DNA from: a virus
Length of the DNA: 31,616 bases
Virus record (IMG/VR): IMGVR_UViG_3300017724_000039
Location: 1 to 31,616 of that record
Strand: one strand, 5' to 3'
Under the pieces are notes generated by a model that worked only from the letters and a program-made list of their open reading frames with translations, had not been told where the DNA came from and did no database searches. The translations under genes were made by a program, and so were the position numbers. Below, piece after piece: positions 1 to 31,616 of this stretch; positions within the stretch are counted from its first letter, which is position 1, and the number at the start of each line of letters is the position of its first letter.

Positions 1-1029
1 CCATTTGATTACTTCTTTTCAGAAGCTATAGAAGATGTTCGTGATCGTATGATGTCAGGAGAAGAAGTAAAAGATTGTCTTAAGTGTACTCACCACGAAA
101 AGAAAGGTGGATACTCATATAGAATGAAAGCTATAGCAAAGTGGGGCTACACGTCAGAAGTAAGAGATGTTTCACTTAAACTAAGAATTAATGGCAGTGC
201 TTGTAATTTACAATGTTACATGTGTCATCCATATAACTCATCATCAAGAAGAAAAGAATTAAGAGAAATATGGGGTGATGATTATGACTTACATTTTTCT
301 GATCCAAAGAAAGTCAAGTTTACTTCAAAATCTACATCACAGAAAAGAAATATTTGGAATGATACTATAGACAACATTAATGAGTATATTCATCTTATTA
401 AAGAAATTCATATGACTGGTGGCGAACCTTTACAACTACCTCGTCATTGGGAATGGGTTGATAGAATACCAGATGAGCATGCAAAAAATATTACTCTAGT
501 ATATGATTCAAATATAACTCAATTAAGTTATAAAAATCATCATGTGTTAGATCTAAAAGAAAAGTTTAAAAAGGTTCATTTTGGAATTAGTTGTGATCAC
601 ATTGGTGAAAAGTTAGAATATATTAGATATCCAATTAATCACAAAGAGTTTGAAGAAAATTTAAAATTTATGACTAGTCATTTTGATACTAGCATTAATG
701 TAACAGTAGGTCTTTTAAATATACCTGATTTATTAGAAATAAAACAATATTATGAAGATATAATAAAGGATTCTAAATATAATAAAGAAGTATGTTGTAG
801 CTCAGTTGTATCTGGTCCTCGAATATTATCAATTAGAAATTTACCAGAACATTTAAAAACACACTACATACAAAAATATAAACAATTCCCTTTAGTAGTT
901 TCTGAATTAAAGCTACCTAAACATACTGACGATTGGTATAAACATATGTCAGAATATATGGATAAGCTTTATGAAAGTAGAGGATTAAAATGGAGAGAAG
1001 TATTTGACGCTGAGAGTTATCGTAGTTAA
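1..1029 (+). CDS. Radical SAM protein, twitch-like family (5' end outside window)
   Basis: The frame is open from base 1, so the ATG codons at 49 and 52 are probably internal and the gene starts upstream. Counting codons from base 1, the 4Fe-4S motif CxxxCxxC is at C68, C72 and C75, followed by a GGEP motif at 140-143; both are hallmarks of radical S-adenosylmethionine enzymes. Before them lies a CxxC (C26, C29) with a following E..G..S.R pattern, which I associate with the twitch-domain radical SAM group found in phages and gene clusters. The reaction is unknown; a peptide- or sugar-modifying role is possible. The next gene overlaps its 3' end and looks like a glycosyltransferase, so the two may act on one substrate. 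Family confidence is high, function is open. Confidence 0.85.
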   Translation, partial: PFDYFFSEAIEDVRDRMMSGEEVKDCLKCTHHEKKGGYSYRMKAIAKWGYTSEVRDVSLKLRINGSACNLQCYMCHPYNSSSRRKELREIWGDDYDLHFSDPKKVKFTSKSTSQKRNIWNDTIDNINEYIHLIKEIHMTGGEPLQLPRHWEWVDRIPDEHAKNITLVYDSNITQLSYKNHHVLDLKEKFKKVHFGISCDHIGEKLEYIRYPINHKEFEENLKFMTSHFDTSINVTVGLLNIPDLLEIKQYYEDIIKDSKYNKEVCCSSVVSGPRILSIRNLPEHLKTHYIQKYKQFPLVVSELKLPKHTDDWYKHMSEYMDKLYESRGLKWREVFDAESYRS

Positions 1030-1618
1030 TACTGGAACCAAATATGATAAATGGTACAGTAATAACATTGAACACATGGTCAAAAATTACTCAAACTTGA
1101 GTAACTATGAATTTGTAGAATTATCTATTGATCGTTTTGAAATGCAAGTTGCTAATAAACTAGTAATGTTTAATGAGTTTAGAGATGGCCAAAATATTTA
1201 TTTTGATTTAGATTCTATTATCAAAGGTGATTGCAATCAATTCTTAAAAAAAGATTTGCATGTTTGTCATGCTTGGTGGAGACCTGCTTATCACACACCA
1301 ATCAACTCTTCAATCATTTCATGGGAAGGTGATCTTTCTCATATCTATAAAACATATGAAGATCAAGAAGATTATTTTCAATTAAAGTATAGTAAAGGAA
1401 TTGATGAATACTTGTATAGAGAATTTAATCCTAAAACATATTCAAATAAAGGATATAGTTCTTTTCAAACCGTTACGCAGAATCGACAGTCGGATTCGGT
1501 TGTTCTGTATAATCAGCGGTATGAGTATCTAACGTCTCAAGGTTGGTGGTCTCAGTTTCAACTACCGGTTCCGGAACAACTTCTTCGACCTCAGGCTCGC
1601 CCTTCGCGATCTGGATAG
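1004..1618 (+). CDS. Glycosyltransferase-like protein, probably altered at its C-terminus
   Basis: The start is a TTG at 1004 inside the end of the radical SAM gene, with a GGAGAG ribosome site just upstream; no ATG fits the conserved N-terminus. The protein opens with a hydrophobic beta strand (LRVIVVNTG), then has a D-L-D triplet at residues 68-70 in a YFDLDS context, as in GT-A fold glycosyltransferases that bind a metal and a nucleotide sugar. A W-rich segment follows (HAWWRP, residues 90-95). About 49 residues at the end (from base 1473) lie antisense to the convergent gene 1473-2078 and are rich in Q, R and S, unlike the rest. The gene may have lost its own 3' end when it came to lie next to the tail operon. 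Sugar and acceptor are unknown. Confidence 0.6.
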   Translation: MTLRVIVVNTGTKYDKWYSNNIEHMVKNYSNLSNYEFVELSIDRFEMQVANKLVMFNEFRDGQNIYFDLDSIIKGDCNQFLKKDLHVCHAWWRPAYHTPINSSIISWEGDLSHIYKTYEDQEDYFQLKYSKGIDEYLYREFNPKTYSNKGYSSFQTVTQNRQSDSVVLYNQRYEYLTSQGWWSQFQLPVPEQLLRPQARPSRSG

Positions 1619-2078
1619 CAAGTGCAAATGCATCTAAAATAGTTTTGCTTTTTCTTAATTCTTTTTTCAATTCTTTATTTTTAGATTTTTTAATTGTATC
1701 TACTTCAAAGATTTGCAACTTAGTCATAAACAATTTTTCTTTATCTTTTGCCGGATCAAACGGCGCAAGTAAAGCTTCAACTAATGCTTTGTACATATTA
1801 CTATTGATTGTATTTACATCGTAGATAAGTCCACGTTCTTTTGCTATTCTAATAACATCTTCTTGATACATTTCATCATTAGCACGAATATTCTTATATG
1901 TGTTTTCATGAAGTTGATCAATATTTACGTGAGTCATTAACTCTTCGTAGCGAACATCACCCTTTTTAGCTAATACATTTTCAGTTCTAACAATACCATC
2001 TTTTTCCCAATAAACTTCGATTACTGTTCTAGCATCATCAGTAAAGTGCGCTGTATTATAAGTAAAAGTTGAATCCAT
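1473..2078 (-). CDS. Conserved-type hypothetical protein at the end of the tail operon
   Basis: A 201-residue protein, the last gene of the minus-strand structural operon, starting 2 bases after the preceding fibre-like gene. The first 60 residues are a mixed alpha/beta segment (EVYWEKDGI). The middle is helical with a lysine-rich stretch near residues 132-145 (KKSKNKELKKELRKS) that could be a short coiled coil. The last 40 residues are low-complexity E/P/V/T and probably disordered. I do not recognise the family. Its place after tail-fibre genes would fit a fibre-associated or fibre-assembly protein, but that is inference from position only. Its last 146 bases overlap the convergent glycosyltransferase reading frame. 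Confidence 0.7.
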   Translation of the reverse strand: MDSTFTYNTAHFTDDARTVIEVYWEKDGIVRTENVLAKKGDVRYEELMTHVNIDQLHENTYKNIRANDEMYQEDVIRIAKERGLIYDVNTINSNMYKALVEALLAPFDPAKDKEKLFMTKLQIFEVDTIKKSKNKELKKELRKSKTILDAFALAIQIAKGEPEVEEVVPEPVVETETTNLETLDTHTADYTEQPNPTVDSA

Positions 2079-2080
2079 AA

Positions 2081-3001
2081 TTAAATCCTTCCGATTGTAA
2101 ATGCATAAGTGCTAGCTGTAACAGCTGATCCGTTTGGATGTTCTTGAGTTCTATAGTCATTTGTGTTAACATATCTTTGTCTATATACACCAGAACCATT
2201 TAGTATAGTATCTGTCATAACTCCTCTAGAATTTCCACCAACCTCATTCATGTAATATTGAATTGTTTTATTTCCCCAATATTGAAGAGTTTCTCTGATT
2301 AACTCAGAAAAGTCTGTAGGAGATATTGTATTTAAGTCGTCATCTGCGTTTAGCATTAAAGGAAATGGATGTGTTTGTGTACTTTGTAAACCAGTATCTC
2401 CTCTATGTAAATAGTAATTAACAATTGTTGTAGGCTGATCTGCTGTTTCAGGAATACCGCCTGCAGTGTACTGACTAGTATTTGCTCTTGTGTCTGTAAA
2501 AATTGGAGTACCACTTTGAAGTGTATGATTACTAGTAGGAGTAAGACTATTAGTAATTTTATAAATGCCGGGTCTATCATTTCCATCAGTTAAAATTTCA
2601 ATAGCAGGATTTATAAATGTGTCATACCAATCTAAAGCAGACATAACTTTTATATCATTTCCATCATAATATACTGGATATGTTTTGCCACCATTATGCG
2701 GTAGATTGTCTGAACCACTAGGTGATCCTCTATCTAATTTATCGTAAGTAACTGTAACTGTACTGATATTAGCAGTTTGTGCTGCAGAACGAAATGATGA
2801 TACGTGAGTTGAATATGTTCCAGCCTGTTTACGAGTATCAACAATAGAATTTAAATTGCCGTTCGATCCAACAACTGAAATATTAGGCGATGAACTTAAA
2901 CCATTCATGTATACGATTCTATCACGTATTCTACTCAAGTGAGTAGCCGTCATAACTTTTATTTCATTGCTATCTACGTATAGAGGTCTTCTTAACGGCA
3001 T
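2081..3001 (-). CDS. Putative tail or baseplate-associated structural protein
   Basis: A 306-residue protein between two other fibre-type genes, 3 bases after the preceding stop. A similar phrase occurs twice, near the start (PLYVDSNEIKVMTATHL) and near residue 110 (YPVYYDGNDIKVMSALDW), so the N-terminal third contains an internal repeat. The rest is rich in T, S, N and G, as in phage fibre proteins, and the C-terminus is beta-like with many aromatic residues. No enzymatic motif is visible. Placement in the late operon and composition argue for a virion protein; the specific role is unknown. Confidence 0.7.
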   Translation of the reverse strand: MPLRRPLYVDSNEIKVMTATHLSRIRDRIVYMNGLSSSPNISVVGSNGNLNSIVDTRKQAGTYSTHVSSFRSAAQTANISTVTVTYDKLDRGSPSGSDNLPHNGGKTYPVYYDGNDIKVMSALDWYDTFINPAIEILTDGNDRPGIYKITNSLTPTSNHTLQSGTPIFTDTRANTSQYTAGGIPETADQPTTIVNYYLHRGDTGLQSTQTHPFPLMLNADDDLNTISPTDFSELIRETLQYWGNKTIQYYMNEVGGNSRGVMTDTILNGSGVYRQRYVNTNDYRTQEHPNGSAVTASTYAFTIGRI

Positions 3002-3004
3002 AGT

Positions 3005-3535
3005 TTAACTCCCAGGTGAATGGAGCGTTTTCACAATTGAACCACCAGAATCATAGATGTTTAATGTTACAGGGCTTGAGAACTTAGAAGAAGAAAGCGT
3101 ATTATTAGCAACCTTTGCCGCAGTTACACCAAGGTTTGCTATCTTAGAAGTTGATACTGAAGAATCAGCAAGATTAATTGTAGCTACTCCATTATTGGCA
3201 ATAATAGTAGTATCCACTGAACCTAATGTAAAGTGTCTAGTCTTAATAATATTTTGTTTAATAGCATTAGAGTCAACCGAAGAGTCACCATATCTAGGTG
3301 TTGTTAAAGGAAAATATTCTTGATCAACACTATTAAAAATTGCTGAATCAATCATAGCATCAACAGTTGCTGAATCTTTTTCGTTTAATCGTACCGAGTT
3401 AATAGCTCCAACAAGATCAGAATCAACTGATGTTGTCAATTGATCCAAATCACCGAAGTAATCACTTAGAAGATTTGTTTTTTGTCGCCACTCGTCAACT
3501 AAGTCGTTGACGTCTACTACAATTCTACGTGCCAT
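3005..3535 (-). CDS. Short fibre-like structural protein
   Basis: A 176-residue protein. Its N-terminal part (DEWRQKTNLLSDYFGDLDQL) resembles the attachment segment of several small fibre proteins in marine T4-like phages. The C-terminal half has short beta repeats of the form I.N.GV...NLADSSVSTSKIANLGV, typical of a trimeric shaft. The start codon overlaps the end of the preceding gene by 11 bases, suggesting coupled translation. An exact TATAAATA octamer lies 58 bases upstream, inside that gene (3593-3600), and might serve this gene, but could be chance. Confidence 0.7.
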   Translation of the reverse strand: MARRIVVDVNDLVDEWRQKTNLLSDYFGDLDQLTTSVDSDLVGAINSVRLNEKDSATVDAMIDSAIFNSVDQEYFPLTTPRYGDSSVDSNAIKQNIIKTRHFTLGSVDTTIIANNGVATINLADSSVSTSKIANLGVTAAKVANNTLSSSKFSSPVTLNIYDSGGSIVKTLHSPGS

Positions 3536-3764
3536 TTTTACCTGCCAATACTTTTAGTAAGTCTTTTATTTCAGAAATATCGCTCTTTAGATTATTTATA
3601 TCTTCATCCATGCGTTTCTGTTTTATTAATTGTTGTTGTCTTTTTACTTTAGCTTCTCGTGCTTTTTCTATATGCGCCGAATTCGTGTTGATAAGAGCAT
3701 TAGTGTATCTATCTCTTACCCACCCAGTTTCATTCTCAACTTTTACATATCTATCTGTTTTCAT
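3525..3764 (-). CDS. Small coiled-coil hypothetical protein
   Basis: A 79-residue protein between the giant DUF4815-type gene (start overlaps its stop by one base, a TAATG arrangement) and the short fibre gene. Residues 33-74 are charged and helical with heptad-like spacing (INNLKSDISEIKDLLKVLAG), so a coiled coil is likely. The N-terminus contains a D.YVKVENETGWVRD.Y.NALIN pattern that looks like a conserved adaptor segment. Small proteins of this type near fibre genes could be fibre adaptors or assembly factors; this is inference from position. Confidence 0.65.
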   Translation of the reverse strand: MKTDRYVKVENETGWVRDRYTNALINTNSAHIEKAREAKVKRQQQLIKQKRMDEDINNLKSDISEIKDLLKVLAGKNGT

Positions 3765-6700
3765 TATACACTCAACGCTATGACTCTAAGGTCTTTAAAT
3801 TGTGGAACATAAGCATTATTAGAACTCTTCATTACAATCTTCAATTGAAACTTATTAAATGGTTCAGCCAATCCATCGTCTCCACCAATTAGATATTCAT
3901 AATCTCTGTACACAGCAGGATTCTCATCAGTAGGAAGATTCGTTAATGGCTCAATCTCAATCCAAGGATTATCAGTAAACAACTTATCTTCAGCCAAAGC
4001 TTTGTAGTATAACTCAAAGTTTGAAACAGAAGGCCGGTTTGCTGCAAGTATTACCTTTAGACCAATAGCATCATTTTCTAATGTAACTGATCTTGTAATG
4101 TGCTTAGCGATAGAACTTCCATCGTTTGCATTTCCTTCAGGTACATAAATGATAGGATTATTTCTATTATTAGAATCACCATTAGCTGTTTGGTGATCGA
4201 TTCTATTATGAACTGTCCAGAATGATGCTCTTTGCATATCAACTACTGGACTAACAAAACTATTATTTGTTGACATGTTAAATCTAAGTGTACCTGCTTT
4301 TTGACCAGATGATAAATTAGTAATTCTTTGTTCTCTTGAAGGAACAATTTGAGGAGCAGTAAAATAGTTATTTTCACTCATAATTAAAGGAACATAGTTA
4401 GTTGCTTTAGAATAATCTGTTTCTATACCTGCGATTGATCTACCCGTTGTAAATGCTCCATCCATATTAATACTTGTAGATGTTGGCAACATAGTCTGTA
4501 CAACTGGAACTACTTGTTCGAATAACATTTGTTTAGTTGCGGCTACAACATATTCACCAAAGGTTTCATTAGCATTAGCATCAGAGTCAAAGTTAACTTT
4601 AATGAAATCATTATCGTAACTGTCTACTGTTTTAAATCCATTAATAGATGAACCTAAGATTCCAGCATACCTAGTTGCAGAATCTAATCCTACAAACTGA
4701 ACTACATCGCCGGTTGTAAATCCATGATCAGGATGATGAACAACTCCAACATTTGATCCAGAAGTTACTGTGATAGGATCTGCTTGTAGCAATTCGAATG
4801 ATGGATCTGTATTCTCAAGTATTGCTTGTCCACTTGTTTGGAAATCACATCTAACAATTTCAAATGACATGTCCATGTCTTGAGCAGGAGTCCACGTAAA
4901 TGAGTTTTGCGATTTAAAGAACGATCCTAGCGTAGGTTGTTTTGTAATTCTCTTTTCAGTTGAACCAAATACAAATTCGCCAGTTTGAGAAATATAAACA
5001 TTATATCCAATAGTTTCAGCAAGAAGAACAAAACAATATTCTCTATAGCCTTCTAGATAGACTGGTTCTTCAAATTCAAAGTATGTTAGAACTGAGCCAT
5101 CTGCTGTTACTGTTACATCACCTGGGTCTTTAAATACTACTCCGCCGGGTATAACACTATAAGACGATGGGCTACCATTTGTCATAGTTCTTAGTTCTAG
5201 CTGAACCGGAATAGTGCCTTCATCTTTTGTTGCAAACCTTACACCAATTTTAGAAACAAATATTCCATCTCTTTCATATACTTCAAATGATTGAGCGATT
5301 GGATCTCCACCTGGGCCACCGTCACCGCCACCATCATTATTATCATCTTGTGGAATTTGTCTAACAATTTGTGATCTTGAAGTACTTGTTCTAACGTTAA
5401 GAAGTCTTGTAGATCTAATAGTTTCTTGTTTTGTTTCAAGAATACCATTTGCTTCATACATAGAGAAACCTCTTGATGAAGCATCTTCTTCATTAGGCAC
5501 AGTAATATCAAGAAGTTTAAATTCTCTTTGTCCTGTTCTAAACTTAAGAGCTGAACCATTAGGAATAAAGAATGAACCTTCTAACTTACCAGCATCATCT
5601 GTTGTAAGAGTACCTTTACCTTCAGGGTGTTCAGTAGCAGAATTAAATCTTGAACCATACTGTGTAGGATCATCTGAAATTCTTGTAAATGTTTCTGGTC
5701 TTACCCAATCAGCAACAGACACATCATTAAAATACGCAAATACTTGAGTTGAAGGTTTTAGTCCTTCAGCTTTAAAGTATACTTTACGTGATCTCATAAA
5801 CGGAATAACCGCAACGTCCAATACTCTATCAGCAACAACTTCTCTAATTGTTTCGCCTTGAACAATTCTTGTTACAGAAGTAGTGTTTGTAGTTACTATT
5901 GCATTACCAGTATTTGTAGTTCTTGAACTAGAAGAAGATCCTAATGTTCTACCTGCAAGGTTATTAACATCAGTTCCACCCCACTGCCATTCCCAGTTAT
6001 TCCAAAGAGAATTTTGACGAGGGTCAAGTCTAAATCCACCATCAATCATTCTAGGTGGAACTCTTTTTACTTCTCTCCAATCATCAGATTGAGGAGATAA
6101 TTGAATACGTCCAGTGTTAGTAATAACCGCAAATGGATTTACGTTAATAGTTTGAGAAAAAACAGGTTGGTTAATCCAAGTAACTTCTGTATGTTTTAGA
6201 TAAACATTATCACCTTTTTTAATTGTAGTACTAGATAGAGAAGAATCATATGTTAATCCAATTTGATCTTCATTAAATGAAGGTCTTAATATTCCAGCTC
6301 TTGGATCAATAGAAGCTCTATACTCGTCGCCTCTAGTATCTGATGACAATTGATCTCTAAAGTTATCAACTAAGAATCCTGCTTTTGTTCTATCAACACC
6401 TAGAGAATCAAATACTTCAAATGTTTTTAGATTTGTTTCAAGTGCACTCAACGTAGCAATTTCTTCAATCTGATCAATACGAGTTTCAAGTTTACCAATG
6501 TCTCTCATAGTAAATACTTTAGCTTCAATCAAATCAGTATCTGCGTCTGAATCATTAATAGTAAATGGATTCAGTTTAATTCTATAAAGCTCTAATGAGT
6601 TATTTGGAATTTCTGGAAACTTAGGTGATAGTGAAGGAGAACCTTCAATAACTTTTAGTACACCTGATGTGTCAATTGTCAATCTATCGTGGCGAGGCAA

Positions 6701-8953
6701 ATAATAATCAACGTCTGCAAGAATAAGATCATTAGGAGTAGGTAGCTCATTCAATCGAGCTGTACCACCAGCAAAGTCAGTTCCAGCATCAGTCAATCGA
6801 GGACGGAAGTCTAATACATCTCTAAGATTAACTTTTGTACCATCTGCTAAAATATGATCAGGAATTTTTCCATAGTCAACTTGACCAGAATATGAGTTCA
6901 CAGCAAAGAAGTCACCAGACGCACCATGTGTAAAATATTTAAATGCTACAAACACATTACCGGATGGAACAGCAGCACCTTTTTTCAGAATTAATCGACC
7001 GGGAGCATAAAAATTATCTCTTTGTCCATTGTCGACAATGAATCTTGATTTAATATCAACACCCGAAGAATCAGTATCAGTTACTTTAACAATTTCAAAA
7101 ACATCTGGTTTAGCAAGATTTAGTACTTTAATTGCACCATCACCCGCACCTTCTGAGTCTAAGGTTGTTTGTATAAATGTACCATTGGTTGAAGTAGATG
7201 CAACAGCGTTTGGAATGTTTAGAGTTTTAGATCTAACTGTACCGCTACCTTTATTAACTTTGACGAGTGCTTCAAACGGTGAACTTGTTGGTCCATTTGT
7301 AATAGTTACTGACTGTGATCCAATACCAGATATTGAAATAGTATCTGATACATTCTTACCATTGGAATCAATAGTAGTAATCCATTGAGATGAGTTAGCA
7401 AAAGTTTCACCAGTAGATGTTAATGTAAGTGAAGCGTTTCCTGAGAAGTCAAATGTACCCGTAAGATATCTCTGAACTTCTAATGAAATATCTGTAATAA
7501 GTTTAGGTCTATTAGTTGGAAGTCTAAATAAAAGATTATTAGCATTACCTTCGTACATTGGTGTTAGGCCACGAATTTGACCTACGTTAACATAGTCATT
7601 TGTTGAACCACCAATCGATTTAACATTACGGAATGATTTGCCTTCATTCATTTTTACATCGAAAAGATAATACTTAAAATTGCTTCCATCTTCTTGTAAG
7701 TATCTAGCTCGAGCTGTACCAATAGTTGAACCTAAGTGATTAACAGAGTCTCTTAGATTTCTAACTTGGAATGCACTTAAGTTTGGAAGAGTTTTAATTG
7801 TTCTTCTAACACTTGGTGTGTTTGTTGAATCAGCAAGTAAAACATAATTACCCATCACCGCTGGAATAACTTCGTTATTCTCAGTTTGAGATGTTTGCGC
7901 TTTATTAATTGTAATAGTTTTAGGAGTTTTTAGTTCAGCTCTAAATCCATTAACATAACTAACTCCGGGTGAAATATCTAAATCAATCTTAGTTGCGTCT
8001 GAATCATTATCATCGAGCTTAAGTCTAAATTGCTTCGCATTAAAATCGCCATTAATCTCAGCAGTTCTTTCTGCCATAGCATCAGCAATTTTATTATACG
8101 TATTAAATCCTGTAATACCTTCAACATTCTTACCTTTTACAACTCTAGCTAAGAATACAAAGTTTTCATCAGCAGCAACATCTGCTTGATCAATAAGGTT
8201 TAATCTAATTCTATATCTGTCTGCACCCGGTGAAGCTTTGTTCGGCAACGCTCCTTGGTTGTCATATAGCTTTTCATCATCGGTTGCTCTAACAATATCT
8301 TGATTAACAACAAATCCAACAGTTGCACTTGGGTTTTTATTATACTTTGATAGAATAATAGACTGTCTATTAAAGTTAACAAAGTGTCCTTGAACAAAGA
8401 AACTGCCTGATTCAACAGAAGCTCTACAACCTAGACCAACTGCAGGATTTGCAACGGTATTAGTAGTTTGAACTGTAAGTGTAGTAGTACCATCACTAAT
8501 ATCTGTACCGGGAGAAAATTTAATTGGTGTTGTACCTGAAGTTGCTCCAGATGTTTTTGTATATCTAACAAAAAGCGTAGCAGGATCTGTATCAGTAGCG
8601 GGAATAGCTTCTAACACCACTGCTTTAATTTTAGCAGGAACATTACCATCAGAAAATTCATTACCTTCTAAAAGTTTAAAGGCAGTAGGAAATGCATTTG
8701 TGTCTGTGTTTAATTTAATAAATTCATATGCAGCGTTAATTGTGACGTTACCCGGAATAACAGCAGAACCTTCTTTGAAGATATTGCTACCAAATCTTTC
8801 AATCTCTTTCTGAATAATGGTTTGCATTTGCGTAAGCTCACGTGCTTGCAATGCTCGTCCTGAATTAAACAGAATTCTATGGAAATTATCACTGTCTTTA
8901 AAATCGTCTTTATACGTATCTGGAAAGACTTTTTGGGTAAAATCTATTGTCAT
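3764..8953 (-). CDS. Giant tail/baseplate fibre protein, DUF4815-like
   Basis: At 1729 residues this is the largest gene of the window. The N-terminus (FHRILFNSGRALQARELTQ, then FGSNIFKEGS) matches what I know of the DUF4815 family, found in virion proteins of marine T4-like and related phages. The body is beta-rich with many T, S, N and D residues. A glycine-rich linker lies near residue 1210 (around bases 5300-5335, GGGDGGPGGDP) and separates the N-terminal region from a C-terminal region that starts IAQSFEVYERDGIFVSKIG, a likely beta-sandwich. It follows gp8 by 12 bases. By size and place it may stand in for the large peripheral baseplate proteins of T4 (gp7 C-terminal part, gp10) or anchor fibres; this is inference. 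No enzymatic motif was seen. Confidence 0.8.
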   Translation of the reverse strand: MTIDFTQKVFPDTYKDDFKDSDNFHRILFNSGRALQARELTQMQTIIQKEIERFGSNIFKEGSAVIPGNVTINAAYEFIKLNTDTNAFPTAFKLLEGNEFSDGNVPAKIKAVVLEAIPATDTDPATLFVRYTKTSGATSGTTPIKFSPGTDISDGTTTLTVQTTNTVANPAVGLGCRASVESGSFFVQGHFVNFNRQSIILSKYNKNPSATVGFVVNQDIVRATDDEKLYDNQGALPNKASPGADRYRIRLNLIDQADVAADENFVFLARVVKGKNVEGITGFNTYNKIADAMAERTAEINGDFNAKQFRLKLDDNDSDATKIDLDISPGVSYVNGFRAELKTPKTITINKAQTSQTENNEVIPAVMGNYVLLADSTNTPSVRRTIKTLPNLSAFQVRNLRDSVNHLGSTIGTARARYLQEDGSNFKYYLFDVKMNEGKSFRNVKSIGGSTNDYVNVGQIRGLTPMYEGNANNLLFRLPTNRPKLITDISLEVQRYLTGTFDFSGNASLTLTSTGETFANSSQWITTIDSNGKNVSDTISISGIGSQSVTITNGPTSSPFEALVKVNKGSGTVRSKTLNIPNAVASTSTNGTFIQTTLDSEGAGDGAIKVLNLAKPDVFEIVKVTDTDSSGVDIKSRFIVDNGQRDNFYAPGRLILKKGAAVPSGNVFVAFKYFTHGASGDFFAVNSYSGQVDYGKIPDHILADGTKVNLRDVLDFRPRLTDAGTDFAGGTARLNELPTPNDLILADVDYYLPRHDRLTIDTSGVLKVIEGSPSLSPKFPEIPNNSLELYRIKLNPFTINDSDADTDLIEAKVFTMRDIGKLETRIDQIEEIATLSALETNLKTFEVFDSLGVDRTKAGFLVDNFRDQLSSDTRGDEYRASIDPRAGILRPSFNEDQIGLTYDSSLSSTTIKKGDNVYLKHTEVTWINQPVFSQTINVNPFAVITNTGRIQLSPQSDDWREVKRVPPRMIDGGFRLDPRQNSLWNNWEWQWGGTDVNNLAGRTLGSSSSSRTTNTGNAIVTTNTTSVTRIVQGETIREVVADRVLDVAVIPFMRSRKVYFKAEGLKPSTQVFAYFNDVSVADWVRPETFTRISDDPTQYGSRFNSATEHPEGKGTLTTDDAGKLEGSFFIPNGSALKFRTGQREFKLLDITVPNEEDASSRGFSMYEANGILETKQETIRSTRLLNVRTSTSRSQIVRQIPQDDNNDGGGDGGPGGDPIAQSFEVYERDGIFVSKIGVRFATKDEGTIPVQLELRTMTNGSPSSYSVIPGGVVFKDPGDVTVTADGSVLTYFEFEEPVYLEGYREYCFVLLAETIGYNVYISQTGEFVFGSTEKRITKQPTLGSFFKSQNSFTWTPAQDMDMSFEIVRCDFQTSGQAILENTDPSFELLQADPITVTSGSNVGVVHHPDHGFTTGDVVQFVGLDSATRYAGILGSSINGFKTVDSYDNDFIKVNFDSDANANETFGEYVVAATKQMLFEQVVPVVQTMLPTSTSINMDGAFTTGRSIAGIETDYSKATNYVPLIMSENNYFTAPQIVPSREQRITNLSSGQKAGTLRFNMSTNNSFVSPVVDMQRASFWTVHNRIDHQTANGDSNNRNNPIIYVPEGNANDGSSIAKHITRSVTLENDAIGLKVILAANRPSVSNFELYYKALAEDKLFTDNPWIEIEPLTNLPTDENPAVYRDYEYLIGGDDGLAEPFNKFQLKIVMKSSNNAYVPQFKDLRVIALSV

Positions 8954-8965
8954 TTATTTGCTACC

Positions 8966-10363
8966 TTAAAGTTGAATCACGACTTTGATGTCTTCTGTTT
9001 GATCTGTTGATCTTTCAATTGGCGATCTGTTATCAATATAGAGAACATCCCCAGTAAATTTATTTATAGTAGGTGATCGGAACGCAATATCATCAGCGTC
9101 AACTCCTGCTGCTTCGATAATACCATCGCCGTTACCGTTTAGTTCTCCTAATGCTTCACCTTCTTGGAATGTACCGAAACCAGTTTCTTCTGTTTGGTGA
9201 AAGTAAATTAAAGAAGAATCAATATAATCTACATAAGCTTTTGCTGAAGATGATGTTCCTTGAATTGTTCTATCAAGCGTAAATGCTGTTGATATAGTTG
9301 TAAGCTTTAGAAATGGCATAGCATTTCCTGCATCAGCAATAAAGTCTGAATCGGCAATACTTGTATATTTCTTTGGGTTCTTAAGTAATACTGTTTGTCT
9401 AAAATCATTTCCTACTGGGAATGTTTCAGTTTCTGTTCCTGCAATTTTGGAGTTAAACATTAATGCAAAAGATCTTAAATCATTTCTTGCATCAGCACCC
9501 ATACCTGAGTCGGCTGAAAGAATGGCTCTAGCAGTTGCACCAGCACCACCGCCGCCAGTTATACTAATACTAGCAGTTTGATATCCTGCTCCAAATGCGT
9601 GTCCGGTTTTAGCACCAGTGCCTGAGTCATCCATTTCAATTTTAGTAACAACACCACCAAGAATAGTTGCAGTAGCACTAGCTGGTTTTCCAGTATTATC
9701 TCCAACAATGGTTACTGTAGGAGCACTAGTATAACCAGATCCACCGCCTGTTACTGCAATACCAAGTATCTCGCCAGCTGTTGAACCAGCTTGAACATTT
9801 GCTTGCTGAACCTGTAGAGCTGAAAGACCGGCCGCCCCGGCTGAATCACCAACTTTACTTACTGGAATGAAATTAGCTGACGTAAACTGAGTACCTTGAA
9901 GAGCACCGATTGTATATAAGTATTTCCAAATATAACCATCAGCAGTTTCAATTGGTCTAACACCAGATCCTGTAGGTTTTACTGAAGATGTTTGAGCAAG
10001 TCCAGCTGTATTTTTTCCTTGTTGTAAACATAGATAGACAGAGTTTTCATCAGTAAGAACATAATAACTGTTTGTAGGATACCCTGCTTGACCATCGTCA
10101 AACGCTGAGTAAATAGAACCTGAGGACCAGTTATAACGTGGAACAACGAATGAAACCTGTTCAGCAGTTTTAAGTGCCTGAATTCCTAGTCTAGCGTTTC
10201 TTATTTCTCTAGCAGAATTAACTGGAGTAGGTGCAGCATCGGATGAGTCCCATGCTTCTGACCGGCCGATGCCAACATAGTATCTTTCAGCAGAATCAGA
10301 AACATCTTTGAACAAGTCGTTGATTAGTTGTCTTTTAAGAGTGTCAGTAATAATAGATGTCAT
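8966..10363 (-). CDS. 8: Baseplate wedge protein gp8
   Basis: The N-terminal 170 residues carry signatures of gp8 in marine T4-like phages: AERYYVGIGRSEAW near residues 25-38, a Y.LTDEN.VYLCL.Q segment near 101-115, and ETADGYIWKYLY at 139-150. gp8 is a dimeric wedge subunit that binds gp10, gp7 and gp6 in T4. The protein has 465 residues against about 334 in T4. Part of the excess is a glycine-rich beta insert at about 200-285, with a GGGSGYTSAPTVTI motif often seen in repeat domains of phage structural proteins. The T4-like fold resumes at about 297 (RSFALMFNSKI). It is the second gene after the TATAAATA promoter at 11387. Confidence 0.85.
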   Translation of the reverse strand: MTSIITDTLKRQLINDLFKDVSDSAERYYVGIGRSEAWDSSDAAPTPVNSAREIRNARLGIQALKTAEQVSFVVPRYNWSSGSIYSAFDDGQAGYPTNSYYVLTDENSVYLCLQQGKNTAGLAQTSSVKPTGSGVRPIETADGYIWKYLYTIGALQGTQFTSANFIPVSKVGDSAGAAGLSALQVQQANVQAGSTAGEILGIAVTGGGSGYTSAPTVTIVGDNTGKPASATATILGGVVTKIEMDDSGTGAKTGHAFGAGYQTASISITGGGGAGATARAILSADSGMGADARNDLRSFALMFNSKIAGTETETFPVGNDFRQTVLLKNPKKYTSIADSDFIADAGNAMPFLKLTTISTAFTLDRTIQGTSSSAKAYVDYIDSSLIYFHQTEETGFGTFQEGEALGELNGNGDGIIEAAGVDADDIAFRSPTINKFTGDVLYIDNRSPIERSTDQTEDIKVVIQL

Positions 10364-10372
10364 TTAATTTTC

Positions 10373-11359
10373 CTATGCTATCGTTGCGCCATAATGTCCA
10401 GAAACATACCAATTAGTTCCGTCCCAAATGAGCGTTACCGCATCGAACTGGCCGAGTTGAATATTTGATCCTTGTGCAAAATTGTCTGGAGTAATAGTTG
10501 CAGTACCTGCGCCTTTGTTAGTAAATATTCTCATTTCCCCTACCTGAGTCCCGTCATTTAATCCGATAGCAAGAGCAGTTCCAGAGTTTGCTATGATATA
10601 ACCTTTTACATCAGATGCATCACCAGCAGAAGTTTGAGTATCTTCGTCGAATGCTAATTTCTTAACAACAACCGAACCTTCACCTTTAGTTTGTATTGAT
10701 AAACTAATGTTGGTATCAGTGCCATCAGTTGAAAGTAGAGGAGCTGAACCTGTAGCGCCATTTGCAATTTTTATATCATTAACAGCAGATGCTGTTGATA
10801 CAAATTGAATTAGTCCAGCACCATTAATATCAGCAGCAACTCCAGACAGAATAGGATTATTAACTGTAGCTGAGTCAAGAGTTTTATTTTTCATAGTGGC
10901 TGCAGTAGTAGCCATAACAATAGTATCACTATCAGCAAGAACTGGAATATTGAGATTTCTATCAGCAGAAATTGCACCGGTTTTTATCGTGTATTGAAAT
11001 GATTCAGCAGGATTATTAATTTGCGGCTCAGTTAAAATTGGAGAAGTTAAAGTTTTATTCGTAAGAGTCTGAGCTGCAGAATCTAATATGATTCCACCAG
11101 ATGCATTTGGCAACGTGATAATTCTATCTGAATCGGGGTCAGTTGCTTTAAGTGAAGTTTCGAATTGATCTACACTTATGCCTTCAAACACAAGGCCATC
11201 AGCAGCAACAGCAATCTGTCCACTCAAATTATTAGAGTCTCCACCAAGCTTTTGGTAAAGTTCTACAAAGTTTTGATTTATTTTTGTTCCTGCATTACGG
11301 AGAGTATCGCCTGTTCCGTCGTTAGCAGCTGAACCTAATCCTAAGTTTTGTCTTGCCAT
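10373..11359 (-). CDS. Fibre/connector-type structural protein with NDGTGDTLR N-terminal motif
   Basis: A 328-residue protein. It begins with NLGLGSAANDGTGDTLR followed by KINQNF.ELY, a module common at the N-terminus of virion proteins of marine T4-like phages, where it seems to attach fibres to the baseplate. It continues with shaft-like repeats (TLTNKTLTSPILTEP at about 97-111 and KNKTLDSATVNNPIL at about 157-171) and closes with a beta-rich tip ending TLIWDGTNWYVSGHYG. A TATAAATA late octamer lies 28 bases before the ATG, and the gene is separated by 40 bases from the wedge gene upstream, so it likely heads a transcription unit running to 1473. A role like T4 gp9/gp10 is possible but not shown. 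Confidence 0.75.
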   Translation of the reverse strand: MARQNLGLGSAANDGTGDTLRNAGTKINQNFVELYQKLGGDSNNLSGQIAVAADGLVFEGISVDQFETSLKATDPDSDRIITLPNASGGIILDSAAQTLTNKTLTSPILTEPQINNPAESFQYTIKTGAISADRNLNIPVLADSDTIVMATTAATMKNKTLDSATVNNPILSGVAADINGAGLIQFVSTASAVNDIKIANGATGSAPLLSTDGTDTNISLSIQTKGEGSVVVKKLAFDEDTQTSAGDASDVKGYIIANSGTALAIGLNDGTQVGEMRIFTNKGAGTATITPDNFAQGSNIQLGQFDAVTLIWDGTNWYVSGHYGATIA

Positions 11360-11386
11360 TATCTATCCTTTAGAAATCCTTGTTTC

Positions 11387-11394
11387 TATTTATA
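11387..11394 (-). promoter_or_regulatory. T4-type late promoter TATAAATA
   Basis: An exact TATAAATA octamer on the minus strand in the 40-base gap before the gene at 10373-11359. With T4 geometry the transcript would start near 11381, giving a leader of about 21 bases with an AGGAT ribosome site. The octamer is expected by chance several times in a window of this composition; the intergenic placement is the reason for the call. Confidence 0.65.
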
Positions 11395-11399
11395 CTGTT

Positions 11400-12371
11400 T
11401 TAATTGATTGAGTCATTATAATCTTCAAATCTATCAAAATCAATTGTTTCAACAGTATTTGAGAATCTAATAACTCCCGGAACTCTTCCAGAATCTTCAT
11501 CGAAGGTTGGTGAATTCGGATCAAGAATACCATCAGGTTGCGGTGCAATCCTGCCGTATGATGCTATCAATTCAGAAACAGGCATTGTAGCATATCGTGA
11601 TATATCTATACCGATTCTTGTACGTGTTTCTTGAGTATCTGAATCACTACCATCTGGAATTCTACCTAATACTTCAAACGATGGTTGACCAAACACGGCT
11701 GTTGCTTGTCCTTCAAGTGTAATAGCTAATTGATCCGCAGACACTGCTACGACTTCTGGCATTTCCCCAACACCAAATAAATTTTCACCGGGTGTTAATT
11801 CTAGTACAACTTCACCACCAATAAAGAATCCAGCTGGGTGAACAAATTGTCTATATAGATCTCTCCATCTAACAATAGGAATAGATGATCTAACTAAGAT
11901 TGAGAATACTTGATATAACGCATTGTTTTGAATGAACTTCAAAGATTCAGATCCGATTACTGATTCACTTACAATAAACATATCTTTTTTTGGAAATTCA
12001 ATTTCGACTGTTTCTTGAAAGAATGCTCTAAAGAAACCTTCGGCAGAATATCTTGAACCTTTAACTCTATAAAAGTTAGCAAACATCCGTAAAGCTTCAC
12101 GAGGATTTTGAAAATAATCTCTTGACGCTCCTCCAGCAATTTCTTTAAATATCTGATCTAGCTGATTAACTGAAGCATGTTCAATATCTCTAATTGTAAA
12201 TAGATCATTAATAATACTTGTAGTTTCATCAGAATCAACATACTCATAGTAACCTTCTAAGAAAGCAACTAGGCTTGGATATTCAGTCTGAAAATATTCA
12301 GGAAGAACTTCTTTAACTAAATTGCCATGAAGGTTAATATTTCGTCTATTGAAATCTTGAATAGTTTGCAT
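11400..12371 (-). CDS. Baseplate wedge protein, gp7/gpI/TssG-like
   Basis: A 323-residue protein whose start overlaps the gp6 stop by one base (TAATG). The segment from about residue 60 to 125 (FTIRDIEHASVNQLDQIF..., then MFANFYRVKGSRYSAEGFFRAFF) resembles tail protein I (P2 gpI), in which a KGT/KGS-type motif precedes a helix. P2 gpI, T6SS TssG and T4 gp7 occupy equivalent places in the wedge, beside gp6 and gp25. The gene order gp25-gp6-this gene matches that trio. It is far shorter than T4 gp7 (about 1030 residues), so the peripheral parts would be supplied by other proteins. The family link is by motif and context, not a firm identification. Confidence 0.65.
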   Translation of the reverse strand: MQTIQDFNRRNINLHGNLVKEVLPEYFQTEYPSLVAFLEGYYEYVDSDETTSIINDLFTIRDIEHASVNQLDQIFKEIAGGASRDYFQNPREALRMFANFYRVKGSRYSAEGFFRAFFQETVEIEFPKKDMFIVSESVIGSESLKFIQNNALYQVFSILVRSSIPIVRWRDLYRQFVHPAGFFIGGEVVLELTPGENLFGVGEMPEVVAVSADQLAITLEGQATAVFGQPSFEVLGRIPDGSDSDTQETRTRIGIDISRYATMPVSELIASYGRIAPQPDGILDPNSPTFDEDSGRVPGVIRFSNTVETIDFDRFEDYNDSIN

Positions 12372-14206
12372 TATAAACTCACGCTAATTGTTTGTCTATC
12401 AATCAGACCAGCAGCAAATGATGCATCATCATCAAGAGAGATAACAAAGTTTCTCAAAGGTTTGATTACGTTTTCATTTGATGGCTTAGCTGATATTTTG
12501 ATAAATGTGTTTCCAGAAGTAATTGATTCTAAACTAAATCCAACAAGTTCAATCTTACCATTAGCTGGTGTGTATTGTCCTACATTATCAATAAGAATAT
12601 TTCCTAGAGTGTCTGTAACTTGTAACTTAGTAGAACTTAATTGGTTTTTAATAAGTGCAACTATTCCGTTATATGTAAATGTAGATGACGTAATAGTTGT
12701 ATTAACATCATCAGCTGGAGCTAATGCAACAGGGAAATTAATTTCGTACTGTTCTGATTGATTTAGAATTGGTTCAAATCTTTGTTGAACTTTAACATTA
12801 ATACTTGAAGAAATAATAGCATCAGACACTGCATCAACTTGCGTTGTAAGAGCTGACTTTCTAAAAGTCTTACCGAATACTCCTAAGTTGTCAGTAAAGA
12901 ATTCTCTCACTTTTGCAGCAACAGCTGCTTCAGTAGATTGTAGTGTTACGCTTGTTAAGTTAGGGTCAAATGAGAATTCAACAATAGCTTCGACAAAAGT
13001 ATCAATAGGATCCACAAAGATAGTTCCAATTGAAAGAACTGAAAGATACTCAGTTAAACTTGAAACTATAGTATCTTTAGTTGTAGTCTTTTCGGCATTA
13101 GTTGTACCTGTTGCAAATTTTAATCCTACATAAACATTACCATAGTTTGCTGGAACATTATCTTCTCCACCCCACGCAATAGCATCAATAATATTAGCAT
13201 AATTTTTTAGAATGATTGCCTTATAATCTTCTGCTGTAACTAATCGTTGTTGTGAAGCAAATGCAATAGGTGCATTCTGTCTTATGCTCTCAATTGACTG
13301 TCTATCTCCACCTGATGAAGACGGTGCTTCAGTTACAACAGTGAGATCATATCCAGTTGAATTAACTGTAAACTGTGCAGATGGAGTAAATACCTTTGCA
13401 CCATTACCTTCAGTTCCAACTGTTGATAGGTATTGAATTTGAATAACGTTTCCTGTATCTGGAGATTTACCAAATGATACACCATCTCCAAAATTTAATT
13501 CATAAAAACCATTTGGAGTTTCTGTGATTTGATAAAACTGAGATTCTGCAGAAACTCTAATCGCTGCAGCAAGAGGTGTATATGATGAGAAATCTGAAGT
13601 AGACGGATTATCAAATACTTTTACAGTTGCTGTAGAGGTATCAATAGTTTTATCTGGAATGATGTAAAGTTGGCGTTCACCGGTTTCACCCACATAGAAT
13701 GTTTTAGTTTTTAACGTTCCTTCATATACAAGGATTCCTGTTTCTCCTAATGAATTAAGAAAAACGTAATTACCAGTTCCATCATCAGTTGCAACAATTT
13801 GTTCTAAAATTCTAAATGTATATGTTACATCATTAACTGAAGCTGTAAACGATGTTAAAGCAGGTAGTGTATAAGTGTTTGATCTATTAGCTACACCAGA
13901 CAAATTGAGACTAATATTAATAGTTGCTTTTGCTGCTGTAATAGATCTAGGTTCATAACCTAATGATATAGCATGTGATACTACAGAACTTCTTAGTTGA
14001 GCAGTATTCAGATAAGATTCGTTTAATGCGAAGTTTGCTGTTAACGCGTTATAATGAGTATTATATGCTAGCACATCAAGGATGTTATTTAATCCTGACG
14101 CTTCGAATTCATAATCGCTAAATTCAGTTTTAGCCTGAAGATACGTTTTAAGTGAATCTTTTATTTGAACGAAGTCAAGCTTAGTTGACTGAATATTTGT
14201 TGCCAT
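12371..14206 (-). CDS. 6: Baseplate wedge protein gp6 (baseplate J-like)
   Basis: A 611-residue protein (T4 gp6 is about 660). The N-terminus has the gp6 signature of marine T4-like phages: LDFVQIKDSLKTYLQ, then SGLNNILDVLAYNTHYNA and LNESYLNTAQLRSSVVSHA at about residues 40-85. Further on come GELNFGDG-type (YELNFGDGVSFGK) and SGGDRQSIESIRQNAPIAF motifs, both usual in the baseplate J/gp6 superfamily. gp6 dimers form the ring linking the wedges. The gene starts one base after gp25 and ends overlapping the gp7-like gene, so the three are translationally coupled. Expression likely comes from the late promoter at 14676. Confidence 0.92.
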   Translation of the reverse strand: MATNIQSTKLDFVQIKDSLKTYLQAKTEFSDYEFEASGLNNILDVLAYNTHYNALTANFALNESYLNTAQLRSSVVSHAISLGYEPRSITAAKATINISLNLSGVANRSNTYTLPALTSFTASVNDVTYTFRILEQIVATDDGTGNYVFLNSLGETGILVYEGTLKTKTFYVGETGERQLYIIPDKTIDTSTATVKVFDNPSTSDFSSYTPLAAAIRVSAESQFYQITETPNGFYELNFGDGVSFGKSPDTGNVIQIQYLSTVGTEGNGAKVFTPSAQFTVNSTGYDLTVVTEAPSSSGGDRQSIESIRQNAPIAFASQQRLVTAEDYKAIILKNYANIIDAIAWGGEDNVPANYGNVYVGLKFATGTTNAEKTTTKDTIVSSLTEYLSVLSIGTIFVDPIDTFVEAIVEFSFDPNLTSVTLQSTEAAVAAKVREFFTDNLGVFGKTFRKSALTTQVDAVSDAIISSSINVKVQQRFEPILNQSEQYEINFPVALAPADDVNTTITSSTFTYNGIVALIKNQLSSTKLQVTDTLGNILIDNVGQYTPANGKIELVGFSLESITSGNTFIKISAKPSNENVIKPLRNFVISLDDDASFAAGLIDRQTISVSL

Positions 14207-14207
14207 G

Positions 14208-14654
14208 TTACCTCAACCTTGATAGTGTTGTTTCTACTTCTACTATATCATTTAAATTTCTAACTTGAAATATAACTTTAACCTTTACTTCGTTTCGATC
14301 AATATTATCATTAACTATAATATCGATTACTCTTGCTCTTGGTTCGTAGTTCTCAATTGCAAGTTTACAATCATCTTGTATTGTAATATCAGTTTCGTCA
14401 CTGGCTAATTCAAATAAGATGTCATTTAGGTTTCCACCAAAGTATGGTCTAAATGGTTTTTCAAAATGATTAGTTAGTAGTAAATTTTTAACAGCTTGCT
14501 TTACAGCAGCTACTTCAGTTTTTTTATAGACGTCACCATTCGGTTTTGTTTTAAATGTTAAATCTATATCAGAAAACTGAGTTTCTCGAGAACCAATTAA
14601 AGTTCTAGTTGATAGAAATCCGTCTTCTGCTGATAAGGCACGATTAGCTGCCAT
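14208..14654 (-). CDS. 25: Baseplate wedge protein gp25
   Basis: A 148-residue protein (T4 gp25 has 132). It shows the gp25/TssE pattern: FSDIDLTF near residue 27, then KNLLLTNHFEKPFRPYFGGNLNDILFE at about 52-78, with the FRP..G fold core, and the C-terminal IENYEPRARVIDI segment with its E-P-R triplet. This fold is lysozyme-like by family name only; it is structural and joins gp6 to the sheath. The start has an AAGGAT ribosome site and a TATAAATA octamer 22 bases upstream. Confidence 0.93.
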   Translation of the reverse strand: MAANRALSAEDGFLSTRTLIGSRETQFSDIDLTFKTKPNGDVYKKTEVAAVKQAVKNLLLTNHFEKPFRPYFGGNLNDILFELASDETDITIQDDCKLAIENYEPRARVIDIIVNDNIDRNEVKVKVIFQVRNLNDIVEVETTLSRLR

Positions 14655-14675
14655 TGATTAATAATCCTTTTTGTC

Positions 14676-14683
14676 TATTTATA
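14676..14683 (-). promoter_or_regulatory. T4-type late promoter TATAAATA
   Basis: An exact TATAAATA octamer on the minus strand overlapping the stop codon of the needle gene and 22 bases before the gp25 ATG. The predicted start near 14670 gives a leader of about 16 bases that still includes the ribosome site. It would drive gp25, gp6 and the gp7-like gene. Confidence 0.65.
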
Positions 14684-16745
14684 CGGTAACTTCAGTGAAT
14701 TCTTTGTTAGTCAGCACTTTGTTATTGAACCGAGTTTCAATATTCATTGAATATTCACCTGTATAATCTTCTGAAACAAGTGGCATTTGAATAATAATTT
14801 GAACATTAAGTCCAGCTGGATCAAAAGTATCATAATCTAATATAAGCTTTTCATAATACATATTGTCTTTTAAGTAAACAGCTAAGTCAAACGTTTTTTC
14901 AATATCAGGTACGCCTTTTGTATCAACTAATTCGTATACAACTGCACGACCACTTGTTTGCAAATCATTAATACTTCCGGGTGTTAATACTTCGTTACGG
15001 CCTTGTCTATATAATCCTTCGACGACAACCAATCTATGATCTTTAAATTTACCAGTATCATCTGATATAAGATTCATAGCTTCTGCTTGAAGATATAATT
15101 GTCGTGCTATAGCTTTTCTTGTTACAATATCTGTAGGAGATATATGATCCAGCGTAATCTTATCACCTTTACCTCCTAAGAATTTAGCAATAGTTATTCC
15201 TTTTGCTAATTTAGTTTTAGAATTAATTACATCTCTGAAATTAGGATTGTATACTGGATCAGGTGTTATAAGCTGAGGTACTGGTTTCGGTACAATTTTT
15301 TTAGATGCATCACTAGGATTAATCTGACCCAGATACTTTTGTCCAATTACTTTAGTTGGCTTACTGCTCTCAACTCTTCCTATTGACGCAGGAGAAGTTT
15401 CACTAAATGAAGAACTTAATTTACCTGCTCCAATTTGAGAACCAGTAAATACTGGATTTTGTAATGTCGAATCTGATCTTAATTTACTTCTAATTTCTCT
15501 AATGTTAAGAGGCTTATTAGTAATATTATCATTCTTCTCATTATCACTTACAGAGTTAAGAAGTCCTGCACCCGGATCTACTTTTACGACCGGATGTCCA
15601 TATGAGCCTTTAGTAAGATAGCCATTAAGATTTACTTGAGTTGGTAAAGCTGTGGCTTTAGGATCTACCGGTTCTGCGGTATGTGTTGTGGATGTTAATG
15701 TTCCACCACCTGAACCAGCACCTAACGGAGCTGACCCAGCCTCATCTGCCTGTGCCGCAAATGATGCTTTACCTACAAGAGAACCATGGAATGTTGTAGC
15801 GTGCATGGATGTTGCATTCACTCGTTGAGTATATGCAGTGTTTGTTGTAATAGTATCTGTTGCTGTTATTGAATGTCCAGTGTACATATTATAGTTGTAC
15901 ATAATAATATTCTGCCCACCTATTGTACCAGTATCGCCAAAGACTGACATTGATTGCGCAGCAAGATTCATATCAGGAGCAGAACCTAATAATCTAGTTT
16001 CTGATGTTATTCTAGTTTGGCCTGAACTCATGATTGAAGTTGCACCTTCAACAGCGTTTCTAAAATCTCCTTTTACGATATTATTAAACCCTTGTAGAGT
16101 TGTATGCGCAGTTGTACCAGTTGTTGTGCTACTTCTATTTCCATCAACATTACTTCCATGATTTCCATGGATTTTTTCTCTAAAGTTTCCGTCAACTTCA
16201 GTAAGAATATCACCGGCAACATCTATATTAAAGTTACCACCTACGTTTAAATTATAATCTCCAGCAACATCGATATCTAAATTTCCGTTATATGTTAATT
16301 GAGCATCACCTTCTACAATTAGTTTACTCTCACCCTGTACAATAGTAACAAGATTATTTTTAGTTGCAACCACTACAGTTCCATCTGTTCTCATTTCAAC
16401 GCCAGCGCCAGTTCTATGTCTAATCAAAATTCTTTCGCCAGCAGGTGTGTCATCTATTTCAATAACATGTCCTGATCTAGATTCTTGAACTTGATTCAGA
16501 GGATACTGAGATTGTGGAGGTGTGTCTAAACCAAGATCTAGATCTAAGTTACCACCACCAATATAGAGATCATTTCTTTCTATTCCTCTTGCATTTTGAT
16601 TAATGCTTGGCCCGTAAAAATAATCAGATCTTGGATATGTTCCACTTGGGTCAAAGAAACCAGTTCTAAAAATTCCTTTAGAATTTTCTTTGGCTTCTCC
16701 TATAGAAGCTTCGCGATCTCTTAACTCATCATTTTCTGTACTCAT
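14679..16745 (-). CDS. Spike beta-helix (gp5 C-terminal type) with degenerate M15-like C-terminal domain
   Basis: A 688-residue protein carrying the needle part of T4 gp5. Residues 91-126 (SGHVIEIDDTPAGERI..., GAGVEMRTDGTVVV) match the start of the gp5/VgrG beta-helix. Residues 136-207 are nine consecutive octapeptides of the gp5 form VxGxxxxx (for example VAGDYNLN, VGGNFNID, VAGDILTE, VDGNFREK), which build a trimeric beta prism. A glycine/threonine-rich linker lies near 340-360. Residues of about 540-688 recall D,D-peptidase family M15 (RLVVVEGLYRQG; TSGRAVVYEL; YYEKLILDYDTFDPAGLNV), but the expected zinc-binding H and D positions are Q596 and V603, so it is probably inactive. The start lies one base after the amidase gene. 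The gp5 N-terminal domains are in separate genes upstream. Confidence 0.85.
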   Translation of the reverse strand: MSTENDELRDREASIGEAKENSKGIFRTGFFDPSGTYPRSDYFYGPSINQNARGIERNDLYIGGGNLDLDLGLDTPPQSQYPLNQVQESRSGHVIEIDDTPAGERILIRHRTGAGVEMRTDGTVVVATKNNLVTIVQGESKLIVEGDAQLTYNGNLDIDVAGDYNLNVGGNFNIDVAGDILTEVDGNFREKIHGNHGSNVDGNRSSTTTGTTAHTTLQGFNNIVKGDFRNAVEGATSIMSSGQTRITSETRLLGSAPDMNLAAQSMSVFGDTGTIGGQNIIMYNYNMYTGHSITATDTITTNTAYTQRVNATSMHATTFHGSLVGKASFAAQADEAGSAPLGAGSGGGTLTSTTHTAEPVDPKATALPTQVNLNGYLTKGSYGHPVVKVDPGAGLLNSVSDNEKNDNITNKPLNIREIRSKLRSDSTLQNPVFTGSQIGAGKLSSSFSETSPASIGRVESSKPTKVIGQKYLGQINPSDASKKIVPKPVPQLITPDPVYNPNFRDVINSKTKLAKGITIAKFLGGKGDKITLDHISPTDIVTRKAIARQLYLQAEAMNLISDDTGKFKDHRLVVVEGLYRQGRNEVLTPGSINDLQTSGRAVVYELVDTKGVPDIEKTFDLAVYLKDNMYYEKLILDYDTFDPAGLNVQIIIQMPLVSEDYTGEYSMNIETRFNNKVLTNKEFTEVTV

Positions 16746-16746
16746 A

Positions 16747-18423
16747 TTATACTCCGATCGAAATCTGTTTTCTTGTTAAAGGTTCTTCAAAACCAAATGC
16801 TAAATTTTCTTTACCAAATTTATTGTTTACATATTCTTCAACATCAAACCCAGGATCTTGTTTACCTTTATCGTCTGTGTCTACATGGCCAAATGCTTGT
16901 CCGCCGGGATAAACTTTATAAAAGTTTTTCATAAATTGATCAAAGGCTGCAAACTGTTTTTCATTAATAGAACCAGAGTTTACATAGTTACCCCTATTAG
17001 GAGTTCCTGACATACAGTTATATCCTGCAACAAAACTAATTCCTATACTTCTATTATTATGTCCGTTATCTAAAGCATGTGCTCCTACTTTATTAATAGG
17101 TCTGCCGCGCTGTAGTCTTCCATCTTTTCTAATAATATAATGATAACCACATCCAGAGAATCCTCTTTGTGTATGCCATTCGTGAACTTCTTCTGAACCA
17201 ATATCTTGATTCAAAAATGTACCAGTCCAATGAACAACAACTTCAGTAATTTCACGACTAACAGATCTTAGTTCTGCTTCTAATTCTTCTTCACTACTAA
17301 TATAAGTAAACCCATATTTCTTAGTAGTAGGAGCTGAAGTATTTCGTTGAGCATTTACAATTTTTGTAGTAGCACCTTTTTCGTTATTTGTTATAACTTC
17401 TGTGTTTGCTGGTGCAGGATCATCAACAGCTTTATTTTCTTTTCTTTGAGCAATAATATCTGGTGTTGCTCTAATTTCTTGTTGTGTTGCAACTGTAGTA
17501 TTTTCATTTTGCCAAACGTTTGCACCAGCTCCAATAATTTCATCAGTAGAAGTGCTGCCGCCAATTGCGTCAGTAATATCTGGAGTTTTCAATGTATCAG
17601 CAACAGAAGTTGTAAGACTATTAACTCTATCTTCAATCACAGCAAAATCTAGTGGTGAGCTAGATGATATTGTATTAGCAACTTCTTTAAATGCATTTAA
17701 TTCGCCTGAAGATATTTTAGATGTTAATCCATCTAATTGACTTTGATCAAACACTCCATTTACCATATTACTAATATCTCTAAATACAGATTTATCAGCC
17801 TTTAGTGTTACAGCTTCAAGTATGTTTGGAGAACCTCCACCTTGCTGTGCAGTTAATGCATCTGCAAATGCTTTAACATCATCTTCTAAAGCCTCTCCCA
17901 TTGCTTTAGCTGCTTCAAGACCTTTGTTTATTGTATTTTTTAATTCAGCTTGAAATTCCGGTGATGTAAGTTCATTCAATACGCTATTAAGTTCAGCTGC
18001 AGCTCTTGGTGTAACTTCTACCAACGCATCTTTAACTGCCCTAGGTGTATTAGATGATGCTACCTCTTTTAAGAATCCATTAGATCCTGCATCAGTTGTA
18101 CCAGCGATTGCTTGTAATTCAGCAGCTGCAGTTGCAGAAGCTTCAGTCATATCTTCTATAAGATCTGCAGTAAGACCCGGAACATCTTTTGTCATGAAAC
18201 AAACAGCATCACCCGGAGCTAGATCTGTAGGATGATCTGCAGATTGAGATACAGGTTTAAATCCATTGATAGCTTCTAAGTCTCTTCCTAATTTACTTTT
18301 AGTAGTAGCTTCAAATCTTTTTCTAAGAGTTTCTGCAGCAGAAGCCAAAGCGGCCGACTGTGTACGAACAGCAACTCTTGTTTCTCCTAGTGCTTCATTT
18401 AATCTAGCTGTTGTTATTGTCAT
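16747..18423 (-). CDS. Tail-associated N-acetylmuramoyl-L-alanine amidase (amidase_2 / T7 lysozyme type)
   Basis: A 558-residue protein with two parts. Residues 1-360 are alanine-rich and helical with low-complexity linkers, likely a structural or coiled region. Residues of about 390-545 form an amidase_2/PGRP domain that would cleave the bond between N-acetylmuramic acid and L-alanine in peptidoglycan. Likely zinc ligands are H398 (VVVHWTGT), H513 (FGHVDTDD) and D523 (QDPGFD); K521 precedes D523 by two residues, as the catalytic Lys does in AmpD and T7 lysozyme. Y427 in GYHYII matches the T7 lysozyme tyrosine. It starts inside the stop of the lysozyme gene (4-base ATGA overlap) and is followed after one base by the needle gene, so it is most likely a spike component rather than a lysis enzyme. 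Confidence 0.85.
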   Translation of the reverse strand: MTITTARLNEALGETRVAVRTQSAALASAAETLRKRFEATTKSKLGRDLEAINGFKPVSQSADHPTDLAPGDAVCFMTKDVPGLTADLIEDMTEASATAAAELQAIAGTTDAGSNGFLKEVASSNTPRAVKDALVEVTPRAAAELNSVLNELTSPEFQAELKNTINKGLEAAKAMGEALEDDVKAFADALTAQQGGGSPNILEAVTLKADKSVFRDISNMVNGVFDQSQLDGLTSKISSGELNAFKEVANTISSSSPLDFAVIEDRVNSLTTSVADTLKTPDITDAIGGSTSTDEIIGAGANVWQNENTTVATQQEIRATPDIIAQRKENKAVDDPAPANTEVITNNEKGATTKIVNAQRNTSAPTTKKYGFTYISSEEELEAELRSVSREITEVVVHWTGTFLNQDIGSEEVHEWHTQRGFSGCGYHYIIRKDGRLQRGRPINKVGAHALDNGHNNRSIGISFVAGYNCMSGTPNRGNYVNSGSINEKQFAAFDQFMKNFYKVYPGGQAFGHVDTDDKGKQDPGFDVEEYVNNKFGKENLAFGFEEPLTRKQISIGV

Positions 18424-19259
18424 GTAGTAAACCTCTTATATATTTCTTCTGCTTTAAGTCTACGAGCTGTCTCTCTTACTGGTGAACTAACTAACCAAGT
18501 TATATAATATCTAGTAAATATATCAACTGCTGCTTTAGTTCCAGTAGTTCGTTTTAGTTTACCTAAACCTAAGAAAGGAAATGTTCTTAATTCATAAAGT
18601 ATAAACTGTAACTGAGCTCCAAGAGAACCAGGGTTTAATCCTCTATTGCCAGCAAAGTATAATAGATTCTGATATCTATTTCCTTCTGTTTCAATCATAG
18701 GCCATTGTACAATACCATATGATCCTTTAACTTCTTTGAGTGGATCTATCTCATTACCTGACTGCTCAATTATAGCTGCAACGATTGCAGCTGCAACTTC
18801 AGTTCCAAAGTTTGCAGCAATAAAAAAGTTAAATGCTTTTTCTGCATTAGTAGAACCTTTTATGAATGATGATATTCCTTCTGCTTCTGTTTGTAATGAA
18901 GCATCTCCTTCTGATAAAGCTTGCACCTGTTGAGGAGAAGGATCTTCTACAAAAGGAACTGTTCCCATTATTATAGGAATCTGTGATGAGGGTCCATCCA
19001 TGAAAAAACCGACGACTCTAGCGCCTTCAATTAGTTGTGGCATTTTACCAATACCAGAACTTCCGCCTTCTGTTGTTGGAACAATTGCTTGTGCCCAAGG
19101 TAATGCATCTGATGGCAGATCTTCGATTCTTTCAGGATGGATTCCGTAAATTCGAATTTGCGATCTTCCTAGTTGTAAAGGATCTGCTGTATTAATAACA
19201 ACACCCATAAACCAGCGAAAGTTATCTCCGTAATATAATTGATCAATTGTAGTACTCAT
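18420..19259 (-). CDS. Spike N-terminal part: gp5-like OB fold plus tail lysozyme domain
   Basis: A 279-residue protein. Residues 10-105 are the gp5 OB-fold domain, with the usual FRWFMGVVIN...DPLQLGRSQIRIYGIHP opening and IEGARVVGFFMDG...PIIMGTVPF ending; in T4 it binds gp27. Residues of about 137-279 look like a phage tail lysozyme domain, with a hydrophobic helix into IIEQSGNEIDP (E165 as candidate catalytic acid), then GSYGIVQWP (179-187) and a long helical C-terminus. This replaces the T4-type lysozyme of gp5. The gene overlaps both neighbours by 4 bases (ATGA), which favours a fixed ratio of hub, spike and amidase. The beta-helix that should follow is two genes downstream. Confidence 0.85.
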   Translation of the reverse strand: MSTTIDQLYYGDNFRWFMGVVINTADPLQLGRSQIRIYGIHPERIEDLPSDALPWAQAIVPTTEGGSSGIGKMPQLIEGARVVGFFMDGPSSQIPIIMGTVPFVEDPSPQQVQALSEGDASLQTEAEGISSFIKGSTNAEKAFNFFIAANFGTEVAAAIVAAIIEQSGNEIDPLKEVKGSYGIVQWPMIETEGNRYQNLLYFAGNRGLNPGSLGAQLQFILYELRTFPFLGLGKLKRTTGTKAAVDIFTRYYITWLVSSPVRETARRLKAEEIYKRFTT

Positions 19260-20635
19260 GTTGGTATCACCGTCATTCCATCTCTATTAGCAAGTTTCAA
19301 AATTCTTAAAACACAATCATATTTAAATTTGCCTTGATTATTTTGAATCATATGTTTACATGCTGCTATTAAATATATACCAGATCTTTTTCCATCTGGC
19401 GCGTTTTCAGATAATGTAGCACCAGCTTGTTTTGGTTCATTGTCTAAAAACTCAACATCAATTAAATTACCAATTGAAACATTACTAAATTTTTCTCCAC
19501 CAGAATAATACATTGACATTCCTGGGATAACTATTTCCATTGCTGATTTTTGAATAAACTTATGATACGACATTGACTTTGCTTTTTGAGAATGATCAGC
19601 CGGTGTCATGTTTTCATGATAAGATGGAATATCACTATACACTTTTGATGTTCCTATTTGAGTAACTCGTATAGTATTAAACTCGTCTAGTCTTTTTTCT
19701 TTTATCTTAAATTCAGTATCTAAGTTTGGAGTTTTATTTCCACTAAACAAATTAGAATTTTTAGCTAACTGTTTATAAACGTCTTTAATATTATAATTAA
19801 ATTTATTATCTTGAAATGTAGTAGTATCAATAAATCTATACTCACCACTTATTCCGCCTGTGTCTGCAATACCAATAGTGTTCTCAGTATTATTTACTTG
19901 ATATGATTTAATATTATATTGTTGAGCTGATACGTTTTGGTCTGATAAATTCTGAGCAGCACCTTGATTATATCTGTACGGAATAGTATTTAATGGTTGA
20001 CCTTCTAACAGAGTTTGCAGATCTAAAAGTCTAAACTTATCATCTCCTAGTATACTATACAGAAAATATGGCAATCCTAAATCTGAAGTAGATCTATCTG
20101 CTACCCAACGCATAGCTTTAAATGGAGACCAATTAGGAATAATGACTCGCATGTTTCCTTGAAATACTTTATTATTAGTCTTTACTTCTCTATCAAGACC
20201 AAAACTATCTTTAACAATCTTTTGGATAATTTCAGCTGGTGTACCATCATAACTCTTATTGACATTCGTAAGAGAATTAAGATAATCCTCAACCGATTCT
20301 AACGTGAATATTAAAATCTCTGATTGGTCGTTTCCTTTTTGAGAAGTTTCTAATTCTGATAAAAGAAAAGTTTTCTTAAGAGGTTTTTGAACATCACTTT
20401 GTAATGACATTTCTAAATGAATATATTCTGTGCCTTGAAAGTCTACAACAGCCAATAGATTAGCATCATCTAAGATTGTAACGTTTCCATGTAATCCTAG
20501 TGAAGTCATATCTTCATTAATTGTTAAATCAATAATAGATGAAGTAACGTCAAATTCAAATGTGCCTAAACGATCTGTTGAGATAATCGCACTCATTATT
20601 TTATAATCAGATGCTGATATAGTTAGCTCAGACAT
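19256..20635 (-). CDS. 27: Baseplate central hub protein, gp27-like
   Basis: A 459-residue protein (T4 gp27 has 391). The pattern is that of the gp27/gpD hub fold: a beta-barrel N-terminus (GTFEFDVTSSIIDLTINEDM), then VEDYLNSLTNVNKSYDGTPAEIIQKIVKD at about 132-160, then NWSPFKAMRWVADRST near 178-193, which is typical of hub proteins that hold the spike. It stands directly upstream of the OB-fold spike gene, as hub and spike genes do in many contractile systems, and starts one base after gp53. The gene number is by analogy to T4. Confidence 0.75.
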   Translation of the reverse strand: MSELTISASDYKIMSAIISTDRLGTFEFDVTSSIIDLTINEDMTSLGLHGNVTILDDANLLAVVDFQGTEYIHLEMSLQSDVQKPLKKTFLLSELETSQKGNDQSEILIFTLESVEDYLNSLTNVNKSYDGTPAEIIQKIVKDSFGLDREVKTNNKVFQGNMRVIIPNWSPFKAMRWVADRSTSDLGLPYFLYSILGDDKFRLLDLQTLLEGQPLNTIPYRYNQGAAQNLSDQNVSAQQYNIKSYQVNNTENTIGIADTGGISGEYRFIDTTTFQDNKFNYNIKDVYKQLAKNSNLFSGNKTPNLDTEFKIKEKRLDEFNTIRVTQIGTSKVYSDIPSYHENMTPADHSQKAKSMSYHKFIQKSAMEIVIPGMSMYYSGGEKFSNVSIGNLIDVEFLDNEPKQAGATLSENAPDGKRSGIYLIAACKHMIQNNQGKFKYDCVLRILKLANRDGMTVIPT

Positions 20636-20636
20636 A

Positions 20637-21359
20637 TTAACTTACCATAGCTTGTTTAAATGCTGAAAAGACTGAAGATACTGATTCTGGTTTTATAACA
20701 CGTATAGGTCTTAGTAGATTATTTTGAAGTGTGTAGTGATCATAAAAAGTAATAGGTGTGATAGTTCCACCGGGACCAACTGCAGGATCTATATCAACAT
20801 ATCCATCTGTATCTTCGTAATGACGTGTAGATAAATATTCTTCTTGTGAAGTAGTAATAACAATTGTTTCAAGTCCAGTGCCAGTATCTACTGAGCATGT
20901 TTCTCCGTTTGTAAATGATTGAGTTGTACCAACAACAATCTGACCTAAGTCTAATCTTCTTTTTAAAATTTTACCAGATGCGCCAGAGTTATTACCAGTA
21001 ATAGTTTGGCCTACTTTCATTTTTCCTGATAATGAATCAAGAGTTGTTATTGTTGTATTAGGAAAATCTTTTTTGACTTTCTTTAAAAGCTCTTTAGCTG
21101 TCATCGGCCAGCCTGACTCTCTTAAATGATCATTCATTAAAAAGAATGTAAAGTAATATGACATATCGCCATATAACTTCATACTCATTACATCAGGTCT
21201 ATCACCATCTAATATTTCATATTTAGTATAATAAGCTAAGTTGTCTTTTACTGTATCAATGACATCAACATAAGCTGCAATGTTTTGAAAGTTTGTAGTA
21301 AACGTTTCATTACCAAATCTATATCCTAATGTAGGAAAGTCTTGAAAGTATAATGCCAT
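20637..21359 (-). CDS. 53: Baseplate wedge protein gp53
   Basis: A 240-residue protein with the gp53 signature: MALYFQDFPTLGYRFG, then YTKYEILDGDRPDVMSMKLYGDMSYYFTFFLMNDHLRESGWPMT at about residues 44-87, which is highly conserved in T4-like phages (DGDRPD; LYGD..Y...F.L.N; GWP). A small insert between 108 and 165 contains a GNNSGASGKILKR segment, which recurs in many phage structural proteins. gp53 completes the wedge and lets six wedges join around the hub. The gene is 3 bases after gp48 and one base before the hub gene. Confidence 0.92.
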   Translation of the reverse strand: MALYFQDFPTLGYRFGNETFTTNFQNIAAYVDVIDTVKDNLAYYTKYEILDGDRPDVMSMKLYGDMSYYFTFFLMNDHLRESGWPMTAKELLKKVKKDFPNTTITTLDSLSGKMKVGQTITGNNSGASGKILKRRLDLGQIVVGTTQSFTNGETCSVDTGTGLETIVITTSQEEYLSTRHYEDTDGYVDIDPAVGPGGTITPITFYDHYTLQNNLLRPIRVIKPESVSSVFSAFKQAMVS

Positions 21360-21362
21360 CTT

Positions 21363-22472
21363 TTAATATCCTTGCCAAATGTCTGCTTTATCCAGAGCTC
21401 TTGCTTCGCTAAATGTTAAAGCTATAGTTGTCTCTTGAAAACTTCCATCTCTCATCATTGTCATATTACTACCATTAAATGTAGTTTGCATTCCTGTAAG
21501 ATAACAATCTAAGTATTTAAATCCAATACTCTTATCTTTATATTTTGCTTCAATGCTAAACATATTTGGAAAGATGTAACCTAATGGGATGTTAGTGTTT
21601 GCTTCTCTAATTACTTCTGGATAAATTTCACTTCTAAACAAATAAACAATATCTCTAATTCTTTGTGCTTCAAGTATAGAAGTTGGAACCATAGTAAAAG
21701 TAAAACTAAATGTTCTAATTCCTACACCTTTAAAAATAGTTCTTGTATTAGGATTTGTTGTAACTCTCGATGCGCTTTTAATTGCACCGGCAGCAGTATC
21801 ACTAAATTTAGATGCAATACCAACGGCAGCTAATCGAGCAACATCACTATTAACATTTCCTTTAAACGCTTCTGTGAAACTTGATACGCCAGCCTCAAAA
21901 GCATTACTCATACCAGCTGCAACTCCTCCTGAGTTTGCTACACCTTGCTCTAATGCTCCACCGATTCTTCCTAAGTCAACACCTTCATATTCCAACGCAT
22001 CTGAATAGTTCAAAGAAGTTGGCATATATAAGTCTACAAAAGATCCATTGATTAATCTTTTAGGATTTAGAATTTTCTTAGAAGCAGATGTTGCTGTAGT
22101 AACTTTGGCTTGAGCGTCTTTTGCAGCAACTTGTGCCGCGCCATCAATATCTGAAGTGTTTGCTGTTGATGTTGTTTCTTTATCGCTTGACCTAGTGTGC
22201 TTTTCAACTTCAGCCAATGCCTTTGTAGAAATTTCTTCTGGTTCAATCTTACGTACTTTAAATCGAAGAAACGCTTCGTATCTATCTTGGTTATCAATAG
22301 GAAACTTTAATTGTTTTCTATTCTTACCAAAGTTTTGATCACTTAGGTTAGGAGTAAAACCTGTGCCTAAGATAGATTCAATAGCACCAGTCACACCACT
22401 TATTTTGTCACTGACAAATCCAGATACGGTACCGCCGATTCTATTTTTTATATTACTTACTTGAATTGCCAT
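21363..22472 (-). CDS. 48: Tail tube cap / baseplate protein gp48
   Basis: A 369-residue protein (T4 gp48 has 364) heading the minus-strand structural operon. Conserved parts are the glycine-rich N-terminus, LKFPIDNQDRYEAFLRFKV at about 55-73, and the C-terminal tube-fold domain, RTIFKGVGIRTFSFTFTMVP at about 243-262, followed by EAQRIRDIVYLFRSEIYPE and ending in TTIALTFSEARALDK. gp48 caps the baseplate hub and begins the tail tube. The paralogous T4 gp54 is an alternative, but gp48 next to gp53 is the order in related marine phages as I know it. The leader carries a TATAAATA late octamer 48-55 bases before the ATG and a rather weak GGA ribosome site. Confidence 0.82.
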   Translation of the reverse strand: MAIQVSNIKNRIGGTVSGFVSDKISGVTGAIESILGTGFTPNLSDQNFGKNRKQLKFPIDNQDRYEAFLRFKVRKIEPEEISTKALAEVEKHTRSSDKETTSTANTSDIDGAAQVAAKDAQAKVTTATSASKKILNPKRLINGSFVDLYMPTSLNYSDALEYEGVDLGRIGGALEQGVANSGGVAAGMSNAFEAGVSSFTEAFKGNVNSDVARLAAVGIASKFSDTAAGAIKSASRVTTNPNTRTIFKGVGIRTFSFTFTMVPTSILEAQRIRDIVYLFRSEIYPEVIREANTNIPLGYIFPNMFSIEAKYKDKSIGFKYLDCYLTGMQTTFNGSNMTMMRDGSFQETTIALTFSEARALDKADIWQGY

Positions 22473-22519
22473 ATTTTTTATCCAATAAATAGGTTAATAA
22501 TGTAGAGAATTATTAGTAG

Positions 22520-22527
22520 TATTTATA
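22520..22527 (-). promoter_or_regulatory. T4-type late promoter TATAAATA for gp48
   Basis: An exact TATAAATA octamer on the minus strand in the divergent gap between gp48 and gp4. The predicted start near 22514 gives a leader of about 42 bases. The octamer shares its last base with the A of the gp4 start codon on the other strand. A variant AATAAATA on the plus strand at 22484-22491 might serve gp4 but differs from the octamer by one base and is weak evidence. Confidence 0.65.
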
Positions 22528-22997
22528 TGGCTTACAGTGGTAAATATCCAGTAATAAACAAATCAAAGTATAAAGGTGATGCTTCTCAGGTTATTTATAG
22601 ATCGCTTTGGGAAAAGCATACGTTTGCATGGTGTGATAAGAATCCTAAGATCAAACATTGGTCTTCTGAAGAAACTGTAATACCTTATTACTATGAGATA
22701 GATAAAAAGTATCATCGTTATTTTGTAGATCTTAAAATTGTATTTAAAACAGGTGAAGTAGTCTTAGTCGAAATAAAACCTAAAAGACAAACAACTCCTC
22801 CTCAAGGAAAACGAAAAACAAAACAATTTTTAAATGAAGCATTAGAGTATGTAAAGAATATGAATAAGTGGGAAGCTGCAGAAGGATATGCTAAAGATAG
22901 AAAGTGGCATTTTCAAATATGGACAGAAGATACATTAAGATCAATGGGTATAATGAAAAAAGAATTGAAACGCATAAAGCCCCTTAAAAAGTTATAA
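22527..22997 (+). CDS. 4: Head completion nuclease gp4
   Basis: A 156-residue protein (T4 gp4, also called gp50/65, has about 150). It shows the TnsA-like PD-(D/E)xK nuclease pattern of the family: YRSLWEKHTFAWCDKNP at about 24-40, then HRYFVDLKIVFKTGEVVLVEIKPK at 63-86, with D68 and the E82-x-K84 pair as likely catalytic residues. It acts in head completion after DNA packaging. It starts the plus-strand unit from the divergent gap at 22472-22527 and has no strong ribosome site. The next start is 8 bases after the stop. Confidence 0.9.
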   Translation: MAYSGKYPVINKSKYKGDASQVIYRSLWEKHTFAWCDKNPKIKHWSSEETVIPYYYEIDKKYHRYFVDLKIVFKTGEVVLVEIKPKRQTTPPQGKRKTKQFLNEALEYVKNMNKWEAAEGYAKDRKWHFQIWTEDTLRSMGIMKKELKRIKPLKKL

Positions 22998-23000
22998 ATA
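22993..23000 (+). promoter_or_regulatory. TATAAATA octamer overlapping the gp4 stop (candidate late promoter)
   Basis: An exact octamer on the plus strand across the gp4 stop codon. T4 geometry places the transcript start at about 23006, the A of the next ATG, so such an mRNA would have no leader. It may be coincidence, since the octamer is expected by chance several times in the window. Confidence 0.3.
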
Positions 23001-23005
23001 GAAGC

Positions 23006-23590
23006 ATGAGTAATATATTTCAAAATATGCAGATAGCTGCATTCCGAGCTGGCATTCAACCTAGGACTAAAGAGTCTCAGGATTGGTTCCGTCGTAAAGC
23101 AAATCAAATGAGAAGAGTAAATAGAAGTTCTATTGTAAAAGAAGAACCTATTCAACAAACTGGTAGATTTGCTCCAGGGAATATGTACATGTTTACATAT
23201 GATCCTAAGACAAAAGATAAGCTACCATATTACGATACGTTTCCACTAATAGTTGCTGTTGAAAAAGCTCCCGGTGGATTCTATGGTTTGAATTTGCATT
23301 ATCTTCCTCCTATGTTAAGAGCTAAACTTCTTGACGCGCTCATGGATAATTTAACTAATAAAAAATTTGATGACTCAACTCGCTTTAAAATTAATTACAG
23401 AATGTTAAAGGCCGCAAGTAAATACAAACATTTTGCGCCATGCTTCAAACATTATCTAACTGAACATGTACGTTCTAGATTTGCTGAAGTGCAATCACCT
23501 GAATGGGAGATCGCAACATTCCTACCAATGGCTAACTTCCAGAAGTCTGGTAAGAGAGCTGTATATGCAGATTCTAGGAAGGCAATTTAA
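23006..23590 (+). CDS. gp2-like protein (possible DNA end protector)
   Basis: A 194-residue protein directly after gp4. The core (GRFAPGNMYMFTYDPKTKDKL..., YDTFPLIVAVEKAPGGFYGLNLHYLPP, about residues 52-95) looks like a small beta-barrel; the rest is helical and basic (RFKINYRMLKAASKYKHFAPC...). In T4, genes 2 and 4 are adjacent and gp2 protects packaged DNA ends from RecBCD. The place and basic character fit that, and I recall similar proteins being called gp2 in marine phages, but T4 gp2 is longer (about 274 residues), so the assignment is tentative. The stop overlaps the next start by one base (TAATG). A second methionine at residue 8 is an alternative start. Confidence 0.8.
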   Translation: MSNIFQNMQIAAFRAGIQPRTKESQDWFRRKANQMRRVNRSSIVKEEPIQQTGRFAPGNMYMFTYDPKTKDKLPYYDTFPLIVAVEKAPGGFYGLNLHYLPPMLRAKLLDALMDNLTNKKFDDSTRFKINYRMLKAASKYKHFAPCFKHYLTEHVRSRFAEVQSPEWEIATFLPMANFQKSGKRAVYADSRKAI

Positions 23591-24210
23591 TGGCACAAGG
23601 TATAGATACATTTAAGTCAGAAGTATTTCAAGGCATAGCAATGAACAATCTGTTCAGGGTTCTATTGCCGAGTATCCCTGGCTCATCTGGCAGACAATTA
23701 AATTTGTTATGTAAAACAGCAGGAATGCCGGGTAGACAAATACTTACAACTGAAAGACGAATAGGTTTACAATCTCAAAAGATTGCATACGGATATGCAG
23801 TTGATGATGTTAGTATGACATTCCATTTGTTAAACGATTACGGTGTCAAAAACTATTTTGATAACTGGGCTAATATGATTGTTAATAATGAAACACTTGA
23901 AGTAAATTATAAGAAAGAATATACTCATGATGTTATCATTCAACAATTAAGAAAGGATGCTATCCTTGATTTAGGTTTCAATTTTAATATTGGACCTTTT
24001 AATATTGGAGGTGATATCGTTACTCCAGACCAAATAGCATATACGTGTGTATTGCAAGATGCATTCCCAACGACAATAGGTGCACAAGAATTTTCCAACG
24101 AACAAGGTGGAACTAGCGAATTGACTGTGCAGTTATCTTACACTAACTGGAATAGTAGATCCGGAGGGTTCTTAGAAACTCTTGCGAATGTTACTAGACT
24201 ATTTTCATAA
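23590..24210 (+). CDS. Tail-tube-fold protein (gp19/gp54-like)
   Basis: A 206-residue protein with the tube-fold pattern: NNLFRVLLPSI at the start, CKTAGMPGRQILTTERRIG at about 41-59, then YGYAVDDVSMTFHLLNDYGVKNYFDNW and NYKKEYTHDVIIQQL. These are usual in gp19-type tail tube proteins and their baseplate relatives. It is between gp2 and gp26, next to hub and tape-measure genes, so a tube initiator (gp54-like) is as likely as the main tube protein; T4 gp54 has 320 residues and gp19 163. A 40-residue glycine-rich beta insert (FNFNIGPFNIGGD) lies near 128-140. Confidence 0.7.
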   Translation: MAQGIDTFKSEVFQGIAMNNLFRVLLPSIPGSSGRQLNLLCKTAGMPGRQILTTERRIGLQSQKIAYGYAVDDVSMTFHLLNDYGVKNYFDNWANMIVNNETLEVNYKKEYTHDVIIQQLRKDAILDLGFNFNIGPFNIGGDIVTPDQIAYTCVLQDAFPTTIGAQEFSNEQGGTSELTVQLSYTNWNSRSGGFLETLANVTRLFS

Positions 24211-24225
24211 TTAAAGGACTTTATA

Positions 24226-24939
24226 ATGGCACTACCTAAACTAAATTCGACGCCGAAATACAAAATGACTGTACCTTCTACAGGGCAGGAAGTAGACTTC
24301 AGACCTTTTCTCGTAAAAGAAGAAAAGGTATTAATGATGGCAATGGAAACAGGAGATGATGAAAGCGGTATCAGAGCAATCGTCGATACTATCGCTTCTT
24401 GTGTTGCTACTGAAATTGATACAAACACATTAAAATCTTATGATATTGAATATTTGTTTTTAAGAATTAGAGCAAAGTCTGTAGGTGAGAAATCAACTAT
24501 TACTATTGCTTGTAAAGAATGCGAACATCCTAATCCATATGTAATTAATCTAGAATCGCTAGAAGTATCTGAAGGTGAAAGCGCTAAAGATATTCCTCTT
24601 ACACCAGAACTTACTGTATCAATGAAGTTTCCATCTTATAAAGATCTACTAACAGGTGGATTAAGAGCAGAAGGTGAACATGACCTTGATGTTATTTTTA
24701 ATCTAATTGGTAAATGTATTGACGGTGTTAAAACTGAAGATGAATATTTTTCTATGGTTGATCAACCTCAAGAAGAAATTAAAGAATTTATTGAATCATT
24801 AAGCTCAGAACAATTTGGAAAAATTAGAGAGTTTGTTGAATCAATGCCTAAGTTATCACATAATGCAGAATTAACTTGTGAAGAGTGCGGAGCAGAAAAT
24901 AAACAAACACTGAGTGGTATCCAAAGTTTTTTCTCATAG
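24226..24939 (+). CDS. 26: Baseplate hub assembly protein gp26 (tail assembly chaperone)
   Basis: A 237-residue protein (T4 gp26 has 208) with the pattern of the T4 baseplate/gp26 family: VDFRPFLVKEEKVLMMAME at about 23-41, then YDIEYLFLRIRAKSVGEKS at 72-90. Two CxxC pairs (C96/C99 and C218/C221) may form a zinc ribbon. A good AAAGGA ribosome site precedes the ATG. At the 3' end, bases 24927-24933 are a perfect slippery heptamer (T TTT TTC in the zero frame), one codon before the TAG stop; a -1 slip there would add 63 residues and give a 299-residue product. The tape-measure-like gene follows, so gp26 is likely the short form of a tail assembly chaperone pair. Confidence 0.88.
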   Translation: MALPKLNSTPKYKMTVPSTGQEVDFRPFLVKEEKVLMMAMETGDDESGIRAIVDTIASCVATEIDTNTLKSYDIEYLFLRIRAKSVGEKSTITIACKECEHPNPYVINLESLEVSEGESAKDIPLTPELTVSMKFPSYKDLLTGGLRAEGEHDLDVIFNLIGKCIDGVKTEDEYFSMVDQPQEEIKEFIESLSSEQFGKIREFVESMPKLSHNAELTCEECGAENKQTLSGIQSFFS

Positions 24940-24976
24940 CCCTCTCTCACGACAGTCTGGTAAATCATTTCCAGAC
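24927..24976 (+). promoter_or_regulatory. Probable programmed -1 frameshift signal (slippery heptamer and downstream hairpin)
   Basis: The heptamer T-TTT-TTC at 24927-24933 fits X-XXY-YYZ in the gp26 frame; both tRNAs can re-pair after a -1 slip to TTT-TTT. The zero-frame stop is at 24937. The -1 frame is free of stops from 24903 to 25121. A perfect 6-bp inverted repeat, GTCTGG at 24955-24960 and CCAGAC at 24971-24976 with a 10-base loop, lies 21 bases downstream. This is further than the usual 5-9 bases, so the stimulator is less certain than the slippery site. Confidence 0.7.
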
Positions 24977-25124
24977 AAACTTCCAATTGATGCAGCATTA
25001 TAATTATTCATTGGGAGATTTAGAGGGGATGATGCCTTGGGAGAGGGAGTTATATGTTAGTATGTTATTAGATCATTTGAAAGAAGAAAAGTCGAGAGCC
25101 GATCAACAAAAAATGAGGAAGTAA
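24933..25124 (+). CDS. -1 frame extension of gp26 (GT-like domain)
   Basis: An open -1 frame of 63 residues directly after the slippery site, with no ATG until codon 20. It reads as real protein: LVNHFQTNFQLMQHYNYSL, then DLEGMMPWERELYVSMLLDH and a charged end. The PWERE-Y pattern with a helix after it is what the second domain of tail assembly chaperones (lambda T, and hub-assembly genes of T4-like phages) looks like. It ends 1 base before the tape-measure-like ATG at 25126. It could also be expressed alone from ATG 24990 as 44 residues, but no clear ribosome site precedes that codon, and the conserved-looking part begins before it. Confidence 0.7.
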   Translation, partial: LIALSHDSLVNHFQTNFQLMQHYNYSLGDLEGMMPWERELYVSMLLDHLKEEKSRADQQKMRK

Positions 25125-25125
25125 A

Positions 25126-26991
25126 ATGGCTGAAAAAGAAGAAGGTGCAGCACCAAAGGCGAATCAAAAAGGTGTATTCACTGACATAAAAAATCAACTC
25201 ATTGAAAGTAATCAACATCAATTGGTTACTGCTACAGCCGTGCAAGAACTATCTGGCTCATTTCAAAAAATGATTATCCAACAGGATCAATCAAGACTTG
25301 ATCAATTAGAAAAGGATAGAGAATCTGCACAAAAGGTTGCAGCCGGACAAGCATCTCTTAATTCAGCTACTTCTTCGCCTGATGCAGGAAAAGCTTCTGG
25401 TGGTATGGGTGGAATCCTCGGTAAACTATTAGGTGGTGGCGCGGCTCTTGCTATTGGCGGTGCATTAGGTGCAGCAGCTGCAGCTATTGTCGCAATTCTT
25501 AATATTGATACAAAGAAAGTCAAATCTTCTGTTAAAGATTTACTTTCAATAAGTGATGAACTTGGTGGAGTTACAAAAGCTTTTGTTGATGGTGGAACGT
25601 TTCTTGCAGTTATGTCAGGAATTGGATTAGGTCTTGCAGTCTTCGGTGTAGGTTCTGCAATAGCAGGAATGAGCAATGAATTGTTAAATAACTTTGCATC
25701 TCCTACATGGGCTCAAGATATTATCGATAACGTACTTGTATTCATGAGTCTAAACGAACACCTAGGTGGTGGCATGTTAGAGAATCTCGGTAAAGCTGGT
25801 GTTTTCCTTGGAGTCATGACAGGCTTAGGAATGGGTCTTGCTATATTTGGTATTGGTTCTGCTGTTGCTGGTATGAGTAATAAACTATTAGATAAGTTTT
25901 CCGGTAAAGGTTGGGCTCAAAGTATTGTTGATAATGTAGTTGTATTCATGAGTCTAAACGAACGATTAGGTCCTAGCATGTTAGAGAACCTTGGTAAAGC
26001 TGGAGTCTTTCTTGGAGTTATGACAGGAGTAGGTCTCGGTCTTGCCGTCTTTGCTGCAGGTACTGCTGTCGCAGGAGCTCTTACATTTTTCCAAGATCCA
26101 AACTTTTCTCAAAGTATTGTAGATTCAGTAGTAACACTATTGAGTATTAGTGAGAAGATGGGTGGACTAGGAAATACTCTTACAGAAGGTGGTACGTTCT
26201 TTGTAGTTATGACTGCAATCGGCGCTGGTTTGGCAGTATTTGGAGCAGGCAGCGCAATAGCTGGTGTTGCACAAAAGTTTTCGAACTCAGACTTTGCACA
26301 AAAAACAGTAGATTCAGTAGCAACTCTGTTAACTATTCCTGATAAAATGGGTAAAGATCCAGTAGCACAATCTGCAATCTTTACTCAAGCAATGGCTGGA
26401 ATTGGCGCAGGTCTTGCCGCTTTTGCAGGTGGCCAGATGATAGGATCATTAGCTAATGCGGGTGAAGCTTTGCTAGGATTCTTTGGCGTAAAATCTCCAT
26501 TTGAAAAGATTATGGATATTGTAGACCAAAGAGATCAGCTGGTTGAAGGTGCTGATGCAATGGATAGGTTATCCAAATCTATAACAAAGATGGGATATCT
26601 TGAGTTTGATGGTTCAAACTTAAATCTAACAAAGTTTGCTGAAGATCTAAAAGAAGCAGTTCCTATTATTGAGGCTGCTATTATGGGTGAACAACCCGGA
26701 ATGTTATGGGGTAAAGGTCTAAAAGGATTAGCTTCTCCTGATATTAAATATGATGAAGCTGTAGCTAACGTTCAAAAAATTCAATCAATGTTTATATCTG
26801 GCGCAGAAATGAAAGCATCAAAAGCTGGTATTGATGAAGCCGGAGGTGGTTCTAATGCTGTTGTTGCTCCTGTAACAAATAATTATTATAATACAACTAA
26901 TAATAATTACCTACAAGGAAGTTCTCAAGCAAAAGCTGGTGGACAATCGCCAATGGATAGACGTAGATCTATGGCTCAAGAATTTAGATAA
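25126..26991 (+). CDS. Tape-measure-like tail protein (gp29 position)
   Basis: A 621-residue protein (T4 gp29 has 590). The first 80 residues are a charged helix. Then comes a glycine/alanine-rich hydrophobic stretch (residues 93-126), followed by five repeats of about 61-68 residues, each with a hydrophobic segment like VFLGVMTGLGMGLAIFGIGSAVAG and a helix WAQ.I.DNV.VFMSLNE. The C-terminus holds a low-complexity NNYYNTTNNNY stretch and a basic end. Alternating hydrophobic and helical repeats and the place after the gp26 chaperone pair are what a tape measure protein shows. An AGGAAG ribosome site lies before the ATG, inside the end of the gp26 extension. The stop at 26991 is 100 bases from the convergent gp32 gene. 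Confidence 0.75.
   Translation: MAEKEEGAAPKANQKGVFTDIKNQLIESNQHQLVTATAVQELSGSFQKMIIQQDQSRLDQLEKDRESAQKVAAGQASLNSATSSPDAGKASGGMGGILGKLLGGGAALAIGGALGAAAAAIVAILNIDTKKVKSSVKDLLSISDELGGVTKAFVDGGTFLAVMSGIGLGLAVFGVGSAIAGMSNELLNNFASPTWAQDIIDNVLVFMSLNEHLGGGMLENLGKAGVFLGVMTGLGMGLAIFGIGSAVAGMSNKLLDKFSGKGWAQSIVDNVVVFMSLNERLGPSMLENLGKAGVFLGVMTGVGLGLAVFAAGTAVAGALTFFQDPNFSQSIVDSVVTLLSISEKMGGLGNTLTEGGTFFVVMTAIGAGLAVFGAGSAIAGVAQKFSNSDFAQKTVDSVATLLTIPDKMGKDPVAQSAIFTQAMAGIGAGLAAFAGGQMIGSLANAGEALLGFFGVKSPFEKIMDIVDQRDQLVEGADAMDRLSKSITKMGYLEFDGSNLNLTKFAEDLKEAVPIIEAAIMGEQPGMLWGKGLKGLASPDIKYDEAVANVQKIQSMFISGAEMKASKAGIDEAGGGSNAVVAPVTNNYYNTTNNNYLQGSSQAKAGGQSPMDRRRSMAQEFR
25594..26460 (+). repeat. Five tandem repeats in the tape-measure-like gene
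   Basis: Equivalent glycine codons of successive repeats stand at 25594, 25798, 26002, 26191 and, by alignment, near 26374. The first two steps are exactly 204 bases (68 codons), then 189 and about 183. Repeats 1-3 are close at DNA level: a 19-base string (TTCATGAGTCTAAACGAAC) occurs at 25741 and again at 25945, exactly 204 bases apart. This points to recent duplication of one unit. Confidence 0.85.
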
Positions 26992-27023
26992 GAAAAAGAG
27001 GGACACCATTGCTGATGCCCCTC
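26991..27023 (-). terminator. Intrinsic terminator behind gp32
   Basis: On the minus strand, an 11-bp stem (GAGGGGCATCA with TGGTGTCCCTC, two G-U pairs) with a GCAA tetraloop at 26998-27023 is followed by TTTTTCTT. It lies 69 bases after the gp32 stop and also touches the stop of the convergent tape-measure gene. On the plus strand the hairpin has no U tract, so it should stop minus-strand transcripts only. Confidence 0.85.
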
Positions 27024-27091
27024 CACTCTTGTATGCTAGTCTTTTCGGTGCGAATCTAATTCAGCCACTCAGGAACATAGATCTAGCTCAC

Positions 27092-27991
27092 CTATTCGTC
27101 ATTTGCTAACTTAGCGAAATAAGACAATGTATCTTCCTCACCATCAGAGCTGATTGACTCAGCTGTCATAGGTTCGGCCTTAACTTCAGGTGCAGGAGCC
27201 GGATCATTAATAACACGTTCTTGTGCCATTGTCTGAGCGCCCATATCTGCTTCCTGTCCAAGAACTTTATATAGCTTAGTCTGTAATTCAGAATAAGTCT
27301 TATAATTCTTAGGATCTTGGAATTCGTTAAGATCATACATTTGATTATATAACGCTTCAAGCTTTGAGTCGTCACCATCAATTGAACTCTTCGAAGCAAA
27401 CTCCGATTTGTCGTAGTTACGATAACCTTCTACATTACGAATTTTGAGCTTAAAGTCTGCACCTTCCCACATATCGAAAGGATTGACTGGCTCTTCATCA
27501 GCAAAATCTGGTTGCATAACATCCATGATTTTGTCAAATATCTTTTTACCAAACTGGTACAAAAATACTTTACCCTCATTATCAGGGTTTGAAGGATCGC
27601 TTACGACCAAGACATTTGCCACATAGTGTAAACGTCTTTTCTGGGTTCGAGCAGTATCTTTATCTGCATCGATACCAGTATTCCATAGCTTAGAATTTAG
27701 TTCACCAACCGGATCATTCTGACCGATGGAAGTTAATGAACGTTCAATATACCAAAGACCAGTAGGACCTTTAAATCCGTGATCCCAGTATCTAACCCAT
27801 GGAAGTTCCGCACCTTCTGCTGCAGGTAGAAACCTCAGGACCGCATAACCGTTACCGGCTTTATCGACCACTGGCTTCCAGATACGATCATCAGCATAAG
27901 ACTTCTTTTCGCCTCCGCCTCCGACTGATTCTGCTGCTTGGATAAGTTTGGAAATATTTGCGCGATTGCGCTTTAGATTTTCGAATGACAT
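27092..27991 (-). CDS. 32: Single-stranded DNA-binding protein gp32
   Basis: A 299-residue protein (T4 gp32 has 301). The N-terminal LAST-type basic segment (FENLKRNRANISKLIQ) is followed by the OB-fold core: YAVLRFLPAAEG near 49-60, WVRYWDHGFKGPTGLWYIERSL near 65-86, and VANVLVVSDPSNPDNEGKVFLYQFGKKIFDKI near 123-154. The C-terminus is acidic (SSDGEEDTLSYFAKLANDE), as expected for binding other replication proteins. Where T4 has its zinc-binding His and Cys residues, this protein reads SLTSIGQNDPVGELNSKLW; there is no cysteine in the whole protein. It is needed for replication, recombination and repair. Its leader has a late octamer and a hairpin that may form an operator. Confidence 0.94.
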   Translation of the reverse strand: MSFENLKRNRANISKLIQAAESVGGGGEKKSYADDRIWKPVVDKAGNGYAVLRFLPAAEGAELPWVRYWDHGFKGPTGLWYIERSLTSIGQNDPVGELNSKLWNTGIDADKDTARTQKRRLHYVANVLVVSDPSNPDNEGKVFLYQFGKKIFDKIMDVMQPDFADEEPVNPFDMWEGADFKLKIRNVEGYRNYDKSEFASKSSIDGDDSKLEALYNQMYDLNEFQDPKNYKTYSELQTKLYKVLGQEADMGAQTMAQERVINDPAPAPEVKAEPMTAESISSDGEEDTLSYFAKLANDE

Positions 27992-28008
27992 TTATATTCT
28001 CCTGAAAT

Positions 28009-28058
28009 ATGTACATTGTATTTACTGAATTATAATATAGCATACATGCGTTGCTATA
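28009..28058 (-). promoter_or_regulatory. gp32 leader hairpin / possible pseudoknot operator
   Basis: On the minus strand, TATAGCA (28058-28052) and TGCTATA (28042-28036) form a perfect 7-bp stem with a 9-base loop. The loop ends in ATGTA, complementary to TACAT at 28013-28009, so a pseudoknot with a long linker is possible. AU-rich sequence then leads to the AGGAG ribosome site at 28003-27999. T4 gp32 represses its own translation by binding an operator of this kind (pseudoknot plus unstructured AU-rich stretch). The predicted late transcript start, near 28057, falls at the 5' edge of the stem. Confidence 0.5.
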
Positions 28059-28062
28059 CATT

Positions 28063-28070
28063 TATTTATA
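28063..28070 (-). promoter_or_regulatory. T4-type late promoter TATAAATA before gp32
   Basis: An exact TATAAATA octamer on the minus strand, directly after the gp33 stop and 72 bases before the gp32 ATG. The predicted leader is about 66 bases and contains the hairpin. A TATAAT at 28029-28034 could be a sigma70 -10 box for earlier expression, but no good -35 stands before it. Confidence 0.6.
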
Positions 28071-28304
28071 CTACTCTAAAGTAATACTGTCGCTAGTCTT
28101 AGCAATAAAGTTCAAATTTTGAGCTTCTACTTCTAGCTTGCTTTTAATCACAGGGGATATAAATTTACTTACATCCTCTGGATCTATTCCCTTATCTTCA
28201 CAAACTTCTAAGATTGCTTCAAGGTAGGGAATCTTTAAATCCAAGACCGTTTGTTCAACGATCTTGGCAAATCTTGGTTTAGTTAAAAACTTTTCTTCTG
28301 TCAT
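28071..28304 (-). CDS. 33: Late transcription co-activator gp33
   Basis: A 77-residue protein (T4 gp33 has 112). The pattern FAKIVEQTVLDLKIPYLEAILEVCEDKGIDPEDVSKFISPVIKSKLE is that of the short gp33 of marine T4-like phages; the C-terminal LEVEAQNLNF follows as usual. In T4, gp33 binds the RNA polymerase flap and links it to the sliding clamp for late transcription from TATAAATA promoters. It lies directly before gp32, as in T4 where 33, 59 and 32 are close together. The start is 3 bases after the stop of the preceding gene. Confidence 0.85.
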   Translation of the reverse strand: MTEEKFLTKPRFAKIVEQTVLDLKIPYLEAILEVCEDKGIDPEDVSKFISPVIKSKLEVEAQNLNFIAKTSDSITLE

Positions 28305-28306
28305 AT

Positions 28307-29464
28307 TTATTTATCCATTACTCTAAGTAGAATAACATCACCATTGATTCTGCCATTCGGACTTTTTGTTTTAGTGGTTAACAATTGCCATGCAGTATCA
28401 ATTTGTTTAATTGATTTTGATTGGACAATAGGCAGGAACTCTCCCGGCTTTCGTAAACTACATTCGCGTGATGCAAGAGTATCTAATCCTTTCAGAGTAG
28501 AACCACTGATCTCAAATCCAGTTGCTTTACTTGAAACATATTCAGTAATAACTTTATATTTCGTATTGAAAGTATAGATCCGACGAGCACCAATAAGAAG
28601 AGCTGGTGCAATAGAAGAGATCTTATAATCATTATCTTCTTTCTTGAATTTAAGTCTACTGATTTGCTTATCAAGCGATGCAGGCTTTTTAATCTTTACA
28701 GTACGTGTAGCTTTTGTAGAAGCTTTTAACTTTTCAAGATCACCTAGCATTTTCTCACATTCATTCATACGCCTTTTGAGCTCTGGTCTTTTGAGATGTG
28801 AATAACCTTCTACAGCTTGTTCACAGCGTTTATGGTAAGCATCACTGTAATCAAGTAACCAACCTTCAATAAGAGAAGCAACAGGCTTTGTGGCAGAACC
28901 ACCAAGGCCATGAAACTTCATACGAAGGTATACATCAAGAACAGCTTCTTCGCCATTCATCCATGCATCTTCTAGATCGTCTAGTTCATACATAATAGTA
29001 TTATTGATTTTATTCTGTAGCTTTTGCATTGGAGATAATGTAATCACATTACCTTGTGCAAGTTTTTCAGCTTCTTTCTCAGCAAAAAGTGGCTTACCTT
29101 TTTCATAAAGAGTATCAACGAACTTATCAAGCGCATCATACCACATGCCACCAGTACTAATAGTCATCTCATCTCGAGGCATTGCTGAGTTAATCCAGAA
29201 TGCTGCAGCAGCATAATGAGTAAACATGTTAAAGTTATATTCAGCATTTGCAAATATAAACTTTTGATCTTCTTTCGATCGAGTATTTTTGATATATCGT
29301 TTTAGAATATCAGAAAGATCTTTCTTATCGACTTCCATATGAAAGTAAGCCTGAACAGCAGCATAACCTTTTTCAAGGGGAGCACCGGCTGTACCGGATC
29401 GAGCTCTTGCTCTTGCTATTTTTTTCTTTACAGCACGACCTGTAATCTTATTGACTTTAGCCAT
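28307..29464 (-). CDS. Hypothetical protein upstream of gp33
   Basis: A 385-residue protein I cannot assign. The N-terminus is basic (KKKIARARARSG). Then follows a mainly helical region of about 250 residues with aromatic clusters (EYNFNMFTHYAAAAFWINSAM, residues 73-93), a lysine-rich helix (about 230-265), and a C-terminal beta-rich domain (RRIYTFNTKYKVITEYVSS, then FEISGSTLKGLD, ending PNGRINGDVILLRVMDK). I believe similar proteins occur next to gp33 in marine T4-like phages. It occupies the region where T4 has gene 59 (helicase loader) and dsbA, but it shows no clear similarity to either. The start overlaps the previous stop by one base. Confidence 0.8.
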   Translation of the reverse strand: MAKVNKITGRAVKKKIARARARSGTAGAPLEKGYAAVQAYFHMEVDKKDLSDILKRYIKNTRSKEDQKFIFANAEYNFNMFTHYAAAAFWINSAMPRDEMTISTGGMWYDALDKFVDTLYEKGKPLFAEKEAEKLAQGNVITLSPMQKLQNKINNTIMYELDDLEDAWMNGEEAVLDVYLRMKFHGLGGSATKPVASLIEGWLLDYSDAYHKRCEQAVEGYSHLKRPELKRRMNECEKMLGDLEKLKASTKATRTVKIKKPASLDKQISRLKFKKEDNDYKISSIAPALLIGARRIYTFNTKYKVITEYVSSKATGFEISGSTLKGLDTLASRECSLRKPGEFLPIVQSKSIKQIDTAWQLLTTKTKSPNGRINGDVILLRVMDK

Positions 29465-29763
29465 TATTTGATCTCCTTAAAACCGAATGAATCGCAAACA
29501 AATGTTTGCTTAGTTTCAGCAATATAGAATTCATCGCCGACCATAGAACTACGTAGACCACTACCGTCATTATTGAAATGAAGTACTTCAACATTCTCGT
29601 TAGCGTCTTGGCCAATCTTATTTGACCATGAACCCATAATATTCTGAGTCCACCGATATGCATACTCAAGAGCTTCCTCAATATCAGACTGAGGGCAATT
29701 TACATTGGCTGCACTGAATGGTGTACCACCGAATTGGTTCTTATAAGTGATTGATATTTGCAT
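29464..29763 (-). CDS. Small hypothetical protein (99 residues)
   Basis: The open frame extends to 29838, but the start at 29763 is preferred: a GGAAAGGAAA ribosome site lies before it and a strong promoter at 29797-29825 lies between the two possible starts. The protein begins QISITYKNQFGG, contains a helix (SDIEEALEYAYRWTQNIMGSW) and ends with a beta-like part (EFYIAETKQTFVCDSFGF). No family is recognised. Its end overlaps the start of the 385-residue gene by one base. Confidence 0.75.
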   Translation of the reverse strand: MQISITYKNQFGGTPFSAANVNCPQSDIEEALEYAYRWTQNIMGSWSNKIGQDANENVEVLHFNNDGSGLRSSMVGDEFYIAETKQTFVCDSFGFKEIK

Positions 29764-29796
29764 AAAATTTCCTTTCCTTTTCCATTTTATAGATCT

Positions 29797-29825
29797 ATTA
29801 TACCACAGTTTGAAAGGATTGTACA
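29797..29825 (-). promoter_or_regulatory. Sigma70-type early promoter (TGTACA-N17-TATAAT, extended -10)
   Basis: On the minus strand TGTACA at 29825-29820 and a consensus TATAAT at 29802-29797 are separated by 17 bases, and the -10 box is preceded by TGG, an extended -10. It stands 34 bases before the ATG at 29763. The same architecture occurs at 30346-30374. Confidence 0.75.
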
Positions 29826-29848
29826 CAACTATTTTCATTTAAATGCAT

Positions 29849-30034
29849 TTATTTTTCGTTCCATTTCAGGATTTGTATCTCCCCATTGACCTTTTTAGTC
29901 TTGAGGAAACCCGAAGCAATGAGAGCATCTATGGTTTCTGCATAAGCCTTTTCTTTTGTTTGCTTTCCAATAAGATAACAACAGAACATAAGACACCCGA
30001 TCATTGCCCAGATTTCAAGAGGTTGATCTGACAT
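29849..30034 (-). CDS. Small membrane-anchored hypothetical protein
   Basis: A 61-residue protein. Residues 7-24 (EIWAMIGCLMFCCYLIGK) form one hydrophobic segment, probably a membrane anchor, followed by a soluble helix and a tail (IDALIASGFLKTKKVNGEIQILKWNE) that looks like a small winged or hairpin element. Small anchored proteins of this design are common in marine T4-like phages; function unknown. Start overlaps the previous stop by one base (TAATG). Confidence 0.65.
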   Translation of the reverse strand: MSDQPLEIWAMIGCLMFCCYLIGKQTKEKAYAETIDALIASGFLKTKKVNGEIQILKWNEK

Positions 30035-30318
30035 TATAGGTACACGAAATTGCTTTTGACAATATCCTTTACACTATCAACTCGAAAGGATCTCCATCCT
30101 TCGGCTTTCATATCCCATACCGGAATGACTTCAAGATTAATCTCTCTGACTTTCTTTGTAGAAAGAGAATCAGTCTTCGTTGCCTGAGGAATAAGATCTT
30201 TATGAAGAGTACATCTCATAATTCTTTCATCACCATTTACTTTTGTAAAGGTTACTTCACATACCTGCGACTCGAGCATTGACTTATACTCTTTATTTTT
30301 TACTTCTAGATTTTCCAT
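30034..30318 (-). CDS. SH3-fold / WYL_2-like small protein (94 residues)
   Basis: The frame is open to 30387, but the start at 30318 is preferred: AAGGAG lies six bases before it and the promoter at 30346-30374 would lie inside the longer version. The sequence CEVTFTKVNGDERIMRCTL (residues 19-37) and VIPVWDMKAEGWRSFRVDSV (about 66-85) matches the SH3-like WYL_2/DUF2693 family, widespread in T4-like phages and of unknown function. The stop overlaps the next start by one base, so the 94- and 61-residue genes are one unit. Confidence 0.8.
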   Translation of the reverse strand: MENLEVKNKEYKSMLESQVCEVTFTKVNGDERIMRCTLHKDLIPQATKTDSLSTKKVREINLEVIPVWDMKAEGWRSFRVDSVKDIVKSNFVYL

Positions 30319-30345
30319 AATAACTCCTTTTGAAAATATACTATT

Positions 30346-30374
30346 ATTATACCATAAAATCAGTAACTTGTACA
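30346..30374 (-). promoter_or_regulatory. Sigma70-type early promoter (TGTACA-N17-TATAAT, extended -10)
   Basis: On the minus strand TGTACA at 30374-30369 and TATAAT at 30351-30346 have a 17-base spacer, with TGG directly before the -10 box, exactly as in the promoter at 29797. It overlaps the last bases of the LigA-Ia-like gene and lies 28 bases before the ATG at 30318. Confidence 0.75.
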
Positions 30375-30658
30375 CAGTTTTTTTCATGGTGTTGAAAAAT
30401 TTGTTCTGCCTTCTTGACTACATTCGGATCAGACAGTGGTAACATATTACCTGTATCCCCGGTCCAGTCTTTGAACTCCTCATCATAGAAACCTATCGAA
30501 CACTCCGACGGGTTTTTTTTCTGCAGATCAGCGAGTTCATTTGCCCACTCTTGCCATTTATGGTCATCCACTATTGAATCATCTCTGACATAATAGATGT
30601 AAGAATGAACTAACATTTGAGATCTTCGTTGACGAATTTTTTCTTTGATTGTCTGCAT
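30347..30658 (-). CDS. Small protein like domain Ia of NAD-dependent DNA ligase
   Basis: A 103-residue protein. Residues 8-45 (IRQRRSQMLVHSYIYYVRD..., then IVDDHKWQEWANELADLQ) follow the N-terminal Ia domain of bacterial LigA, with the pattern H-x-Y-x-Y...D-x-x-I-x-D and then an acidic helix; in LigA this domain binds the nicotinamide mononucleotide part of NAD. The adenylation, OB and HhH domains are absent, so it cannot ligate DNA alone. The second half (SECSIGFYDEEFKDWTGDTG) is not recognised. The start overlaps the previous stop by one base, with a GGAGAAG ribosome site. Confidence 0.7.
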   Translation of the reverse strand: MQTIKEKIRQRRSQMLVHSYIYYVRDDSIVDDHKWQEWANELADLQKKNPSECSIGFYDEEFKDWTGDTGNMLPLSDPNVVKKAEQIFQHHEKNCVQVTDFMV

Positions 30659-31269
30659 TACTTCTCCGTTGATGGATAATGTAGATAAGAAGAGAGAAGA
30701 AACTTATCGTTCTTACCTTTGACCGGAAGACCGGCATGTGGAAATTGAAATGTCGGAGGAAACACTACGACTCTTCCTCGTTTCGGACTGACTCTTGTTA
30801 ATCCATGGAAATCAGTTTCTCCGCCAGACTCCACATCATTCAGATAAAAGAATAATGCTAGACATCTATTCTGAGATCTTTCACATTGACAATCGACATG
30901 AGAATCAAATTGATCGTCTGTTTCTGTGGCATAGTGCTTTATACGGAACTCTTCCATCTTCTCTAATCGAGGAATCCAATGACCATTGAATACATCCGAT
31001 CTATATTGTTGTAATACATTCTTAAATACAGTTAAACATTGTTGATGCAAGAAATGATCTTTACCGATAACATTTGTCATGTGCATCTGAGTAAACCTTG
31101 GATTCAGATCGTCTTCATGTCGAACAACAGGATACTGTTCATTATTAAAGGTCGCAATGACAGAAGCACAGAGCTGAGGAGATAACATATTATCATAAGT
31201 CTTTATATAATCCGATAAAGGATGGATGTCTATATTATTCGTCTTTGGTTTATAATCTGGATATTCCAT
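30658..31269 (-). CDS. 2-oxoglutarate/Fe(II)-dependent oxygenase (prolyl 4-hydroxylase-like)
   Basis: A 203-residue protein with the double-stranded beta-helix pattern: iron ligands H124 and D126 (FDSHVDC) and H178 (FPHAGLPV), and K189 in KFLLSSYLHY as likely 2-oxoglutarate ligand. The strand FFYLNDVESGGETDFHG (140-156) and RVVVFPPTFQFPHAG are typical of the P4H class. Such enzymes hydroxylate proteins or other substrates; in marine T4-like phages they are frequent and of unknown target. An AAGGA ribosome site precedes the ATG, with a short hairpin just upstream of it. Confidence 0.88.
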   Translation of the reverse strand: MEYPDYKPKTNNIDIHPLSDYIKTYDNMLSPQLCASVIATFNNEQYPVVRHEDDLNPRFTQMHMTNVIGKDHFLHQQCLTVFKNVLQQYRSDVFNGHWIPRLEKMEEFRIKHYATETDDQFDSHVDCQCERSQNRCLALFFYLNDVESGGETDFHGLTRVSPKRGRVVVFPPTFQFPHAGLPVKGKNDKFLLSSYLHYPSTEK

Positions 31270-31280
31270 TTCAAGTCCTT

Positions 31281-31306
31281 AAATTTCGCCAGAGAAATTT
31301 TTTTTT
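31281..31306 (+). other. Hairpin with T tract upstream of the oxygenase start
   Basis: AAATTTC (31281-31287) and GAAATTT (31294-31300) form a 7-bp stem with a 6-base loop, followed on the plus strand by TTTTTT. That is the form of a plus-strand terminator, yet no plus-strand gene lies nearby. On the minus strand it is a hairpin in the oxygenase leader, ending just before the AAGGA ribosome site. Role uncertain. Confidence 0.4.
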
Positions 31307-31350
31307 ATTTTACCTTCTGAAATTAATCTGAGGTTTTTTGTTTTAATGTT

Positions 31351-31392
31351 CTAAAAATAAGTCCCACGGTCTAGAGTGGCCTAGACGTTGGC
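31351..31392 (-). terminator. Intrinsic terminator behind the 39-residue peptide gene
   Basis: On the minus strand, GTCTAG and CTAGAC form a perfect 6-bp core around a 6-base loop, extended by four more pairs with small bulges, and followed by ACTTATTTTTAG. It begins 20 bases after the stop at 31412 and lies before the oxygenase gene. Confidence 0.65.
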
Positions 31393-31411
31393 GCGAAAAT
31401 ACGTTTTATTA

Positions 31412-31531
31412 CTATGGCCGTTGCAGCACCTCGACGATGGCAGTTACCTTATGTAGTACTACCTGTCCGAGATCAGGCGCCCAATAGAAGAAACACACAC
31501 AGGCTATTACACCTAATAAGAAGTTAAGCAT
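31412..31531 (-). CDS. Small membrane peptide (39 residues)
   Basis: A short gene starting 8 bases inside the end of the preceding one, with an AGAGGAAG ribosome site six bases before the ATG. The first 18 residues (MLNFLLGVIACVCFFYWA) are hydrophobic and likely a membrane segment. The rest (LGQVVLHKVTAIVEVLQR) could be an amphipathic helix. Good ribosome site, overlap and a following terminator support a real gene; function unknown. Confidence 0.6.
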   Translation of the reverse strand: MLNFLLGVIACVCFFYWAPDLGQVVLHKVTAIVEVLQRP

Positions 31532-31616
31532 TGTTTCTTCCTCTCAGAGATTTGACTAGGTCTGCGTAATTGAGCTTACCGAATCGCTTTGATCCAATAC
31601 CATAGTCCTTTGGGAA
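31524..31616 (-). CDS. C-terminal end of a gene running out of the window
   Basis: The minus-strand frame is open from the window edge to a TAA at 31524-31526, giving 30 residues with a sensible, basic C-terminus (GIGSKRFGKLNYADLVKSLR). The overlap with the next start and the ribosome site it contains support it. Too short to identify. Confidence 0.6.
   Translation of the reverse strand, partial: FPKDYGIGSKRFGKLNYADLVKSLRGRNNA

Follow-up and report, generated by a model that had tools for sequence, protein, structure and literature searches.

A predicted T4-type tail spike divided among three adjacent genes in a clade of T4-like phages

The gp5 protein of phage T4 is the textbook one-chain spike, which is cut during maturation. 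It carries an OB fold that sits on the hub and a beta-helix of VxGxxxxx repeats, and its cleavage yields gp5* and gp5C (PDB 1k28). The cut falls after the lysozyme, between Ser351 and Ala352, and the cleaved protein remains as (gp27-gp5*-gp5C)3, in which the lysozyme shows 10% activity for as long as gp5C stays attached (PMC3004832). In Caulobacter phage Cr30, gp5 (AGS81101.1) is a single 701-aa chain with an OB fold, a Phage_lysozyme2 domain, a beta-helix and an M15-like C-terminal region (PHROG 894) that retains the M15 motif; it contains no amidase, and a PDB search with its lysozyme domain found no relative. An amidase is associated with a spike in Vibrio phage VAP7, whose 'amidase' (YP_009845673.1) is a 1016-aa chain with an OB fold (39-94), an Amidase_2 domain located after the helix (417-538) and an S74 chaperone domain. 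Additionally, a 1031-aa protein encoded next to the hub gene of cyanophage S-WAM1 includes an amidase-like domain, and the VP-1 protein named 'baseplate hub subunit and tail lysozyme' was matched by fold.

Here we analyse the corresponding genes of an IMG/VR virus record (IMGVR_UViG_3300017724_000039); the whole stretch of 31,616 nucleotides is referred to as the window. A DNA-level search in phages gave no match to it. Directly after the hub gene, three minus-strand genes follow in the order gene 1 (279 aa), gene 2 (558 aa) and gene 3 (688 aa), flanked by other baseplate genes (Table 1). The ORFs, sizes, order, 4-base overlap (ATGA, genes 1 and 2) and one-base gap (genes 2 and 3) given by the first-pass annotation were all confirmed. 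That annotation had also called the genes coupled. The overlap and the gap are real, and translational coupling is plausible, but it is not required, since genes 2 and 3 each appear by eye to have their own Shine-Dalgarno-like sequence (AGAGG and GGAG, respectively). The order of domains is that of Cr30 gp5, with the differences that the chain is divided, an amidase is present and the M15 motif is absent. T4 gp5 resembles the predicted spike of the window in having a peptidoglycan hydrolase between the OB fold and the helix and probably also in consisting of separate chains once mature; it differs in being a single gene with a post-translational cut, a T4L-type lysozyme after the linker and no amidase.

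Table 1. Features of the spike locus and neighbouring baseplate genes in the window
Feature	Coordinates	Strand	Evidence
gp6-like wedge gene	12371..14206	-	PHROG + Pfam
gp25-like wedge gene	14208..14654	-	PHROG + Pfam
Gene 3, OB-proximal linker + triple beta-helix + M15-like C-terminal domain, 688 aa	14679..16745	-	PHROG, PDB, model
Putative C-terminal domain of gene 3, residues about 456-688, M15/Hedgehog-like, metal ligands gone	14679..15380	-	fold + profile
Beta-helix of gene 3, residues about 78-275	15921..16514	-	PHROG 430 2.2e-33; T4 gp5 384-511; model
Linker of gene 3, GFFDPSGTYPR..., residues 28-60	16566..16664	-	profile matches (T4 gp5 113-124, D479, L067, L071, others); model
Gene 2, helical N-terminal region + zinc amidase, 558 aa	16747..18423	-	Pfam; structure model
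Amidase_2 domain of gene 2, residues 390-525	16849..17256	-	Pfam 3.3e-13; T7 lysozyme fold
N-terminal 385 residues of gene 2, mostly helical	17269..18423	-	structure model; no Pfam/PHROG match
Gene 1, OB fold + Phage_lysozyme2 domain, 279 aa	18420..19259	-	Pfam; T4 gp5 OB match E 3e-15
Phage_lysozyme2 domain of gene 1, residues 137-277	18429..18851	-	Pfam PF18013 2.5e-16
OB fold of gene 1, residues about 11-113	18921..19229	-	PHROG 430/694/1922; Pfam Gp5_OB; PDB T4 gp5
Hub gene, tail protein	19256..20635	-	PHROG 350; 4-base overlap with gene 1
gp53-like wedge gene	20637..21359	-	PHROG + Pfam
Baseplate tail tube cap gene	21363..22472	-	PHROG

Gene 1 begins with a gp5-type OB fold (Gp5_OB, 1.4e-7), which is expected to sit on the hub; the hub protein itself had no relative by sequence in the PDB search. 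On the profile of PHROG 430 (baseplate hub and tail lysozyme), gene 1 covers positions 15-106 and gene 3 positions 330-590, so one reference protein is spread over two genes. The 'tail lysozyme domain' assigned to gene 1 at first pass is indeed of lysozyme type. Its family, nevertheless, is Phage_lysozyme2 (60.6 bits against a curated cut-off of 28.2, full profile 1-140), standing in place of the mid-chain T4L-family lysozyme, which is absent here, and in the PDB search T4 gp5 was matched by the OB part only. The conserved Glu of the ES motif, presumably the catalytic residue, is kept in 82 of 92 aligned proteins and is replaced by Gln166 in the window.

The structure model of gene 2 has a mean pLDDT of 81.8 over the whole protein. 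Its Amidase_2 domain scores 50.5 bits against a Pfam cut-off of 26 and superposes on T7 lysozyme with a Z of 18.7 (rmsd 2.2, 137 residues). Residues H398, Y427, H513, K521 and D523, which we take to be the active site by comparison with T7 lysozyme, are intact in the window. Because the lysozyme domain of gene 1 lacks its conserved Glu, the amidase is probably the working enzyme of this phage. The amidase gene is retained in 97 loci, of which 43 have an intact active site, 52 have lost it and 2 have it cut; the persistence of the gene where the active site is gone suggests a structural role for gene 2. The number of lost sites reflects few events, with a minimum of 3 changes for the amidase and 3 for the lysozyme. 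No locus has lost both enzymes (0/77), a pattern with only two or three independent pairs behind it. The amidase alignment comprised 42 rows from 47 representatives, leaving out L009, L032, L043, L131 and L146.

The N-terminal region of gene 2 matched nothing in Pfam or PHROG and has no clear homologue outside the clade, and the fold search with the gene 2 model scarcely covered it, as the list was filled by amidases. Profile comparison with 13 candidates identified no clear relative. S-WAM1 gp5 (22.7 vs 16.6 for shuffled sequences), P-TIM40 gp5 (24.0 vs 15.5), X1 (16.6 vs 12.7), L063, L074 and, marginally, L068 exceeded their own shuffles, but in alignments of 8-30 columns with a probability of at most 1.4, and all were rejected. 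Since the region has no known relative, a docking role for it is a guess.

In gene 3, the model aligned to 1k28 with a Z of 8.2 over 240 residues, starting at T4 gp5 residue 113, and Gp5_trimer_C was found at 1.2e-4, under the Pfam cut-off. The first-pass annotation had described the whole 688-residue product as a beta-helix; a gp5-type beta-helix is present, but it occupies only the segment given in Table 1, the remainder including a low-confidence stretch and a C-terminal domain resembling peptidase M15 and Hedgehog proteins. The fold search with the gene 3 model returned Hedgehog proteins for this domain at a Z of about 5. Against the M15 profile, compared after removing L105 and the partial L113, it scored 31.2 (maximum of 20.1 in 40 shuffles), with an hhalign probability of only 30 and an E of 5.5e-4; these weak scores make the M15-like identity tentative. 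With L105 still included, which contributes an additional M15-like domain that appears intact, the comparison gave an E of 3.1e-5. The metal-binding motif HxxGxAxD is absent (LQTSGRAVVY in the window, SQHEIGQAVD in Cr30). The gene 3 alignment comprised 31 rows from 43 representatives.

The division is conserved. Among related loci, it is present in all 82 that hold both end genes, the window included, always with an amidase-family gene in between; this set contains 66 distinct OB-gene proteins, and two of its members, L017 and L144, are one contig. Four of four loci from metagenome-assembled genomes (MAGs) are likewise split. The commonest junctions are -4 or -1 (58/91 and 53/92). Fused versions, proposed at first pass as something to look for in related phages, are missing from these loci (all domains in one polypeptide, 0/82) and occur elsewhere, as in Cr30. 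The notion that the three genes are a single gene fragmented by errors of assembly or sequencing, which could appeal to the window being a single 31.6-kb virus record, is refuted by the agreement of the 82 loci and the four MAG contigs and by their regular overlaps.

Trees of the hub protein (54 rows) and of gp6 (44 rows) each placed the split loci in one clade, with supports of 97 and 100, respectively; both were quick trees with SH-aLRT support only and several long branches. The three-gene arrangement is of long standing and has become fixed in this clade of T4-like phages, a large and mostly uncultured family. The isolate C48C1 lies inside this clade on both trees, yet it is not split in this way: it has no three-gene spike at this place, and its OB-helix protein is short (196 aa). 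The arrangement is therefore not indispensable. The MAG bins with clade loci disagree on taxon (Bacteroidetes, Opitutia, Thiotrichaceae and Sphingobacteriales), and we therefore claim no host.

Gene 3 opens with a GFxDPxGxYPR linker. In gp5 proteins encoded as one piece, this linker comes immediately behind the OB fold; in T4 gp5, the counterpart at 113-124 is GFSDPTGQYPRR. The pattern was found in 94 of 98 loci when defined widely (27/98 with a narrower definition), being missing in L061, L146, L147 and L148. A 35-residue profile of gene 3 N-termini was searched against 3160 ORFs and added gp5 proteins. At E <1, it gave 21 matches, all in OB-bearing gp5 proteins, starting 9-14 residues past the OB match in 19 of them and past an inserted stretch in L071 and L072. 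Since gene 3 begins with the post-OB linker, the predicted proteins show an interruption of the gp5 chain between the OB fold and the linker, upstream of the T4 cut site, with the hydrolases located at the break. The split is not the counterpart of the T4 maturation cleavage: T4 is cut at Ser351/Ala352 (PMC3004832), whereas gene 3 begins at the equivalent of gp5 residue 113. Of the first-pass interpretation, a real and conserved division with a hydrolase gene in the break (82/82) is supported, and its parallel with T4 cleavage is modified as to position. Other broken T4-like genes whose products assemble, namely the split nrdA of phage Aeh1 and the split gene 43 of phage 25, are associated with homing endonucleases or an inserted sequence (PMC2988022), whereas enzyme domains lie at the break here. 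The position where an endonuclease gene would be expected holds an amidase-family gene in 82/82 loci, and inspection by eye of the additional inserts in five loci revealed no endonuclease.

We consider it likely, with fair confidence, that the three genes encode the central spike of a T4-type contractile tail in three pieces, made already divided and assembled non-covalently, with gene 2 both structural and enzymatic. By sequence, gene 1 contributes the OB fold and the lysozyme-type domain, gene 2 the zinc amidase on its long helical region, and gene 3 the linker, the beta-helix and a putative peptidase-like tip domain. The three proteins would assemble non-covalently on the hub, with the OB trimer seated on the hub protein, the N-terminal linker of gene 3 packed onto the OB trimer, as the same segment is in T4, and the helical region of gene 2 keeping that protein in place around the junction. 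The organization suggests a needle assembled from ready-made pieces, and a non-covalent, 'pre-cleaved' T4-type spike is the most likely product, for which we infer both virion presence and assembly. Such a spike would be made in the state that T4 reaches through gp5 cleavage. Because it would be divided when made, the beta-helix could fall away in the periplasm, freeing the hydrolases.

How the division arose allows two histories. Insertion of the amidase gene into an ancestral gp5 fits as one of them. In the other, to which we give only slightly less than an even chance, a one-piece gp5 with the order OB, enzyme, linker and helix first broke behind the enzyme and only later took up the amidase gene in the gap; the amidase would then not be the cause of the split. 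One-chain forms consistent with such an ancestor exist in L071 and L072 (OB, inserted stretch, linker and helix) and in Cr30, which joins OB, Lys2 and helix. Splits without the amidase also exist. Rhizobium phage RHph_I1_18 (QIG70598.1, QIG70597.1 and QIG70596.1) and L061 have an OB + Lys2 gene and a helix + M15 gene, with just a 116-125 aa gene between them (116 aa, in place of the amidase); their helix gene has no linker motif, and they fall outside the clade on the trees. In the cultured Methylophilales phage Melnitz (QZI95101.1 and QZI95102.1), the split is likewise between OB fold and linker: its gene 1 has an OB fold and a VanY-like peptidase in the lysozyme's place, and the next gene, with no amidase gene between, has GFRDPNNFYPRR at 34-45, then a beta-helix and an M15 domain. 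Melnitz groups with the unsplit HTVC008M and Mosig, so its split is probably independent; outside the present clade, there seem to be two T4-like lineages in which the division arose on its own. Against fission before insertion, none of the clade's loci with both end genes lacks the amidase-family gene (0/82), which leaves no surviving intermediate in hand. This alternative concerns history only and is compatible with the divided, non-covalent spike. For Campylobacter phage IBB_35, the published description hints at a two-gene gp5, which is not evident from the gene table.

Improbable, in our judgement, is that gene 2 is a lysis endolysin or a free enzyme merely lying within the baseplate operon, leaving genes 1 and 3 as the whole spike. 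Its catalytic domain is indeed nearest to soluble endolysins of the T7 lysozyme type, and ten record fragments yielded no amidase endolysin apart from it, leaving the lysis enzyme yet to be located. Nevertheless, the gene lies between the spike genes in 82/82 loci and encodes a helical N-terminal region some 385 residues long, and its retention without an active site in 52/97 loci is unexpected for an endolysin. The spike-fused amidase of VAP7 and the amidase-like domain beside the S-WAM1 hub gene also speak against this alternative.

If the three genes do form one spike, the clade may have swapped proteolytic maturation for gene division, with the OB/linker interface serving as a plug-in site for hydrolases, the amidase as a structural collar, and one working enzyme being sufficient; we offer this tentatively, rating it as rather less than an even bet. 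Hydrolases at such a site would be exchanged, added or allowed to die, the collar amidase being kept even as a pseudo-enzyme. A spike from separate genes is a natural test: if the divided form works, a spike can do without covalent linkage and regulated cleavage. The position at which the hydrolases of a T4-type spike can be exchanged is likewise evident from the clade, and dead enzymes may be retained as building parts. A full-text search of open-licence PMC papers yielded none recognisable as a description of a three-gene spike. For annotation, genes 1, 2 and 3 are each readily called 'lysozyme', 'endolysin' or 'hypothetical'; the RHph_I1_18 record annotates its OB + Lys2 and helix + M15 genes separately.

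ORFs and profile matches place a T4-type baseplate operon on the minus strand of the window, whose 31,616 bases are the full extent of the virus record, in the order tail tube cap, gp53, hub protein (PHROG 350), gene 1, gene 2, gene 3, gp25 and gp6. The window ORFs confirmed the positions and sizes that the first-pass annotation had assigned to the three spike genes. The hub gene and gene 1, as well as genes 1 and 2, overlap by 4 bases, and a one-base gap separates genes 2 and 3. On the plus strand, the head closure gene matches a TnsA-like endonuclease N-terminal domain (E 2.2e-15).

Sizes of the spike genes and coordinates of other features in the window and compared loci
Feature	Source	Coordinates	Strand	Size
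Gene 1	window		minus	279 aa
Gene 2	window		minus	558 aa
Gene 3	window		minus	688 aa
Head closure gene (PHROG 218)	window	22527-22997	plus	
Radical SAM protein gene, at window edge	window	49-1029	plus	
Short OB-helix protein	isolate C48C1 (L157)	9334-9924		196 aa
ORF within divided amidase gene	L088	286-891		
ORF within divided amidase gene	L115	6778-7383		
ORF within divided amidase gene	L089	1611-1805		
ORFs like iron-sulfur assembly proteins (by eye), between amidase and beta-helix genes	L090	1753-2785		
Short ORF also present in L090, between amidase and beta-helix genes	L150	7779-7991		
'Hypothetical' protein adjoining hub gene	cyanophage S-WAM1 (L174)	9650-12745		1031 aa
Annotated homing endonuclease gene	Klebsiella phage vB_KpnM_ALF_ER54 (L176)	3100-3684		

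In Pfam searches, gene 1 encodes the gp5 OB fold followed by Phage_lysozyme2, and the Amidase_2 domain forms the C-terminal end of gene 2 with its active-site residues present; by T7 lysozyme, we take these to be H398, Y427, H513 and D523. The amidase model superposes 137 residues on T7 lysozyme (Z 18.7). Residues 1-385 of gene 2, largely helical in the predicted structure, had no match in Pfam or PHROGs. Gene 3 is the beta-helix, matching PHROG 430 (E 2.2e-33) and T4 gp5 in a PDB search (E about 2e-12), and its predicted model aligns with 1k28 over 240 residues. The gene 3 C-terminal domain weakly resembles peptidase M15 and Hedgehog folds; the HxxGxAxD motif is kept in Cr30, RHph_I1_18, Melnitz, L061, L071 and L072 and lost in the aligned clade members. 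In several sub-clades (L005, L017, L023, L049, L053, L129, L146 and others), this domain is a separate fourth gene. PAAR-like tip genes, recognized by eye, adjoin gp5 in the unsplit relatives L062, L063, L070 and L081, and a Pfam scan of 17 window ORFs gave no PAAR match; the C-terminal domain of gene 3 might cap the spike in place of PAAR.

A hint that gene 3 begins with the segment downstream of the T4 OB fold came from the PDB search. To test it, N-termini of gene 3 proteins were built into a 35-residue profile, which was compared with 3160 ORFs, from which gene 3 homologues had been removed, and with isolate gp5 proteins. All 21 matches with E < 1 were OB-bearing gp5 proteins, and in 19 of them the linker match begins 9-14 residues past the end of the OB match; in L071 and L072, about 245 residues lie between the two. 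In T4 gp5, the match is GFSDPTGQYPRR (residues 113-124), and the motif lies close to the N-terminus in 94/98 gene 3 proteins. Given these matches, and an alignment of the gene 3 model to T4 gp5 that starts at residue 113, the chain break falls between the OB fold and the linker. T4 gp5 is cut during maturation at Ser351/Ala352, after the lysozyme, according to passages in PMC3004832. Since the T4 order is linker, lysozyme and then cut, the gene boundary does not coincide with the site of the T4 maturation cut. The result nevertheless matches that of gp5 cleavage, as hydrolase and beta-helix end up in separate chains.

Loci sharing the operon were gathered by three scans of viral contigs, and their genes were typed with iterated profiles. 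The clade was assigned 127 loci, one of them the window; OB and helix genes occur together in 82 (L017 and L144, one contig, being counted twice; 66 distinct OB-gene proteins). All 82 have the two genes separated by an amidase-family gene, none carries a joined OB-helix gene, and 4 MAG contigs have the same order. This rules out an assembly artefact as well as the sequencing errors that the first-pass annotation had named as a possible refutation. The clade forms a single branch in two trees, built from 54 rows of the hub protein (support 97) and 44 rows of gp6 (support 100). Isolate C48C1 falls inside this branch on both trees and encodes a short OB-helix protein, perhaps a replacement of the three-gene spike. 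The amidase gene is itself divided in three close relatives, where a 201-aa (HAD-like by eye) or 64-aa ORF separates the helical and catalytic parts.

All four amidase active-site residues are present in 43 of 97 loci; in 52 the set is lost and the gene kept, and in two contig ends cut residues off. Losses are concentrated in a single large sub-clade and in L012, L124 and L146; an independent scan found a weak Amidase_2 match in two such loci (L124 and L010). The lysozyme-motif Glu of gene 1 is kept in 82/92 aligned proteins and replaced in the window, its three nearest kin (L002, L003, L004), L083/L086/L087 and L113/L114/L141. In the 77 loci typed for both enzymes, key residues are kept for lysozyme only in 47, amidase only in 9, both in 21 and neither in 0, a zero that reflects few events (a minimum of three changes for each enzyme on the tree). 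A different domain occupies the lysozyme's place in L049, L053 and L058, and L146 has a weak Hydrolase_2 match there. Extra M15-type domains occur in gene 2 of L146 and, by eye, in gene 3 of L124 and L105.

We favour a T4-type spike formed by three gene products on the hub. The OB ring (gene 1) would sit on the hub, the beta-helix would be joined through its own linker, and the amidase protein, probably present in virions, would surround the OB/helix junction. Assembly would be non-covalent, and beta-helix release may free the enzymes. The sequences themselves establish the homology, gene order, break point and conservation, as well as genes retained despite lost active sites. Such a device can work, because in T4 the chains do not separate after cleavage, and lysozyme activity is kept to 10% while gp5C is present (PMC3004832). 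Reassembling split T4-like proteins also have precedents, e.g., Aeh1 NrdA (PMC2988022). Hub-proximal amidases are not odd in themselves, since the Vibrio phage VAP7 spike has an amidase attached covalently and the S-WAM1 protein carries an amidase-like domain, just under the Pfam cut-off. The parts and the principle are already known; in the searched portions of open-licence PMC papers, there appears to be no description of a three-gene form fixed throughout a broad clade, of its break point or of dead hydrolases being retained.

Other split spikes differ in layout. Melnitz phages have an OB + VanY-like peptidase gene and then a gene in which GFRDPNNFYPRR, close to the start, precedes the helix; RHph_I1_18 and L061 have OB + Lys2, a 116-125 aa gene and then helix + M15. 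Melnitz groups with the unsplit HTVC008M and Mosig in the gp6 tree (support 99), and L061 pairs with RHph_I1_18 in the hub tree (support 100) and with the one-piece Cr30 in the gp6 tree (support 98); together with the split in the clade of the window, this gives three independent splits, provided that the quick trees are right. Excerpts of the Melnitz paper (PMC9004378) do not discuss the split, and those of the pelagimyophage paper (PMC7029224) note gp5 only as divergent. In the Klebsiella phage, the annotated homing endonuclease gene lies directly 3′ of gp5.

Follow-up and report, generated by a model that had tools for sequence, protein, structure and literature searches.

In phage lambda, a single gene with a -1 shift near its 3' end gives rise to a short and a long tail assembly chaperone, gpG and gpGT, in a ratio of about 30:1, and the tape measure gene comes next after the extension; the role of gpG is to coat the tape measure, that of the T domain to recruit subunits of the tail tube (PMC5009743). 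Among the Vandenendeviridae and Andersonviridae, a T-rich site ahead of the tape measure has been described as the place of a -1 shift that is conserved family-wide, with the motif reported as GTTTTT (PMC12846349). For T4-like phages, the chaperone genes were identified by Vladimirov, Gautam and Davidson (Virology 2022, cited in PMC10885494 and PMC12846349); as these two citing papers relate it, T4-like TAC-N genes carry polyT -1 slippery sequences, and some T4-like phages instead have a short gene and a longer fused gene. The earlier note had tied a T4-type gp26 to chaperone frameshifting, a link which is not new and which the passages of both citing papers credit to Vladimirov et al. 2022.

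The locus described here shares the lambda arrangement of one gene, a predicted -1 shift near the 3' end, an extension and then a tape-measure-like gene, with a predicted short and long chaperone. It differs from lambda in its slippery site (T TTT TTC) and in an N domain with two Cys-x2-Cys pairs, and no sequence similarity between its chaperone and lambda gpG/gpGT was detectable. From the Vandenendeviridae and Andersonviridae, which are other phage families, it differs also in the motif. Going by the accounts in the citing papers, the genes are apparently the same as those of Vladimirov et al., and the present phage adds one more uncultured marine member to them; excluding start codons, testing an upstream Shine-Dalgarno-like block by synonymous permutation and recognising the altered junction of the Ackermannviridae were steps of the present analysis.

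The window, i.e., the whole 31.6-kb stretch of DNA that was analysed, is an uncultured virus record with T4-like tail and baseplate genes, a fragment of a marine T4-like phage. On the + strand a tail tube gene (23590-24210, phrog_45 tail tube match 7.4e-34) is followed by the gp26 homologue (24226-24939, 237 aa), its -1 frame extension (24933-25124, 63 residues and a stop) and a tape-measure-like gene (25126-26991, 621 aa) with its own Shine-Dalgarno sequence GAGGA at 25115-25119. Since family searches with the 621-aa product returned no match to tape-measure families or to any other family, we infer its tape-measure-like identity from its position after the chaperone gene and from the corresponding gene of HTVC008M, which does match tape-measure families. 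The protein has internal repeats, residues 206-443 aligning with a shifted copy of the protein itself at 51% identity. On the - strand, 16747-18423 encodes a 558-aa protein with a C-terminal Amidase_2 domain (3e-13) and adjoins a gp5-like lysozyme gene (18420-19259), and the baseplate region may thus hold two cell-wall-cutting proteins. A radical SAM protein (PF04055, 8e-8) is encoded at the left end of the window (49-1029, + strand), adjoining the tail and baseplate genes. Rfam and tRNA scans across the window matched nothing.

We consider it very probable (roughly 94%) that programmed -1 ribosomal frameshifting at T TTT TTC yields two tail assembly chaperones from the one gene. The 3' end of gp26 reads ...AGT TTT TTC TCA TAG, in which the heptamer (24927-24933) stands in the X XXY YYZ register and only TCA separates it from the TAG (24937-24939) that ends the short form, which confirms the earlier note's placing of a slippery heptamer one codon before the stop. 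An in-frame T TTT TTN occurs twice in the 10,038 codon positions of the genes of the window, and the chance that the final five codons of any one gene contain it is about 1 in 1000, with the long conserved -1 frame not counted in.

Conservation was assessed in 100 gp26 loci, made up of the window, 80 IMG/VR contigs found through gp26 protein similarity alone, and annotated phages. The check that the earlier note had proposed, conservation of the heptamer across related phages, came out clearly in its favour: an in-frame T TTT TTN lies near the stop in 97 of the 100 loci, which reduce to 74 distinct sequences and to 42 clusters at 70% identity of the long-form protein, and the six T are present in all 42. 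The base that follows the six T varies (36 T, 22 C, 8 A and 8 G among the 74 distinct sequences), so that the second codon encodes either Phe or Leu (TTT, TTC, TTA, TTG), and the codon before the slippery TTT encodes Asp, Ser, Ala or Asn with a final base that is always T. As background, these genes use TTT for 70% of their Phe codons and T at 34-75% of wobble positions, depending on the residue. With clusters treated as independent, the preference for TTT over TTC has a log10 P of about -6.4, and that for T as the wobble base of the codon before it one of about -7.3; because the clusters are related by descent, these values (1e-6, 1e-7) overstate the strength and are taken as a sign of strong constraint, not as probabilities. 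The zero-frame stop moves by 0-8 codons among relatives while the heptamer and the -1 protein stay in register, and in Pelagibacter phage Mosig the stop lies eight codons later with this register unchanged.

After a TAA at 24900-24902, the -1 frame stays open from 24903 to the TAA at 25122-25124, with 63 codons past the shift, and closes one base before the ATG of the tape-measure-like gene at 25126, as the earlier note had described. Its translation, which the same note had called protein-like, matches phrog_634 ('baseplate hub assembly catalyst', 4.8e-25) and, in addition, the final 50 positions of phrog_150, to which gp26 itself belongs. The latter match gave a first indication that both parts are joined in a single frame in some relatives. 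Conservation of the -1 frame protein is near background upstream of the heptamer and high from the heptamer on. An alignment of the extension from 37 relatives shows a conserved block LSHDSLVNHY.TNF.LMQHH.YSL.ELE.M.PWERE.Y that includes the PWERE pattern. Against two relatives at about 70% gp26 identity, L006 and L007, differences at -1 frame codon positions 1/2/3 numbered 6/3/16 and 8/5/19, and amino-acid identity was 94% and 91%, respectively, in the -1 frame versus 62-75% in the other two frames. Judged by this pattern of substitution, the -1 frame is a real coding frame under clear protein selection.

Such a frame could also be a separate small gene, the 'gp51' of cyanophage annotation, begun at an internal start or by coupled reinitiation at the gp26 stop. 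Deposited annotations do give the extension its own start in Syn19, S-SZBM1, Mosig, S-PM2 and HTVC008M, and an ATG in the -1 frame overlaps the gp26 stop in KVP40, Mendera, W-14 and RHph_I1_9, which could use coupled reinitiation besides slippage. Many relatives, however, read GATTTTTTT, in which a TGA closes the -1 frame directly before the heptamer and the conserved block follows five codons later, and in many of them no start codon of any kind stands between the two. No ATG, GTG or TTG occurs across the entire -1 ORF of Desulfovibrio phage 7757 (L094), and the first start is found at codon 33 or 34 of about 60, past the middle of the ORF, in Aeromonas phage AS-szw (L095; none before codon 33) and in L017. 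The first possible start in the window is codon 20 (TTG 24987, ATG 24990), which has no apparent Shine-Dalgarno sequence and would lose the conserved LSHDSLVNHFQTNF block. An independent gene would also leave unexplained six invariant T that persist despite amino-acid changes, and T4 carries the same region inside one long protein. We regard a separate gene as very improbable, because of the stop before the heptamer, the missing starts and the register kept as the zero-frame stop moves, and these support a reading in which the extension is reached from the slip rather than from its own start. The contrary case envisaged by the earlier note, an unconserved heptamer with a downstream frame that always has its own start, turned out the opposite way, with the heptamer kept and a start that is usually unusable.

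It is very unlikely that only the short form matters and that the heptamer simply follows from a conserved Phe-Phe pair within an AT-rich gene, the -1 frame being due to chance or decaying. Phe-Phe is indeed also kept in T4 gp26 (EFFELL), which is without such an extension, but the gp26 genes of T4 and CHI14 use TTC TTT in place of six in-register T, Leu is frequent at the second codon with the T retained, and the -1 frame is under the protein selection described above. Transcriptional slippage as the source of the long form can be set aside with similar assurance, for although T runs can make RNA polymerase slip and runs of eight T occur in some relatives, the window and 38 of the 74 distinct sequences have a run of just six, short for such slippage, conservation tracks the X XXY YYZ register and not run length, and the TTA/TTG/TTC changes preserve codon re-pairing.

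The identification of the short form as a T4-type gp26, made in the earlier note, agrees with its match to PF12322 (T4_baseplate, 9.2e-63, 212 bits against a cut-off of 24.5) and to phrog_150 (7.9e-64). For comparison with T4 itself, the 42 predicted long forms were built into a profile, which was then searched against T4 and two relatives of T4 type. T4 gp26 aligned to positions 11-238 of 298 of the profile and thus ends at the shift point, and T4 gp51 aligned to positions 24-282 and thus passes through it. PF12322 was found by Pfam in both T4 proteins, and on phrog_150 T4 gp26 covers 14-235 and T4 gp51 covers 13-280. A profile of the C domain found residues 207-244 of T4 gp51 (8e-8) and 204-249 of AS-gz gp51 (6e-12), E-values that refer to a small search space. 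By these profile alignments T4 gp26 is the short form and T4 gp51 is the full-length long form. T4 genes 26 and 51, which the abstract of the Vladimirov study reportedly names, are two separate genes that lie back to back on opposite strands and need no shift, unlike the arrangement in the window; the window phage would therefore make from one gene what T4 makes from two.

Structure prediction covered the window and the IMG/VR loci. The AlphaFold2 model of gp26 (mean pLDDT 83) had as its best PDB match 2ob9, the HK97 tail assembly chaperone, at a Foldseek E-value of 0.83. On realignment, 3fgx gave a Z of 7.4 and 2ob9 a Z of 6.5 (rmsd 4.2 over 85 residues), which are middling values, and all other structures gave 2.6 or less. 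The 2ob9-like part is the predicted N-terminal region of about 85 residues, and the model supports, without proving, a tail assembly chaperone fold for the N domain of gp26. A sequence search of the PDB with the gp26 and extension profiles found nothing relevant.

In the frameshift model, most ribosomes would terminate at 24937-24939 to give gp26 (TAC-N, 237 aa), and a minority, on reaching the two Phe codons, would move one base backwards and continue translation as far as 25124 to give a long form of 299 aa (TAC-NC) that ends in the extension (TAC-C), with a predicted junction-spanning peptide ...GIQSFFLIALSHDSLVNHFQ.... By analogy with lambda gpG/gpGT, the N domain would coat the tape measure from the next gene, the C domain would bring tail tube subunits to it, and both chaperone forms would then leave. 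For the window phage we infer the slippage, its rate and these assembly roles from such analogy. Short and extended chaperones of the lambda G/GT type, as proposed in the earlier note, fit the order tail tube, gp26, extension and tape-measure-like gene, the match to the HK97 chaperone fold and the finding of T4 gp51 as a long form.

A 6-bp hairpin lying 21 nt downstream of the heptamer had also been pointed out, and its arms are present (GTCTGG 24955-24960 and CCAGAC 24971-24976), but it is not conserved and is probably incidental. The stem is common to L006 and is broken in L007 and L008, and the consensus fold of four sequences reaches only -0.9 kcal/mol. Across 43 folded sequences the downstream region exceeded shuffled controls in stability by a small margin only (mean z -0.8 to -1.7), and no common downstream stem was found among them. 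Upstream, by contrast, the 42 clusters carry a purine block whose GG is placed exactly 9 nt ahead of the heptamer. Pairing of this block with the anti-Shine-Dalgarno sequence was -5.70 kcal/mol, versus -4.86 (sd 0.20) after synonymous codon permutation within each gene, with none of 300 permutations as strong. The block partly encodes a Gly that is also kept in the non-shifting T4 gp26, so only the excess over permutation is counted. The block of the window itself, GAGTGG at 24912-24917, is weaker than most. In E. coli dnaX, the -1 shift is stimulated by an internal Shine-Dalgarno sequence at about this distance. On the sequence evidence, the Shine-Dalgarno-like block is probably a likelier stimulator than the hairpin and would probably aid the slip in the window.

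Two groups of deep relatives are without T TTT TTN. One, the Ackermannviridae (MAM1, Det7, Ds3CZ and cp19), keeps a homologous -1 extension. Their junction reads G RTT TTC AT(C/T) followed by a stop (L099, 2224-2262; L107, 1366-1404; L108, 1369-1407; L109, 1366-1404), which resembles the slippery site of T7 gene 10 and, as GGTTTTC in MAM1, is that site. The other, a Vibrio phage group (VPALA, K444, D510), has (A/G) CTT TT(C/T) at the same point (L098 near 2224, L104 near 1221, L105 near 1077), a sequence with which the P-site tRNA would scarcely be able to re-pair once it had slipped by -1. From these junctions the shift point seems to predate this particular heptamer. The fuller proposal, that what drives the T4-like chaperone shift is a Shine-Dalgarno-like block inside the gene, at a fixed 9 nt ahead of T TTT TTN as in E. 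coli dnaX, and not a downstream hairpin, and that the shift point was kept while the slippery sequence became G RTT TTC in the Ackermannviridae, is a tentative one to which we give slightly less than even odds.

The frameshift bears on the annotation of cyanophages, whose gp51 was reported to be without the first ~200 residues and to be only some 20% as long as T4 gp51 (Sullivan et al. 2010, PMC3037559). On the frameshift reading it is short because it represents the frameshifted tail of gp26 rather than an independent gene. In many cyanophage records the extension is split, truncated or left out. Among L001, L003, L005, L087 and L088, an annotated internal start removes the conserved beginning of the extension in Syn19, Mosig and HTVC008M, and the extension is missing from the annotation of S-CAM1 and ACG-2014d. 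The central idea is already published, and the window is a further, well-supported case, a new member of the mechanism described for T4-like phages; the frameshift would explain the long-standing puzzle of cyanophage gp51 annotation.
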